Assembly (NCBI GenBank): GCA_030523725.1
Contig: JAUNHV010000009.1
Coordinates: forward strand, 1-60,395
Length of the DNA: 60,395 nucleotides
Reading direction: 5' to 3'
From: Synergistaceae bacterium
GTDB lineage: Bacteria; Synergistota; Synergistia; Synergistales; Synergistaceae
Shown: piece by piece, positions 1 through 60,395 of the stretch
Layout of the letters: every line of letters starts with the position of its first letter
Position numbering within the stretch: position 1 is the stretch's first letter
Made by a program: the position numbers and the translations under genes
Notes under the pieces: model-generated
Databases searched by the model: none
The model's input: the letters and a program-made list of their open reading frames with translations, nothing else
Told to the model about the DNA's origin: nothing

Positions 1-51
1 TTAAGCACGCCGCCAGCGTTCGTCCTGAGCCAGGATCAAACTCTCCGTCTG
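1..51 (-). rRNA. 16S rRNA, 5' end only (continues off the left edge)
   Basis: The reverse complement reads AGAGTTTGATCCTGGCTCAG (from position 44 leftward) and then the conserved GACGAACGCTGGCGGCGTGC. Aligning AGAGTTTGATC to E. coli positions 8-18 puts the mature 5' end near 51. Only about 50 bases are inside the window. The visible part fits both Negativicutes and Synergistota. Confidence 0.95.
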
Positions 52-207
52 ATACTGACAAAAATTACTCGCTGGAATTGAATTGTTTTAATTCAAAATT
101 TCTTATGCACTATATTCTATTGACATTGTTCTTATCATCGTGATATCAAGGGTTCAATCGCCATTGACTAGCAATTTCGAGCACCCTGCATCGCGACGAC
201 AGGGGCG

Positions 208-235
208 ATTATACTACAAAATAATTTAAAGTCAA
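208..235 (-). promoter_or_regulatory. Strong promoter of the rRNA operon
   Basis: On the minus strand, TTGACT (230-235) and TATAAT (208-213) are separated by 16 bases. The start of transcription would fall about 150 bases upstream of mature 16S, a normal rRNA leader. The flanking DNA upstream (240-420) is very AT-rich and could act as an UP element. Confidence 0.8.
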
Positions 236-418
236 GGGGGGAAAAATGTTTTTTTGTTTATTATTCTAGACTAGATTTTTTAGCTAATATCAAACATTCA
301 TATTGTCTTGGATAGAATTGTTTTCTAAAAAAAATTTAAAAAATTTTTGCAAACATTAAAAAATTAATATCAGCATTTTATAAAATTGGCGGAAATTTCT
401 CTAAAAATACCCTAACAT
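236..418. other. AT-rich spacer between divergent promoters
   Basis: No open frame, RNA gene or convincing hairpin is visible here. It is a run of A and T tracts lying between the rRNA promoter on the minus strand and the promoter at 419-447 on the plus strand. It may only serve as upstream promoter DNA for both. Confidence 0.4.
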
Positions 419-447
419 TTGAAATTAACTTTGTTATGTGTTAGAAT
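419..447 (+). promoter_or_regulatory. Promoter of the oxidoreductase operon
   Basis: TTGAAA (419-424) and TAGAAT (442-447) are separated by 17 bases, a good sigma-70/SigA match. It lies about 145 bases before the first gene and diverges from the rRNA promoter. Confidence 0.65.
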
Positions 448-593
448 CCGCAGGTTCGTCAGTTTTTCGAGAGTAGATTTTACTTTCATCAATTTTATTA
501 AAATATCAGAAAAGACTGAATATGAAACAAAGGAACATGATTAACACAAAAAATTGGAAATAAGAATGATTTTTGGAGGCAGCAATAGAAATC

Positions 594-2099
594 ATGACAC
601 AAAATTTTGACATAGCAATAATAGGTGGTGGAGTTGTAGGTTCAGCAATCGCACGTGAACTCTCTAAATACAAACTCTCAGTTGCACTTATTGAGAAATA
701 CCCTGATGTTGGTTTTGATACTAGTTGCAGAAACTCAGGTGTCGTCCACTCTGGAATTCACTACAAACATGGTACTAAACGAGCACGCCTAGCTGTTGCA
801 GGAAATGCAATGATGGATAAGCTCTGTAGCGACTTAAAAGTAAAGATTAAAAGGATTGGAAAACTAACAATTGCCCAAAATATTGAGGACATGAAGGGCA
901 TTAACCGTTTGATGAAAGATGGAGTAGCAAACGGTGTCCCTGGCATTCGTGTAATTGACCATGAAGAGATGCAGAAACATCAAGCCGGGGTTAGTGGTAT
1001 AGCTGCAATTTGGAGTCCTTCAACCGGCATTATTTCCCCCTATGGCTTGACAATTGCCCTGGCAGAAAATGCATGTGAAAATGGTATCCAATTTTTCCTA
1101 GATACGGAAGTTATTTCCATTGACAAACCCAAACAAAATGGAGAAAATTTCGTCATACACACAACAGGAGTCATCTTCACTGCAAAATTTGTAATAAATG
1201 CTGCAGGTCTTTTTGCAGACAAAATTAGCGAAATGGTAGGCGTAAGAGAAAGCAATACCGGTGAGCCTCTAAAGATTTATCCATGCCGTGGTGAATACTA
1301 TGTGCTGGATAAGCGTCTTGAAGGAACTGTGCAAACTCTCCTCTACCCTGTACCCGGTGCAAAAGACGCTGGACTTGGCATACATTTAACTCCAACAGTT
1401 GACGGAAATATCTTAATAGGGCCTTCTGCAAGATATTTGTGCGATGAATCCCCAGTCGATTATCGCGTAACTGATGAAATTTTGCAAAGTCTCAGAACAG
1501 AAGGGCAGAAACTCCTACCAGAGCTCAAGATGAGCGATTTTATCAGAAACTTTGCTGGAAACCGTGCAAAGCGAACACCTCCAAGCGTAGGTGGCAACGG
1601 CGATTTCATAATTGAAGAAGCAGAAGATGTTCCAAACTTTATCAATCTTGTTGGACTTGAAAGTCCTGCACTTACGTCAAGTCCTGCAATTGCACTTGAT
1701 GTAAAAGAAATTTTAGCAAATAAGCTCGAATTAGTCGAAAAAGAAAATTGGAACGGTGAAAGAGCAGGGATAACCGGACACTTCTGTGACTTGCCACTTG
1801 AAGAGCAGCAACGACTGGTTAAAATTTATCCAGACTATGGCGAAATTATTTGTCGTTGCGAAAAAATTACAAAAAAAGAAATTAAAGACGCTATAGAAAA
1901 CAAGCTTGGTGCTACGACACTTGAAAGCATAAAGTATCGTGCACGAAGCGGAATGGGACGTTGCCAAGGTGGTTTTTGTATGCCAAAAATTGTTCGCATA
2001 CTAAGAGATGAATATGGTTGGACTGAAGATGACTTCAAATTACGCGAAAAATCCTCATACATGTTCAACGGAAAAGCGAGAAATTATGATGAACGGTAA
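594..2099 (+). CDS. FAD-dependent oxidoreductase, anaerobic glycerol-3-phosphate dehydrogenase-like
   Basis: About 501 residues. The N-terminus has the Rossmann FAD motif DIAIIGGGVVGSAIARELS, followed by a DAO-type fold. The C-terminus (about residues 415-475) is a BFD-like iron-sulphur domain with CxC (ICRCEK) and C-x4-C (GRCQGGFC). This architecture belongs to GlpA-like and 2-hydroxyacid-oxidising enzymes. A TTG at 573 could open the frame earlier, but GGAGG at 575-579 lies inside that extension and serves the ATG at 594, whose protein starts right at the FAD motif. It is first in a tight operon and overlaps the next gene by 14 bases. Glycerol 3-phosphate is the likeliest substrate, but this is inference because no glpF or glpK is present. 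Confidence 0.8.
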   Translation: MTQNFDIAIIGGGVVGSAIARELSKYKLSVALIEKYPDVGFDTSCRNSGVVHSGIHYKHGTKRARLAVAGNAMMDKLCSDLKVKIKRIGKLTIAQNIEDMKGINRLMKDGVANGVPGIRVIDHEEMQKHQAGVSGIAAIWSPSTGIISPYGLTIALAENACENGIQFFLDTEVISIDKPKQNGENFVIHTTGVIFTAKFVINAAGLFADKISEMVGVRESNTGEPLKIYPCRGEYYVLDKRLEGTVQTLLYPVPGAKDAGLGIHLTPTVDGNILIGPSARYLCDESPVDYRVTDEILQSLRTEGQKLLPELKMSDFIRNFAGNRAKRTPPSVGGNGDFIIEEAEDVPNFINLVGLESPALTSSPAIALDVKEILANKLELVEKENWNGERAGITGHFCDLPLEEQQRLVKIYPDYGEIICRCEKITKKEIKDAIENKLGATTLESIKYRARSGMGRCQGGFCMPKIVRILRDEYGWTEDDFKLREKSSYMFNGKARNYDER

Positions 2100-3330
2100 T
2101 TATCACGATATAGTTATAATTGGTGGAGGACCTGCTGGACTAGCTGCTGCAATAGCGGCTAGTGAAGCTGGCGTAAAGGATGTTGTAGTAATTGAGAGAG
2201 ACAGATTGCTAGGAGGTATTTTAAATCAGTGCATACATGACGGTTTTGGGCTTCACACATTTGGAGAAGCATTAACAGGCCCTGAATATGCAGAACGTTT
2301 TATAGATCAGCTCAATGGCAAAAATATAAACGTAATGTTAAACACAATCGTCACAAGTCTATCAAAAGACAAAAAACTCGTTATAAGCCACAACGGAAAG
2401 ATTGAAGAGATAGAAGCAGGTGCTGTCATCCTTGCAATGGGTTGCCGCGAAAGAACACGTGGCGCAATTTCTATTCCGGGGCACAGACCATCAGGTGTCT
2501 ATACCGCAGGTGCAGCACAAAATTTTATAAATATAGAAAATATTATGCCTGGTAAAAAAGTTGTAATACTTGGAAGTGGGGATATTGGACTCATTATGGC
2601 ACGTCGTTTAACACTCGAAGGGGCAAAGGTCGTTGCAGTTTTTGAGGTACTACCGTATTCCAGCGGTCTGGCTAGAAACATACACCAATGCTTAAATGAT
2701 TATGACATTCCATTATATCTTTCCACTACTATTGTAGACATAAAAGGACAGGGAGGCAGACTAGAGGGTGTAACGGTTGCAGAAGTTGACGAAAAAAGAC
2801 GAGTTAAGTCTGGGACAGAAAGATTTGTTGAATGTGACACCCTACTTTTGTCCGTTGGTTTGATTCCAGAAAATGAATTAACAAGAGAGGCAGGCGTAAA
2901 AATCAATCCTCTTACACAAGGTGCATTTGTGGATAACAACTGCATGACAAATATTGATGGAATTTTTGCCTGCGGAAATGTTTTACATGTTCATGATCTA
3001 GTTGACTTTGTTTCAAAAGAGGCTGCCAAAGCCGGTAAGGCAGCTGCTGAATATATTGAACACAAAGATGCGACTCAAATGAACGAGATTTCAGTAAAAA
3101 CCGCTAACGGAATTCGCTATGTCGTTCCAACAACAATAAAGACAAATGAAGATATTTCTCTCGCCTTTCGGGTTGCCGCACCAAGCACTGGCAAAACTAT
3201 ATCTGTAACACTAGACGGCAAGGAAATTCTCCAAAGAAAAACAAAAAAACTACATCCTGCCGAAATGATTTGGCTAAATCTAAAGAATATACCAAACGGC
3301 CAAAATATGGTTATTTCATTAAAAGATTAG
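2086..3330 (+). CDS. FAD/NAD-dependent pyridine nucleotide-disulphide-type oxidoreductase, partner of the previous gene
   Basis: About 414 residues. It has two dinucleotide-binding motifs, DIVIIGGGPAGLAAAIAASE near the N-terminus and VVILGSGDIGLIMARR in the middle, and a C-terminal GIFACGNVLHVHDLVDFVS motif typical of this family. In many Firmicutes such a protein sits directly behind a GlpA-like oxidoreductase and forms an electron-transfer pair with it. The chosen start is the ATG pair at 2086/2089 within the end of the upstream gene. A start at 2008 would add 26 residues that match nothing and overlap the upstream gene by 92 bases. Electron acceptor and substrate cannot be read from the sequence. 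Confidence 0.75.
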   Translation: MMNGNYHDIVIIGGGPAGLAAAIAASEAGVKDVVVIERDRLLGGILNQCIHDGFGLHTFGEALTGPEYAERFIDQLNGKNINVMLNTIVTSLSKDKKLVISHNGKIEEIEAGAVILAMGCRERTRGAISIPGHRPSGVYTAGAAQNFINIENIMPGKKVVILGSGDIGLIMARRLTLEGAKVVAVFEVLPYSSGLARNIHQCLNDYDIPLYLSTTIVDIKGQGGRLEGVTVAEVDEKRRVKSGTERFVECDTLLLSVGLIPENELTREAGVKINPLTQGAFVDNNCMTNIDGIFACGNVLHVHDLVDFVSKEAAKAGKAAAEYIEHKDATQMNEISVKTANGIRYVVPTTIKTNEDISLAFRVAAPSTGKTISVTLDGKEILQRKTKKLHPAEMIWLNLKNIPNGQNMVISLKD

Positions 3331-3332
3331 AG

Positions 3333-4247
3333 ATGAGCAAGGTTGCAGTTTTTGATATAGGCAGCAATTCTGTAAAATTAACAATAGGTGAATTACAGAA
3401 TAACAAACCAGTTTTACTTTTTGATGCAAGCACTGTAACATCTCTTGCAAAAAATTTTAATGAAACAAAATTGTTGACTGAAAGTTCAATCACTCAAACA
3501 ATAAAAGCAGTAAAGGCATTTTTGGATTTTGCTAAGAAGGAAGGTGCAAACACTTTTATCACTGTCGGAACTATGGCACTTCGCGAGGCAAAAAATGCAA
3601 ATAGATTCACCCAAAGGCTAAAAGAAGTTACTTCGCTAGACTTGCAAATTATCTCAGGCGATGACGAAGCTCGTTACAGCACAAACGCCGTTCTTTCTTC
3701 AATAGATGGGCTTACTACTGGGAGTGTCACAATATTTGACACAGGTGGGGGTAGCACGGAAGTAACAAAGATAAAAAACGGCAAGCCAATATCATCAGAT
3801 AGTATAAACATAGGTGCTGTTACCTTGACCGATAAATACCTAAATGCAGATAGAATTGCTCATCACATTGTAGCAAATGTAATCGTAAAGCTAATTGACA
3901 AGTTCAAAGCTCAGGATCTCATATGTGATAGACTTATAGGTGTAGGAGGAAATGTTTCTACACAGCTATGTGTTGCTTTAGGACTGAAAAGATACAATTC
4001 GAGTTTAATACATGGTCATATTTTAAAAAAAGCGGAAGTAGAGCGTCAAATAGCACTCTATGCTGATTCCTCTTTGGCAGAGCGTAAAAAGATTTTGCAT
4101 GTTGCGCCAAAGCGCGCTAGCATAATACTTGCAGGCTGTTGCATTACCCATGCTCTAATGTCTGCCTGTGACCAAGATGAGCTAATCGTGTCCGACAAAT
4201 CCTTAAGACACGCGTTACTTTTTGAAAAATTATTATTAAAAGGCTGA
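3333..4247 (+). CDS. Ppx/GppA family exopolyphosphatase/pppGpp phosphohydrolase
   Basis: 304 residues, the length of the short catalytic-domain-only Ppx/GppA proteins. It has the actin-like fold signatures VFDIGSNSVKLTIGEL (phosphate 1), ISGDDEARYS, and FDTGGGSTEVT (phosphate 2), plus GVGGNVST near the end. These enzymes hydrolyse terminal phosphates from polyphosphate or pppGpp. The ATG at 3333 is chosen because the protein then begins MSKVAVFDIGSNS. It starts 3 bases after the previous stop, so it is part of the same operon. A polyphosphate polymerase-type gene lies at 39176-39892 in this window, but no direct link can be shown. Confidence 0.85.
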   Translation: MSKVAVFDIGSNSVKLTIGELQNNKPVLLFDASTVTSLAKNFNETKLLTESSITQTIKAVKAFLDFAKKEGANTFITVGTMALREAKNANRFTQRLKEVTSLDLQIISGDDEARYSTNAVLSSIDGLTTGSVTIFDTGGGSTEVTKIKNGKPISSDSINIGAVTLTDKYLNADRIAHHIVANVIVKLIDKFKAQDLICDRLIGVGGNVSTQLCVALGLKRYNSSLIHGHILKKAEVERQIALYADSSLAERKKILHVAPKRASIILAGCCITHALMSACDQDELIVSDKSLRHALLFEKLLLKG

Positions 4248-4251
4248 GTAT

Positions 4252-5805
4252 ATGAAAAAAAAATATTTACCAATCGCTATTTTGATGCTACTTTTATTTC
4301 TTACTCAAGATTCACACGCGATAACAAGGCAAGAAGTTGAAGGCCTTATGGATTCTCTTATACACGGCACAGAAAGAGACATACCGTGCATCAAGTCAGT
4401 CTTGCTTCCCAACATGCACACAATCCAACAAGGTACTCAGAAACAAAATAATGTTGTTTTAGAGCAAGAAAAACTTGAAAATGATCCCTATTCGTATGAC
4501 ATCCCTGAGTACAGAGTAACAAAAGTAACAAAACCTACACAAAATACTAACACAGTAAAAATTCCACATTTTAACAGCGAAAATGACGAAACGCCAAAGA
4601 CTGAAAGTGTAATTCCTACCATCCCATTACCCGGCACAGAAAAAACCACGCAACCACTAAGCTTGCAAGATGAGAATGTCAATAAAACGCCTGAAGAAAC
4701 AGAATCACCACAGCTTCCTCTGCAACAATTAACTAGGCGAGAGGTTTTTCTTACATGTCTAACAAAAATGGGATGGGCTAACACACTATCCTTGTTAAAT
4801 AAACTAGTAATTTTTGAAGAATATGCGTCTTTTTCTTCTGTTGATTATGTCCGTACTAATATGCAACCTGCTCCACCATCAAACCTTTTTACTCCAGCAG
4901 AGGAGATTTTTCCGAATGAAGACATCATAAAGCTCAAGGAATGGGCTAAAAAATGCGTAAAAAATGTTCAACTTGAAACTAGGCTTACTGTCAACGGCAA
5001 CTCACTTTATCTCATTAAAAGAGGCGTACCTCCCTCTTCCGGATATGTACAGGATATGAAAGCAAAGAACGTTCCACTTTTTATTGTTTATTACATACAC
5101 AACACTAAAAAGAATATGGCAGGGGTAGCCCCTGCAGAACAACTAGGGCTTGACAAACTTCCCCTTTCCACAATTGCACACGAAACAGAAGGGGCAGAAT
5201 TTGCTATCAACGGTGGTTACTTTGGTGTTGGAGTAGGACAGATTATCGGTGTACTTCGTTTTAGAGGGAACACTATGAGACAAAAATTTTGTCCTCACAG
5301 ATCTGGTATTGCATGGAACAACAATGGCGAACATAAATTTTTTGATGGTCGCATAACACAAACAATCGTAAGTGATAGATCTTTTGACAAATATACTGAG
5401 GTCTTTCAAGCTGGACCTATGTTAATTTCTAATGGACAAATATCACAAAACAAAGAAGACTTAGATTTGGACATTATGAACAAGCGTCACCCAAGAACCT
5501 TCGTAGCAGAGCAACCAGATGGTACGCTTGTTTGGGGTGTTGTTGATGGAAGAAATGCTGCCCACAGTGTCGGCATGACAATAGCTGAATTAAAACAATT
5601 TTGCAAAGAACGCCACTTTGTAAACGCACTAAACCTCGACGGAGGTGGTTCCAGTTCCGTGTGGTGGAATGGACTCAGCTTTTCTAAACCATGTAACATA
5701 TATGGCGCAGAGAGAAAAATACCATACGCAATAGTCATCTATCGTGAAAATGCAGAAGCAATCTGCGAACCAATTGAATTTACTCCACCTCCACAACAGG
5801 AGTAA
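4252..5805 (+). CDS. Exported phosphodiester glycosidase (NAGPA/DUF2233) family protein
   Basis: 517 residues. An N-terminal signal peptide (about residues 1-23, ending SHA) is followed by a Pro/Thr-rich low-complexity linker (about 60-155) and then a helical segment. The C-terminal part (about 265-505) has the NAGPA signatures FAINGGYFGVGVGQ, GPMLISNGQ, and NLDGGGSSSVWWNG. The family includes the enzyme that removes N-acetylglucosamine from a phosphodiester. In bacteria these act outside the cytoplasm on sugar-1-phosphate diesters or wall glycans. It begins 5 bases after the previous stop and ends just before a strong terminator, so it closes the operon. An exported hydrolase behind a possible glycerol-phosphate oxidase suggests use of envelope-derived glycerol phosphate, which is inference. 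Confidence 0.8.
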   Translation: MKKKYLPIAILMLLLFLTQDSHAITRQEVEGLMDSLIHGTERDIPCIKSVLLPNMHTIQQGTQKQNNVVLEQEKLENDPYSYDIPEYRVTKVTKPTQNTNTVKIPHFNSENDETPKTESVIPTIPLPGTEKTTQPLSLQDENVNKTPEETESPQLPLQQLTRREVFLTCLTKMGWANTLSLLNKLVIFEEYASFSSVDYVRTNMQPAPPSNLFTPAEEIFPNEDIIKLKEWAKKCVKNVQLETRLTVNGNSLYLIKRGVPPSSGYVQDMKAKNVPLFIVYYIHNTKKNMAGVAPAEQLGLDKLPLSTIAHETEGAEFAINGGYFGVGVGQIIGVLRFRGNTMRQKFCPHRSGIAWNNNGEHKFFDGRITQTIVSDRSFDKYTEVFQAGPMLISNGQISQNKEDLDLDIMNKRHPRTFVAEQPDGTLVWGVVDGRNAAHSVGMTIAELKQFCKERHFVNALNLDGGGSSSVWWNGLSFSKPCNIYGAERKIPYAIVIYRENAEAICEPIEFTPPPQQE

Positions 5806-5828
5806 ACGACTCCATCAAAACATCCTAC

Positions 5829-5884
5829 AATAAATAACACAAGAGGGCTTAAGAACATTCCTAAGCCCTCTTGTGTTATTTATT
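5829..5884. terminator. Bidirectional terminator between convergent genes
   Basis: A nearly perfect 25-base inverted repeat (arms about 5829-5853 and 5860-5884) has a GC-rich core, CTTAGGGCTC-like in sense, and A/T ends on both sides. It separates the plus-strand operon ending at 5805 from the minus-strand gene ending at 5911. Confidence 0.9.
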
Positions 5885-5910
5885 GTATTATTATATTACC
5901 AGAAGCTGAA

Positions 5911-6675
5911 TTATTGTGCTGAAGTACTCAGCTGGTCGACGCGTTTTTGAATTGATGAAATTTCCGTATCAATTGCCTTTATTTTTTGTTCCTCCACTGC
6001 TCTATCTTTACGTAAAAGCTCAAGACGTTTCATGAGTCGATCAAGCTCCATTCGTGCTCCTGTCTTTCCCCTAAACAATTTGCCTGGATCATCTTTGGCT
6101 ACATTCCAAATAAATTGTGCCTGTTTTCCATCCATAACAGAACTGATAGTTGGCTTAATTGTAAAATAAATCTCTTTTACACCTTCCAAAAGCGATTTTC
6201 CCGTCTTTGGATCATATCTCGGAAAATAAATAAGCCCTTCGCGTTCACCTTGAAACTTAAAATTTAAACGCTTATCGTAGTCAGCTAATTTGTAGTCTTT
6301 ACCCCTTATTTTAAGATAACACTGTATATCAAAAGGGCTCATGTACATCGTAGGACCATAATTTACAAACTCAACTCGTATGGGAATCATTTCATTCATA
6401 TTCAATGATGAAAGGTAACGCAACTTAAAGTCCTCAAGCTCCTGCTCTGTCCAGAGATTTTTCTTTGCTTCCTTTTGAAAATAGGCTTCCAAATACTCAG
6501 CAGAGAAATATGTAGCAGCAATTTCCAACGTACCGACACTACTCATACTGTAATATTCTTTCTGCCTCCAACGATTCATTACGTCATCAAACTGATCTGC
6601 AAAAGAGACCGTGCAAAAACTCAAAAGTACAATCATTGTTAAAAAAATTGATATTGTTTTGGTAATTTTTTTCAT
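5911..6675 (-). CDS. Exported protein of unknown function with C-terminal coiled coil
   Basis: 254 residues. The signal peptide is about residues 1-26 (hydrophobic IFLTMIVLLSF, cleavage after SFA). The mature part has no family signature that I recognise. It includes a possible beta-rich segment (IPIRVEFVNYGP, FDIQCYLKIRGKDY). The last 50 residues are a heptad-rich charged helix (RLELLRKDRAVEEQKIKAI). GGAGAG lies just upstream of the ATG. It is a single gene, transcribed opposite its neighbours, and shares the terminator at 5829-5884 with the glycosidase operon. Function unknown; periplasmic or surface location is inferred from the signal peptide. Confidence 0.75.
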   Translation of the reverse strand: MKKITKTISIFLTMIVLLSFCTVSFADQFDDVMNRWRQKEYYSMSSVGTLEIAATYFSAEYLEAYFQKEAKKNLWTEQELEDFKLRYLSSLNMNEMIPIRVEFVNYGPTMYMSPFDIQCYLKIRGKDYKLADYDKRLNFKFQGEREGLIYFPRYDPKTGKSLLEGVKEIYFTIKPTISSVMDGKQAQFIWNVAKDDPGKLFRGKTGARMELDRLMKRLELLRKDRAVEEQKIKAIDTEISSIQKRVDQLSTSAQ

Positions 6676-6861
6676 ACTCTCTCTCCAAAATTTATAAATA
6701 TGTCAAAACGTGTTAATGTTACCACAAAATATTTTTTTTTGCAAACGAATTAGTGACGGTACAGAGAAGGTGATGATGAGAAGAATACTAATTTATTTTT
6801 ATAAGCTGCAATTACCATTTACTATTTACCATTTTCCGTTTATCAAATTATTATAAATCGC
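6676..6861. other. Spacer without a recognisable gene
   Basis: This AT-rich spacer lies between the divergent exported-protein gene and the threonine operon. The only structure I see is a short direct repeat, TTACCATTT at 6812-6820 and 6826-6834. No promoter for the minus-strand gene could be placed with confidence. Confidence 0.4.
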
Positions 6862-6890
6862 TTGACATTTACAAGTATTTTTATAAAATA
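6862..6890 (+). promoter_or_regulatory. Promoter of the threonine operon
   Basis: TTGACA (6862-6867) is followed 17 bases later by a weak -10, AAAATA (6885-6890). Transcription would begin around 6897, right at the start of the T-box leader. Confidence 0.6.
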
Positions 6891-6906
6891 TAACACGTTA
6901 AACGCA

Positions 6907-7149
6907 ATAATGAGGAGAGTAGTTTACAATCAACATCTAACAGAGAGGGTGAACGTGGCTGAGATTCACTCACATGTATTGCAAATGAAGACCACCTACG
7001 GAGCGGTTGCACGAAAGACGTTAAGTTATTAAGGCAAACGGTTGACCCCGTCATCAGTCATAAAGGCTCGCGCAAGTTGCGAGTGAAGCGAAAGTGGAAC
7101 AGCGAATTCAAAGTCGCCTCTCGCAAGTTTGCAAGGGGCGATTTTTTTA
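6907..7149 (+). promoter_or_regulatory. T-box leader, threonine-specific
   Basis: The leader has the parts of a T-box riboswitch in order. The start motif AATGAGGAGAGTAGTTTAC is near 6907, and AGAGAGG and GAACGTGGCTGAGA follow. The specifier region GAAGACCACCTACGGAGC contains ACC at 6991-6993 (and again at 6994-6996), a threonine codon either way. The T-box element GTGGAACAGCG (7094-7104) resembles the consensus GTGGNACCGCG, and the terminator follows. Uncharged tRNA-Thr would pair with ACC and the TGGA bulge and favour the antiterminator, so the operon is read when threonine is short. The genes downstream (thrC, thrB, lysC, asd) agree with this specificity. Confidence 0.88.
7114..7148 (+). 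terminator. Regulated terminator of the T-box
   Basis: A stem from TCGCCTCTCGCAA and TTGCAAGGGGCGA with a short GTT loop ends in a run of seven T. It is the terminator alternative of the T-box and lies 45 bases before thrC. Confidence 0.85.
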
Positions 7150-7193
7150 TTCTTAAAATACGCTAAATAAATTTATGTAGGAGAGAAATAAAA

Positions 7194-8234
7194 ATGGGCG
7201 TTATCAAAAACTATGGGCATTTGCTGCCCGTAACAGAAAAGACTCCACAAATTACTCTTGAGGAGGGCAACACTCCCTTAATTTACTACCCAACAATTAG
7301 CCATGATCTTGGTATAAATCTCTACGGCAAATTAGAAATGTGTAATCCAACTGGATCATTTAAGGATAGAGGCATGGTGCTTGCTGTTGCAAAAGCAATA
7401 GAAGAAGGAGCAAGAGCTCTTATCTGTGCCTCAACAGGAAACACATCAGCATCAGCAGCAGCATTCGCTGCAACAGCAGGTGTTCCATGCTTCGTTTTAC
7501 TTCCTGCCGGTCACGTTGCAATGGGAAAACTTGCTCAGGCTCTTATGTATGGTGCTAAGGTTATTGCCGTTCGTGGTAACTTTGACAAGGCACTTGAGAT
7601 GGCCCGTAAAGCAGCCGAAAACGACGGTTACGCTATCGTCAATTCTGTAAACCCATACAGACTTTGGGGACAAAGAACTGGCGCCTTTGAGATAGTAGAC
7701 AGGCTCGGTGACGCTCCAGATTGGCACGCACTTCCAGTTGGAAACGCTGGCAATATTTCCGCGTATTTTGCCGGTTTCTGCCAGTATAAGGAAATAAAGA
7801 AAAGCACAAAAATACCACGCATGATGGGCTTCCAAGCAGAAGGAGCAGCACCACTTGTCACAAACAAGCCTTGCCCAAATCCAGAAACAGTTGCAACAGC
7901 AATCAGAATTGGCAACCCTGTCTCAGCTCACCTTGCAAGAGAAGCAGTAGAGAAAACAAATGGCGAATTCAATTCCGTAACAGATGAAGAAATTTTAGCA
8001 GCACAGAGATATCTTGCAAGTAAGGGAGGTATCTTTGCAGAACCTGCCTCTTGCGCACCTTTAGCAGGGCTGTGCAAATTAAAAAGAGAAGGACGCTTAC
8101 CAAGTGGCATAACTGTCACAATGGTACAGACAGGAAATGGATTAAAAGATCCAGACACAGCGTTAAAACAAGTTGGAAAACCAATCGAAATTGGCGATAC
8201 ATTAGATGAACTTTTAGCAGTAATGAAAGGCTAA
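7194..8234 (+). CDS. thrC: Threonine synthase
   Basis: 346 residues, matching the shorter threonine synthases of Gram-positive type. It converts O-phosphohomoserine to threonine in the cytoplasm using pyridoxal phosphate. The PLP lysine is K57 in NPTGSFKDRGM, and CASTGNTSASAAA is the phosphate/substrate loop. The C-terminal MVQTGNGLKDP is also typical. GGAGAG lies 9 bases before the ATG. It is the first gene behind the threonine T-box, consistent with end-product control of the last step of the pathway. Confidence 0.95.
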   Translation: MGVIKNYGHLLPVTEKTPQITLEEGNTPLIYYPTISHDLGINLYGKLEMCNPTGSFKDRGMVLAVAKAIEEGARALICASTGNTSASAAAFAATAGVPCFVLLPAGHVAMGKLAQALMYGAKVIAVRGNFDKALEMARKAAENDGYAIVNSVNPYRLWGQRTGAFEIVDRLGDAPDWHALPVGNAGNISAYFAGFCQYKEIKKSTKIPRMMGFQAEGAAPLVTNKPCPNPETVATAIRIGNPVSAHLAREAVEKTNGEFNSVTDEEILAAQRYLASKGGIFAEPASCAPLAGLCKLKREGRLPSGITVTMVQTGNGLKDPDTALKQVGKPIEIGDTLDELLAVMKG

Positions 8235-8243
8235 AACCACACT

Positions 8244-9206
8244 ATGGATAGTTTATTATCTATTAGAGTTCCAGCGACAAGTGCTAACCTTGGCTCTGGC
8301 TTTGACGCCATGGGTTTTGCCCTTGGTCTGTACAACATCTTCAAGATAACAGAATTGCTACCTCAAGGTGAATATAAAATTGAAGCTAAAGGTGAAGGAG
8401 CAAAAGAGCTTACTAATCCAGAAAAGAATTTGGTTATTAAATCATATGAAAAGGCCTTGATTAAATGGGGCGTTACAGGTCCAGGCTTCACCATGTGGTG
8501 CCACAATATCATTCCTCTTTGCCGCGGACTTGGTAGTTCGTCAAGTGCCGTCGTAGCTGGTGTCCTGATTGCTAAACACCTCACAAATTATGACGCAACA
8601 GATGATGAGCTAATTACTATTATGACAGAAATCGAGGGTCACCCCGACAATGTTGCACCTTGCTTCAAGGGCGGGATGGTAGTATCATGTTGGGATAAAA
8701 CTCAGTTACGGTACGTAAAACTCCCAGCTTTAACAAAGAAAATTCTTTGTGTAGTCGCTGTTCCAGAAGAACGGGTTAGCACAAGCGACGCTAGAGCAGT
8801 TTTGCCCCAAACCGTTTCTTTTGAAGATGCCGTTTTTAATCTTGGTAGGGCAGCACTTTTGGCTTCGGCATGGGCGACAGGCAAATGGGAGCATCTGAAA
8901 TGGGGAATGGAAGACAAACTTCATCAGCCTTATAGAAACAAGCTTTTCTCTGGTGGAGATGTCATTTTTGACAGAGTTCGTGAATTGCCAGAATGTTTGT
9001 CTGTTGCAATCTCAGGATCTGGACCTTCCGTTATTGCTTTTGTTGAGGGCTCAACTGTTAGCCGCGTCGCAAACGCAATGTGCAAAACCTTTACAGAGCG
9101 TGGGGTTCGTTCTCAATTTTTTGTTCTTGAGGGAACCGAAAATGGTGCTTTTGTAAGAGCGTCCAAAGATTTACAAAAAGCACTTCAAAAGGTGGTGAAG
9201 AAGTAA
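8244..9206 (+). CDS. thrB: Homoserine kinase
   Basis: 320 residues. This GHMP kinase phosphorylates homoserine. The three GHMP motifs are visible: RVPATSANLGSGFDAMGFAL at the N-terminus, the ATP-binding loop LCRGLGSSSSAVVAG, and the C-terminal SVAISGSGPSVIAFV. It starts 9 bases after thrC and ends 1 base before the aspartokinase, so the four threonine genes form one operon. No homoserine dehydrogenase is in this operon, so hom must lie elsewhere. Confidence 0.95.
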   Translation: MDSLLSIRVPATSANLGSGFDAMGFALGLYNIFKITELLPQGEYKIEAKGEGAKELTNPEKNLVIKSYEKALIKWGVTGPGFTMWCHNIIPLCRGLGSSSSAVVAGVLIAKHLTNYDATDDELITIMTEIEGHPDNVAPCFKGGMVVSCWDKTQLRYVKLPALTKKILCVVAVPEERVSTSDARAVLPQTVSFEDAVFNLGRAALLASAWATGKWEHLKWGMEDKLHQPYRNKLFSGGDVIFDRVRELPECLSVAISGSGPSVIAFVEGSTVSRVANAMCKTFTERGVRSQFFVLEGTENGAFVRASKDLQKALQKVVKK

Positions 9207-9207
9207 A

Positions 9208-10434
9208 ATGGAATGGAAGGATAAGCCTATTACAGTCCTAAAATTTGGCGGAACATCTGTTGCCAGTCCTGAGAGGATGAGACATGTTGCAGGGATAATC
9301 GAGCGTATCAGAAACGAAGGTTATCGTGTAGCAATTGTTGCGTCTGCTATGGGAAATACGACAGATGATCTTATCGCCATTGCTGAAAGTGTTTCAATGT
9401 CACGAGATGGCAGAGAAATGGATCAGCTACTTGCAACAGGAGAACAACAGGCCTGTGCACTTTTAGCGTTAACACTGCAACAGTTTGGCATTCCTGCACA
9501 GTCCTTCACTGCAGCACAAGCCGGAATATATGCTAAAGGCTTCCCCATGGAGGGACGTATATATAAGATTGAGCCTGAGTATGTTATTAAAGCACTCGAC
9601 GAGGGCAAGGTTGCCGTTATTACAGGTTTCCAGGCTGTAACAGACTTGGGAGATGTTATAACACTAGGCCGAGGTGGTTCAGATCTTTCCTGTGTAGCAC
9701 TTGCAGCTGCCATGGGAGCAAAATCCTGTCAACTTTTGAAAGATGTTACAGGGCTCTTGACAGCTGATCCTCGAGTAGTTGAACATCCAGTAAAATTAAA
9801 ACAGATAGGTTTTGACGAAGCTATGGAGATGTCTGTCCAGGGAGCAGGCGTTATTCAAGCTCGTAGCGTTGAAATGGCAGCAAGATATAATTTACCAATA
9901 TATGTGGCATCCAGTTTTGTTGAAGAGGAGGGGACCTGGATTATGTCAGAAACAGTTAGCGAAGGACTCGTAATTAAGGCAGTCGTACAAGATACATCAA
10001 TAGCAAAAGTTGTTCTACTAGGTGTGCCTGATACACCAGGTGTAGCAGCAAAATTATTTTCAAATCTAGCGGATGAAGGCGTTAGCTCTGAAATGATAAT
10101 TCAAAATAACATGAGAGGCGGTGTCAATGACATTGGCTTCTTGGTGAAAAATCAAAATCTTGAAGCAGCAATTGCGGTTTGTCGCAAGCTTTGCGACGAA
10201 GTTGAGGCCCAGGGCGTTTCCTTTGACACAGAAGTAGCCCGCGTTTCAATTATCGGTGCAGGTATTGCAAATCATCCAGAGATCCCTTCAAAAATGTTCA
10301 AGATACTTGCGGAAGCAGGCATAAACATAGAAATGATTGCATCCACATCTCTCGCATTGACTTGTGTCGTTGCAACTCAAAATGTTGATGATGCAGTCCG
10401 AGCTCTACACAAAAATTTTATAGAAGAAGCTTAA
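9208..10434 (+). CDS. lysC: Aspartate kinase
   Basis: 408 residues, the size of monofunctional LysC. It phosphorylates aspartate as the first step of the lysine/threonine/methionine family. The N-terminal kinase domain has TVLKFGGTSVASPERM and TLGRGGSDLSCVALA. The C-terminal regulatory part has two ACT units, one at VLLGVPDTPGVAAKLFSNL and one at VSIIGAGIANHPEIPSKMF. ACT domains bind lysine or threonine, so feedback inhibition is likely. In relatives the C-terminal part can also be made from an internal start; I cannot tell here. It begins 1 base after thrB. Confidence 0.93.
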   Translation: MEWKDKPITVLKFGGTSVASPERMRHVAGIIERIRNEGYRVAIVASAMGNTTDDLIAIAESVSMSRDGREMDQLLATGEQQACALLALTLQQFGIPAQSFTAAQAGIYAKGFPMEGRIYKIEPEYVIKALDEGKVAVITGFQAVTDLGDVITLGRGGSDLSCVALAAAMGAKSCQLLKDVTGLLTADPRVVEHPVKLKQIGFDEAMEMSVQGAGVIQARSVEMAARYNLPIYVASSFVEEEGTWIMSETVSEGLVIKAVVQDTSIAKVVLLGVPDTPGVAAKLFSNLADEGVSSEMIIQNNMRGGVNDIGFLVKNQNLEAAIAVCRKLCDEVEAQGVSFDTEVARVSIIGAGIANHPEIPSKMFKILAEAGINIEMIASTSLALTCVVATQNVDDAVRALHKNFIEEA

Positions 10435-10494
10435 TAAAATTGGGTTAAGCCCATAAGCATATAAGCATATAGATTTATAGACGGAGGGGAAAAA

Positions 10495-11508
10495 ATGTCA
10501 CAACCAAATGCAAAGAAAGTTGCAGTTCTTGGCGCTACTGGTCTTGTCGGCACGGAGATGTTAAAAACACTTGAGCATTATAATTTTCCGGTGTCTGAAC
10601 TAGTTGCTCTTGCAAGTCCACGTAGTGCAGGCAAAAAATTGAAATTTAAAGGTGAGGAAATAGAGGTTAAAGCTGTTGCGGAGGAACACTTTAAAGGAGT
10701 GGACATAGCACTTTTTTCTGCTGGTGGTTCAACGTCAAAAACTTGGGCGCCAATTGCAGCAGCACAGGGAGCACTTGTCATTGATAACAGCTCTGCATGG
10801 AGAATGGATCCAGATGTTCCTCTAATTGTTCCAGAGGTTAATGCAGCGGATATCTCTTACGCAACCAAGAAGAATATTATTGCAAACCCAAATTGCTCAA
10901 CTATTATTGCAAATACAGTACTTTTTCCATTACACCTCGCTGCAGGATTAAAGTACATCAATGTCAGCACCTACCAGTCTGTTGCTGGCACTGGAATCAA
11001 AGCAATTACTTCATTAAGAGATGGAAGTGCTGCTTATCTCAACGGACAAGAATATAAGGACGAGGTATATCCACATAATATAGCTTTTAACCTCTTGCCA
11101 CATATTGGTGCATTTGATGAAGATGGAATATCTGAAGAGGAGTGGAAAATGGTCAATGAAAGCAGAAAAATTATGCATATTCCTAATCTTCAAGTATCTG
11201 GCATAACTGTTCGCGTACCAATTTTCCGTTGTCACGGTGAATCCATCACTGCACAATTTGACAAGCCATTAACTCCAGAAGAGGCAAAAGAGATTTTGAG
11301 TCATGCACCAAGTGTCAAATTGGCAGATGATCCCCAAAACAACGTTTATCCATTACCGTCAGATGTAATTGGAACATATGAAGTAAATGTCGGTCGTATA
11401 CGTCGCGATACTGGACTTGATAATGCACTTGCAATGTGGGTTGTTGGTGATAACACATTAAAGGGTGCTGCACAGAATGCTGTGCAAATTGCACTTCTTA
11501 CACTGTAA
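10495..11508 (+). CDS. asd: Aspartate-semialdehyde dehydrogenase
   Basis: 337 residues. It reduces aspartyl phosphate to aspartate semialdehyde with NADPH. The N-terminal NADP motif is VAVLGATGLVGTEMLKTLE, and the catalytic cysteine is C134 in NPNCSTIIA. The later IFRCHGESITAQF carries the substrate His/Glu region. A GGAGGGG ribosome site lies just before the ATG. The 60-base gap after lysC holds only a short repeated ATAAGCATAT motif. Its stop overlaps the next start (TAATG), coupling it to the PilM-like gene. Confidence 0.94.
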   Translation: MSQPNAKKVAVLGATGLVGTEMLKTLEHYNFPVSELVALASPRSAGKKLKFKGEEIEVKAVAEEHFKGVDIALFSAGGSTSKTWAPIAAAQGALVIDNSSAWRMDPDVPLIVPEVNAADISYATKKNIIANPNCSTIIANTVLFPLHLAAGLKYINVSTYQSVAGTGIKAITSLRDGSAAYLNGQEYKDEVYPHNIAFNLLPHIGAFDEDGISEEEWKMVNESRKIMHIPNLQVSGITVRVPIFRCHGESITAQFDKPLTPEEAKEILSHAPSVKLADDPQNNVYPLPSDVIGTYEVNVGRIRRDTGLDNALAMWVVGDNTLKGAAQNAVQIALLTL

Positions 11509-12446
11509 TGGTGCGACTTTTAAAAATTTTCAATCAAATTTACGAGCAACTTTTTAGTCGTAAAACAAAACAACAAAAGGGAGTAGGGCTCTACATAGGT
11601 GCAGAGTCCTTCTCCCTTTGTGTTATTGATAACATTGCAGAGATTGAGGAAACAACGAGGTGTTACAGCGCAAGATTCCCCGCTACAATAAAAAGCTATG
11701 CAACAGATTTCTTTACGGATAAGAGCTCAGCAAAATACATCTTCGATTTTATAAAACAGTTTGTACCACAGAAAACTGAGGATATAAATCTTATATTGCC
11801 TGATAACATTGCTAACATAGCTGTAACACCAGTACATTTTGCCACAGATATTCAGGCACGAGGTTACACTCAATTTCAATCTTCAGAGATATTTAACAGG
11901 CATCTTACAGAACCAATTTTTTCTGTATGTAGAATTGAACGCTACGTCAGTAAAAGCCCAAAGGAACAAAAATCGAAATACCTTGTTGCTTGTGCAGAAA
12001 TGGCTAACATGATAATGCTCAAGGAATGTGCAAATGCTAACAATATTGACTTAATCACAGCCGAACCAGTTGCACTTTGTGCCTTACGAGCCTTTACTAA
12101 CATATCACAGGGAAATGTTTTATTTGTATTTGCAAGCTTGACTCTTTTATTTTTTGTCACCTTGCATAACGGAAGAACAGAAAATTTTTATGCACCTGCT
12201 TTTGATGCAGAAAAAGAAGGTTTTATTGAGAAATTTTCAGAAACTATTATTTCTGTTGCTGAAAATTTTCATCCCGAACATGATACGTTGAAAATAAAAT
12301 TAGCAGGTGACGATATAAAGTATAAAATATGTGAAACTTTGGAAAAACTAAACGTTGCAAAAGAAGTTTCTCTTGCAAAATGTAAACTTGACCTTACGTC
12401 ACTAGAAGATGTACTTTCTTTTGGAGCTGCTCTGAGGAATTCATAA
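11508..12446 (+). CDS. PilM-like actin-fold protein (putative)
   Basis: 312 residues. Sequence similarity to PilM is weak but consistent: an N-terminal GVGLYIGAESFSLCVID resembles the first phosphate loop of actin-like ATPases. The middle contains YLVACAEMANMIMLKECANA and then IDLITAEPVALCALRAF, as in PilM. PilM sits in the cytoplasm and binds the PilN tail in type IV pilus or type II secretion platforms. Gene order M-N-O with overlapping ends strongly supports the call. The start overlaps the asd stop by one base. No secretin, assembly ATPase or pilin gene is nearby. Confidence 0.6.
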   Translation: MVRLLKIFNQIYEQLFSRKTKQQKGVGLYIGAESFSLCVIDNIAEIEETTRCYSARFPATIKSYATDFFTDKSSAKYIFDFIKQFVPQKTEDINLILPDNIANIAVTPVHFATDIQARGYTQFQSSEIFNRHLTEPIFSVCRIERYVSKSPKEQKSKYLVACAEMANMIMLKECANANNIDLITAEPVALCALRAFTNISQGNVLFVFASLTLLFFVTLHNGRTENFYAPAFDAEKEGFIEKFSETIISVAENFHPEHDTLKIKLAGDDIKYKICETLEKLNVAKEVSLAKCKLDLTSLEDVLSFGAALRNS

Positions 12447-13003
12447 TGCTAAGGTTGAATCTTTTCCCAATTGATGAAATAAAAGAAATGAATGCAAGAC
12501 ACATTAAGGCATTAAAACTACTAACTGCCATATCTGTCTTTATGCTAGTAGTTGCTATTATTACGATAATTGTAAAATGGCATTCACTCTGCATTACGCA
12601 GAAAGAATTGAACATGCAGCTTAATGAACTTACTAGCCTTGAAGCAAATCAGAAAGAAACTTTAGATGATTTACATACAAAACAAGAAAAAATAACGGCA
12701 CAAATAATTCAAAGCGAAAACAGCGTTGATATCTCACAATTTCTGCGCTTACTACTCCACTTAAAAAGTAAGCACGCCATCATATACGAGATAAAAGCAA
12801 CAGCCAACCAGATTGAATTTGCCGGATTCTCAAACAATCAAACCTCAGTTATTGAATTTTCAGAACAAATAAAAAAGTCCGGTCTAGTACAAGGAGTCAC
12901 CAATTTTGCAATTAATCGAGTCGAAAAAAATACAAATCTGCCAAAATATTCGCTTACTTTTCATATATTAGTAACAATGAAAAAAGGTGGAAAAACGCAA
13001 TGA
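12446..13003 (+). CDS. PilN-like inner-membrane protein (putative)
   Basis: 185 residues. A short cytoplasmic tail, LRLNLFPIDEIKE, resembles the PilN INLLP motif that PilM binds. It is followed by one membrane segment (about residues 25-45), a coiled coil rich in Glu/Gln/Lys (about 50-90), and a small alpha/beta domain, the usual PilN layout. The start overlaps the previous stop (TAATG). Its stop overlaps the next start (ATGA). Assignment rests on layout and gene order more than on residue identity. Confidence 0.6.
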   Translation: MLRLNLFPIDEIKEMNARHIKALKLLTAISVFMLVVAIITIIVKWHSLCITQKELNMQLNELTSLEANQKETLDDLHTKQEKITAQIIQSENSVDISQFLRLLLHLKSKHAIIYEIKATANQIEFAGFSNNQTSVIEFSEQIKKSGLVQGVTNFAINRVEKNTNLPKYSLTFHILVTMKKGGKTQ

Positions 13004-13476
13004 AAAACAGCTTTCTCTTGAAAGAATCATATATTTCATATGTATTTTGGAGTCTCTTTGTCATTGCACTAATTTTCTATTTTGCACTCCACATAATAAA
13101 CACAAGGTTAAGTGATATAAATTATTTGCTGTCACAAAAAAGTCAACTTGAAAGTAGAATCAGCAAAAATGCGGTTGAAATAATCACCCTGCAAAATTCT
13201 GTCAAGAGACATTCGGCTTCATTTGACAATATTCTAACGCCAGAAGCTTTTACAAGAAAATTGGAAAAGCTCTTGCAACAATATGCGTTTGCGAATGATT
13301 GTCTAACAATCAAACAAAATGATGGAGTGACAACATATTCAATTGAAGACACAACTGATTATTTTCTGCTACAATCATTCTTGCTTGAGATATGCAGACT
13401 ACGTACAAATGTTACAGATCTTTCCATGAAGGCAGAGGGTAAATATGTACATTTTGTTATTACAATTCTGAAGTAA
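13000..13476 (+). CDS. PilO-like inner-membrane protein (putative)
   Basis: 158 residues. One N-terminal membrane segment (about 13-32, YVFWSLFVIALIFYFALHI) is followed by a coiled coil and a small C-terminal domain, as in PilO/GspM proteins. It overlaps the PilN-like gene by four bases and is the last gene before a strong terminator. PilO partners PilN in the periplasm. The family call is by position and layout; the sequence itself is divergent. Confidence 0.55.
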   Translation: MKNSFLLKESYISYVFWSLFVIALIFYFALHIINTRLSDINYLLSQKSQLESRISKNAVEIITLQNSVKRHSASFDNILTPEAFTRKLEKLLQQYAFANDCLTIKQNDGVTTYSIEDTTDYFLLQSFLLEICRLRTNVTDLSMKAEGKYVHFVITILK

Positions 13477-13485
13477 ATCGCAAGC

Positions 13486-13533
13486 AGTAAAAACAACAGG
13501 CGAGGGGCATTCCCCTCGCCTGTTGTTTTTACT
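13486..13533. terminator. Strong bidirectional terminator
   Basis: A perfect 22-base inverted repeat (core CAGGCGAGGGG / CCCCTCGCCTG) has a four-base CATT loop and A and T runs at its two ends. It ends the threonine/PilMNO operon on the plus strand and carB on the minus strand. Confidence 0.92.
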
Positions 13534-13550
13534 AACCATTTTTTTATTTT

Positions 13551-16370
13551 TTAATATCCACTTGGAGCCTTCCAACCTGCACCGATAAGCGCTTCGTGAA
13601 TTGCAGCAGAAAGATTATCTGCAATGCCAAGTGATTCACCTGTTGACATCATACGCGGACCTAAATTTTTAGACATTCCTGGTAACTTGTCATTTGAGAA
13701 GACAGGCACCTTAACACCAATTTTGGTAACACCACTGTAAAGTCCTGTACCGTATGGCATATCGCTTAACTTTTCGCCAAGTGAAACACCTACTGCAATA
13801 TCAACGATTGGAAGCCCAGAGATCTTTGAGGCAATCGGAACTGTACGGCTTGCACGCGGATTTGCCTCTATAATATAGAATTCATCTTCAAAACGAACAA
13901 ACTGGACGTTAAGAAGTCCCTTTAAGCTAAGATTCTTTGAAATTTGACGAACAAACTCAAGTACTTGATTTTGGTCTTTTTTAGAAAGTGAATAACACGG
14001 GAAAATTGCCATGGAGTCCCCCGAGTGGACACCACTTGGGTCAATGTGCTCAAATATACCTGGGATAAGGACATCTTCACCATCGCAAATCGCATCGACC
14101 TCGTATTCTCTGCCGTGAATAAACTGGTCAAGCATAACACGAGCGCCAGGCATTACGTCAAATGCCTCACCCAGAACGGATCTAAGTTCCTGTTCATTAT
14201 GTGCAACTGTCATAGCAACACCACCAATGACAAAGCTTGGGCGAACCATTATCGGATATCCATATTTTGTTACCACTTCAAGAGCCTCATCTATGGAAGC
14301 AACATCCCATCCCTTAGGCTCATTAACACCAATCTGTGCCAAAAGGCGTGAGAATTTTCCTCTGTCTTCTGTTGTATCTATCGCTTCTGCGGAGCTACCA
14401 AAGAGTTGAACACCGCATTTTGCAAGATCAAGCCCAAGATTTAATGATGTTTGCCCACCAAAGCATGCAAAGACACCACGCGTTTTTTCCCTTTCAAGTA
14501 TCGGCAGTGCATCTCCAGCCGTGAGTGGCTCTACATAAAGGGCGTTTGAAGTATCACTATCAGTACTTACAGTTTCTGGGTTAACATTTATCATAACAGC
14601 TCTGAGCCCACGACGACGAACTGCTTCTGCAGCTTTGACACAGCAATAGTCAAATTCAACACCTTGTGCAATTTTTATTGGACCAGATCCCAAAACGACT
14701 ATGGAACCATCAACATTTGGAGCTTCTTGTCTGCCTTCAGCAATGTCTCTTGGAACACCGTAGTAATAACCACTACCCTCGTCACCCTTGTGTTGTGCGA
14801 CCTTTTTATAACGAATGTATTTACCAAGCTCCTCTTTTCTCTTGCGAACATTTCCTTCATCGACATTTGTAAGAACTGTAATTTGTTCTTCATTGAAACC
14901 AAGGTCAATTGCACGCTTCAACGCTTCATCGGTAAGACCTTCTTGCTCGAGAGTGTTTGCAACATCTACAATTTTCTTCAAACAATTAATAAAGTGCTGA
15001 CCGATGTATGTCTTCTTTGCTAATTCCCTTGTAGAAGTAACACCACGACGTAAAAGTTCCGCCATGGCTTCCATTCTCAAATGAGTCGGCAGTAACACAT
15101 CGTTCCAAAGCTCTTCTTCAGATTTCATACGAAGCTTAGGGAATGGAATTGTATGTTTATATGAGATTGAGCGATACGCCTTTACAATAGCCTGTGTGTA
15201 GTTTTCTGCTAGAGAAAGCACCTCACCCGTTGCCTTCATTTGTGAGCCAAGTTTTTTATTTATACCAGGGAAGGATTCAAATGGGAATGTTGGAACCTTA
15301 ACTGCGACATAATCCAGTTGAGGCTCTTTTGTAGCATAACCCTCACCCGTAACAGGATCTGGGATTTCATCAAGGTTTTGTCCTATTGCTATATGAGTTG
15401 CAATACGTGCAATTGGGTAACCTGTAGCTTTTGAGGCAAGGGCAGATGAACGGCTTGCACGTGGATTAACCTCTATAACATAATATTCAAAGGTACCATC
15501 AGTTTTATCATTCAATGCAAACTGAACATTGCAAGCACCGCAAATTTCAAGCTCATCGACTATGTCAAAAGCTGCCTGTTTCAAAGTTTTCCAAGCTTTT
15601 CTGGAAACCGTCTGAATAGGAGACACAACAACAGAGTCGCCAGTATGAATACCCATTGGATCAATGTTTTCCATGCTACAAACAAGAACTTTATTGCCTA
15701 CTTTGTCACGAACAACCTCAGTCTCTATTTCGTGCCAACCAAGCAGATATCTTTCGACAAGTGCCTTATGTATTGGGCTTGCTTCAAGTGCATCTTCCGT
15801 TTGTTGGACCAGGTCCTCTTCACGATAAACAACAGAGTTACCAGTACCACCAAGTGTGAAATCAGGACGGAGAATCAAGGGGAAAGGATTATGTGCTGCA
15901 AATTCTTTTGCTTCACGAACAGTAGAAATACCACGACTTTCTACTATTGGCTGCATCGCATGTAACATCGCATGTCGAAATGGTTCACGACCTTCAGCTC
16001 GCCAAATTGATTTTGCAGAAGTGCCAAGCACGCGGCAACCATATTTTTCCCAAATCCCCAACTCTTCACATTCCATGCAAAGATTCAAGGCAGTTTGTCC
16101 ACCAAGCGTTGCAAGCACGCCATCGGGATTTTCTGTCCTTAAGATTTCTTCTATGTATTCTTTGGTCAATGGCCTTATGTAAACTTTGTCCGCAACAGTG
16201 TTGTCTGTCTGGATGGTTGCAGGATTGCTGTTCAAAAGCACAACATAAATTCCTTCGCTACGTAGAACTCTACATGCCTGAGTACCTGCATAGTCAAACT
16301 CTGCAGCTTGACCAATTTTTATTGGACCTGACCCTAATACCAACACTTTTTTCAAAGATTTGTCTCTCAT
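13551..16370 (-). CDS. carB: Carbamoyl-phosphate synthase large subunit lacking the C-terminal allosteric domain
   Basis: 939 residues, against about 1070 in typical CarB. It makes carbamoyl phosphate for arginine and pyrimidines from bicarbonate, ammonia (supplied by CarA) and two ATP. Both ATP-grasp halves are intact: the first begins VLVLGSGPIKIGQAAEFDYA and has VIEVNPRASRSSALASKATG; the second begins SGPIKIAQGVEFDYC and has IIEANPRASRTVPIASKISG. The protein stops right after the second synthetase domain, where E. coli CarB residue 936 would be. The MGS-like domain that binds UMP, IMP and ornithine is absent. A TAA and the strong terminator follow at once, so this is not a visible frameshift. 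GGAGAGGG precedes the ATG. No carA is adjacent. Confidence 0.93.
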   Translation of the reverse strand: MRDKSLKKVLVLGSGPIKIGQAAEFDYAGTQACRVLRSEGIYVVLLNSNPATIQTDNTVADKVYIRPLTKEYIEEILRTENPDGVLATLGGQTALNLCMECEELGIWEKYGCRVLGTSAKSIWRAEGREPFRHAMLHAMQPIVESRGISTVREAKEFAAHNPFPLILRPDFTLGGTGNSVVYREEDLVQQTEDALEASPIHKALVERYLLGWHEIETEVVRDKVGNKVLVCSMENIDPMGIHTGDSVVVSPIQTVSRKAWKTLKQAAFDIVDELEICGACNVQFALNDKTDGTFEYYVIEVNPRASRSSALASKATGYPIARIATHIAIGQNLDEIPDPVTGEGYATKEPQLDYVAVKVPTFPFESFPGINKKLGSQMKATGEVLSLAENYTQAIVKAYRSISYKHTIPFPKLRMKSEEELWNDVLLPTHLRMEAMAELLRRGVTSTRELAKKTYIGQHFINCLKKIVDVANTLEQEGLTDEALKRAIDLGFNEEQITVLTNVDEGNVRKRKEELGKYIRYKKVAQHKGDEGSGYYYGVPRDIAEGRQEAPNVDGSIVVLGSGPIKIAQGVEFDYCCVKAAEAVRRRGLRAVMINVNPETVSTDSDTSNALYVEPLTAGDALPILEREKTRGVFACFGGQTSLNLGLDLAKCGVQLFGSSAEAIDTTEDRGKFSRLLAQIGVNEPKGWDVASIDEALEVVTKYGYPIMVRPSFVIGGVAMTVAHNEQELRSVLGEAFDVMPGARVMLDQFIHGREYEVDAICDGEDVLIPGIFEHIDPSGVHSGDSMAIFPCYSLSKKDQNQVLEFVRQISKNLSLKGLLNVQFVRFEDEFYIIEANPRASRTVPIASKISGLPIVDIAVGVSLGEKLSDMPYGTGLYSGVTKIGVKVPVFSNDKLPGMSKNLGPRMMSTGESLGIADNLSAAIHEALIGAGWKAPSGY

Positions 16371-16418
16371 TTACCCTCTCCACATTTACAATACAAAATA
16401 GGCAATTAAAACTTCGCA

Positions 16419-16448
16419 ATTATAATGCTTATGCGTACAGCTTGTCAA
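16419..16448 (-). promoter_or_regulatory. Promoter of carB
   Basis: On the minus strand TTGACA (16443-16448) and TATAAT (16419-16424) are separated by 18 bases. Transcription would start about 40 bases before carB, leaving no room for a pyrimidine attenuator or T-box. Confidence 0.75.
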
Positions 16449-16491
16449 ACACTAAAATCAAAAAACAGATCATTGTTTTCTTGATTTTGCT

Positions 16492-16524
16492 CAAAAAAAA
16501 ACAACTGCTCACAGGAACAGTTGT
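16492..16524 (-). terminator. Terminator of the tRNA-Lys/tRNA-Glu unit
   Basis: On the minus strand a hairpin with arms ACAACTG / CAGTTGT is followed by nine T. It lies 12 bases after tRNA-Glu and just before the carB promoter. Confidence 0.75.
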
Positions 16525-16536
16525 CTGAATTTTTAA

Positions 16537-16612
16537 TGGCGGTCCTAACGAGATTCGAACTCGTGCCGCGGCCTTGAAAGGGCCGTGTCCTAGGCCTCTA
16601 GACGATAGGACC
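16537..16612 (-). tRNA. tRNA-Glu (UUC)
   Basis: 76 bases with encoded CCA. The acceptor stem is GGTCCTA / TAGGACC and the anticodon loop is CTTTCAA with anticodon TTC. The T arm contains GTTCGAATC. It is transcribed after tRNA-Lys. Confidence 0.97.
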
Positions 16613-16624
16613 AAAACGAAAGGA

Positions 16625-16700
16625 TGGTGAGCCGTTCGGGACTTGAACCCGAGACACCCGGATTAAAAGTCCGGTGCTCTACCGACTGAGCTAACGGCTC
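16625..16700 (-). tRNA. tRNA-Lys (UUU)
   Basis: 76 bases with encoded CCA. The acceptor stem is GAGCCGT / ACGGCTC and the anticodon loop is CTTTTAA with anticodon TTT. The T arm contains GTTCAAGTC. It is the first gene of the two-tRNA unit. Confidence 0.97.
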
Positions 16701-16718
16701 TCGACATCACGAGAGAGT

Positions 16719-16746
16719 ATTTTACAGCAAAATCCATAAAAGTCAA
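16719..16746 (-). promoter_or_regulatory. Promoter of the tRNA-Lys/tRNA-Glu unit
   Basis: On the minus strand TTGACT (16741-16746) and TAAAAT (16719-16724) are separated by 16 bases, placing the start shortly before tRNA-Lys. Confidence 0.7.
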
Positions 16747-16836
16747 GAGGGTAATTGTAAAAATGTGTTGACGACACTGCGCAGACCCCCAAAATGCAAA
16801 AAAATCAAGTTTTTTTTATATTGTTTTTATTCATGT

Positions 16837-16842
16837 TATAAT
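16837..16842 (+). promoter_or_regulatory. Candidate -10 box of the deaminase gene
   Basis: A perfect TATAAT lies 48 bases before the deaminase start. The expected -35 region is only T/A-rich, so the promoter is tentative. Confidence 0.4.
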
Positions 16843-16889
16843 AGATGAGCATTTTGTCAATTACTCTTTCAAAGCTCAGGAGGTAAACA

Positions 16890-17333
16890 ATGGACAATAG
16901 ACCGACATGGGACGAATATTTTATGGAGATAGCAACAGTTGCAGCAAAACGTAGTACTTGCCTTAGGCGCGCAGTCGGAGCAGTTATTGTAAAGGATAAT
17001 CACATAATTTCAACAGGATACAACGGTTCACCCAAAGGCACCCCACACTGTAAAAAGACTGGTTGTATCCGTCAATTAAATAATATCCCCTCTGGCGAAA
17101 GGCACGAATTTTGCCGTGGAAGCCACGCAGAAATAAACGCCATTGCACAGGCAGCCTCTGTAGGTACAACAACAAAGGGTGCTACTCTCTACTGCACACA
17201 TCAACCATGTGCTTTTTGTGCAAAAGCTATCATCAATGCTGGAATAAAAAAAATCATCTACGCCCACCCTTATCCCGATGAAATTGGTACAAGTCTCCTC
17301 AAAGAAGCAGGACTTGAAATAACGGAGCTTTAA
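16890..17333 (+). CDS. dCMP deaminase (ComEB-like) family cytidine/deoxycytidylate deaminase
   Basis: 147 residues, normal for this family. It deaminates dCMP to dUMP, feeding thymidylate synthesis. The zinc site is complete: H79 and E81 in GSHAEINAIAQ, and C107 and C110 in QPCAFC. The CxxC-like insert TPHCKKTGCIRQ is typical of dCMP deaminases and may hold a second zinc. AGGAGG lies 9 bases before the ATG. It is a single gene between two tRNA units. Confidence 0.88.
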   Translation: MDNRPTWDEYFMEIATVAAKRSTCLRRAVGAVIVKDNHIISTGYNGSPKGTPHCKKTGCIRQLNNIPSGERHEFCRGSHAEINAIAQAASVGTTTKGATLYCTHQPCAFCAKAIINAGIKKIIYAHPYPDEIGTSLLKEAGLEITEL

Positions 17334-17394
17334 CATAAACTCAGCTGAAAAAAATAATTTAGGATATTTTTTAGGTATTTTTTATCCTTCCCCC

Positions 17395-17423
17395 TTGACT
17401 AAAATAATTAAAATAGATATAAT
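17395..17423 (+). promoter_or_regulatory. Promoter of tRNA-Leu
   Basis: TTGACT (17395-17400) and TATAAT (17418-17423) are separated by exactly 17 bases, about 30 bases before the tRNA. Confidence 0.82.
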
Positions 17424-17454
17424 CACGGACGTTGCACGCGTGTGCTTGTTACAT

Positions 17455-17539
17455 GCCGGGGTGGTGGAATTGGTAGACACGCACGTTTGAGGGGCGTGTG
17501 GGGCAACCCATACGAGTTCGATTCTCGTCTCCGGCACCA
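17455..17539 (+). tRNA. tRNA-Leu (GAG)
   Basis: 85 bases with encoded CCA and a long variable arm. The anticodon stem is CACGT / GCGTG around loop TTGAGGG, anticodon GAG. The acceptor begins GCCGGGG and ends CTCCGGCACCA. Confidence 0.95.
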
Positions 17540-17563
17540 TTAGAAAATAATCCCTCAAAAAAA

Positions 17564-17592
17564 AGAGAGTGTCTAGGCACTCTCTTTTTTAA
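17564..17592 (+). terminator. Terminator after tRNA-Leu
   Basis: AGAGAGTG and CACTCTCT form an eight-base stem followed by a run of T. It separates tRNA-Leu from tRNA-Arg. Confidence 0.85.
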
Positions 17593-17624
17593 TTCTATTA
17601 TTTACGCAACAAATTGTGCATTGT

Positions 17625-17701
17625 GTCTCCGTAGCTCAGCAGGATAGAGCGTTCGCCTCCTAAGCGAAAGGTCGGCGGTTCGAATCCGCCCGGGGACGCC
17701 A
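17625..17701 (+). tRNA. tRNA-Arg (CCU)
   Basis: 77 bases with encoded CCA. The acceptor stem is GTCTCCG / CGGGGAC and the anticodon loop is CTCCTAA, anticodon CCT. No terminator separates it from the amidohydrolase gene 28 bases downstream, so the two may be cotranscribed. Confidence 0.96.
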
Positions 17702-17729
17702 TTTTTTTATCATATTTTGGAGGTAAAGA

Positions 17730-18917
17730 ATGACAAACGAAGAATTAACCTCCCTTGGAGAAGCTCTACTCACTGAAGCCGAAAAGGACACAACTGAGTT
17801 AGTAACCCTACGTCGCACTCTCCACCAATTTCCAGAGCTTGCCATGGATGAGCACTTAACGGCAAGCAAAATTGTAGAAGCTTTGCAGGGCTTGCCAAAT
17901 GTTAGGCTGATTACTGGCTTCGCCATAGAAACCAGCGTCATCGCTATTATCCGTGAAGATATTGAAGGAGATGCCATCCTGCTGCGTGCAGCAATGGATG
18001 GAGAACAGGTGATGGAAGAAACTGGTCTAGACTTTGCTTCTTGCGATCCGAATGTCTGCCACTCGTGTGGTCACGATGCTGAAATGACAGCTCTTGTGGG
18101 AACGGTAAAATTATTATCACACTTTGCTGATAAATTAACAAAGCGAGTTGTCATTTTATTTGAACCTGCATGTGAAGGCAGAAATGGTGCAAAAACATTG
18201 ATGGAAAGTGATTTTCTCTCACACTTCGGCATCACAAATGCCTTTGCTGTCAACTGGTCGCAGGAATTTCCCTATGGCACACTTTGCCTCAGAGATGGAG
18301 CAATCACAGCAATTTCTGACAAAATTCATATTGATGTAATAGGCACAGCCGGACATGCGGCAGAACCTCATTTGGCAGTTGACCCTATTATGATCTCTGC
18401 AAATATACTAGTGGCAATACAGACAATGCTTGCACGAGAAATTGACCCAAGAGATGTGGCAGTTGTCTCCTTTGGCAAGATAGAAGCTGGCTCAACCTAC
18501 AATATTATTCCAGGTTTTGCAGGACTTTGGGGCACAATTCGCACCTTTAATCCAGATGTTCGCGACTTTGTACAGTCAAGAATAGAAACGCTTGCACCTG
18601 CTATTGCCAAGGCAAATCGTGGCATTGCCTCTGTGGAATACACCAGAAATTACCCAAATGTTTCAAACGACAAAGAACTAGTAAAAAATATAATAAAAAA
18701 AGCTATTCCTTTCTTCGGCAAAGAAGGGATAAAGTGGCTTGACCACCCAGTGCTTTCTGGCGAAGATTTTAGCTACATTTCCTCCGCCGTTCCGTCTGTC
18801 GTGATGATGCTCGGAACTGGCAAGGAATACCCGCTACACCACCCTAGGTATGACATACCAGAGAGTATGTTGACCTTTGCCGCAGCATGGGGAGCTTATT
18901 TACTTTTAAACGCATAA
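17730..18917 (+). CDS. M20D family amidohydrolase/peptidase homologue with altered metal site
   Basis: 395 residues, the usual length for M20D hydrolases, which cleave N-acyl or indole-acetyl amino acids. The fold signatures are clear: LRRTLHQFPELAMDE, HSCGHDAE, AGHAAEPHLAVDPI, GEDFSYI and HHPRYDIPE. C113, H115 and D116 of the CGHD motif are kept. Usual PAEEG reads PACEG, so the first Glu (the catalytic base in M20 enzymes) is C148. The usual LH ligand reads VNW, so that His is N175. CGHDGH reads CGHDAE. Activity is therefore uncertain. GGAGG precedes the ATG. It lies behind tRNA-Arg and before a strong terminator. Confidence 0.82.
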   Translation: MTNEELTSLGEALLTEAEKDTTELVTLRRTLHQFPELAMDEHLTASKIVEALQGLPNVRLITGFAIETSVIAIIREDIEGDAILLRAAMDGEQVMEETGLDFASCDPNVCHSCGHDAEMTALVGTVKLLSHFADKLTKRVVILFEPACEGRNGAKTLMESDFLSHFGITNAFAVNWSQEFPYGTLCLRDGAITAISDKIHIDVIGTAGHAAEPHLAVDPIMISANILVAIQTMLAREIDPRDVAVVSFGKIEAGSTYNIIPGFAGLWGTIRTFNPDVRDFVQSRIETLAPAIAKANRGIASVEYTRNYPNVSNDKELVKNIIKKAIPFFGKEGIKWLDHPVLSGEDFSYISSAVPSVVMMLGTGKEYPLHHPRYDIPESMLTFAAAWGAYLLLNA

Positions 18918-19010
18918 AAATTCTCAAAATTTTTCAAGATTTTCGGCTATTTTTTCTTTGTTATTACTGAATTATAAGTTTTTACTATGTGACATTTACG
19001 TTACATATAC

Positions 19011-19043
19011 AAAAAGACGCAAGATTAACCTTGCGTCTTTTTT
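19011..19043 (+). terminator. Terminator after the M20 gene
   Basis: AAAAGACGCAAG and CTTGCGTCTTTT form a perfect stem with a six-base loop, followed by T. Confidence 0.88.
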
Positions 19044-19050
19044 CTTTGTG

Positions 19051-19145
19051 CCATAAGTGCTCGGCTGTGCCTCGCTAACATAGAGGTGCGGATTACGTCC
19101 GCAAATATTTTTGATGCCTTGACAGAGCCAAGGCAACTACATGCA
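19051..19145. repeat. Cluster of small hairpins, REP-like
   Basis: Two short stem-loops stand in this non-coding stretch: GCGGA / TCCGC (near 19088-19102) and TGCCTT / AAGGCA (near 19114-19134). It may be a decayed relative of the inverted-repeat elements elsewhere in the window, but only the style matches, not the sequence. Confidence 0.35.
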
Positions 19146-19187
19146 TAAAAAAGCCTAGCCCCTCTTTAATTGAGAAAGGCTAGGTTT
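19146..19187 (-). terminator. Terminator of the small exported-protein gene
   Basis: On the minus strand, ACCTAGCC and GGCTAGGC-type arms close a hairpin that is followed by six T. Confidence 0.8.
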
Positions 19188-19203
19188 TGTAATATTACCT
19201 AAA

Positions 19204-19446
19204 CTAATAACCATAATACGAGGGGGGGGGGTCTACGGGCTCAGGAGAAGTTATAGTAACACCCTCAGGCATACCGCAGTTTGTGCAATATCCACTAGTT
19301 GTAGTTCCTATTCTTCCAGATGTGACATTGTAAGTTCCACAATAGCAACATGTCCAAATACCATAACCGTCTTGAGCTGCACAATATGTGGCACTGACAG
19401 AGCTCACTAAGGTTGCTAGAACTAAAGCTACCAAAAACTTTTTCAT
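19204..19446 (-). CDS. Small exported Cys-rich (zinc-ribbon-like) protein
   Basis: 80 residues. A signal peptide (MKKFLVALVLATLVSSVSA) leaves a mature peptide of about 55-60 residues. It has two CxxC pairs, WTCCYCGTYN and GYCTNCGMP, the spacing of a small zinc ribbon or a disulphide-bonded pair. The tail is Pro-rich, DPPPSYYGY. The ribosome site AAGGAGGTGA is near perfect, so high expression is likely. Ten consecutive C in the coding strand (19222-19231) encode the DPPP; a slip of one base would replace the last residues. The promoter region holds a TA repeat. No family is recognised. Confidence 0.7.
   Translation of the reverse strand: MKKFLVALVLATLVSSVSATYCAAQDGYGIWTCCYCGTYNVTSGRIGTTTSGYCTNCGMPEGVTITSPEPVDPPPSYYGY
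19222..19231. repeat. Ten-base G/C homopolymer inside the small gene
   Basis: Ten G on the plus strand (C in the coding strand). One extra C would change the tail to DPPPLVLWLLV then stop. One fewer would read past the normal stop into downstream DNA. Tracts of this length are known slippage sites. Confidence 0.85.
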
Positions 19447-19504
19447 AATAAACTCACCTCCTTAAAATTAATTTAACTTACAAGAAATTTCATATGGTGC
19501 ATCG

Positions 19505-19529
19505 AGTATATATATATATATATTGTCAA
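19505..19529 (-). promoter_or_regulatory. Promoter with a TA-repeat spacer for the small exported gene
   Basis: On the minus strand TTGACA (19524-19529) and TATACT (19505-19510) are only 13 bases apart. The spacer lies in a TA dinucleotide run, so the distance would change by two bases per repeat unit. Confidence 0.4.
19507..19522. repeat. TA dinucleotide repeat, eight units
   Basis: Eight TA units lie between the TTGACA box and the start of the small exported gene. It is the second simple-sequence repeat linked to this gene. Confidence 0.8.
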
Positions 19530-19563
19530 TCATTTTTTACCCAACATTTTTTTTGCCATAAAC

Positions 19564-19592
19564 TTGCAAGATTCTGCACTTTGCCATATAAT
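19564..19592 (+). promoter_or_regulatory. Promoter of argC
   Basis: TTGCAA (19564-19569) and TATAAT (19587-19592) are separated by 17 bases, about 43 bases before the argC start. Confidence 0.72.
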
Positions 19593-19634
19593 TCGCCATT
19601 ATTTATTGCAAATTAGATTTAAGGAGTGGAATAA

Positions 19635-20579
19635 ATGTCAGAAAACAAAAAGAAAGTTTTTATTGACGGACGTGTCGGCACAACGGGACTACGCATTTAC
19701 GAGAGGTTAGAAGAACGCAATGATCTTGAGCTTCTCGCTCTTTCAGAAGAAATGAGAAAAGACCCCGTAGCAAGAAAAGAAATTTTAAACAAGGCAGATA
19801 TAGCATTTCTTTGCTTGCCTGATGATGCCGCAAGAGAATCTGTGTCTATGATAGAAAATCCTAACACGGTGGTGATAGATACCTCAACCGCTCACAGAAC
19901 AAACGAAGGTTGGTGTTATGCTTTTCCAGAGCTCTCCGAGGACTTTACAGCACGGCTTAAAACTGCAAAAAGAATTGCTGTTCCCGGTTGCCACGCAAGC
20001 GGTTTTATTGGTCTTGTCTATCCTTTAATTGAAGCAGGCGTTGTGTCACGCGACACACTTTTAACTTGTCATTCAATTACCGGTTACAGTGGCGGTGGGA
20101 AGAAAATGATTGCGCAGTATGAGGACAAGGACAGAGACTCCTTGCTCTCTGCACCTCGCCAATATGGACTCACACAAAATCACAAACACCTAAAGGAAAT
20201 GGTGGCAATAACAGGCGTTAGTAACGCCCCTATATTCTGTCCAATCGTTTCTGATTTTTATAGCGGTATGGTTGTAACTGTGCCACTTTTCGCAAAAGAT
20301 TTGAAGAACGGCGCAACGATAGAAACAGTGAAGGAAATTTATAAGAAAAAATACACAGGACCTATTGTTACCTATACCGACCGTGCTGATGATGACGGAC
20401 TAATTTCCGGACTTGGGCTTGCATTCAAAGATTCCATGGAAGTTTCCGTGTTTGGAAATGAAGATAGAATTTTGCTCATTGCACGTTATGACAATTTAGG
20501 AAAGGGCGCAAGCGGTGCTGCCATTGAAGCACTGAATTATGTGCTTGGCGTTGCCCAAACAACAGGACTAAATATTTAA
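19635..20579 (+). CDS. argC: N-acetyl-gamma-glutamyl-phosphate reductase, type 2
   Basis: 314 residues, the shorter form of ArgC. It reduces N-acetylglutamyl phosphate to the semialdehyde in arginine synthesis. The N-terminus VFIDGRVGTTGLRIYERLE is the NADP loop of this less common form, and C119 in VPGCHASGF is the catalytic cysteine. AAGGAGTGG precedes the ATG. The next two pathway enzymes, argB (32098) and argD (35358), lie 11-15 kb downstream on the same strand with other genes in between. No argJ, argA or argF is visible. Confidence 0.9.
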   Translation: MSENKKKVFIDGRVGTTGLRIYERLEERNDLELLALSEEMRKDPVARKEILNKADIAFLCLPDDAARESVSMIENPNTVVIDTSTAHRTNEGWCYAFPELSEDFTARLKTAKRIAVPGCHASGFIGLVYPLIEAGVVSRDTLLTCHSITGYSGGGKKMIAQYEDKDRDSLLSAPRQYGLTQNHKHLKEMVAITGVSNAPIFCPIVSDFYSGMVVTVPLFAKDLKNGATIETVKEIYKKKYTGPIVTYTDRADDDGLISGLGLAFKDSMEVSVFGNEDRILLIARYDNLGKGASGAAIEALNYVLGVAQTTGLNI

Positions 20580-20647
20580 AAGAAATTTGTTACAAGATAA
20601 AAGAGCAGTTACACAATTTTAACATTCCTATATTTGGAGGCTTTACA

Positions 20648-22471
20648 ATGAAAAAGTTTTTGTTAGCATTCTCTTTATTGATGTTAGTGTTATGCCAAAA
20701 TGTCGCATTAGCAAACAATGCTAAAATTATAGACAGAGTCAACAACCCTGCAGATGTTAAGAAATTATCCATTGAACAATTAGACCTCTTGGCAAAAGAT
20801 GTTCGTGAAGGAATTCTAAACCGTGCAAATCTCACCGGAGGACCTTTGTCTGCAGAGCTAGGAATGGTGGAAGCCACCATTGCCTTGCATTATGTGTTTG
20901 ACTCCCCTATTGATAAATTTGTTTTTGACACTTCTCACCAAATTTATACACATAAAATGCTTACTGGCAGGAAAAAAGGATTTTCCGACCCACTGCATAG
21001 TAACATCGGCATAACTTCAAACCAACATGAAAGTAAACACGACTTTTTCATTTTGGGGCACACCTCAACTTCCCTCAGCCTTGCTGGTGGTATGGCTAAA
21101 GCAAGAGATTTAAAGGGCGAAAAATATAACATCGTAGCAATTATCGGTGACGGCTCCTTGTCCGGAGGAGAGGCACTCGAGGGATTAAGCACCGGTGCCA
21201 CCTTGAACAGTAATTTCATCATCGTTGTGAATGACAATAACATAGCCATTGCGCCAGTCAATGGTGGATTATATGCAGGGCTTACCGATTTAAGACTTAC
21301 TAACGGTAAATCTGACAAAAATATCTTCAAGATAATGGGTTATGACTATTATTACTTGGAAAACGGTAACAACATTGCAGATTTAATTAAAATCTTCAAA
21401 CAAGTAAAAGACACACCAAAACCCACGGTAGTCCACATACACACCATTAAGGGTAAGGGCTATGAACCGGCAGAAAAAGATCCGGAAAAATATCATGTAG
21501 TTGCTCCACATACACTTGATAACAATGGAGCTAGTAAGCCAAAACCAGAAACATATATGTCTGTAACTGCTGATTATTTACTGGCAAAAAAGAAGAAAGA
21601 TAACAGAATAATCGCCATAACTCCTGCGACACCAGATGTTTTTGCCTTTACACCTGAGCTCAGAAAACAAATGGGGAAAAATTATATGGATGTTGACATC
21701 GCAGAACAAAATGCCTTGGGCTATATTGCAGGACTGGCAACAAATGGAGCTAAACCTATTCTTGGAGTAAAGGGATCATATATCCAAAGAGGATATGACC
21801 AAATTGCAGAAGATATTGCAATTAACAATGCACCAGCTACAATCTTAGTCTTTGTAGAAGGAATTTCAAACTGGGACGCAGCTCATTGCGGAACCTTTGA
21901 TATCCCATTGATATCCAACATTCCAAATATTGTTTATCTTGCGCCAACTTCAAAAGAAGAATATCTTGCTATGCTCGATTGGTCAGTTGAACAAAATAAA
22001 TATCCAGTGGCAATTAGAGTTCCTTATAGACCGACTGTTTCAACTGGCAAAAAGGACACAACAGACTATTCAAAATTAAACAAATATAAGCTAACACACA
22101 AGGGCGAAAAAATTGCAATAATCGGTGCAGGAAGTTTTTATCGCCTTGCACTTGAAACAAAAGAAGAGATAAAAAAGCAACTGGGGTTTGATGCAACCGT
22201 AATTAACCCCGTTTATTTAACCGGCATTGATGAAGATTTGCTAAACAAATTAAAAGCAAATCACAATATTGTAATAACCTTGGAAGACGGATGTCTTGAC
22301 GGCGGTTTTGGTGAAAAAATTGCAAGGTTTTACGGCAATTCTGATATGAAGGTATTAAACTATGGGGCAAAGAAAGAATTTACACACTATGTCCCCTTGC
22401 AGGAATCATTACAAAAATACCATTTAACAAAGGAACAAATTACAGAGGACGTCAATCAACTAATAAAATAA
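20648..22471 (+). CDS. DXS-like thiamine-diphosphate enzyme with an N-terminal signal peptide
   Basis: 607 residues. It aligns throughout with 1-deoxy-D-xylulose-5-phosphate synthase: DRVNNPADVKKLSIEQLD, LGMVEATIALHYVFDSPID, HQIYTHKMLTGRK, GHTSTSLSLAGGMAKARDL, the ThDP motif GDGSLSGG (167-169 = GDG) ending at NDNN (N197), GKGYEPAEKDPEKYHVV, DIAEQNALGYIAGLA, IQRGYDQIAEDIAI and AAHCGTFD. Two features set it apart. Residues 1-22 (hydrophobic LLAFSLLMLVL, cleavage after ALA) form a clear Sec signal peptide. The catalytic His of the DXS SGGH motif is P66 (LTGGPLS). The segment after NDN is also shorter than in DXS. GGAGG precedes the ATG. Location outside the cytoplasm and a different substrate are inferred. 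Confidence 0.8.
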   Translation: MKKFLLAFSLLMLVLCQNVALANNAKIIDRVNNPADVKKLSIEQLDLLAKDVREGILNRANLTGGPLSAELGMVEATIALHYVFDSPIDKFVFDTSHQIYTHKMLTGRKKGFSDPLHSNIGITSNQHESKHDFFILGHTSTSLSLAGGMAKARDLKGEKYNIVAIIGDGSLSGGEALEGLSTGATLNSNFIIVVNDNNIAIAPVNGGLYAGLTDLRLTNGKSDKNIFKIMGYDYYYLENGNNIADLIKIFKQVKDTPKPTVVHIHTIKGKGYEPAEKDPEKYHVVAPHTLDNNGASKPKPETYMSVTADYLLAKKKKDNRIIAITPATPDVFAFTPELRKQMGKNYMDVDIAEQNALGYIAGLATNGAKPILGVKGSYIQRGYDQIAEDIAINNAPATILVFVEGISNWDAAHCGTFDIPLISNIPNIVYLAPTSKEEYLAMLDWSVEQNKYPVAIRVPYRPTVSTGKKDTTDYSKLNKYKLTHKGEKIAIIGAGSFYRLALETKEEIKKQLGFDATVINPVYLTGIDEDLLNKLKANHNIVITLEDGCLDGGFGEKIARFYGNSDMKVLNYGAKKEFTHYVPLQESLQKYHLTKEQITEDVNQLIK

Positions 22472-22488
22472 AGAACAAACTTTTATAA

Positions 22489-22541
22489 ATAAGCGACTAA
22501 TTTGGAATTGAATACAAAAAATTCTAAATTAGCCGCTTTAA
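22489..22541 (+). terminator. Terminator after the DXS-like gene (repeat unit copy 1)
   Basis: Arms 22491-22509 and 22520-22538 (AAGCGACTAATTTGGAATT and its near complement) form a long stem followed by TTTAAT. It closely resembles the terminator at 31947-32000. Confidence 0.8.
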
Positions 22542-22575
22542 TATTGTAAATTAAAAATTTATGCTAAAACACACG
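22491..22575. repeat. Terminator-promoter unit, copy 1
   Basis: This 85-base unit holds a hairpin beginning AAGCGACTAATTTG and an extended -10 promoter ending CTAAAACACACG. A similar unit, in the same orientation, is at 31949-32035. The two flank the surface-modification genes. Confidence 0.7.
22544..22570 (+). promoter_or_regulatory. Extended -10 promoter of the surface-modification operon
   Basis: TTGTAA (22544-22549), 15 bases, then TAAAAC (22565-22570) preceded by TGC. Related promoters precede the genes at 27061 and 32098. An ATG in this -10 box (22561) is in frame with the gene but is not a plausible start. Confidence 0.55.
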
Positions 22576-22605
22576 ACTATTAGCGGATTTTTGAAGGAAA
22601 TAACA

Positions 22606-23754
22606 ATGGAAAAGAAAAGACTTGCATTTATTGATTACGGAAAAGCATTGGCGATATTATTTGTGCTAACTGCCCATTTGGAATTAGAGATTTTCTTGCA
22701 GTTAGTGCTATTTACAATGCCTATGTTTTTTATCACGTCTGGTTATACATTGAATATAAAAAACACAACTCTTTGTGAGTTTGTACGTTCCAAATTTAAG
22801 CGACTTATTCTCCCTTTTTGGTACGTGATGTTGCTAGACATTCCTCTTGAAATAGCAAGGGCGTATTTCTTCAAATATGGCTCATATAAGGTAGCATTGC
22901 CTGCGTTGTTAAGCACGATATATGGTTCTGCGGGAAAACTGCCAAATGTGTTTGGTCTAGGTAAACTAATGACGATATGCATACCATATAAGACACAACT
23001 GCCTTTTACGGTTGATATTATCCTGCCGGCTAATTGTCACCTATGGTTTTTGCCGGCAATGTTTACTGCTAGCATCTTGTTTTTTGTCCTAATAAAGCAC
23101 TACAGAAACAAAAAATTTGCATTGGTCACCTTTTCACTTTTGTTCCTTCTGATTGCAGGTATAGAGTCCCTTGATGGCGTGCCGCAATTACCATATGGTC
23201 TAGGGCGAGGGTTTGTAGGTGCGGTATTTATGCTCTTAGGTTATAAATTAAAGGAAATAGCATTCTTTGAAAAAAGCAGTGTCTGGACTAAGCTAATTGT
23301 TCTTATTGCTACTTCTTCCGTTTCTCTCATATTCATTTTTGGCTTAAACATTCGAGGAGGCGGAATGATAAAAAGCAATTACGGTCCCTATGGAATATGG
23401 AGTTCATATATGACCTTTGTAGCGGGGGCTTGTGCCAGTGTGGCTGTTTTGATATTATGCAAAATCTTAGAAAAGTTTAGGATTGGTGTAGTAGAGCAGG
23501 TATTCTCTGCAATTGGACAGAATACAATGACACTATACCTATGGCAGTTTTTCTTTTTTTCCGTAATGGAAGGTCTATATCTTAAAATTCCTGGGAAAAA
23601 AGCAGCACCAGATATATTTTTTATGGAAATGATACCACATGAAGATATGTGGTATAACATTATTGAACTGGTGGCGTTTGTTGCCACAATTTTGCTCATA
23701 GAACGGATTCGTAAGCAAAGAAGTTTTAGTAAAGGAATGGAAGAAAAATTATGA
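22606..23754 (+). CDS. Acyltransferase family 3 membrane protein
   Basis: 382 residues with about ten hydrophobic segments. The N-terminal KKRLAFIDYGKALAILFVLTAH is the start typical of acyltransferase-3/fucose 4-O-acetylase-like proteins. These move acyl groups across the membrane onto surface sugars. The ATG at 22606 (with GAAGGA upstream) is preferred over 22561, which lies in the promoter. The stop overlaps the next start (ATGA), so the pair is coupled. It is the first gene of the surface-modification island. Confidence 0.75.
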   Translation: MEKKRLAFIDYGKALAILFVLTAHLELEIFLQLVLFTMPMFFITSGYTLNIKNTTLCEFVRSKFKRLILPFWYVMLLDIPLEIARAYFFKYGSYKVALPALLSTIYGSAGKLPNVFGLGKLMTICIPYKTQLPFTVDIILPANCHLWFLPAMFTASILFFVLIKHYRNKKFALVTFSLLFLLIAGIESLDGVPQLPYGLGRGFVGAVFMLLGYKLKEIAFFEKSSVWTKLIVLIATSSVSLIFIFGLNIRGGGMIKSNYGPYGIWSSYMTFVAGACASVAVLILCKILEKFRIGVVEQVFSAIGQNTMTLYLWQFFFFSVMEGLYLKIPGKKAAPDIFFMEMIPHEDMWYNIIELVAFVATILLIERIRKQRSFSKGMEEKL

Positions 23755-24845
23755 TGAAAGAACCCTGCAACACAGGAAGACAACTTAACATAGATGTAGC
23801 TAAATGCTACGAAATTGTTGCTATGATATTAGTTCACTCGTTAGTATTTTTGGGAGTAAATGTTGAAACAGGCTTCGGCTATGTTGCAGATTTGTGGATA
23901 GGGGGCTTTATGGGAGCTCCTGTCTTTGTTGTTTGCATGGGGGTGGGCTTAGCCTATTCCAGAAATAACAGCCCAAAAACGATTATCTCACGTGGTGCAT
24001 TTCTTCTACTTGCCGGATATATCTTGAATTTTCTTAGGACGACACCCTTAGCTCTTTCATTTTTCTTAAGGGGTTTATTCATGGAACATCTGAAGATGAT
24101 TACAAACCTTTTGTTAGCGGGAGATATCTTTCAATTTGCAGGGCTTGCTTTAATTTTTTTTGGCATACTTCGGCATATCAAGTTGCGGGATATTTCGATT
24201 CTCATTTTAAGCATTATATTCTCCCTCTGTGCAACGATGATTCCAACATTAAGAGCTCAAGGACTCATGGTTAGTGAAGCTGCCGGCTTGGTTATACTGT
24301 TTGCTGTCGGTAAGTTTCCTGCTGGGTCTTTCCCGTTAGCAACTTGGTTTATCTTTGTGGCTTTTGGCTATTGGTTTGGTAATAAGTTGAGAAACATCAA
24401 GAATCTAGATCGTTTTTATTTAACTATTGCCTTTCCCTGCCTTTTTATTTGCATCATCGGAGTGTTGTTTGAATACCGTTACGGTATAAACATGATGAAA
24501 GATGAGCTAGGTTACCATCACATGATACTGACAGATGCGGTTCTTTGTCTGTGTTATTGCATGTTTAGCTTTTCTTTTCTCCACTTTGTATCAAAGCTTT
24601 TTTCGCTAAAGCTAAAGACCTTGTGCATGACCATGAGCAATGCGCTAAATATCATATACCTAATACATTGGGTGCTCGTTGCGTGCATAATGGCTGTTGT
24701 CGCTGAGCGTCACATTCCTCTTCTAGCCATAATCGGGATTGCATTGTTTGTTTTGGTTATTTCAACTTGGCTTGGTATTAGGGCTAAAAAAGCAATTCAT
24801 GACCATCCAAAGAAATTTCAAAGGTCAATCCTGCGATACCTCTAA
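23751..24845 (+). CDS. HGSNAT-like (DUF1624-type) membrane acyltransferase
   Basis: 364 residues with about ten hydrophobic segments. The N-terminal LNIDVAKCYEIVAMILVHSL resembles heparan-alpha-glucosaminide N-acetyltransferase-like proteins. YLIHWVLVACIMA near the end matches the last helices of this superfamily. It probably acetylates or otherwise acylates a surface glycan. It overlaps the preceding acyltransferase by four bases. Confidence 0.65.
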   Translation: MMKEPCNTGRQLNIDVAKCYEIVAMILVHSLVFLGVNVETGFGYVADLWIGGFMGAPVFVVCMGVGLAYSRNNSPKTIISRGAFLLLAGYILNFLRTTPLALSFFLRGLFMEHLKMITNLLLAGDIFQFAGLALIFFGILRHIKLRDISILILSIIFSLCATMIPTLRAQGLMVSEAAGLVILFAVGKFPAGSFPLATWFIFVAFGYWFGNKLRNIKNLDRFYLTIAFPCLFICIIGVLFEYRYGINMMKDELGYHHMILTDAVLCLCYCMFSFSFLHFVSKLFSLKLKTLCMTMSNALNIIYLIHWVLVACIMAVVAERHIPLLAIIGIALFVLVISTWLGIRAKKAIHDHPKKFQRSILRYL

Positions 24846-24906
24846 AAGCTAAATAGCATAAAACAATTTTACTTGTTAACACATAAAAAGAAGGAGATGA
24901 TATCAT

Positions 24907-26967
24907 ATGCTTTTTGCATTAACTGCCACAGCAATTGCATTTATTGCCTATATTTTTACTACTATCTTGGGTATGGCTCTAATGCCCTCTGCTGTGTTTA
25001 ATGACAATTTAGTCGAGGAAAATAAAGAATTTGTAGCCCTAATATCGCCAATTTTGGGGACTGCAATTTGGATTCCCTGCATAGTTTCGCTTGGGCTTAT
25101 CATAGGTTTTACACGCCCCTTGATATACACGCTTTTTGCAATAGCCTTTATCTTTATCTATCTAAAAAGGGGCAAGATTTTTATTCCAAGCTCAAAGATA
25201 TATTGGCTTTTTTTGACAATCATACTGGTTGCAGCTTTTGCTGGTTGTTGCTCTATTGCACCACTTGAATTTGACGGGAAAATTTACTTTGGTTTGTCCC
25301 TCTATGACCACGTTAAAGCTGCTTTAATTGATTCTATCGCAAAATATGGATTACCACCCAAAAACCCATGGATTGCAGATAATGGTGTTCCTGTTAACGT
25401 AATTTATTATTACGGCTTGCAGGCATTTGCAGCACAGCTTACGCTTTTAACTGGTATCTCTGGATATATGGCAGATACTGCCCTTGTTATCGGATTTTGC
25501 GTCCTCATAAGCACATCATCTGTGATGGCTTTTACTCTCAAGTTGGCACAGAAAAGTAATTCCTACAAACCTTGCCACAAAAAAATTCTGCTTGTTTCAT
25601 TTTGCCTTATGTTTTTTGCTTGGAGACTTTCTGCATACTTTGAGCTCTTGCCTCAAGGCATAAAATCTGCACTTTCACCAAATTTAACGGTGCTTGGCTT
25701 TTGGCCTACTGAAAATGGCTGCATATGGTCTTCGCAACATTGTGTAGCTGCAGCCTTTGTTATGCTTATAATTTATTTATACTACCTGCTCTTGTCTTGC
25801 CGTGATAAAAAAAATATGATGGTTCTTACGATATTTATAGGTGTCATTGCATCTGCATCAGTTATTACATCTCTCTATGCAGGAGTTTTTCCTCTGGGAT
25901 TTTTGCTTGCTGCATTAGCATTTGTCTATGTTAAGGACAACGTATTTAGAAAAGACTTTAATTCAAAACTTACTTGTAAATTATGTGCTCTTGCAATAGC
26001 TTTCATAATAGCTTTTCCTTATTTGATGCAATTTTTTACGCAGCTAGGAAGCATTCCTATTGAATTAGGGGTGCAACCTGCTTATGGTGATTCATTCAGA
26101 GGCGGACTATTCCACATCCTTAAATATTTGTTTAGCTTTTATTTTATTATTCTGCCAAAGCAACTTGGTCTTTTTTACGTGCTTGGTGTTGGCTTTATTA
26201 TAGTTCATATTTTCAACCCAAAAGTGATAAGAAAACAGGACAGGTTTATACTTTTTGGAGAGCTTTTAACCATTTCAACTTTGATTTTCATATCATTTAT
26301 CCATTCCACTGTTTATTCAAACGATTTTGGTTGGAGAACATTAGAACCTACCTTATTGTTTCTCAACGCCTTTGCATCTTTGTGCTTTGTCAAGATTTAT
26401 AATTTCCTGTATGAAAATAAAAAGAAATTAGCATATGCGTTTGTCGTTATTATCGCGATAATTCAAGTGGTGGCATTATTATATCCTCAGGATAGTGAGC
26501 CAATAGAAATTCGCACAGACTACCCGGAATTGCGTTTGGTTTTTACCAAGGCTATAAAGGGTTGGAAAAAGGTGAGAGAAGTTACAGATGAAAAAGATTT
26601 GGTGTTATCCAATCCCGTAACCTTTAAGCATTTGTGTTATGTTGGTAAAATTGAGGATAATTACTGGGTAGATACTTTCTTTTCTTGCTACGCAAGGCGC
26701 TCTACTCCTGTATCTGATCCACTTTTTTCGTGGTGCTATTCCATGAATTATGACTTGAATAAATTAAAAACCCGTTTTAATCGTGTTGTTAAATTCTTTG
26801 AAGGTAACCCACCTCAAGCTGAAGTGGATTATATTATTGATGATTTAAAGGTGAAGGCAATACTCATTACGCCACTTGACGGACTATGGAAAAATGAAGG
26901 AAAATTACTAACACGATATAAAAAAGTCTTTTCAACTGATGACTATAAGGTTTTTGTAAAAAATTAA
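24907..26967 (+). CDS. Large polytopic membrane protein, GT-C glycosyltransferase-like (copy 1)
   Basis: 686 residues with roughly a dozen hydrophobic segments and a C-terminal soluble part of about 150 residues. The first large outer loop carries acidic pairs, APLEFDGKIY and SLYDHVKA, then IAKYGLPPKNPWIADNGVP and VIYYYGLQAFAAQLT. That layout, with the H..GLPP.NP..YYYGL pattern, resembles GT-C glycosyltransferases that use lipid-linked sugars. The specific family is not recognised. AAGGAG precedes the ATG. A full-length paralogue follows at 27061. Confidence 0.6.
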   Translation: MLFALTATAIAFIAYIFTTILGMALMPSAVFNDNLVEENKEFVALISPILGTAIWIPCIVSLGLIIGFTRPLIYTLFAIAFIFIYLKRGKIFIPSSKIYWLFLTIILVAAFAGCCSIAPLEFDGKIYFGLSLYDHVKAALIDSIAKYGLPPKNPWIADNGVPVNVIYYYGLQAFAAQLTLLTGISGYMADTALVIGFCVLISTSSVMAFTLKLAQKSNSYKPCHKKILLVSFCLMFFAWRLSAYFELLPQGIKSALSPNLTVLGFWPTENGCIWSSQHCVAAAFVMLIIYLYYLLLSCRDKKNMMVLTIFIGVIASASVITSLYAGVFPLGFLLAALAFVYVKDNVFRKDFNSKLTCKLCALAIAFIIAFPYLMQFFTQLGSIPIELGVQPAYGDSFRGGLFHILKYLFSFYFIILPKQLGLFYVLGVGFIIVHIFNPKVIRKQDRFILFGELLTISTLIFISFIHSTVYSNDFGWRTLEPTLLFLNAFASLCFVKIYNFLYENKKKLAYAFVVIIAIIQVVALLYPQDSEPIEIRTDYPELRLVFTKAIKGWKKVREVTDEKDLVLSNPVTFKHLCYVGKIEDNYWVDTFFSCYARRSTPVSDPLFSWCYSMNYDLNKLKTRFNRVVKFFEGNPPQAEVDYIIDDLKVKAILITPLDGLWKNEGKLLTRYKKVFSTDDYKVFVKN

Positions 26968-26989
26968 ATTTAACGAGTCATAGAGAAAA

Positions 26990-27016
26990 ATGCAAATTGA
27001 AAATCTATGCTAAAAT
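26990..27016 (+). promoter_or_regulatory. Extended -10 promoter before the second GT-C-like gene
   Basis: ATGCAA (26990-26995), 15 bases, then TAAAAT (27011-27016) preceded by TGC. It matches the promoters at 22544 and 32003 in design and in the surrounding letters (CTATGCTAAAATATGCG), but no hairpin precedes it. Confidence 0.5.
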
Positions 27017-27060
27017 ATGCGTCTGAGAAAGGAAATAAAAGAACAGAAAGGTAGGTCATC

Positions 27061-29121
27061 ATGTTTTTTGCATTAACGGCAACAATAATTGCACTTGTCA
27101 CATATATTTTTGCCACAGTTTTTGGCATGGTTTTAATGCCATCTGCTGTGCTTCTTGATAATCGTAACGAGGAAGACAAAGAATTTATAGCACTCTTATC
27201 GCCAATTTTGGGCACGGCCGTTTGGCTTGCCGCCATTATTTCGCTTGGTCTTATTATGGGTTACACGGCTCCTTTGCTATACACGCTTTTTACAATAGCT
27301 TTTGTTTTTATTTATCTTAAAAGAGAGAAGATATTTATTCCAAAAGCAAAATTCTATTGGATTTTCTTAATAATCATTACTGTTGTAGCTTTTGTTTCTT
27401 GCTGTTCAATTGCACCACTTGAATTTGACGGGAAAATTTATATTGGTTCATCTATATATGACCACGTTAAAGTTGCTTTAATTGACTCTATTGCAAACTT
27501 TGGATTACCACCAAGAAATCCTTGGATAGCAGATAATGGTATCCCTGTGAATGTGGTTTATTATTATGGTTTGCATGCATTTGCTGCACAGCTTACGATA
27601 CTTACTGGTCTTTCCGGCTATATGGCAGATACATCCCTAGTTCTAGGATTTAGCGTATTTATAAGTACATCAACCATATTAGCACTCAGCCTTAAATTGG
27701 CACAGAGGACTGGTCTTAACAAACCACAGCACAAGAAATTTTTGTTTATCGCATTTTGCCTTATGTATTTTTCTGCGAGACTTTCTGTATATTTTGATCT
27801 GTTGCCACAAGGTATAAAATCAGCATTTTATCCTGCAAATTTAGCAATGGTTGGCTTCTGGCCTCTGCTTATTAACTGTATGTGGACTTCACAACACTAT
27901 GTAGCTGCTACCTTTACCGTGCTTATAATCTATTTATATGACTTGCTCTTAGCCTGTAATGAGAAAAAAAGCGTAAAAGAATTAACAATATTTATTGGTA
28001 TTATTGCATCCGCAGCTATTATGACATCTATCTATGCTGGGGCTTTCCCATTTGTTTTCTTGCTTGTTGCATTTGTTTTTGTTTATATTAGAAATAGTAA
28101 ATTTAGAGAAGACTTTAATTCAAAGCTTCCTTCTGTATTGTGGGCTGTTGTAATAGCTTTTATAATAGTTTTTCCTTATGTGTTGCACATTTTTATAGAT
28201 CTAAAAGAAGCTCCTGTCGCATTCGGAGTGCAACCTACCTATGGTGATTCATTTAGAGGCGGTTTTTTACCACTTCTTAAATATATCTTGAGTTTTTATT
28301 TCATAGTTTTACCAAAGCACCTTGGACTTTTTTATGTGTTTGGACTTGGTTTTGTTATAGTTCATATCTTTAACCCAAAAATGAGACAGGAACAAGATAG
28401 ACTTCTACTTTTTGGAAAACTTTTGGCAATTACGACTTTAATTATTATAGTCTTTGTCCATTCAACCTTCTATTCAAATGATTTCGGCTGGAGAACATCA
28501 GAACCGACATCATTGTTCCTCTACGCTTTTTCTACTTTATGTTTAACAAAAATCTTTGTTTCCCTATATGAAAGTAAAAAGAAAATAGTCTATGCTTTAG
28601 TTGTTTTTATCACGATAATTCAGGCCGTAGCCTTATTCTATCCAAAATATGACAGTGCTATCATAATTCATACGAATCACCCTGAATTGCGTGAGACCTT
28701 TACCAAGGCAGTAAAGGGTTGGGAAAGGGTGCGAGAAGTTACAGACAAAAAAGATTTGGTTTTGTCCAATCCCAGTGCTTTTGGAGTTTTGACTGGAGGT
28801 AGTAATACGGCTGGTAATTGTGTAGATGTTTTCTTTTCTTGCTACGCCAGACGCAATACGCCTGTGTCTATTCCAATTTTTTCGTGGTGCTACTCAATGG
28901 ACTATGACCTTGATAAATTGAACGCTCGTTTTGACCGTGTCGTTAAATTCTTTGAGGGTGCTCCAGATCAAAATCAAGTGAATTATATAATTGACGACTT
29001 AAAGGTAAAGGCAATACTTGTTACACCAGTTGACGGACTATGGAAAAATGAAGGGAAATTACTAACGCGCTATAAGAAAGTTTTTTCAACTGCTGACTAC
29101 AAAGTTTTTGTTGCAAACTAA
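27061..29121 (+). CDS. Large polytopic membrane protein, GT-C glycosyltransferase-like (copy 2)
   Basis: 686 residues, exactly the same length as the gene before it and alignable end to end without large gaps. Shared stretches include APLEFDGKIY, LPPRNPWIADNGIPVNV, TYGDSFRGG, YSNDFGWRT, LTRYKKVFST. The most divergent part is around residues 575-590, where VTFKHLCYVG is replaced by SAFGVLTGG. The pair therefore came from a tandem duplication and kept the outer acidic loop. The same GT-C-like role is inferred. Confidence 0.6.
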   Translation: MFFALTATIIALVTYIFATVFGMVLMPSAVLLDNRNEEDKEFIALLSPILGTAVWLAAIISLGLIMGYTAPLLYTLFTIAFVFIYLKREKIFIPKAKFYWIFLIIITVVAFVSCCSIAPLEFDGKIYIGSSIYDHVKVALIDSIANFGLPPRNPWIADNGIPVNVVYYYGLHAFAAQLTILTGLSGYMADTSLVLGFSVFISTSTILALSLKLAQRTGLNKPQHKKFLFIAFCLMYFSARLSVYFDLLPQGIKSAFYPANLAMVGFWPLLINCMWTSQHYVAATFTVLIIYLYDLLLACNEKKSVKELTIFIGIIASAAIMTSIYAGAFPFVFLLVAFVFVYIRNSKFREDFNSKLPSVLWAVVIAFIIVFPYVLHIFIDLKEAPVAFGVQPTYGDSFRGGFLPLLKYILSFYFIVLPKHLGLFYVFGLGFVIVHIFNPKMRQEQDRLLLFGKLLAITTLIIIVFVHSTFYSNDFGWRTSEPTSLFLYAFSTLCLTKIFVSLYESKKKIVYALVVFITIIQAVALFYPKYDSAIIIHTNHPELRETFTKAVKGWERVREVTDKKDLVLSNPSAFGVLTGGSNTAGNCVDVFFSCYARRNTPVSIPIFSWCYSMDYDLDKLNARFDRVVKFFEGAPDQNQVNYIIDDLKVKAILVTPVDGLWKNEGKLLTRYKKVFSTADYKVFVAN

Positions 29122-29156
29122 ATTTAGTTTAATACTTTTACGTAAAGGGATAACAT

Positions 29157-30539
29157 ATGGTTTTTTCATCTACTGTATTTTTATTTATATTTTTGCCGCT
29201 GGTGCTTGCAATCTATTACAACCCTATATTTAAAAGCAGAGCTTTTAAGAATATATTTTTGCTTATTGCAAGCCTTGTATTCTATGCCTGGGGAGAACCG
29301 ATTTTTGTATTCCTAATGATTTTTTCTATTGTTATCACTTGGTTTTTAGGTTTGAAAATAGCCAATTCTAATTCAAAAACGGTATTGACATTAGGCATTT
29401 CATATCACATTTTAATTCTTTTTGTATTCAAGTATCTTTCATTTTTTGCACAGCAACTTGGATTGCTTCTCAACAAGGATTGGTCTGTGGTAAGCATAGC
29501 TTTGCCTATTGGAATTTCCTTTTTCACGTTTCAGTTAATGTCCTATCTGTTTGACGTGTATTACAAGAAGGCTGAAGTTCAAAAGAATCTTTTATATTTA
29601 GGATTATATGTTTCTCTCTTTCCCCAGTTGATTGCAGGACCGATTGTAAGATACGAGCAAATTGCTCTTGCCATTACAGACAGACATGAAACCTATGACG
29701 ACATAGTTATAGGTATTCAACGCTTTACATACGGACTTGCCAAAAAGGTCTTATTAGCAAATTATCTTGCCCAAATTGCAGATAATTTGTTTGATTATAT
29801 GGTTGGCAATACATCTGTTGCAATGGCTTGGTTAGGAGCTATTTGCTATACCCTCCAAGTCTATTTTGATTTTTCTGGCTACTCTGACATGGCAATCGGT
29901 TTAGGAAGAATGTTCGGTTTTCACTTCACGGAAAACTTCAATTATCCATACATTTCTAAATCCGTAACAGAATTTTGGAAGAGGTGGCATATTTCCCTTT
30001 CAACGTGGTTTAGAGATTATGTTTATATTCCATTAGGAGGAAACAGAGTAAGCAAACCTCGTTGGATTTTTAATTTGTTTATTATATGGCTTTTTACAGG
30101 AATTTGGCATGGTGCAAATTGGACGTATATTGTGTGGGGGCTGATATATTTCATTGTGCTTCTTGCGGAGAAATTTACAGGTTATACAGGCAAATCGAAA
30201 TATTTCTCTCATGTTTACACTATGTTGGTTCTTATTCTTGCTGAGGTAATTTTCAGGGCAAACACCATGAGCGAAGCTGTTATTTATTTAGGTAATATGT
30301 TTGGCGTAGGCACTACTTCTGTTATTGATTCAGCCTTTATCATTTATATCAAAAGCACAGCATCAGTATTACTATTCTCAATCATAGGAACAACTCCTTG
30401 CTTTAAGAATATAATGACTCGATTGAAACAAACAAGATTTTATATGATTGAGACTCTTTGGGTAACGTTACTTTTCATGTTATCATTACTCCAAGTGGTA
30501 AGCTCAACATACAATCCTTTCATCTATTTCAATTTCTAA
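29157..30539 (+). CDS. MBOAT family O-acyltransferase (AlgI-like)
   Basis: 460 residues with about eleven hydrophobic segments. It begins MVFSSTVFLFIFLPLVLAIYY, the usual AlgI-like N-terminus. The motifs FWKRWHISLSTWFRDYVYIPLG and FTGIWHGANWTYIVWG are present. The invariant MBOAT histidine is H318 in GIWHGANW. These enzymes bring acyl groups to the outer face of the membrane for O-acetylation of exopolysaccharides. The DHHW protein that follows is the expected periplasmic partner. Confidence 0.9.
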   Translation: MVFSSTVFLFIFLPLVLAIYYNPIFKSRAFKNIFLLIASLVFYAWGEPIFVFLMIFSIVITWFLGLKIANSNSKTVLTLGISYHILILFVFKYLSFFAQQLGLLLNKDWSVVSIALPIGISFFTFQLMSYLFDVYYKKAEVQKNLLYLGLYVSLFPQLIAGPIVRYEQIALAITDRHETYDDIVIGIQRFTYGLAKKVLLANYLAQIADNLFDYMVGNTSVAMAWLGAICYTLQVYFDFSGYSDMAIGLGRMFGFHFTENFNYPYISKSVTEFWKRWHISLSTWFRDYVYIPLGGNRVSKPRWIFNLFIIWLFTGIWHGANWTYIVWGLIYFIVLLAEKFTGYTGKSKYFSHVYTMLVLILAEVIFRANTMSEAVIYLGNMFGVGTTSVIDSAFIIYIKSTASVLLFSIIGTTPCFKNIMTRLKQTRFYMIETLWVTLLFMLSLLQVVSSTYNPFIYFNF

Positions 30540-30546
30540 AGGTGTC

Positions 30547-31941
30547 ATGAGAATGGAACAGAAAACAACAAAAATTGAAAAAGTCTGTGCAGGATTATGC
30601 ATCGCTATATTGTGTTTCTTTGCTGTTACAATTGCCACAAGATATTTATGCGAACAAATTTTAACTAAAGGATGTCTTTGGAATAATGCTGTCACACGGC
30701 TACTTTGGTTTGATAATGCAGTTGATGAGTACGGAAACGGCAGGGATAAAGAAAAGGCAGTAATTATACCGTATGTTGCATCATATCTTGACTGGGCATC
30801 TATATATCCCTTTGACAAAAACAACACTCAGGCTATGAGTACTTCAGATTCAAAAGGCGACAACACCTTTGAAAAAGCAATTCTTGATATAGAGGCTGAG
30901 TTTAACAAATATGCAAGTGAATCATTGGCGTTTTATAAAAAAATAATAGAAGCTGCTAACATCTACGTAAAAGCAATAGGCTGGAATTTTGTTTCTTTTA
31001 AAGAATATAACGGAACAGTTAAACTCGCAGATGAATATCTTACGTCATATTGTGCAAAAAAAAATGTTACTGACCAATTCAATGCAATAAGGGAACTTAA
31101 TGACTATTGCAAGAACAACAAGATAGATTTTTTGTATGTTCAAACACCGAGTAAAATAAGTCAGTATGACGATAAGGACATGTCTGGCTTTGTTGATTTT
31201 GCAAATCAAAATGCGAATGAATTACTGCAAAGGCTTCGCGCCACTAGTATTGATACTTTTGACATCAGAGAAGCAATACACAAAGCTGGCTTCAACAACC
31301 ATTCCTTGTTTTACAGGACAGACCACCATTGGCGGACAACAACAGGTATATGGGCAGCGCAACAAATTTTGAAGTACTGCTGTGATAAATATGGCTGGAC
31401 TGTTCAGACTGATCTGTTGAATTTAGAACAATTTAGGATAGAAAACTATCCTAATTCATTCTTGGGTTCGCAAGGTAAAAAAGTAACACTTGCAAGAGCA
31501 ACGCCAGACGATTTTTCATTACTTTATCCAAAATATGAAACGAAGTTTCGTTATAAGATTTATAACTTCGGAATTGATAAGATTGGAGATTACTCCGTTT
31601 GCTATGATATGAACAGGCTCGGGCATACTGACTATTATGTTGAAAGCTCATATCACACATGTAATTATGGCGATAAACCTCTAATTGAAATAGAAAATTT
31701 GCTCAATTCCGAAGATAAAAAAATTCTAATAATCCGTGATTCTTTTGGAGATTGTTTGATCTCTGGTTTAGCACTCGGCGTAAAGCATGTATATTCACTT
31801 GATCTTCGTCTTTTTACAGGCAGCGTTAAGCGCTACATAAAAAAAGTTAAACCAGACCTTGTTATTGCTATGTATAGTGAATATATTGTGGGGGACAAAG
31901 TAGATTATAAATCTCACACAGATATGTTTGATTTCAGGTAA
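30547..31941 (+). CDS. DHHW/AlgX-AlgJ-like SGNH hydrolase-fold protein, partner of MBOAT
   Basis: 464 residues. One N-terminal membrane segment (about 15-35) anchors an outer domain. The DHHW motif is D259-H260-H261-W262 in RTDHHWRTT, and IIRDSFGDCLISGLA holds the nucleophile serine region (DSFG). The family finishes O-acetyl transfer to polysaccharides together with MBOAT proteins. The start is the first of two close ATGs (30547/30553), with AAAGGTG upstream. It ends the operon at a strong terminator. Confidence 0.83.
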   Translation: MRMEQKTTKIEKVCAGLCIAILCFFAVTIATRYLCEQILTKGCLWNNAVTRLLWFDNAVDEYGNGRDKEKAVIIPYVASYLDWASIYPFDKNNTQAMSTSDSKGDNTFEKAILDIEAEFNKYASESLAFYKKIIEAANIYVKAIGWNFVSFKEYNGTVKLADEYLTSYCAKKNVTDQFNAIRELNDYCKNNKIDFLYVQTPSKISQYDDKDMSGFVDFANQNANELLQRLRATSIDTFDIREAIHKAGFNNHSLFYRTDHHWRTTTGIWAAQQILKYCCDKYGWTVQTDLLNLEQFRIENYPNSFLGSQGKKVTLARATPDDFSLLYPKYETKFRYKIYNFGIDKIGDYSVCYDMNRLGHTDYYVESSYHTCNYGDKPLIEIENLLNSEDKKILIIRDSFGDCLISGLALGVKHVYSLDLRLFTGSVKRYIKKVKPDLVIAMYSEYIVGDKVDYKSHTDMFDFR

Positions 31942-31946
31942 ACAAT

Positions 31947-32000
31947 AAAAAGCGACTAATTTGAAACTAAATTTTATAAATTTCAAATTAGTCGCTTTAT
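31947..32000 (+). terminator. Terminator after the surface-modification operon (repeat unit copy 2)
   Basis: Arms 31949-31966 and 31981-31998 are perfect complements (AAAGCGACTAATTTGAAA and its reverse complement), followed by T/A. It is close in sequence to the terminator at 22489-22541. Confidence 0.88.
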
Positions 32001-32035
32001 TATTGCAAAATTGCAAATATATGCTAGAATACACG
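31949..32035. repeat. Terminator-promoter unit, copy 2
   Basis: This 87-base unit resembles 22491-22575 in both the hairpin and the promoter part (ATGCTAGAATACACG). It separates the surface-modification operon from argB. Confidence 0.7.
32003..32030 (+). promoter_or_regulatory. Extended -10 promoter of argB
   Basis: TTGCAA (32003-32008), 16 bases, then TAGAAT (32025-32030) preceded by TGC. It is part of repeat-unit copy 2. Confidence 0.6.
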
Positions 32036-32097
32036 CTTGAAAAGAAAATGGGGAGTTTTCTTAAAAATAAAAGTTGCTAAAAATAGGAGAAAAAAAT

Positions 32098-32952
32098 ATG
32101 GATTTAAACAATGCAGATAGAGCTGAAATTTTAGTTAGAGCTTTACCTTACATTCAAGAATATACCGGCAAGATTATCGTAATAAAATACGGTGGAAATG
32201 CAATGACAGATGGGATTTTAAAAGATTGCGTCATGAGAGACATTGTGCTTCTTCGTCTTGTTGGCGTAAAGGTTGTACTAGTTCACGGTGGTGGTCCAGA
32301 AATTTCTGGCATGCTGAAGCGTGTTGGAAAGGAAAGTCGTTTTGTAAACGGACTTCGTGTTACAGACCAAGAAACGGTTGAAATTGCACAAATGGTGCTA
32401 GCCGGCAAGGTAAACAAAGATCTTGTAAATCTCATTCAGTGCCTTGGTGGTAATGCAATCGGACTTTGCGGCATTGACGGTCACCTTATAAAAGCAACCT
32501 TGAAGGACAAGGAACTCGGCTTTGTAGGAGAAATAACAGAGATAAATCCTAAACCAATTTTAGATTTGCTGAACTCGGGCTACATTCCAGTAATTTCTAC
32601 CGTCGGCGGAGATGAAAATGGTGTTGTATATAACATCAACGCTGACACAGCCGCAGCAAAAATCGCAGCAGCTCTCAATGCAGAGAGCTTAATCTCTCTT
32701 ACAAATACTCCAGGCATTTTGCGTGATCCAAATGACGAGTCAAGCCTTATTCGTCGCATAACTCTTAAATCTGCAGAAGAGCTCAAGGCAGATGGCACAA
32801 TTACTGGAGGCATGATTCCAAAGGTTGAGTGCTGCACAGATGCAATAAAAGACGGCGTTAAAAAGGTCTTTGTCATAGATGGACGTGTACCACATTCAAT
32901 CCTTATGGAAACCCTAACTGACGAGGGACTTGGGACAATGTTTCGTGCATAG
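32098..32952 (+). CDS. argB: Acetylglutamate kinase
   Basis: 284 residues, typical of ArgB. It phosphorylates N-acetylglutamate. Signatures are IVIKYGGNAMTD near the N-terminus, LVHGGGPEIS, NADTAAAKIAAALNAESLI, and GGMIPKVECC near the end. The ATG at 32098 is preferred because TAGGAGAA lies just before it, while an in-frame ATG at 32074 has none. It belongs with argC and argD. Two acyltransferase genes follow before argD. Confidence 0.95.
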   Translation: MDLNNADRAEILVRALPYIQEYTGKIIVIKYGGNAMTDGILKDCVMRDIVLLRLVGVKVVLVHGGGPEISGMLKRVGKESRFVNGLRVTDQETVEIAQMVLAGKVNKDLVNLIQCLGGNAIGLCGIDGHLIKATLKDKELGFVGEITEINPKPILDLLNSGYIPVISTVGGDENGVVYNINADTAAAKIAAALNAESLISLTNTPGILRDPNDESSLIRRITLKSAEELKADGTITGGMIPKVECCTDAIKDGVKKVFVIDGRVPHSILMETLTDEGLGTMFRA

Positions 32953-32979
32953 CTTGCATTATTAGTACCAAAAAACAAT

Positions 32980-34152
32980 ATGAATTTTCTTCAGAACCCA
33001 ATTAAACGAAGATATGTTTTTTTAGATGTAGCAAAAGCAATTTCAATTTTGGCAATGGTTTACACCCATGTGCTTGAAGAATTCTTGCGATTTATTTCCC
33101 CTACGTTTCAAACTTCATGGTTTTCATTTTTGATTCATTATGCAAGTATGTTTATCGGCGCCTCAGCTTTTATGTTGATTATGGGGCTCAGTGTTCATTG
33201 CAGCAGCAGAAATTCTGTTGAAGGATTTATAAAAAAAGGAACGAATCTCATGATTTGGGGGCTTTTGTTGAATATTGCAAGGAACCTTGCTTACGCAATA
33301 TGTATCGGAATTACACGCCCCGCAAGTTTAATATTGCTTTTGATGGACGAGAATATCTTTTTCTTTGCAGGACTCTCGATGTTGGCTTTTGCCCTACTGG
33401 TGAAATTAAAAACAAAGCCTTGGCAATTTCCAATTATTGTTGCTGTTCTTTCCATCCTTGGAACTTTTGCTGCACCTCATTTACCACATTTTCCAGAACT
33501 TGGTGCAATGACATATTTCACTACAGGACACATTAACAACATTGTTGGAACACATCTTGATGTCATAAAAGCTGCCTTTACAGAGCTTTTTTATGATTCC
33601 TGCAATTATGACGGTTTTCCGTTTTTTACTTGGTTTTTCTATCCAGCCTGTGGATATTTCTTGGGTTACTACTTGGTGCGCTGTGAAGAGCTTGATGACT
33701 TGATAAAGAGATCATTTTTTGTTGCCTTGCCTTGCTTTTTTCTCACACTTATCTTGCACAAAACATTTCATGCTGGTAATCTTATCTTTAATTTCTTAAA
33801 ATATGAAGAACTCGGTTTTGCCGGCATTTGCGAAGCAGCACATTGTCAGAATTTCTTTGACACAGTGTTACTTGTTTGGGGGACAGTTACATTTTTCTGT
33901 GTTCTACATTTTGTTTTTGCAAGAACGCAATTTTTTAACTCAATTTGCTCACATTTTGCCAAACAACTAACTCATATTTATGTTGTTCAATGGATAATTA
34001 TTAGTAATCTCAATGTAATTTTTACGATGTCTAAGCGTTTTATATATTTTTCTGGTGCTGATGTCTTTTGGTTATACATTACAATTTTCGTGGCATCATA
34101 CCTAATCTCAATACTCTACACACAGTTAAAATTGAAATTACAGCACGCTTGA
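32980..34152 (+). CDS. HGSNAT-like membrane acyltransferase (tandem copy 1)
   Basis: 390 residues with about ten hydrophobic segments. The N-terminal RRYVFLDVAKAISILAMVYTH is the D-x-A-K-x-x-x-I-x-x-M-x-x-H start of HGSNAT/acyltransferase-like proteins. It is a paralogue of the next gene, and both are more distantly like the gene at 23751. It begins 27 bases after argB with a poor ribosome site. Role in acylation of a surface sugar is inferred. Nothing in the sequence links it to arginine synthesis. Confidence 0.65.
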   Translation: MNFLQNPIKRRYVFLDVAKAISILAMVYTHVLEEFLRFISPTFQTSWFSFLIHYASMFIGASAFMLIMGLSVHCSSRNSVEGFIKKGTNLMIWGLLLNIARNLAYAICIGITRPASLILLLMDENIFFFAGLSMLAFALLVKLKTKPWQFPIIVAVLSILGTFAAPHLPHFPELGAMTYFTTGHINNIVGTHLDVIKAAFTELFYDSCNYDGFPFFTWFFYPACGYFLGYYLVRCEELDDLIKRSFFVALPCFFLTLILHKTFHAGNLIFNFLKYEELGFAGICEAAHCQNFFDTVLLVWGTVTFFCVLHFVFARTQFFNSICSHFAKQLTHIYVVQWIIISNLNVIFTMSKRFIYFSGADVFWLYITIFVASYLISILYTQLKLKLQHA

Positions 34153-34169
34153 AAATAGGAGTTTATGAT

Positions 34170-35345
34170 ATGGATTTTTCACCCAATCCAATTATGAGAC
34201 GATATAATTTTTTAGACATAGCAAAGGCAATTTCAATTTTAGGAATGGTTTACACCCACATCCTTGAAGAATTTTTGCGTTATGTTTCGCCCTCTTTTCA
34301 GGCTTCATGGTTCTCATTTTTTAACCATATACGAAGTATATTTATAGGTGCTACTGGTTTTATGTTAATCATGGGATTAAGTGTCCACTGTAGCCGCAAA
34401 AATTCCGTGCGTGGTTTTCTAAAAAAAGGACTTAATCTTATGATTTGGGGTCTTTTACTGAACATTGCAAGAAACCTCGCTTATGCCATATGCATTGGAA
34501 TTACTCGCCCCGCAAGTTTGATATTACTTTTTATGGATGAGAATATCTTTTTCTTTGCAGGACTTACCATGTGGGCTTTTGCTCTATTGGTGAAATTAAA
34601 AACAAAGCCTTGGCAATTTCCTGTTATTGCTATCGTAATTTCGCTTGTTGGCACAGTTATTGCTCCATATTTGCCACATTTTTCACGGCTTGGCACTTGG
34701 ATATATTTTACAAGTGGGCACGTTGATGCTATTGTGGGAACACATTTTGATGTCCTAAAAGCAGCCTTTACAGAGCTTTTTTACGATTCCTGTGGTTATG
34801 ACGGTTTTCCGTTTTTTACTTGGTTTTTCTATCCTGCATGCGGATACTTTTTAGGTTATTACATGGTGAGATGCGAAGATATTAATAGCTTGATGAAAAA
34901 ATCTTTTTTGGTTGCCTTACCATGTCTTATCATTGCAATTTTTTTGAATTCTTCTTTTCACCTTGGAAATATTGTTTTCAATTTTACAAAATATGAAGAG
35001 CTAGGTTTTTCTGGTATTTGTGCGACAGCGCACAGTCAGAATTTCTTTGACTCAATATTAATTCTTTTGGGAGCAGTTACTTTTTTTTGTATCTTACATT
35101 TCGTCTTTTCCAAAGCACAAACATTTAACACCGCCTGTTCCCACATTGCAAAACAGCTAACTCATATTTATGTCATCCAATGGATGATTATTAGTAATCT
35201 AGATACCATTTTCATGAAATCTGACCGCTTTATATATTTTTCCGGCTCAAATGTCTTCTTGCTATACATTACAATTTTCGTGGCGTCATACCTAGTATCA
35301 ATACTCTACACACGATTAAAAAAGAACCTACAAAATATCAGATGA
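34170..35345 (+). CDS. HGSNAT-like membrane acyltransferase (tandem copy 2)
   Basis: 391 residues. It aligns along its whole length with the preceding gene (shared LNIARNLAYAICIGITRPAS, MDENIFFFAGL, YDGFPFFTWFFYPACGY). The ATG at 34170 with TAGGAG upstream is used; a start at 34068 would lie inside the previous gene. It ends 12 bases before argD, so all these genes seem to share the argB promoter. Same inferred role as copy 1. Confidence 0.65.
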   Translation: MDFSPNPIMRRYNFLDIAKAISILGMVYTHILEEFLRYVSPSFQASWFSFFNHIRSIFIGATGFMLIMGLSVHCSRKNSVRGFLKKGLNLMIWGLLLNIARNLAYAICIGITRPASLILLFMDENIFFFAGLTMWAFALLVKLKTKPWQFPVIAIVISLVGTVIAPYLPHFSRLGTWIYFTSGHVDAIVGTHFDVLKAAFTELFYDSCGYDGFPFFTWFFYPACGYFLGYYMVRCEDINSLMKKSFLVALPCLIIAIFLNSSFHLGNIVFNFTKYEELGFSGICATAHSQNFFDSILILLGAVTFFCILHFVFSKAQTFNTACSHIAKQLTHIYVIQWMIISNLDTIFMKSDRFIYFSGSNVFLLYITIFVASYLVSILYTRLKKNLQNIR

Positions 35346-35357
35346 AAGGAATAAAAA

Positions 35358-36518
35358 ATGGATATTTTTGAATTAGACAAACAATATGTTGCTCCTACCT
35401 ATGCAAGGTTTCCTGTAAATCTCGTAGCAGGAAAGGGAAGCGTTGCCATTGACAACAACGGCAAAGACTACATAGACCTTGGAGCAGGAATTGCCGTTAA
35501 TATTTTTGGCTTTTGCGACGAAGAATGGATGGCAGAAGTTACAACTCAACTTCACACTTTCCAGCACACGTCAAACCTATACTACACATTTCCCTGTGCA
35601 AAGCTAGCAGAGCAACTCTGCAAAAGAACAGGGCTCAAAAAAGTATTTTTCTCAAACTCGGGTGCGGAAGCAAACGAGTGCGCCATCAAAGCCGCAAGAA
35701 AATATGCTCGCGATACAAAGGGCGAAGACTATTACACAATAGTTACACTTCGTGATAGCTTCCACGGCAGAACCCTTACCACACTTGCTGCCACGGGACA
35801 AGACGCTTTTCACAAGGACTTTTTACCATTAACAGATGGTTTTTGTCACATTGAGCCAACAGTTGAAGAATTGCGCCGCATTGTAGATGAGAAAAAAGTC
35901 GCGGCAATTATGTTTGAGCTAGTTCGTGGTGAGGGCGGTGTGTTGCCATTAACAAAGGAATTTGTCGCAGAAATGGTGAAGATTGCCCAAGAACGTGACA
36001 TTCTCCTTATCGCTGATGAAGTTCAAGTAGGAAACGGAAGAAGTGGCAAACTATACAGCTTTATGAATTTTGATTTCTTGCCAGACATTGTTACAACGGC
36101 AAAGGGGCTAGGTGGCGGTTTGCCAATCGGTGCTACCATGCTTGGAGCGAAGGTGGAAAACACCTTTGCACCAGGGCTTAACGGCTCAACCTTTGGCGGA
36201 AACCCAGTGGCTTGTGCGGGGGCACTAAACATTTTGTCACGCATTGACGACAACTTGCTTGCAGGCGTTATGGATAAATCTGATTACATATTTAGCACCT
36301 TGCAGGGTGCTAAGGGAATTGAGAGCGTTACAGGCATGGGGCTCATGATAGGAATAAAGACAGTAAAGCCAGCCAAAGAAATTGCCATGAAGTGCATTGA
36401 GCGTGGCGTTCTTGTCCTTACTGCTCACGACAAGGTTCGTCTCCTTCCTGCCCTCAACATTCCGTTTGATTTACTCGTCAAGGCAATTGATGTTTTGAAA
36501 GAAGTTTGTGCAGAATAA
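35358..36518 (+). CDS. argD: Acetylornithine aminotransferase
   Basis: 386 residues, fold-type I class III aminotransferase. It makes N-acetylornithine from the semialdehyde with glutamate. The PLP lysine is K249 in TTAKGLGGGLPIGA, and D220 in LLIADEVQVGNGRSG binds the PLP nitrogen. FFSNSGAEANECAIK is the PLP-phosphate loop, and GSTFGGNPVACAGAL closes the site. It can also act in lysine synthesis in some bacteria. It is the third arginine gene on this strand. Confidence 0.93.
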   Translation: MDIFELDKQYVAPTYARFPVNLVAGKGSVAIDNNGKDYIDLGAGIAVNIFGFCDEEWMAEVTTQLHTFQHTSNLYYTFPCAKLAEQLCKRTGLKKVFFSNSGAEANECAIKAARKYARDTKGEDYYTIVTLRDSFHGRTLTTLAATGQDAFHKDFLPLTDGFCHIEPTVEELRRIVDEKKVAAIMFELVRGEGGVLPLTKEFVAEMVKIAQERDILLIADEVQVGNGRSGKLYSFMNFDFLPDIVTTAKGLGGGLPIGATMLGAKVENTFAPGLNGSTFGGNPVACAGALNILSRIDDNLLAGVMDKSDYIFSTLQGAKGIESVTGMGLMIGIKTVKPAKEIAMKCIERGVLVLTAHDKVRLLPALNIPFDLLVKAIDVLKEVCAE

Positions 36519-36550
36519 AGTTTAATAGAAAAACTGAGGACAACCTTAAT

Positions 36551-37573
36551 ATGAAAAAAATTGATTTTGAAAATCATTTTTATCTTCGCGAGTTGATAGA
36601 CTATCTTGGCACACGTAGTGAATTGCCAAAATTTAACAAAGAAACTAACAGTGTCCAATTAAGAGAGGGATTGGCAGCTCCATACGGAAAATCTTGGAAT
36701 TACGGTGGTTCCATGCTTGATGATATATGTGATTTCAGTGAGGAACGATTAAAGAGACTTGACGAAGCTGGAATTGATGTCGCCATACTCAGCTCATCTC
36801 CTGGAATAGAAGAACTTCCAGAAAAGGAAGCTATTTACTTCGCAAAAAAGTCAAATGATGTTGTAGCAGCTCTCACAAAAAAATATCCAGGAAGATTCTT
36901 AGGTTCAGCTACCCTTCCTACTAAATATGTTGATGCATCCATTAAAGAGCTTGAGCGATGCATCAAAGAACTTGGCTTTGTTTTCTGGCATACACACTCA
37001 AATTACCGTGATGAACATTTGTATGATGAAAAATATTTGCCTCTCCTAGCAAAAGCAGAGGAACTCAATTGTCCATTCTATATACATCCATCCTTTTCTG
37101 ATGATCCTGATCTGAAAGGGTACGGCTTTAATTATCCAGGTGCGGGACTTGGATTTGGGCAGGACACAATGCGAACTTCTCTCCGCTTAATTCTCAATGG
37201 AATCTTTGATATGTTTCCAAGGTTAAGAATGATTCTTGGTCATCTTGGTGAATATTATCCGTTTGTGCTGGATCGTATGGATAACCGTTTTGCCGTCGTA
37301 AAGGAACCAGAATATAACAAACTAAAGCATTCAATCAAATATTACTTTGAGAATAGAAACGTTATGCTAACAACTAGTGGCAATATGTCACCTGATGCTT
37401 TAAGATGCACCCTCAATGTCATCGGTGCTGATGGAATCCTTTTTGCAACAGATTATCCGTATGAACCATACCACGACATTATAGATTTTCTAAATTTACA
37501 AGATCTCACAGACGAAGAGCGAGAAAAACTGTATTATAAGAATGCGGAGAAATATATTTTTGCAAAACATTAA
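36551..37573 (+). CDS. Amidohydrolase family (ACMSD / gamma-resorcylate decarboxylase-like) protein
   Basis: 340 residues, a normal size for the amidohydrolase-2 family. The N-terminal DFENHFYLRE gives the E-x-H metal pair, FYIHPSF a further His, MILGHLGEYYPF another His, and LFATDYPYE the metal Asp. Most characterised members are non-oxidative decarboxylases or hydratases of small acids. Substrate here is unknown. The ATG at 36551 (GAGGA upstream) is chosen because the metal motif begins right after it. It follows argD by 32 bases and runs straight into an inverted-repeat element. Confidence 0.72.
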   Translation: MKKIDFENHFYLRELIDYLGTRSELPKFNKETNSVQLREGLAAPYGKSWNYGGSMLDDICDFSEERLKRLDEAGIDVAILSSSPGIEELPEKEAIYFAKKSNDVVAALTKKYPGRFLGSATLPTKYVDASIKELERCIKELGFVFWHTHSNYRDEHLYDEKYLPLLAKAEELNCPFYIHPSFSDDPDLKGYGFNYPGAGLGFGQDTMRTSLRLILNGIFDMFPRLRMILGHLGEYYPFVLDRMDNRFAVVKEPEYNKLKHSIKYYFENRNVMLTTSGNMSPDALRCTLNVIGADGILFATDYPYEPYHDIIDFLNLQDLTDEEREKLYYKNAEKYIFAKH

Positions 37574-37577
37574 AAAA

Positions 37578-37781
37578 TTAGCCATAAAGAACATAAGGAT
37601 CATAAAGGCTCTGGCTTTGCCAGAGCAAAAAATTTACCCTAGGTGCAGTGCTTCGGGATTGAAGGCTTATGCCTCATTCGGGCTCTACAAGTAGAGCCCT
37701 ACCTTGTGCAGCAAAGGTTTTTGTAGGGTCGCTACTTGTAGCGACCGCCTTTGTCACTTCCTCTGTGTTCTTTATGGCTAA
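37578..37781. mobile_element. Small inverted-repeat (MITE/REP-like) element A
   Basis: 204 bases with perfect 16-base terminal inverted repeats, TTAGCCATAAAGAACA at 37578-37593 and its complement at 37766-37781. Inside are three clean stem-loops: GCTCTGGC / GCCAGAGC around TTT, GGGCTCTA / TAGAGCCC around CAAG, and GGTCGCTA / TAGCGACC around CTTG. There is no open frame. Elements B (46386) and C (60081) share the ends. No target-site duplication could be fixed by eye. Confidence 0.7.
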
Positions 37782-37807
37782 AATTTTTCTTTTGGAGAAA
37801 ATTTAGC

Positions 37808-39172
37808 ATGGATTATAGAATTGAACATGACACAATGGGCGAAGTGCGTGTACCCTCAAATCACCTTTGGGGAGCACAGACACAGCGTAGCTTTGAAAAT
37901 TTCCCCATTGGCACAGAAAAAATGCCGACAGAAATTATTCGTGCCTTTGCATATCTGAAAAAGGGTGCTGCCATTGCAAACAACAAACTTTGCGTGCTTG
38001 ATGACGAAAAGTGCAAAGCAATTCGCTCTGTTTGCAATGAAATTTTAGAGGGGAAATTAAATGACGAATTTCCTCTTGCTGTTTGGCAGACTGGAAGTGG
38101 CACACAAAGCAATATGAATGTAAACGAGGTTATCGCTAACCGCGCTAACGGTGTAGCAGACAAACAACTTCTCCACCCCAACGATGACGTAAATAAATCT
38201 CAAAGCTCCAATGACACCTTCCCCACCGCCATGCACATTGCTGCTGTAATAGAAATTGAAGATAAGCTTTTGCCTGCCTTGGCTAGCTTACGCAAAACCT
38301 TTGAAAAATTATCTAAAGATTATGCAGACATAATAAAAATAGGCAGAACCCATTTACAGGACGCAACGCCATTAACCTTGGGGCAGGAAATAAGCGGTTG
38401 GGCTGCTTCACTAGCAAGATGTGAAGAATACATAAAATTATCCCTCGAACCTTTACGGCAACTTGCCCTTGGCGGAACAGCTGTCGGCACTGGACTAAAC
38501 GCACCCAAAAATTTTGATACACTCGTAGCAGATGAAATTTCTTCCCTAATTGGCAAAAAATTTGTTACAGCAGAAAACAAATTCCATGCACTAACAAGCA
38601 AAGACGAACTTGCTTTTGCACATGGTGCATTAAAGGCTCTTGCAACAGACCTGATGAAGATAGCAAATGACGTTCGCTTCCTCGCTTCCGGTCCTCGTTG
38701 TGGACTTGGAGAGCTCATCATTCCAGAGAATGAGCCAGGCTCTTCCATTATGCCAGGCAAGGTGAACCCCACGCAGTGTGAGGCACTTACAATGGTTTGT
38801 GTGCAGGTTATGGCAAATGACGTGGCAGTCGGATTTTCTGCAAGTCAGGGGAATTTTGAGTTAAATGTCTTTATGCCAGTTTGCATTTACAACTTTTTGC
38901 AGTCCGTTCGTCTTTTGGCTGACACAATGAATTCTTTTAACAAACGCTGTGCAGCAAACATTGCACCAAACAGAGAAAAGTTAGCCGATTATGTCACAAA
39001 TTCGCTAATGCTTGTTACTGCTCTTAGTCCAAAGATTGGCTATGAAAATGCTGCCATGGTTGCAAAAAAAGCCCACAAGGAAAACTTAACCTTGAAAGAG
39101 AGTGCCATAAGCCTTGGTTTTGTGACGGCGGAAGAATTTGACAAAATTGTTGACCCAAACAAGATGGTGTAA
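37808..39172 (+). CDS. fumC: Class II fumarate hydratase
   Basis: 454 residues. It interconverts fumarate and malate without an iron-sulphur cluster. The family signature [15 protein letters not shown] is present, along with [19 protein letters not shown] and [16 protein letters not shown]. The ATG at 37808 is used; a start at 37751 would begin within element A. GGAGA lies upstream. It lies 3 bases from the polyphosphate-type gene after it, so the two are cotranscribed. Confidence 0.95.
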
Positions 39173-39175
39173 AAG

Positions 39176-39892
39176 GTGCTAAATAAATTTTTTCACAGGG
39201 AGCCAAAGAAGTTTCGCCATGAATTGAAATATCTCGTCAATATGTCGCATTTGACCATCATAGATAACAACATTTCAAGCATCATGGATATTGACAAAAA
39301 TATAGTAGCTGGCAATACTTATTCTATCAGGAGCTTATACTTTGACGACATTGATAACAGTGCATTCGCTTCGAATGTAAACGGAACAGATCCACGAGAA
39401 AAATTTAGGATAAGAATATACAATGCTTCAACAAAACATATTGCTCTTGAACTGAAAAAAAAAGAAGCAACCTTGACACAAAAAATCTCCTGTGCTATTG
39501 ATTTTGACACGGCATGCAAGTTAATAAATGGCACATTGGAATATGACGAAGCTTTGCCACCGTTACTAAAAAAATTCTTCGTTCTACAAGAAACTCATCT
39601 GCTCCACCCGACAATAATAGTTGAATATGACAGAAAGCCTTATGTATATGCAGATGGTAATGTCCGCGTCACCTTCGATACAAATATTAGAGCCTCAAGT
39701 AACATGCAATCATTTTTTGACAAGAATCTTGTATGCACTCCAGTATTACTTTGGGGTCATCATGTATTAGAAGTAAAGTTTGACGAATTTTTTCCAGACT
39801 TTATACGACACGCAGCACAGGTTAATGGTTTGTCTCAGACCACTTTTTCAAAATTTTATTTATGTAAAACGCGAGAGGAAATTTTATTATGA
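39176..39892 (+). CDS. VTC-domain polyphosphate polymerase family protein
   Basis: 238 residues, one VTC domain. The N-terminal FRHELKYLV, then RSLYFDD, KFRIRIYN and ALELKKK carry the basic residues of the tunnel where VTC enzymes build polyphosphate from ATP. VEVKFDEFFPDFI-like residues near the end complete the fold (seen as LEVKFDEFFP). The start is GTG at 39176 because the FRHELKYLV motif must be included and no ATG lies before it. The ribosome site is weak, suggesting coupling to fumC. Polymerase activity is inferred from family. Confidence 0.8.
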   Translation: MLNKFFHREPKKFRHELKYLVNMSHLTIIDNNISSIMDIDKNIVAGNTYSIRSLYFDDIDNSAFASNVNGTDPREKFRIRIYNASTKHIALELKKKEATLTQKISCAIDFDTACKLINGTLEYDEALPPLLKKFFVLQETHLLHPTIIVEYDRKPYVYADGNVRVTFDTNIRASSNMQSFFDKNLVCTPVLLWGHHVLEVKFDEFFPDFIRHAAQVNGLSQTTFSKFYLCKTREEILL

Positions 39893-40575
39893 ATTCATCA
39901 CTAGATATAAAAGAAATACTAAAAATCGCTAGAAAAGACCTTTTGACTCAGATTACCTTGCCTTATTTCTCTGTTGTTTTAAGTTTTATGTTTGCGATTT
40001 TATTAGCACTCTATTTATTTTTTGTTTACAGAATTTATACAAGAAAATCATTTTATGACAAGGAATTTAATATGTCTTTACCAATAATTACAATTATTAT
40101 CACTGCTGTGATTATTGCGATACAATCGAGCCTCGTGGTATCTCTTGGTATGGTCGGGGCTCTGTCTATTGTTCGTTTTCGCACTGCCGTAAAACGTCCA
40201 ATGGACTTAGCTTTTGTTTTCTGGGCAGTTGCTACAGGAATTTTGTGTGGCACAAGGCTTTTTGCTATTGCCATAATTATGAACATTCTGCTCACCCTAG
40301 GGCTAATATTAATGGAGCTTCTGCCAGTCGCAAAAGCTCCAAAGCTTTTGGTAATTCACGCAAACGAAACTATCGACAAAACAAAGCTCTTTGATATTAT
40401 TCGTGCTGTAACACCAAATTACACGGTAAAATCAGAGAGCAATACCAGTGGAAATATCTGCCTGATAATTGAAGCAAGATTCCCTAAATCACATGATTTA
40501 ATTGCAAATATTTCTGCTCTAGGTGAAGTCAAAAAGTGTTCTCTCATAGCACATGATGGAGAAGTTGCGTTTTAA
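39889..40575 (+). CDS. DUF4956 membrane protein
   Basis: 228 residues with four hydrophobic segments in the first 150 residues and a small ferredoxin-like C-terminal domain. LGMVGALSIVRFRTAVKRP is the family signature. DUF4956 genes typically lie between VTC-domain and CotH genes, as here. GAGAGGAA precedes the ATG, and the start overlaps the VTC stop (ATGA). Function unknown; a membrane partner of the polymerase is plausible. Confidence 0.85.
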   Translation: MNSSLDIKEILKIARKDLLTQITLPYFSVVLSFMFAILLALYLFFVYRIYTRKSFYDKEFNMSLPIITIIITAVIIAIQSSLVVSLGMVGALSIVRFRTAVKRPMDLAFVFWAVATGILCGTRLFAIAIIMNILLTLGLILMELLPVAKAPKLLVIHANETIDKTKLFDIIRAVTPNYTVKSESNTSGNICLIIEARFPKSHDLIANISALGEVKKCSLIAHDGEVAF

Positions 40576-40595
40576 TTTCTAGGATAACAAACGTT

Positions 40596-42299
40596 ATGTT
40601 TTTCCGTGGTCAACGACTAAAAATACTATGCTTCATCGGTGTAATCTTACTGTCTCTTATTGTCTTATGCTATTACTCTACGACCACAATAAACACTAAA
40701 AATCGTGATACTACCATTACAGTTTCGAAGCCACGATTTTCTCACTCTTCAGGTTTCTATAAAAAACCCTTTAAGCTAGAAATTAAGGCTGGAGCGGGAC
40801 AAAAAATTTACTACACTCTCGACAGTAGTAAGCCAACAAACAGCTCACAACTCTACACATCCCCAATTTTAATGGACGATGCAACAAAGAGACCAAATGT
40901 TTACGCTAATGTCAGAGAAATTGCTATTAACGATGTAGTTCCACCTGCTTATAACCTTGAGAAATGCCAAGTTGTTCGTGCCGTTGCATATGACAAGGAT
41001 GGAAATAAAGGACAGGAAACCTGTGCGTCTTATTTTGTTGGTAAATCTCCTAGTGATTTTGACGGATGTAACATAGTTTCTCTCATTGTTGCCCCAGAAG
41101 ATTTATTTGACAGCAAAAGAGGAATCATGGTGCGTGGCTCACGCTACCCTGTGCTAGACGCATTACGATTATATAACTCTAACAGTTATCATGTGCTGTT
41201 ATACACAGAAGCGTTAAATTACTTGTGGAGAGGCAAAAAAAGCGAGAGACAGGCATATTTTCATTTCTTTGACAAACAAGGCGCCTTCTTGCAAGGCAAA
41301 CACTGTGGGGTAAGAATGCATGGATGGTCAACTCGTGAAGATTCGCACAAAGCCTTTAGCCTATTTGCCAGAGAGGAATACGATGGGACATCTTGTTTTG
41401 AACACCCTTTCTTTGGTGACGGCTTTTTACCTTCCTCGATTGTACTGTTTTCAGGGGGGCAAGATCAGGCTACCTTTTTAAAAGATTATCTTGTACATTC
41501 CCTTATACCACCATATAAATTAAAATTTGATTATTATAAATTTATACCAACTGTGCTCTTTTTGAATGGCGAATACTGGGGATTTTACTGGATTCATTCC
41601 CGTTTTGATGATGCTTTCATTTCTTACTACAACAACACTCGTGATGCGAAAATTTCCCGAGTAAAAATAGTTCCGAAGTTTATACCTCAGTCACAAGGTG
41701 GTGTTAAGGGCATCTTAACGTTAAATGCTTATCAAGATTTTTTGCAATTTGTTCAGCGAGCGGATTGCTCAAATGACGCCACTTACAGAGAAATTTGTAA
41801 AAAAATCAACATTGCGGGATTGATAGATTACTACGCAACTGAGATTTACATAGGAAATTTAGACTGGCCACGCCATAATGTCAGATTATGGCAGAAGTCC
41901 GATGATGGAGAAGAAAATCTCAACTACCTTTGGCATTACCAGCTCTTTGACCTACAAATGGCAATGGAAGATAGTGAAAGAAATGATTTGGATTATATCG
42001 TAAAAAATGATTTACTTTTTGGTTCACTTTGGAAAAATGCGCAATTTAGAAAACAATTCGAGACACGATTGTATTTTATAGCAGATAAAGTTTTTGAGCC
42101 AAAGAAGGTAAAGCGTTTCCTTTTGAATTCCGCGAAGGTTTATAAAAAGGCTCTTGACAAAAATTGGAAAAGATATTCGCAAGATGCCTTCGCAAAGGAT
42201 TTTGACAACCAGCTAAACATTATTATTAACTTTTTTGAAGAGCGCCCTAGAGAAATAAGAAAATGTTTTAGCCATGAACAGTTGGCTACAATTCGTTGA
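40596..42299 (+). CDS. CotH-kinase family exported/membrane protein with chitobiase-like domain
   Basis: 567 residues. An N-terminal membrane segment (about 8-27) is followed by a chitobiase/hexosaminidase C-terminal-type beta domain (about 45-145; FYKKPFKLEIKAG, IYYTLDSSKPTNSS). The CotH fold follows: GVRMHGWSTRED, FLNGEYWGFYWIHSRFDD and LWHYQLFDLQMAME. CotH proteins are atypical kinases that phosphorylate proteins. Here the location is outside the cytoplasm. It closes the fumC-VTC-DUF4956-CotH operon and is followed by a terminator. Confidence 0.82.
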   Translation: MFFRGQRLKILCFIGVILLSLIVLCYYSTTTINTKNRDTTITVSKPRFSHSSGFYKKPFKLEIKAGAGQKIYYTLDSSKPTNSSQLYTSPILMDDATKRPNVYANVREIAINDVVPPAYNLEKCQVVRAVAYDKDGNKGQETCASYFVGKSPSDFDGCNIVSLIVAPEDLFDSKRGIMVRGSRYPVLDALRLYNSNSYHVLLYTEALNYLWRGKKSERQAYFHFFDKQGAFLQGKHCGVRMHGWSTREDSHKAFSLFAREEYDGTSCFEHPFFGDGFLPSSIVLFSGGQDQATFLKDYLVHSLIPPYKLKFDYYKFIPTVLFLNGEYWGFYWIHSRFDDAFISYYNNTRDAKISRVKIVPKFIPQSQGGVKGILTLNAYQDFLQFVQRADCSNDATYREICKKINIAGLIDYYATEIYIGNLDWPRHNVRLWQKSDDGEENLNYLWHYQLFDLQMAMEDSERNDLDYIVKNDLLFGSLWKNAQFRKQFETRLYFIADKVFEPKKVKRFLLNSAKVYKKALDKNWKRYSQDAFAKDFDNQLNIIINFFEERPREIRKCFSHEQLATIR

Positions 42300-42420
42300 A
42301 ATATTGCGGACTTTTTTCTGCATAGGCAAAAAGCACAATGCAGTAATACCAAGGATAAAACAGCTAAAAAACACTGGATTTTTTAAGAAAATCTCTAACA
42401 TAAAAAAGTTAGGGCAAGTT

Positions 42421-42465
42421 ATAAAAAGAGTCTGTCTCTTAAATTAAGAGACAGACTCTTTTTAT
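42421..42465. terminator. Bidirectional terminator between convergent operons
   Basis: A perfect 21-base inverted repeat (core AGAGTCTGTCTCTTA) with a three-base loop has A and T runs on its ends. The 120 bases before it, after the CotH stop, hold no gene that I can support. Confidence 0.92.
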
Positions 42466-42482
42466 TATGCAATGTTGGCAAT

Positions 42483-43394
42483 TTATTCAAATAACTTATG
42501 GTGACAAATAATTTCCAATCCACAAAGTGTAGAAGAAAGTGCTTTTAACCTTTCGTCATCAGGAAAAATTAGTTTATAAGCATGGAGCATAAGGCGTGGA
42601 CCTCGCACTGTGCCATACTTTGTATCTCCTACAATAGGGCAACCAATGTGGCTTAAGTGCACTCTTGCTTGATGAGGTCTGCCAGTGACAAGATTTGCTT
42701 CAACTAAATATTCACCATGTCTTTTACCATCTTTTATCTTTTTGAAAAGTGTTACGGCTCTTTGTCCCTTTCCATTTTCAGTAACCTTTACCGTGTTCGT
42801 TGCAGGGTCCTTTTGTAGAGGAACATCAATTTTACCCTCATCTGGAATTTCTCCGCTTACCAAGGCACGATAAATTTTTGTAATTTTTTCTTCCTTGATG
42901 AGTTCGGCAAATACACGGAGCGATTTACCATTAAGTGGCACGATGACGGCACCGCTTGTATTCCTGTCTAACCTTTGGACAGTCGAGGGCACAAAGTCGC
43001 GGCGCTGCCAATCGAGAAATTTAAGTACACGCGTAATGAGAGAATCTTCGCCCTTTGTACTTGGCTGAGTTAAGAGTCCCGACGGCTTCTCTACCACAAG
43101 CACGTGTTCATCCTGATAAAGCACATTCAAACATAAATTATCTTGGTTTGAATGTGCTTTTATTGTGTCATCGAAAGCCAGTTGGCTTCTTCTTTGCTCT
43201 GATTCACCCCAAGGAACAGAAACAATTTGTCCTTCAGTTAGGCGAGTGTCTTGTTTGGCTCGCTTGCCATCAAGGCGGACAAAGCCCGTTCTAATAGACT
43301 TCATAATTTGCCCCAGTGGCACAGCTGGAAATGTTACGCGCAAAAATCTATCAAGGCGCCGTCCATCATTATCTAAAGTTATCCTGATTTGCAT
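42483..43394 (-). CDS. RluA-family 23S rRNA pseudouridine synthase (RluC-like)
   Basis: 303 residues. The N-terminal S4 domain (RRLDRFLRVTFPAVPLGQIM, VRLDGKRAKQDTRL) binds RNA. The catalytic aspartate is in VQRLDRNTSG. ARVHLSHIGCPIVGDTKYG is the conserved C-terminal motif. It converts uridines in large-subunit rRNA, or a similar RNA, to pseudouridine. The ATG at 43394 overlaps the upstream stop (ATGA) with GGAG just before it. An earlier in-frame ATG at 43436 lies inside the HD gene. Confidence 0.87.
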   Translation of the reverse strand: MQIRITLDNDGRRLDRFLRVTFPAVPLGQIMKSIRTGFVRLDGKRAKQDTRLTEGQIVSVPWGESEQRRSQLAFDDTIKAHSNQDNLCLNVLYQDEHVLVVEKPSGLLTQPSTKGEDSLITRVLKFLDWQRRDFVPSTVQRLDRNTSGAVIVPLNGKSLRVFAELIKEEKITKIYRALVSGEIPDEGKIDVPLQKDPATNTVKVTENGKGQRAVTLFKKIKDGKRHGEYLVEANLVTGRPHQARVHLSHIGCPIVGDTKYGTVRGPRLMLHAYKLIFPDDERLKALSSTLCGLEIICHHKLFE

Positions 43395-44404
43395 CACTCC
43401 GTTCTCCAAAATCTGCGTTGTGTTGCGTTGTTCCATGCAGAAATTGGAAAACTTGTACTTGTTGTCTTCAAGGCATCAAAACAGCAAAACATACGAAAAT
43501 CCAGCTCATCTGAAGACGAAATTACCATTGCTTCTGGAGTACCAGGCACAACTGGTGACCCAAAGTCGCGTTGTCCATGGTGGCTCAAAATAATGTGGAG
43601 CAAATGCAATTTTGTTTTTTCTTCAAGTCCAAACTCGTCAGCTAAACGAGCTATCATTTCATAGCCTAAGGCAATATGATCAAGCACGACTCCACCAACT
43701 GTAACCTCTGGAACGGACGTCATACGATAAGCCCTTAACTTGCCTATATCATGGAACAAAGCACCTGCTATAACAATATTTTTATTTATTACATAGCCGG
43801 ATTCTTCAAGCGTCTTAGCCATATTCAATGCAAGGTCCGTAACAGAAACAGTATGTTCCAAAAGTCCGGCAGCATAGGCATGATGATAGCCTGTAGCGGC
43901 TGGCCAGTAGAAGAAATCTTTCTTCAATTTATCAGTAAAAACAAATTTTAAGAAATCATTAATTTTCCCGTCAGTTTGCGACACAAGACGCTCAAAGCGT
44001 GCTTCAAGTATTTTCTGCGGTATCGGTGAATGTGCCACATAAGCACTCGGAGGGTATTGATCCTGATTCAGGAGTGTCACCTTTGTGATGGAATATTGCG
44101 GAGCTCCCTTATATTCTGTGACACGAACGTTAATTCCAATGGTTTTACCAACAATTTCTGCAATATCATCTTCCGTCATATGTTCATCTTCTGTCTTTGC
44201 AAAGCCACTTTTGTCTAGCCAAAGTGCATCTGACCAAATTTTTGCATCTAAATTGCCCGTTGAATCACAGGCTATTGCATCATAATAGGTCTTTCCGTTT
44301 TTGTCCTGTCGTTTTGTAACCTCACGAAAAATGCAGAATGCTTTAAATGTCCCGCCTGGCTCTACTGCCTTTCCCTCTAATATCTGTTTAATTTCCTGTT
44401 CCAT
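43394..44404 (-). CDS. HD-domain 3'-5' exoribonuclease, YhaM-like
   Basis: 336 residues. The N-terminal OB-fold (about 1-110; AFCIFREVTKRQDKNGKTYY, GNLDAKIWSD) is followed by an HD domain with AGLLEHTVSV, GALFHDIGKLRAY, and HIILSHHGQRDFGSP. This is the YhaM layout, a metal-dependent RNase or single-strand DNase. The ATG at 44404 is preferred; a TTG at 44428 would precede the ribosome site GAAAGGAAG. It is coupled to the pseudouridine synthase by a four-base overlap and lies 33 bases after pepF. Confidence 0.85.
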   Translation of the reverse strand: MEQEIKQILEGKAVEPGGTFKAFCIFREVTKRQDKNGKTYYDAIACDSTGNLDAKIWSDALWLDKSGFAKTEDEHMTEDDIAEIVGKTIGINVRVTEYKGAPQYSITKVTLLNQDQYPPSAYVAHSPIPQKILEARFERLVSQTDGKINDFLKFVFTDKLKKDFFYWPAATGYHHAYAAGLLEHTVSVTDLALNMAKTLEESGYVINKNIVIAGALFHDIGKLRAYRMTSVPEVTVGGVVLDHIALGYEMIARLADEFGLEEKTKLHLLHIILSHHGQRDFGSPVVPGTPEAMVISSSDELDFRMFCCFDALKTTSTSFPISAWNNATQRRFWRTE

Positions 44405-44437
44405 TACTTCGTTACTTCCTTTCAACACTACTAAATT

Positions 44438-46288
44438 CTATATTAACGTTTCAATTTCATTTAATGTTTCTTCAAATTGTGTGCAAACAGCTTGGACTGT
44501 TGCGGGGTTTTCCATATCTGCACCTGCATCACGAAGCAAATCTATTGGATAATTGCTTCCACCTTTTGTTAAAAATGCAAGATATTTTGCCAAATTTTCC
44601 TTTCGTTTTTCAATATCCTCAGACAAAATTCCCTCTGCTATCGCCGTAGCAGCGGAAAAACCTGTCGCATACTGATAAACGTAAAAAGGTGTGTAGAAGT
44701 GTGGAATACGAGCCCACTCCATTTCAAGAGAGCTGTCCACCACTATTTCTGTACCATAGTATTTGCGATTAAGCTCACTCCACAACTTGCAGAGTGCATC
44801 TGCTGTTGTGTCTCCTCCGTTCAAATATCTATTATGCACTTCCTTTTCAAATGATGCAAACATCGTCTGACGATAAACCGTTGTTCTGATGTTTTCCAAG
44901 CGACGATTCAAGAGGAATATTTTTTTCTGCTTCGTAACCTCCGTTTGTGGTTCTTCCTCAAGTTTTTTCAAAAGTTGTGACAGGAGCAAGACTTCATTTG
45001 TTGTGGAAGCAACCTCTGCTGTAAAGATACAATAATCAGCCTTTGCGTATGGCTGAGTTTTGTGTGAATAGAAGCTATGCATTGCATGCCCCATCTCATG
45101 CACTATTGTAAAAACATCTTCTAACCTGTTTGTATGATTTAGAAAAATATATGGATGTGTGGCATAAGTTCCCCAGCTGTATGCACCACTACGTTTTCCC
45201 TTGTTGCAAAAGACATCACACCAACCATCAGCAAGTGCCTGTGTAACCTGTGATTTATATTCCGCTCCGAGCACACCAACCATATCAAGCAGCATTTCTT
45301 TTCCCTTGCTCCAAGAAATTTCGCCATAGGGATTGTCGACAAGTGGAACGTAGAGGTCATACATGTGAACCTCGTCAAGCTGAAGCACCTGCTTACGAAG
45401 TGCCACATACCGATGAAGAGACGCTAAATTACCCTCAATGGTATCTATGAGATTGTCATATACAGAAATTGGCACATTGTCGTCAAACAATGCACAATGT
45501 AATGGTGTGTCGTAATGATGCGTCACAGAGGCAAACTTTGAAGATTTTAACATTCCGTCAAAGGTTGCTCCAAGTGTATTTTTTGCCGCCGCATACGGTT
45601 TGTATAAGGCATTAAACGCATCTTGCCTTACACGCCTATCTCTTGAACGAAGAAAAGAAACAGCCTTCTCCTCTGATAATTCCACTTCCGCACCGGTTTC
45701 ATCCTTTATCTTGCCAAAATTCATATCAGCATTTGTCAACATAGAGAAAACGTTGTCAGCCACCTCCGTCAGTTCTCCAGCTTCAGCATAAATTTTTGCC
45801 TCTGCTTCACTCAAAATGTGTGGCTTGCTACGAAGAAGTTCTTTAAAGTAAAAATCTCTGTCTGCCAAATCCTTATCGCTTGCTAATTCTTTAAGCAAAT
45901 CATCATTAAGCGCGGAAAGTGCTGGCACAACAAATGAAGTCGCAACAGCAAAATCATTCGCAAGACCTGAGGCTTTTTGCGCTGCTGCTTGATATGTTGC
46001 GTTCGCTGTGTCCTCATGGCTTTTCATATTTGCCCAAACATAAATTTTTTCAAGCTTTATAGAAACTTCTTGTGAAACTTCAAAATACTCGAGAATTGTT
46101 TTCTTGTTATCCAGATGCCCCTTGTATTTTTCAAAACAAGACAAGCTTTTTTTTACCTCGTTAAAATCCGTTTTCCAGTCTTCAATCGTCTTATAAATAT
46201 CCCCTATTGACCACTTGAATTCCTGCGGCACATCTTCCCGACGTGGCAACTCACGACAAGAACCAAGCGTCATCTCGTCATACGCCAT
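44438..46288 (-). CDS. pepF: Oligoendopeptidase F
   Basis: 616 residues, M3B zinc metallopeptidase. The zinc motif HEMGH is at 397-401 in IVHEMGHAMHSFYSH, and a Glu further on (YCIFTAEVASTTNEVLL) is the third ligand. The N-terminal half is the helical lid typical of M3 enzymes. It cuts small cytoplasmic peptides. No signal peptide. The first gene of a three-gene minus-strand operon with the HD nuclease and the pseudouridine synthase. Confidence 0.93.
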   Translation of the reverse strand: MAYDEMTLGSCRELPRREDVPQEFKWSIGDIYKTIEDWKTDFNEVKKSLSCFEKYKGHLDNKKTILEYFEVSQEVSIKLEKIYVWANMKSHEDTANATYQAAAQKASGLANDFAVATSFVVPALSALNDDLLKELASDKDLADRDFYFKELLRSKPHILSEAEAKIYAEAGELTEVADNVFSMLTNADMNFGKIKDETGAEVELSEEKAVSFLRSRDRRVRQDAFNALYKPYAAAKNTLGATFDGMLKSSKFASVTHHYDTPLHCALFDDNVPISVYDNLIDTIEGNLASLHRYVALRKQVLQLDEVHMYDLYVPLVDNPYGEISWSKGKEMLLDMVGVLGAEYKSQVTQALADGWCDVFCNKGKRSGAYSWGTYATHPYIFLNHTNRLEDVFTIVHEMGHAMHSFYSHKTQPYAKADYCIFTAEVASTTNEVLLLSQLLKKLEEEPQTEVTKQKKIFLLNRRLENIRTTVYRQTMFASFEKEVHNRYLNGGDTTADALCKLWSELNRKYYGTEIVVDSSLEMEWARIPHFYTPFYVYQYATGFSAATAIAEGILSEDIEKRKENLAKYLAFLTKGGSNYPIDLLRDAGADMENPATVQAVCTQFEETLNEIETLI

Positions 46289-46385
46289 AATAGCTCGCCC
46301 CTTTATTTTATTTTCGCGTTATTATACACGAAACAGCAAAAGTCTGCTAGTAATAATTGAGTAGCAGACTTTTTAATTCTTTTTT

Positions 46386-46512
46386 TTTGCCATAGAGGAC
46401 ATAGAGAACTTAGAGTTGTCGGCTTTGTCGACAAAAAATTAGCGAGAAGGTGCTGGTTATGCCAGCAACTTCTCGCCTTTATGTTAGCCGCGCTAGCGGC
46501 GCTTTATGGCTA
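46386..46512. mobile_element. Small inverted-repeat (MITE/REP-like) element B
   Basis: About 127 bases. The left end TTTGCCATAGAGGACA is close to TTAGCCATAAAGAACA, and the right end CTTTATGGCTA is the complement of TAGCCATAAAG. Inside are the hairpins TTGTCG / CGACAA around GCTTTGT, GCGAGAAG / CTTCTCGC, and GCCGCGCTAGCGGC. As in element A, the first hairpin has a CTTTG loop and is followed by AAAAAATT. Confidence 0.6.
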
Positions 46513-46519
46513 CGATCCA

Positions 46520-46646
46520 AAAACGAGGATTAGATGCCTCAGATGCAAAGCGGTTGGGTGCAAAAGGAGCGCAGGTGGACTTGTCGTCCATCGAGCATCC
46601 TTTTACGCCCAACCGCAAAGCAGATGAGGTATATAATCCTCGTTTT
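46520..46646 (-). terminator. 127-base imperfect hairpin directly after the autotransporter stop
   Basis: The arms are about 60 bases each. The left arm begins AAAACGAGGATTAGATGCC and the right arm is its near complement, ending TATAATCCTCGTTTT. Most differences are G-T-type or single mismatches. In the minus direction it starts three bases after the TAA and ends in a run of five T, so it can stop transcription. It is far longer than a usual terminator stem. Confidence 0.75.
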
Positions 46647-46648
46647 AT

Positions 46649-49600
46649 TTACAGTGTAAAGCGGAAACCTAAATTAAAGTTTATCGAGTTACTTACATCC
46701 TTGAAGTGTTTGGTGAGTTCTGCATAGAAGTAACTTGCGTCTGTCATGTTCCAGCCTCCACCGAGGGAAAGTTCCCACCAGTTTCTCGCACTGTCTTGTT
46801 TGTATGATGCATCTCCATACAAGATGTTTGTTGAACCAGCAAAGTCATGATAGTAGCTGCCTCTTAAGTAGTAATTAAAGTTTTTAACCTTCTTACCCAA
46901 GGCAACACCAAGTCTTGTCACAAAGTGGTTTGTGCTATCTATGTCTGCCAAGATGCCTCTGCTACTTGTCTTCTTTGCTCCAGCTAAATAACCATAGATA
47001 ACTTCTGCCTGTGGCTCGAAGTAGAATCCATTCTTACCAATATTTGCTCTATATCCATATTCACCGGATAAGGTTACTCCGTTCATACCGTAGTCGAGTT
47101 TTGTGGAAAGTCCTGCGTCGTAGCTTGTTGTGTCGCTTTCATATCTACCATAACGGAAGATGAAGTCAAAGTAGTGACCACTGTCATAAATCTTTGTGTA
47201 GTATGCGCTAAGTGATGTGGATTTTACATCGCCACCACCAATCTTATATGACTGGCTTCCATCAAAATGCTCAACAGAAAGACCAAAGTAACCGCGAGCA
47301 GCCGTATTGTTCTTTAAGGCAACGTCATAACCAAGCTGATAGAGGTTACCGGAAACATTTAGTTGTCTGCCAGTATTCACATCATCGTTGCTTCTCTGGA
47401 AACGTGCCCAACCTGTGTTGCTTGCTTCTCCTCCACGCAGATCACCGAGGCGTTTCTGCAGGTTGTTGATACCACTTAACCAAGCTACATTTATTCCATT
47501 TGCACTATCGGATATCGATTTTGTTGTTTCGCTGACCTCTGGGGCGTCTATGTCTTTGCTAAAGGAGAATTTACCTGTTTTGTCGTCATATGCAACCGTG
47601 TATTTCCACATATCTGATGCTACATGTGTAACGTCTGAGGCAACATGTCCCTTCAAGGTGTCTGTCTCTGTGAAGGCAATTTTTGTTACGTCTTGTTTTG
47701 CGTCAGACAAAAGCGTAAGAGCTGTAACGTGAAGCTTTCCTGTGCCGCTAACGGTTCCACCTTCGGCAAGGTCAAGGGTATCCATCGATTTCTTTGCAAG
47801 GTCTACATCAAGCATTAAATTACCATCACCTGCCATGTTGATGTTATTGACCACGTAATTTGACACCTTATTGTCCTGGAAGTCAAAGCCGCCACCGTTA
47901 AAGGTCAAGTCATTATTGGCAATGTAACTTTCCATTGCAACTGTAGAATAACCATTGGTAGCTACTATGTTCTGATTGTTAATTTCTGCTGCAATATTAG
48001 TAGCTGCCCTGAGGTCTATTGTTCCAATCTCTTCCTCTAGTGCCGTGTTCACCTGCTGGGCTAGGGTTCCACCTTTCAGGATAAGTGTTGCCCCATCGTT
48101 TGTTACTTCTCCCCCAACATTATCTGCTGAAATTTCAAGAGACTTACCAGAAAATATTGTTATAGCGTTAGCAATCTTTTCGTCGGATGCTATAACGCCA
48201 TCAATTTGTGTTATACCTCCGGCACCTTCGGTTTCTTTTATTTCCTTCGTTAATGTTACGTTTGTTCCTGTGAGGGTCAATGTCGCATCGTTGGTCATAA
48301 CGTTGCCAAGCTGATCTGCATCAATCGTGAATGAGCCGCTGTTGATTATGTTACCACTTCCGCTAACACCAAATCCTGAAGCAAAGGTTGTCGTTCCTGT
48401 TACGCTCATTGTTCCATTATTTACCACGGAACTCTTCATCGTGTTTGTATCGTCAAACTCAAGTGTGCCACCGTTTGTCACAAATGCTCCATCAAAACCT
48501 TCCACCGTCATCTTAGAAATGGTCAAGGTATTTCCCTCATTAACTGTAACACCCTTCTTGCCATTACCATTCAACGTCCAACCATTACCATTTAAGGTAA
48601 GATTCTTTCTTGTGGTTGTCGGCAAGCTAGAATTTAACGTACCAAGAGAATCCTTACCTTCTGGCAGAGACCCAGCTGCTGTGCCGCCTTCTATCAGGGT
48701 AACATTGTCTATAAGATCATATGTATCCGGTAGCTCTGTTAGTGCAGTTGAAGAAATGAGGTTTATTGCATCATAAAGAGTTAAACCTTCCAAAGCCTTC
48801 ATTTGGAGTTTTCCCTTATCTGCGCCAGTTAGCGGTATAAATTTGTAAGCAATCTCCGCTCCTGCAACTATTGTCTGACCAAGAAGGTTAAGGGTTGTAA
48901 GGTCACCTCCGTTAAACAAGGCTATCTCCGTAGTGTCTCCTACTTCAATGTCCGTATTTGCGATATTTGCCAAAGCAAGGTTAAGTTTTATAGTACCAGA
49001 TGCTTTGCCTGTAACGTCTATTGCGTCGCTTATGCTACCAGCTTTTGCAAGTTTTGTGTTAAACACAATCTTATCTGCCTCACTAGCAGCTGTGAAGTTA
49101 TTTAATGCCACAGCGTTACCTGCCGTCATGGCAGAGGCTGTACCATCGGTAAGGTCAATCGTTGCGCCATTCAAGGTAACACTATCCGTGTTATCAAGAT
49201 GTCCTTTGCCAGTCATTAGCGTTCCCTTGGTAGAAATGCTCTGATTGGCTATTGTTACGCCTGTGCCAAATGATTTTACGCCACTTCCAAGGTCAAGTGT
49301 TCCTGTCCCTGAGGAAGAAACATTTTTGCTTAGCGTACCATCTCCATCTGCAAGGGCTAGTGTTCCATTGTTTTCCACATCACTCTTCAAGTTTGTTGCG
49401 TCAATTGCAAGTTTTTTGTCTGTCATGACGGTTGTTGTTGTGGCAGTCAAGGTGTCATTCATGTCCAAATTTGTATTAACAAAGACCGTGCTTTGCGTTA
49501 CTGCGGCGTCTGCTGTGATCTTGTTTGTGCCTGTACCGTCACCAAAATTGATGACTCCCTTTGCTCCAGTGCCAGCAGAATCCTTCACTACCGCAGCAAA

Positions 49601-52600
49601 TGTATGAGATGCTGCCGCATTTGTAAGGGTGAGTGTACCATCGTTGGTGACAGCGCCATCATCGCTATTTATCACAATTTTATCAGCTTCTGTAGTAAAG
49701 TTTCCAGCGTCTGTTATGGTGAGCGCTTTTTGCGTTATGGTCTTTTTGTTAGCATTAGTAACTGTGCCACTTATCTTTGTGGTGCCTTTATTATCTGCAG
49801 TGCTTGAAATTTTGTCTTTAATCGTTCCACCATTCAGGGTAAGGGTGTTGTCATTTGTTATGCCATAGCTTGAAGCAAGGTTGTCTGCATTTGCCTCAAC
49901 ATCTCCTGTCGTAACTATCTTACCCCCGGTTATGGTGTAACTGCCAAGCGTTCCTGCTCCGAGATTTGCTGTTGCAGCGTTTGCTGCTGCTGTACCGTTT
50001 AGCGTTACAGCGCTATTTAGGTTGCCTGCGCCTATTGTGAAGCTCTTGCCTCCTGCAACTGTTGTTGTCGTGGCAGTCAAAGCTGCTTGCACATCAAGGT
50101 CAGTATTAACCGTAACAGTTTTTTGTGTAATTGCACCAGAAGCTGTGATTTTATTGCTACCAGCAAATTCAAGTGTTCCTTTACCACTATCCGCCGTTAC
50201 TGTTTCTTCCAGCTTATCTGGAGTTGTTCCGTCTGCTGTAAGCTTCAGGGTTCCATTATTGGTAATGGGTCCTGCGTTGCTATTTATCACTAGCTTATCC
50301 ACTTCTGTGGTAAGGTTGCCGCCATCTGCTACGGTAAGCGCTTTTTGCGTTATGGTCTTGTTATTATCATTTGTAACAGTGCCGGTAATTTCTAGTGTAC
50401 CAGTGCCTGCTGTGGCGTTTGAAATATTATCCTGAATCACTCCACCGTTTAATTTCAAGGTGTTGTCATTCTTTATGCCATAGCTTGATGCAAGGTTATT
50501 TGCATTTGTCACAACTGCTCCGGCAATAACTATGTTACCTCCGGTTATTGTGTAACTGCCAAGTGTTCCTGCTCCGAGCTTTGCTGTAGCAGCGTTGGCT
50601 GCTGCTGTTCCGTTCAACGTTACAGCGCTCTTTAGCTTATCTGCGTTTATTGCAAGGCTCTTGCCCTCTGCGACTGTTGTCGTTGTAGCGGTGAGGGTAT
50701 TTTGCATATCGAGGTCTGTATTTACCGTAACAGCGTTTTGTGTAATTGCTCCCTTTGCTGTGATTGTTTTGCTTCCTGCAAATTCTAGTGACCCCTTACC
50801 AGCGTCTGCTGTTATTTTTTCTTCAAGCGCGTTGGTCGCTTCGTTACCGGTAAGTTTTAACGTGCCATTGTTGGTAATTCCGTCACTTGCAGCAAGTTTA
50901 TTTATTTCAGTTGTAAAGTTGCCACCTTCATTTACAACAAGCGCTTTTTGCGTTATGGTCTTGTCGCTGTTTGTAACAGTACCGGTTATCTTTGTTGTAC
51001 CGTCAGCTCCGGTTATGTCCTTAGTTATTGTAGCTGTATCTGCAAGGATAAGTGTGCCAGCATTATCCACCTCTGTGCCACCTATCTTTGAAAAGTCGCT
51101 CAAGGTGAATTGTCCAGCTTTTTTTATTTCAACATCACCGACTATTGAACCGCTTGTAGCATCTAGTGTGACATCTGTGGCAGTTGAGCCGTCACCAATT
51201 TGCGTCTTTCCTGCACCAATTATAGCTTTAGCTATTGTATTTGTTCCTGTGACAACAAATTTTCCACCATTATTTAATGTACCTGTCAAATTCGCAAAAT
51301 TGGAAACAGTGAGTTGTGCCGAGTTCATTATTTCAACATTATTTGCCATTGAAGCTGCTGCATCTAATGTAACAGCAGTATCAGTTGAGCCATCACCAAT
51401 CTCCGTTTTACCGCCACCGGTTACACCTTTAGCTATTGTGTTCGTCCCGGTGACAATGAGTAAACCACCGTTAGCAATATCTCCGGTAAGTTGTGCAAAT
51501 TGGCCATTTGTAACTGTCAGCTGACCATTTGATTTTATATCCACTTTTCCCGCTACGGAACCTTTAGCATCTAGTGTCACAGCAGTGGCAGCTTCTCCGT
51601 TACCAATCTGCGTTGTGCCACTGCCGGTAATTGCGCTTTTTATTGTTCCGTCTGCGTTTATGAGGAGTATTCCATTCTCTCCTATGGATATACCTTCTGT
51701 AGTAATAAGATTATCAATATCTGCAGTTAATATATTAGCAGAACCAATGGTAATCTTCTTTTGTGTAATTGTTTGATCAGAAGCTAGGACAAAATTTGTA
51801 TTAAAGTTTGTTGTTCCTTTTGCTCCTGTTCCTGCATCATCGCTTATATTATTTGAGAAGGTAGTGCCATTCGTTACATTCAAGGTGCCGTCATTTGTAA
51901 CGAGATTTCCATTGAAACCGCTGGCTTTAACATTAGACAATGTTAATGTATCTCCCTCATTCACCTTAACTCCACTATTACTACCACCGATCAAGTTTTT
52001 GCCGTTGCCGTTAATTGTGAATGTGTCTCTTGTCGTTGTCACAGCAGGATCTCCATTTAATGTGCCTAAACCTTTGCTGTCCACCGTTATGTTTTCTGTC
52101 ATAATATATTCGGTTGGGGCATTGGCTTTTGTTGCCTCTGAACTTAAATTAATTGCTTCATAGAGGGTACAGCCCATTGTGGTTGTTATATCCAACACAC
52201 CTTTAGTGCTTGCAGGAGTGAAGATGTAGGAGATGAGTGAACTTGCTGTTACGTTCGTACCTGTCAGTGTAAGCCCTGAAAGATCACTGCCGGCAAAAAG
52301 TGTTATCTGTGCAGTGTCTCCCACCTTGAAGTTGTTATCGCGAGCAACATTAGCTGAAGAGTGTGCAAGGTTAAAGGTGCCAGAAATTTTATCTGCATTT
52401 ATGGAGTCATTAATGGCAGTTATCGTTTCGCCTGTCTTTGAAAGCTTTGTGTTAAACACTATCCCGGAAGCTTCTGTTGTAGCTAGCTCCTTTAAATGTA
52501 CTTTATTACCATATTCACCCAGTTCAGAAGCAGTTCCATTTGTGATGTCTATTGTTCCGCCCTTCAAGGTAACTTTATCTGTTGCATCTAAATGGTAATC

Positions 52601-55600
52601 TTGACCTGGTCCTGCACCGACACCAGTTTTTAATACTTTATCTTTGGCAAGGACAATATCCTGATTAGTAACCTTGGCACCGCTTGCAAATGTTGTGTCA
52701 GTATTTAGATTAAGCGTTCCTCGTTTATCTGTATCTGCAGAAATGTTAAAGCCGATTTCTGCACCAGCTGTATCATTAATGGTCACAGTTCCATAGTTTA
52801 ATAAGCCATCTTCTCCTAATGTAAGGTTCCCTGCTGCTGTTTCTAATGTGCCGTTGTTCGTAATTTTAGCAGCTGTCCAAGCTCCCGTATTTGTAACATC
52901 TGCGCTTGCTGCTACTGTGATTGCATTTTGCGTAATGGCATTGGCATTACTGATATATGCTGCACTTGTTCCGTCACCAAATTTCACATTTCCCTTGGTC
53001 GTGTCTGTTGCACTTACGGAATCACTTATTGCAGCTCCTAGTTCAGCTCTTGCGCTTGCGGAAGTTCCACCAGTGAGTGTAACTGATCCATCGTTTTTAA
53101 TTCCGTTTGTTGGGGTGAGTTTATTTGCATTTGATGTTAAAGCACCCTCTTCGGCAATTTCAATCTGAGAAGTAGCTAACGTGCCGTTGTTAATAACATT
53201 TGCGCCAGAAGCAACCTTGATAGTTGGTTGCGCAAATGTTTGGCTAGAATCAACTGTAAAATCGGTCATAAAATTCGTCGTGGTACTACTCACAGCCTTG
53301 CTAGGCCTTACATCAAGGCTGAATGTTGTACCATCTATATTCAAGGTGCCATCATTGACAATAGCACCTGTAACACCACCACCTATCGTTACATTTTTTA
53401 AGGTTAATGTTCCCTTCTTTACGGTAAATGGGTTAGCCATATTCTTTACTGTAATAGAATCCACTGTCAATTCGTGACCATCACCATCGACGATAAGCCC
53501 CTTCTTGCTGCCACCATCTACGGTGTTTTTGCCCGTTCCATCACCCTTTAGGGTAAGAACCTTTCCCTCATCGGAACGCACTACAAATGTACCCCAGTCT
53601 GCTGAAAGGGTCTCATCTTCAAACATTGTAAAGTTTTTCGTGTTAGTAATTTTGCCCACGTTTCCAAGTGCTTCGCTTGTGGTTGTAGCTACATAGTCAA
53701 AGCCATTCAAGTAAACAAAATTATCCTCCTCCCCTATTTCCTTAAATGTTGGTATAAAGCCACCACCAATAGAGGCATCTGCACGTGTTAAAACACCAAT
53801 TACCTTTAACCCATACAGTCCAGTACCACTTCCAAATACATCAACAGGATTAATTGCAAAATGTGGACCTTTGGGATCTGCAAAATATGGATCATTCATT
53901 ACCTGGATGTTTAACGTCGGCTCGTCACCATCAAGTATCACTGTTTCTGCAACAAGGTGGTCCGCCAAGCTTGAATAAGCTTCACCTTCAGCATAACCGT
54001 GGCTTTGGATTTTTAAGAGTCCGTTCCTGATTGTGAAGAAGTTTGGGTCACCATCACCACGTACTATTGCTGTCACAAAAGAACCGTCATATGCCTTCAG
54101 ATTATATTCCGGTATTAAGGCACCAGCTTTATCACGCTCATATTTGTCTCCCTCTGCTGGTACTAAGCTTTTCATCTTAAAGCCGGAATAGGCGAGGTCT
54201 ATCACACCTTCGCTTGTGCCCTTGGACAGGGTAATAGTAGCAACATTATCGTTAGACGAGAGGTCTTTGAAGGCAGGATACCATGTACCACCGTTTAACA
54301 AATCTAACTTAATATCGCCTTTTTCATAAAGCTCCCAAGAAGGTAATGTGGCCAAGAGATTACCATAGAGGTAAGAATCTTTGTTCTGCAACGCCATTGT
54401 TAGCTTTGCAGTAGTTGACCCACTGTCTTTTGTAGCCGCCACATCACCCTCTATTTGATATGTGCCACCAGAGAAACCAGAGGCTGTTGTGCTGTCATAG
54501 CCAAGGGTAAGCTTGCCAGGGGCATAGCCTTGTAATCCTTCTACTACAATTGCAAAGGCTTCTTTGGGAGATTCTATGTTGCGTATAGATACAGAACCCT
54601 TGTGTGCCACAGTTGCGGCCCAGACTTCATACCCATAGGCACAACCGTTTGCAGCTGTCGATTTTACACCATCTATGGTGAGTTTGCCACTTCCGAGGTC
54701 TAATTCGGCTCCGATGTACATTCCTAGACCATAAGCTTCCCCACGACTAGACTGAACTCCGGTAACTGTTACATCTTTACCATTTGTCTTTACTCTAGTG
54801 CCAGAGTCGCTCAAGTACACACCACGCACACAAACACCACGCACACTAGGCGTATAGTCTACTCCAGACACGTTTGTGATGACTATCTCACCACTGTTAA
54901 CTGTCGCACCACCCTCAACGTCAAGTCCAAAGGCTTCACCACCAGTAGATTTTATTCCCTCGCCTTCTTCATTTCCACCGATTGTCAGCTTTCCATAGGT
55001 AGCAGTAGGACCAGTACCCTTAGTCAGGTCTAATTTTGCACCGTCTGCAACAGCAACCCCAATTGCTCTGTAAGCATTGTCTGTGGCATTATCAACTATG
55101 CCAGTCACTGTTAAATTTTGCCCATGTGTATTTATTGTGCTTGGCGTTGGCGTGGCAGCACCGTCAGTGCCCGTCAAAAACACACCAGCAACCGGATCAA
55201 ATACGTCTTCACCCACATAGCTTTCACCAGACACATTTTTGATTTCTATCTCACCACTGTTAACTGTCGCACCACCCTCAACGCCAAGTCCCAAGGCTGA
55301 ATATGTACTGTCTGTTTCACTTATAACTGTGTCAATCGTTATTTTTTGTTCATTTGTATCAACGCGAGCCGCATCCAAATACATACCATATGCATAACGG
55401 TTGCTGCTTTTAATATTTATAATCTTTATCTCGCCACTGTTAACTGTCGCACCACCTTTAACGTCAAGCCCAATGGCTTCACCACCAGTAGCTTTTATTC
55501 CCTTGTCTTCTGAGTCATTTGAGCCTATTGTCAAGGTGCCATAGGTCTTAGTGACACCTTCAACCTTAGTCAGGTCTAATTTAGCACCGTATGCAACATA

Positions 55601-58600
55601 AACTCCAGTTGTATTAGCTTTACCACCTGCGGCGGTGTTAACTATGCCAGTTACTGTTAAACCTTGCCCATTTGTATTTATTGTGCTTGGCGTTTGCTCC
55701 TCTCCTGTACTCTTGCCTTCCAAATACACACCGGCAACCGGATCACTTGAGCTATTACCTGACACATTTTTGATGTCTATCGCACCAGCGTCAACAGCAG
55801 CACCACCGGTAACGTTAAGCCCATAGGCAGCTCCATTAGTAGATTTTATTCCCTTTACAACCGTCTCTGTGTCATCATCACCTATTTTCAATGTGCCATA
55901 GGTGCCACCGTTAGTAAGGTCTAATTTAGCACCGCTTTTAACATAAACACCACTGGCGTAACCATCACTAGTCTGAATTCCTTCAACTATTACATTATTA
56001 CCATTCGTCTTCACGCTGGTGCTTGCGTTATTGTTCACACTATGGTTCAAATACGCACCATACGTATCTCCATATCCTGTCACATTTTTGATATCTATCT
56101 CACCACTGTTAAGTGTCGCTTCACCCTCAACGTAAAGTCCATAGGCTACACCATTAGTAGATTTTATTCCCTTTACAACCGAACCTTCATCATAATCGCC
56201 GATTGTCAGCTTTCCATAGGTAGCAGTAGGACCAGTACCCTTGGTCAGGTCTAATTCAACATCGCTTTCAACATAAACACCACTGGCGCTACCTTCAGTA
56301 GCCTGAATTCCTTCAACCGTTACAGCATTACCATTCGTCTTTACACTGGCACTGATTTCCTGACTATTACTCACAAACATACCCGAGCTGTATTGCCCCG
56401 ACACATTTTTGATGGCTATTCCACCAGCGTTAACTGTTGCACCATCAACCAAAAGACCAATAGCTTCACCATTAGTAGATTTTATTCCCTTTACAACCGA
56501 ATCATCATAATCGCCGATTGTTAATGTACCAAATAGTGTATCCCCAAGAGGGGAGGAAAGGTTTAATTGAGAAGCACCTGCAACATGAACCCCAGCAGCA
56601 CCCCAAGCGGCCCCTTCTGTTGCGGTGTCAACTACGCCAGTTACTGTTAAATTCTCTCCATACGTATTCACCCCGAAAGGTACTTGGGGCTTTTCCCCTG
56701 ATCCATCCACAAACACACCAGCAACTGTTAGCTCCTGAGCTCTGTTGCTCTTTCCCGACACGTTTGCGATGTTTATCGCGCCACTGATAACCACTGCCGA
56801 GGAAACTTTAAGCCCATAGGCAGTTCCATTAGTAGATTTTATGCCCTTACCTTCTCCGTCTGCACCAATTGTCAATGTGCCAAATGTTGGAGAGCTACTA
56901 CTAACATCCGTAAGCATTATTCCTACATTTTGTGCAGCTTCTAATCCAACAGCGTATAAAGCATTTTCGCTTTCAGCAGTGTCTGTTATTGACTTGATTG
57001 TTAAACCGTTGTTGACAACTATAGGACACAGAACATCAGTTGTAGTTGTCCCCATTGCCAAAAAACCAGCAACAGGCGCCTCCACCAGTCCTTTAGTACT
57101 TTTTCCCGACACGTTTTCGATGTCTATCTCGCCAGCCCAAACAGCAGGCATAGATGTCCCAAACATAGTACCCGTGACGATAAGCCCCATAGCAGTACCG
57201 TTACTAGAGGTAACCCCATCTATTGTTAATTTGCCAAATTTTTTAGGTTTTGGATAGTCATCCGCCAAATAAATGATTGATGTATTAGACATAAGCCCAA
57301 CAGCGTATGAAACACCTCCGCTTTCAGCAGTATCAGTTATGTTCTTAATTGTTAAATCATTTCCATATGTGATTATCGCGCCGGAGGAAGAGAAATCTAG
57401 AGCTCCTGCAATCACACCGGCAACTGGTAAAAGATTACCGCCCATTCTCGATACTCCCGACACGTTTGTGATTTCTATCGCACCAGCGTTAACTGTCGCA
57501 CCACCTTCAACATGAAGTCCATAGGCACTGGCAGCAGTGGATATTATTCCTTTGCCAGCATCTGCTCCACCGATTATCAGTTTTCCATAGGTGCTGCTGC
57601 CATCATAAAGGTCTAGCGTTGCGTTATTCAGGTGAACACCGTAGGAAGCTGCAGCAGGGCTACCTCCGCTACCTTTTGACGTAACTGTATCAATCGTTAA
57701 ATCATTTCCACCAGTCTTAACAATAAGATTCTCAGCGTGAAGTCCTGTTGCGCCTGCACCGGTAACTTCTTTTTCGTTAATTGCAGAAATTGTAGCAGGA
57801 CCGCCACTAAGGGTAATGGTTTTGTCTGCAGTACTTTCCTCCATATACATACCATAGACCCAAGGACCGCCGCTAGCGGCTGTGGACTTTGCAGAAATTG
57901 TTGCACCCGCGCTATCCAACTTAAACTCGCCTTCTTCCGTGTCCGGGTCAACCTGGTCAACAAGCCAAACTGCCGCCGGCGCACCACTCTTTATATTCTC
58001 ACCTTCAACGGTGATTTCTTCCCATCCTTGATCTGTTGGACCGCTCAGCTCCTTTACCGTCTCGTTACTAGTTTTTGGAGTACCAAGGGTAAAACCGGTT
58101 AAGATAATCGTAGAACCTTCAATGTCAAACGTTGGGGTGAATTTCTTACCTTTATACCGTGTTACAACGCCTGTTACATTGTTTAACGCACCCTGAATAC
58201 TAGCAGCACTTATCACAGGAATTCTCTCACCACTAACGCTACTTGTCCAAGTCTCAAAGCCAGGATCCCACTCAATCTGAATTTTTAATGTGTCTGTGTT
58301 AGTGATACCCAAGGCGCCAACTGTAATTGCATCCGCTGTTTTACTACCAAAATTGCTTCTAATCTTGAGAAGGTCATCCTTCTTCACAGAAAGAAATTTT
58401 GATATGGTAAAATTGTTTTCAAAGGCAAGGGTAGCACCACCCCCCAAAAAAACACTAAATACTGTCGTTCCAGCCGGGGCAGCTGTTATCTTGCCTGTCT
58501 TGCCCGGGTCAACATAGACGACTGTTTGTTGGTATGTTGCAGCATCAAAGGAAAGGTTGAAGCCTTTATCAAGATGTAAGAACAAAGCTTTGTCCTTGTG

Positions 58601-59935
58601 CGTTTCACTAAGCTTGTCCGCATAGATTGTTACGTTACCCTTTCCAATGGTGTAACCTTCTGCGTTACTAAAATCTGAAGCGTAATCCGTTTCCTTATCT
58701 CCATTTGCCTTTTCTGCAAAGATGTACATCGTGTATGCACCATCGACAAGATTTGTAGTGTCAACTGTCTTAGTACCTGATGTAGCAGTGTAATCTGCAA
58801 TTTTCGCATAGTTGACATATTTTCCAGAGGAATCCTTCACCACGGCAGATACATAATTTGCATACGAGGCAAAAGAAGCATCGGCATTATAAGCTACACT
58901 CAGATTGTCTGTATAGTCTACAGCTACTCCGTTTGTCAGATCAAGCTCACCAGTGGAGGTTGTTGTAGCAAGGTCATCTACACCACCAGTTTTTGTCTGT
59001 GTTACAGAGTTTACCGTAGGTGCTATTATGTCTGTATCCTTCAGAGTTACCTTCCAACCGTCTGAACCAGTGTAGGTATTATCAATGCTGAAGGCACCAA
59101 TTGTTGTGGCACTTTTGCCTTGCGTATCATTTGCGGCGGATAAAAACAAAACCGATTCTGGATTCAGATTTAAAGCCGCACGAACGCCACGAGAATCGTC
59201 CAGGGGGCCGTTGTTGACATTGCCGGCAGTGGTGACAGAGAACGCATAGCTGGAAAGGAAAGGCGAACGCAGCCACCAATAGGCCGAAGCACCGGCTGTA
59301 TCTAGTGCTTTCCTAGTGTCATTGGAAACCACATTGTTAGTAAAACCATACTCTGGCTTAAATACATCACCTTCGCAACCGATGACTTGCCACGATCCAT
59401 CATAGTTGATCTTGCCACTCAACAGAAACAGATGATCTGATGTACCACCTGTCTCAACATCTGTTAATTGCGTTTCCGCTATTTGTGCTTTTTCTCTTCC
59501 GTCAAATGTTACTCCACTACTAGACTCAGGATTAGAAGTATCTGCTTTGGTATAAATTTCTTGTAGAAGTCCGCGAATTGTGGAGCCATTCCACACATTA
59601 CTATTACCAAACGTTGATGTTGTTAGCACCTTGTCTGACAATAACAGAACCTTATCCCCTGTAGATAGCACTCGCCAAAGAAGCCCATCACCATTCTGTT
59701 TGCCAAAGTAAACTGTCTTGTATGGGTCTGCCACAGCACCGGTGTTTGTGCTCGCTCCACCGCCTATTCCTGCTTTCTCCGGATCTCCCATATTCAATAT
59801 CTGGTCTATTTTTATCAGACCAGCCTGGGGATCCTCCGCCCGAGCCGGCGTCACCATAGGCGTCCCAAAGCTTGCGGTAAACACCACAAGCATAACCAAT
59901 AAAACCAACTTTTTGAAACTTTTGAAATTTCCCAT
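46649..59935 (-). CDS. Giant autotransporter (type Va secretion) with repeat-rich passenger
   Basis: About 4428 residues. Residues 1-33 form a signal peptide (VLLVMLVVFTASF, cleavage after ARA). Residues about 45-290 resemble the DUF6273 domain (YFGKQNGDGLLWRVLS, YWWLRSPFLSSYAF, GVRAALNLNPES). A long passenger follows, rich in Gly, Thr, Asn and Asp and poor in Cys, with at least three kinds of internal repeat, fitting a stacked beta-helix. The last 280 residues are an autotransporter beta-barrel (ASNTGWARFQRSNDDVNTGR; alternating strands; end FNLGFRFTL). The start at 59935 has AAAGGAGAG upstream; an in-frame ATG at 60019 does not. Adhesion or cell-cell contact is inferred. Confidence 0.88.
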   Translation of the reverse strand: MGNFKSFKKLVLLVMLVVFTASFGTPMVTPARAEDPQAGLIKIDQILNMGDPEKAGIGGGASTNTGAVADPYKTVYFGKQNGDGLLWRVLSTGDKVLLLSDKVLTTSTFGNSNVWNGSTIRGLLQEIYTKADTSNPESSSGVTFDGREKAQIAETQLTDVETGGTSDHLFLLSGKINYDGSWQVIGCEGDVFKPEYGFTNNVVSNDTRKALDTAGASAYWWLRSPFLSSYAFSVTTAGNVNNGPLDDSRGVRAALNLNPESVLFLSAANDTQGKSATTIGAFSIDNTYTGSDGWKVTLKDTDIIAPTVNSVTQTKTGGVDDLATTTSTGELDLTNGVAVDYTDNLSVAYNADASFASYANYVSAVVKDSSGKYVNYAKIADYTATSGTKTVDTTNLVDGAYTMYIFAEKANGDKETDYASDFSNAEGYTIGKGNVTIYADKLSETHKDKALFLHLDKGFNLSFDAATYQQTVVYVDPGKTGKITAAPAGTTVFSVFLGGGATLAFENNFTISKFLSVKKDDLLKIRSNFGSKTADAITVGALGITNTDTLKIQIEWDPGFETWTSSVSGERIPVISAASIQGALNNVTGVVTRYKGKKFTPTFDIEGSTIILTGFTLGTPKTSNETVKELSGPTDQGWEEITVEGENIKSGAPAAVWLVDQVDPDTEEGEFKLDSAGATISAKSTAASGGPWVYGMYMEESTADKTITLSGGPATISAINEKEVTGAGATGLHAENLIVKTGGNDLTIDTVTSKGSGGSPAAASYGVHLNNATLDLYDGSSTYGKLIIGGADAGKGIISTAASAYGLHVEGGATVNAGAIEITNVSGVSRMGGNLLPVAGVIAGALDFSSSGAIITYGNDLTIKNITDTAESGGVSYAVGLMSNTSIIYLADDYPKPKKFGKLTIDGVTSSNGTAMGLIVTGTMFGTSMPAVWAGEIDIENVSGKSTKGLVEAPVAGFLAMGTTTTDVLCPIVVNNGLTIKSITDTAESENALYAVGLEAAQNVGIMLTDVSSSSPTFGTLTIGADGEGKGIKSTNGTAYGLKVSSAVVISGAINIANVSGKSNRAQELTVAGVFVDGSGEKPQVPFGVNTYGENLTVTGVVDTATEGAAWGAAGVHVAGASQLNLSSPLGDTLFGTLTIGDYDDSVVKGIKSTNGEAIGLLVDGATVNAGGIAIKNVSGQYSSGMFVSNSQEISASVKTNGNAVTVEGIQATEGSASGVYVESDVELDLTKGTGPTATYGKLTIGDYDEGSVVKGIKSTNGVAYGLYVEGEATLNSGEIDIKNVTGYGDTYGAYLNHSVNNNASTSVKTNGNNVIVEGIQTSDGYASGVYVKSGAKLDLTNGGTYGTLKIGDDDTETVVKGIKSTNGAAYGLNVTGGAAVDAGAIDIKNVSGNSSSDPVAGVYLEGKSTGEEQTPSTINTNGQGLTVTGIVNTAAGGKANTTGVYVAYGAKLDLTKVEGVTKTYGTLTIGSNDSEDKGIKATGGEAIGLDVKGGATVNSGEIKIINIKSSNRYAYGMYLDAARVDTNEQKITIDTVISETDSTYSALGLGVEGGATVNSGEIEIKNVSGESYVGEDVFDPVAGVFLTGTDGAATPTPSTINTHGQNLTVTGIVDNATDNAYRAIGVAVADGAKLDLTKGTGPTATYGKLTIGGNEEGEGIKSTGGEAFGLDVEGGATVNSGEIVITNVSGVDYTPSVRGVCVRGVYLSDSGTRVKTNGKDVTVTGVQSSRGEAYGLGMYIGAELDLGSGKLTIDGVKSTAANGCAYGYEVWAATVAHKGSVSIRNIESPKEAFAIVVEGLQGYAPGKLTLGYDSTTASGFSGGTYQIEGDVAATKDSGSTTAKLTMALQNKDSYLYGNLLATLPSWELYEKGDIKLDLLNGGTWYPAFKDLSSNDNVATITLSKGTSEGVIDLAYSGFKMKSLVPAEGDKYERDKAGALIPEYNLKAYDGSFVTAIVRGDGDPNFFTIRNGLLKIQSHGYAEGEAYSSLADHLVAETVILDGDEPTLNIQVMNDPYFADPKGPHFAINPVDVFGSGTGLYGLKVIGVLTRADASIGGGFIPTFKEIGEEDNFVYLNGFDYVATTTSEALGNVGKITNTKNFTMFEDETLSADWGTFVVRSDEGKVLTLKGDGTGKNTVDGGSKKGLIVDGDGHELTVDSITVKNMANPFTVKKGTLTLKNVTIGGGVTGAIVNDGTLNIDGTTFSLDVRPSKAVSSTTTNFMTDFTVDSSQTFAQPTIKVASGANVINNGTLATSQIEIAEEGALTSNANKLTPTNGIKNDGSVTLTGGTSASARAELGAAISDSVSATDTTKGNVKFGDGTSAAYISNANAITQNAITVAASADVTNTGAWTAAKITNNGTLETAAGNLTLGEDGLLNYGTVTINDTAGAEIGFNISADTDKRGTLNLNTDTTFASGAKVTNQDIVLAKDKVLKTGVGAGPGQDYHLDATDKVTLKGGTIDITNGTASELGEYGNKVHLKELATTEASGIVFNTKLSKTGETITAINDSINADKISGTFNLAHSSANVARDNNFKVGDTAQITLFAGSDLSGLTLTGTNVTASSLISYIFTPASTKGVLDITTTMGCTLYEAINLSSEATKANAPTEYIMTENITVDSKGLGTLNGDPAVTTTRDTFTINGNGKNLIGGSNSGVKVNEGDTLTLSNVKASGFNGNLVTNDGTLNVTNGTTFSNNISDDAGTGAKGTTNFNTNFVLASDQTITQKKITIGSANILTADIDNLITTEGISIGENGILLINADGTIKSAITGSGTTQIGNGEAATAVTLDAKGSVAGKVDIKSNGQLTVTNGQFAQLTGDIANGGLLIVTGTNTIAKGVTGGGKTEIGDGSTDTAVTLDAAASMANNVEIMNSAQLTVSNFANLTGTLNNGGKFVVTGTNTIAKAIIGAGKTQIGDGSTATDVTLDATSGSIVGDVEIKKAGQFTLSDFSKIGGTEVDNAGTLILADTATITKDITGADGTTKITGTVTNSDKTITQKALVVNEGGNFTTEINKLAASDGITNNGTLKLTGNEATNALEEKITADAGKGSLEFAGSKTITAKGAITQNAVTVNTDLDMQNTLTATTTTVAEGKSLAINADKLKSAVTLNGTAAANAATAKLGAGTLGSYTITGGNIVIAGAVVTNANNLASSYGIKNDNTLKLNGGVIQDNISNATAGTGTLEITGTVTNDNNKTITQKALTVADGGNLTTEVDKLVINSNAGPITNNGTLKLTADGTTPDKLEETVTADSGKGTLEFAGSNKITASGAITQKTVTVNTDLDVQAALTATTTTVAGGKSFTIGAGNLNSAVTLNGTAAANAATANLGAGTLGSYTITGGKIVTTGDVEANADNLASSYGITNDNTLTLNGGTIKDKISSTADNKGTTKISGTVTNANKKTITQKALTITDAGNFTTEADKIVINSDDGAVTNDGTLTLTNAAASHTFAAVVKDSAGTGAKGVINFGDGTGTNKITADAAVTQSTVFVNTNLDMNDTLTATTTTVMTDKKLAIDATNLKSDVENNGTLALADGDGTLSKNVSSSGTGTLDLGSGVKSFGTGVTIANQSISTKGTLMTGKGHLDNTDSVTLNGATIDLTDGTASAMTAGNAVALNNFTAASEADKIVFNTKLAKAGSISDAIDVTGKASGTIKLNLALANIANTDIEVGDTTEIALFNGGDLTTLNLLGQTIVAGAEIAYKFIPLTGADKGKLQMKALEGLTLYDAINLISSTALTELPDTYDLIDNVTLIEGGTAAGSLPEGKDSLGTLNSSLPTTTRKNLTLNGNGWTLNGNGKKGVTVNEGNTLTISKMTVEGFDGAFVTNGGTLEFDDTNTMKSSVVNNGTMSVTGTTTFASGFGVSGSGNIINSGSFTIDADQLGNVMTNDATLTLTGTNVTLTKEIKETEGAGGITQIDGVIASDEKIANAITIFSGKSLEISADNVGGEVTNDGATLILKGGTLAQQVNTALEEEIGTIDLRAATNIAAEINNQNIVATNGYSTVAMESYIANNDLTFNGGGFDFQDNKVSNYVVNNINMAGDGNLMLDVDLAKKSMDTLDLAEGGTVSGTGKLHVTALTLLSDAKQDVTKIAFTETDTLKGHVASDVTHVASDMWKYTVAYDDKTGKFSFSKDIDAPEVSETTKSISDSANGINVAWLSGINNLQKRLGDLRGGEASNTGWARFQRSNDDVNTGRQLNVSGNLYQLGYDVALKNNTAARGYFGLSVEHFDGSQSYKIGGGDVKSTSLSAYYTKIYDSGHYFDFIFRYGRYESDTTSYDAGLSTKLDYGMNGVTLSGEYGYRANIGKNGFYFEPQAEVIYGYLAGAKKTSSRGILADIDSTNHFVTRLGVALGKKVKNFNYYLRGSYYHDFAGSTNILYGDASYKQDSARNWWELSLGGGWNMTDASYFYAELTKHFKDVSNSINFNLGFRFTL
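49430..51000 (-). repeat. Tandem ~610-630 bp repeats in the autotransporter passenger (about 2.5 copies)
   Basis: The coded module of about 205-210 residues recurs with KTITQKAL, NNGTLKL, LTATTTTV, LNGTAAANAATA and LGAGTLGSYTITGG. The same DNA landmark (GTTGTTGT) recurs at about 49431, 50061 and 50675. The repeats are diverged, so they are not a recent copy. Confidence 0.8.
51080..51640 (-). repeat. Short tandem repeats (~60-residue unit, three copies) in the passenger
   Basis: The unit reads like KTQIGDGSTATDVTLDA, then VEIKKAGQFTLSDF, then VTGTNTIAKAIIGAG. Three copies follow one another with small changes. Confidence 0.75.
54480..57600 (-). repeat. N-terminal passenger repeats, about ten copies
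   Basis: A unit of roughly 75-105 residues recurs: YGTLTIG..., KGIKSTNGEAYGL, VNSGEIDIKNVSG, then NTNGQNLTVTGIVDTA and VYVADGAKLDLTKG. DNA for KGIKSTNG recurs near 55840, 56160, 56480 and 56830. Spacing is not uniform because the linkers differ. Confidence 0.82.
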
Positions 59936-59980
59936 CTTGAAATTTCTCTCCTTTCTGAACTTACCGTTCACTTGTTTTGT

Positions 59981-60001
59981 GGCACCGCAAACCTCGGTGC
60001 C
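59981..60001 (-). other. Perfect hairpin in the autotransporter leader
   Basis: GGCACCG and CGGTGCC pair around a seven-base loop, about 50 bases before the autotransporter start. It could be an RNA leader structure or protein site. No known riboswitch class is recognised around it, and no promoter could be placed with confidence between it and element C. Confidence 0.4.
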
Positions 60002-60080
60002 CATGCCTAAAACCCACATTGCGACAATCTATAAAAAACCTTGGCTTACGCCATGATTTCCCTTTTTTACTTTTTATTTT

Positions 60081-60271
60081 TTAGCCATAGAGAACAAACC
60101 CGTTGAAATTGAGAATTGAGAATGGAGAATGGAGAATTGCGGTGTTTTTGCTTTGCAAAAACGATTTTTAGTGAGGCTCCGCCTCACTCTAATTCGTGCC
60201 ACAAAGTGGCACACATCAATTTTCAATTCTCAATTTTCAATTTTCAATTCACTTCGGCGCTTTATGGCTAA
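60081..60271. mobile_element. Small inverted-repeat (MITE/REP-like) element C
   Basis: 191 bases. The left end TTAGCCATAGAG (60081-60092) is matched by CTTTATGGCTAA (60260-60271). Inside, GAGAATTGAGAATGGAGAAT-type repeats on the left face a run of CAATTTTCAATTCTCAATT-type repeats on the right and can fold back on them. GTTTTTG / CAAAAAC around CTTTG gives the same CTTTG-loop hairpin as elements A and B. Confidence 0.62.
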
Positions 60272-60286
60272 CGGAAAGCAACCAAC

Positions 60287-60352
60287 AAAAAAACAACACA
60301 ACAAGACCCGCGTTAGGGCATAATGCTCCTAACACGCTCTGTTGTGTTGCTC
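60287..60352 (-). terminator. Terminator of a gene beyond the right edge
   Basis: Arms CAACACAACA and TGTTGTGTTG, with an inner CGCGTTAGG / CCTAACACG pair, form a long stem. On the minus strand it is followed by seven T. It implies a minus-strand gene ending just to the right of the window. The last 40 bases hold no identifiable frame. Confidence 0.7.
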
Positions 60353-60395
60353 AAAATAATTTCACTATTAAAATTAAAAAATACGAAAGCCAACT

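Follow-up and report, generated by a model that had tools for sequence, protein, structure and literature searches.

Organization of the DXS-like locus

The window, that is, the whole 60,395-nucleotide stretch of Synergistaceae DNA analysed here, carries on its forward strand an intact open reading frame (20648-22471, +) encoding a 607-aa protein related to 1-deoxy-D-xylulose-5-phosphate synthase (DXS), the cytoplasmic enzyme of the first step of isoprenoid synthesis. In the sequence, the ATG is preceded by a Shine-Dalgarno GGAGG (20636..20640, +) with a 7-nt spacer. An earlier note on this DNA, made from the sequence alone, had matched the protein to DXS along its length, and Pfam bore this out by assigning DXP_synthase_N (PF13292; 20732..21301, +), which provides the thiamine-diphosphate (ThDP) diphosphate side, Transket_pyr (PF02779; 21590..22024, +), which contains Glu353, the retained counterpart of E. 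coli Glu370, and Transketolase_C (PF02780; 22082..22441, +). The motifs listed in that note (GDG, NDN, IAEQ, QRGYDQ and AAHCG) were all found.

Upstream, argC lies on the same strand and ends 68 bp before the DXS-like gene; read-through from argC is possible. Downstream, a terminator-like hairpin (22491..22538, +; fold z-score -7.1) is followed, in this order, by genes for two acyltransferases, two 686-aa membrane proteins, an MBOAT protein, an AlgX-like protein and argB. The placement between argC and a surface-glycan operon given in the earlier note was correct, with argC upstream and the acyltransferase and MBOAT genes downstream, but the gene is not a member of that operon: the strong hairpin intervenes and relatives of the gene have other neighbours, so a connection of the two was dismissed. 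The DXS-like gene most plausibly forms a unit of its own in an arg region that also holds a glycan-modification cassette. No Rfam elements were found near it or upstream of its relatives. The two 686-aa membrane proteins are a closely similar tandem pair (24907-29121), the first without a Pfam match. Elsewhere in the window, a CotH kinase protein comes after genes that by reading resemble VTC-type and DUF4956-type genes (39176-42299), and a 4456-aa protein (46649-60019, -) that carries a signal peptide and repeats looks like an autotransporter adhesin.

A predicted signal peptide

Residues 1-22 of the DXS-like protein (20648..20713, +) form a predicted Sec signal peptide with predicted cleavage at ALA/NN. 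Its N-terminus, MKKFLLAFSLLMLVLCQNVALA|NN, comprises two lysines, a hydrophobic core without charge and the ALA cleavage site, and is similar to those of other exported proteins encoded in the same window. The textbook Sec signal claimed in the earlier note was therefore recovered in its sequence features, and its character is kept in 21 relatives. The simple rule used to call signal peptides is no proof of export by itself, as it also flagged Asd, one of the cytoplasmic proteins encoded in the window. A lipobox is unlikely, as the candidate LVLC has a Leu preceding the Cys. A wrong or later start was rejected too, since the sequence offers no in-frame ATG between the signal and residue 73. 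The host genome encodes POTRA domains like those of outer-membrane assembly proteins, an indication that the cell has an outer membrane and with it a periplasm. We infer that Sec exports the DXS-like chain and that the signal is cut after ALA, leaving a mature protein of residues 23-607 (20714..22471 with the stop codon, +), supported by the subfamily profile match (NF008968) and the AF2 model.

Subfamily assignment and origin of the gene

Among the NCBIfam profiles, the window protein scored 796.4 bits against NF008968/PRK12315 (cut-off 510; residues 27-607) and passed the broader DXS model NF003933 (579 vs a cut-off of 395). With 424.5 bits it remained below the cut-off of TIGR00204, the classical dxs model (465.95), which some Gastranaerophilales relatives narrowly passed. 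An AF2 model built from the window and locus proteins reached a mean pLDDT of 91 and agreed with PDB entry 9KPQ with a TM-score of 0.93-0.97 and an rmsd of 1.6-1.7. This best solved relative is, according to its PDB title, a ThDP-dependent enzyme of the DXPS-like subfamily; our literature search found no paper on it. By profile and predicted fold, the window protein belongs to this short DXPS-like subfamily (PRK12315).

The host genome (1.55 Mb, rated 100% complete) encodes a further DXS. The second, signal-free copy that the earlier note had proposed to look for, and whose absence would have counted against its reading, was found in an ispA-dxs-tlyA operon (C11:35960-37792): it keeps the GGH motif, scores 643 bits against TIGR00204 and is flanked by an ispA-like gene and genes reading as tlyA, nadK and recN. 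Dxr is also present. Judged from this gene content, the window protein is not the isoprenoid DXS of the genome.

Across 183 genomes of the order of the host, the PRK12315 cut-off was passed in this genome only, and no close copy was found elsewhere among 188 genomes sampled from the phylum. A scan of named genomes returned Gastranaerophilales (Melainabacteria) MAGs as top matches, with at most 63% identity, and a sample of that order gave up to 65%; PRK12315-type proteins occurred in 268 of its 383 genomes. In the trees, the window protein was nested inside Gastranaerophilales proteins, on a long branch (0.43). Its isolation within the host order and this nesting make horizontal acquisition from a Gastranaerophilales-like donor probable, as the simplest reading of the data. 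No direct donor was found in the genomes scanned, and a search of viral contigs with the window protein gave no match.

Fourteen Gastranaerophilales genomes were examined closely. No classical DXS was seen in any of the 14; what they do carry is PRK12315-type copies, a split transketolase and, without exception, Dxr. The signal-free PRK12315-type copy is therefore probably the DXS of these bacteria. The subfamily lacks conserved equivalents of R420 and R478, and yet no other DXS candidate accompanies the intact Dxr in the genomes examined.

A proposed exported branch in Gastranaerophilales

When the signal-peptide rule was applied to 172 distinct family proteins, 20 were picked, the window protein included. 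L133 and L134, which have clear signals when the first start is taken, were added, and L139 was left out, as a better-looking start with a strong ribosome site lies inside it and its other traits (Trp403 kept, charge -16) are those of signal-free copies. Among the best matches listed, the resulting signal-bearing set comprised the window protein and at least 21 relatives in 21 genomes. In 16 of these 21 genomes a second, signal-free copy was found; in the other five it was not seen, perhaps owing to MAG incompleteness. Further Gastranaerophilales genes with matches reaching the early residues showed no signal in those that were readable. In L139, and perhaps also in L133 and L134, the signal is directly followed by another ATG that has a Shine-Dalgarno-like sequence, which could yield exported and cytoplasmic forms from one gene.

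Over 16 aligned signal-bearing proteins, identity was 28% in the signal region and 68% in the mature part, while the signals still begin with Lys, have a hydrophobic core and end in a cleavage site of small residues. Divergence of the sequence with retention of its character is what a functional signal peptide would show. The tree grouped the window protein with L133, L134 and L138, all signal-bearing (SH-aLRT 95), and a single clade for all signal-bearing proteins was not rejected (p-AU 0.49). The best tree needs three changes of signal state, so multiple gains, or some losses, are possible, and other Gastranaerophilales relatives near the window protein (L041 and L135-L137) are signal-free. 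The mature parts also differ in mean net charge, from -6.2 in the exported copies to -20.5 in the signal-free Gastranaerophilales copies and -25 elsewhere, the window protein having -2; this contrast, like that at Trp403 described below, rests on few independent origins, and a comparison with the signal that corrects for phylogeny had few transitions to draw on. Several exported copies carry C-terminal tails rich in Lys, Glu and Pro, long in L162, L163, L165 and L166 (up to about 200 residues), and a lipobox was read in two, L166 and L173. Together with the canonical signal-free DXS elsewhere in the host genome, the clustering of at least 21 signal-bearing relatives with the window protein upholds the separate branch suggested earlier: from sequence comparison, a distinct exported branch of the DXPS-like subfamily is well supported.

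At L044:2724-5962, an exported gene is preceded by genes for an AraC_N/AraC-type regulator, a CMD/cupin protein, an FMN reductase and a flavodoxin. Parts of this gene set recur at other loci, although they are not universal and are absent from the window; such neighbours hint at extracytoplasmic carbonyl or redox stress. The CMD/cupin protein and the flavodoxin at L044 bear signal peptides, so that other, usually cytoplasmic protein types also appear to be exported at this locus. Upstream of signal-free DXS-like genes (L225, L226, L237, L214, L126 and others) we observed a 15-bp palindrome, TGATAG-N3-CTATCA, overlapping a promoter-like TTGAC...TATAAT, which makes it a candidate operator of the cytoplasmic copies. 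It was not found in the window.

Active-site residues

The ThDP/Mg motif GDG...NDN (residues 167-197; 21146..21238, +) was evident from the sequence and its alignment, which also showed that the window protein keeps the equivalents of H80, H299, E370, R398 and H431 (E. coli numbering is used for DXS residues unless stated otherwise), H299 as His283 (21494..21496, +) and H431 as His413 (21884..21886, +). The earlier note had reported the loss of the His of the SGGH motif. This proved correct: GGH reads GGP, the codon of Pro66 (20843..20845, +) aligning with His49. His occupies this position in all 95 other subfamily members compared, in E. coli DXS and in the canonical DXS of the host. In this alignment, the His-to-Pro change is therefore unique to the window protein; the loss is real, but it is no mark of a separate branch, since the exported relatives keep the His. 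Likewise, the segment after NDN is indeed shortened, yet this does not set the protein apart: the gap is present in every subfamily member compared, which makes it a trait of the subfamily.

His49 of E. coli DXS is reported as essential in a passage of PMC9068908 that cites Querol 2001. It is part of a network, H431-D427-R99-H49-H299, that keeps lactyl-ThDP until the acceptor binds (PMC12633525). Of these residues, the window protein keeps H431 and H299; Pro replaces H49, Leu replaces R99, and D427 is not aligned to an Asp. The residues for the phosphate of D-glyceraldehyde 3-phosphate (D-GAP), Y392, R420 and R478, are replaced by Lys, Val (Val403; 21854..21856, +, by alignment) and Tyr, respectively. 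R99, R420 and R478, and mostly also Y392, are not conserved across the DXPS-like subfamily. In Deinococcus radiodurans DXS, R423, the counterpart of R420, binds this phosphate, and the R423A variant has a Km for D-GAP similar to that for plain glyceraldehyde (PMC5851014). The same position, 403 in the window protein, is Trp in all 44 signal-free Gastranaerophilales copies and is not Trp in 20 of the 21 exported copies, so that the exported branch and its cytoplasmic sisters are set apart by a residue of the acceptor site. At its active site the window protein goes further than its exported relatives. Besides the His, three near-invariant positions are altered (G122I, F378Y and T412A), which amounts to 4 of 97 near-invariant subfamily positions; two other members have more changes.

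Proposed role and alternative explanations

On balance we lean, by a narrow preference, towards a horizontally gained, exported PRK12315-type enzyme that would act in the periplasm, where, with ThDP as cofactor, it would join a keto acid and a small acceptor that carries no phosphate. In a Gastranaerophilales-like donor, a DXS-like gene would have been duplicated, one copy gaining a Sec signal and the other staying cytoplasmic. Sec would export the chain, cleavage would follow ALA, and the dimer would fold in the periplasm and take up ThDP and Mg there, a supply of ThDP outside the cytoplasm being an assumption. The enzyme would then decarboxylate pyruvate or another 2-keto acid and hand on the resulting two-carbon unit to an aldehyde that is likewise small and not phosphorylated. 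In the window protein alone, Pro in place of His49 would break the network that holds the intermediate, leaving an ungated decarboxylase/carboligase or a weakly active enzyme, and DXP synthesis in the manner of the E. coli enzyme is therefore unlikely for it. More tentatively, and with a probability clearly short of even, gut Melainabacteria and this diderm host would perform periplasmic ThDP carbon-carbon chemistry by means of a dedicated, exported DXS paralog, using cofactor and keto acid found outside to make an ecologically useful hydroxyketone (for instance a signal) or to remove reactive aldehydes.

The evidence was weighed against three other explanations. The protein might be secreted and folded, its DXS-type catalysis ended by the change of His49 to Pro, and serve to bind ThDP or another ligand (as in cofactor capture) or have a structural role. 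The Pro at an otherwise invariant catalytic position, the long branch and the four altered near-invariant positions point that way, but the equivalents of E370, H431, H299, H80 and R398 and the ThDP motif are all retained, the number of altered positions is small and exceeded by two other members, and the exported relatives retain the His; we regard such a pseudoenzyme as unlikely, at about one chance in a few. Improbable to a greater degree is a bifunctional or spare DXS, an exported copy still making DXP or non-phosphorylated deoxyxylulose outside the cytoplasm, to be taken up by the cell itself or by its neighbours. DXP may well be a product of the subfamily, given that in the Gastranaerophilales genomes examined Dxr is accompanied by no DXS candidates other than PRK12315-type copies, yet the Arg420 and Arg478 equivalents are missing, the Trp found at the former position in signal-free copies is lost from the exported ones, the window protein has lost His49, and a phosphorylated substrate is unlikely outside the cytoplasm.

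It is highly improbable that the enzyme is cytoplasmic, its hydrophobic start being due to chance or bypassed by a later translation start. The post-signal ATG with its own Shine-Dalgarno-like sequence in L139, and perhaps in L133 and L134, and the signal-free state of the nearby L041 and L135-L137 would fit it. In the window, by contrast, a good ribosome site precedes residue 1 and no internal ATG is available before residue 73; moreover, signal character has persisted across diverged relatives, and the mature part of signal-bearing copies has a shifted charge.

If the periplasmic enzyme that we favour is real, a cofactor-dependent, keto-acid-using enzyme acts outside the cytoplasm in common gut bacteria. 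A few literature searches of partial coverage turned up neither an exported DXS-type enzyme nor a description of the signal-bearing Gastranaerophilales DXPS-like copies. As a caution, genes labelled 'DXS' in gut genomes need not encode isoprenoid enzymes.

Comparison with known systems

Transketolase shares the superfamily and domain layout with the window protein and matches it weakly in sequence (about 87 bits vs a cut-off of 488), whereas the top structural matches listed were all of the DXS type. Canonical DXS (TIGR00204; E. coli Dxs and D. radiodurans 2O1X) is closer, with the same domains and ThDP site and with the H80, H299, E370, R398 and H431 equivalents in common, but the window protein bears a signal, falls under the TIGR00204 cut-off and is without equivalents of H49, R99, Y392, R420 and R478. 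The DXPS-like subfamily represented by 9KPQ matches over the full length (about 54% identity to 9KPQ) with the same fold, an equally short post-NDN segment and equally missing D-GAP phosphate residues; the window protein differs from it by the signal peptide, the Pro for His, the Val at the Trp/Arg420 position and a far less acidic composition. The signal-bearing Gastranaerophilales copies (L133, L134, L138, L044 and others) share with it the signal, the subfamily, the low acidity and, mostly, the loss of Trp403, but all keep the His, and some have Lys/Glu/Pro-rich tails or a lipobox.
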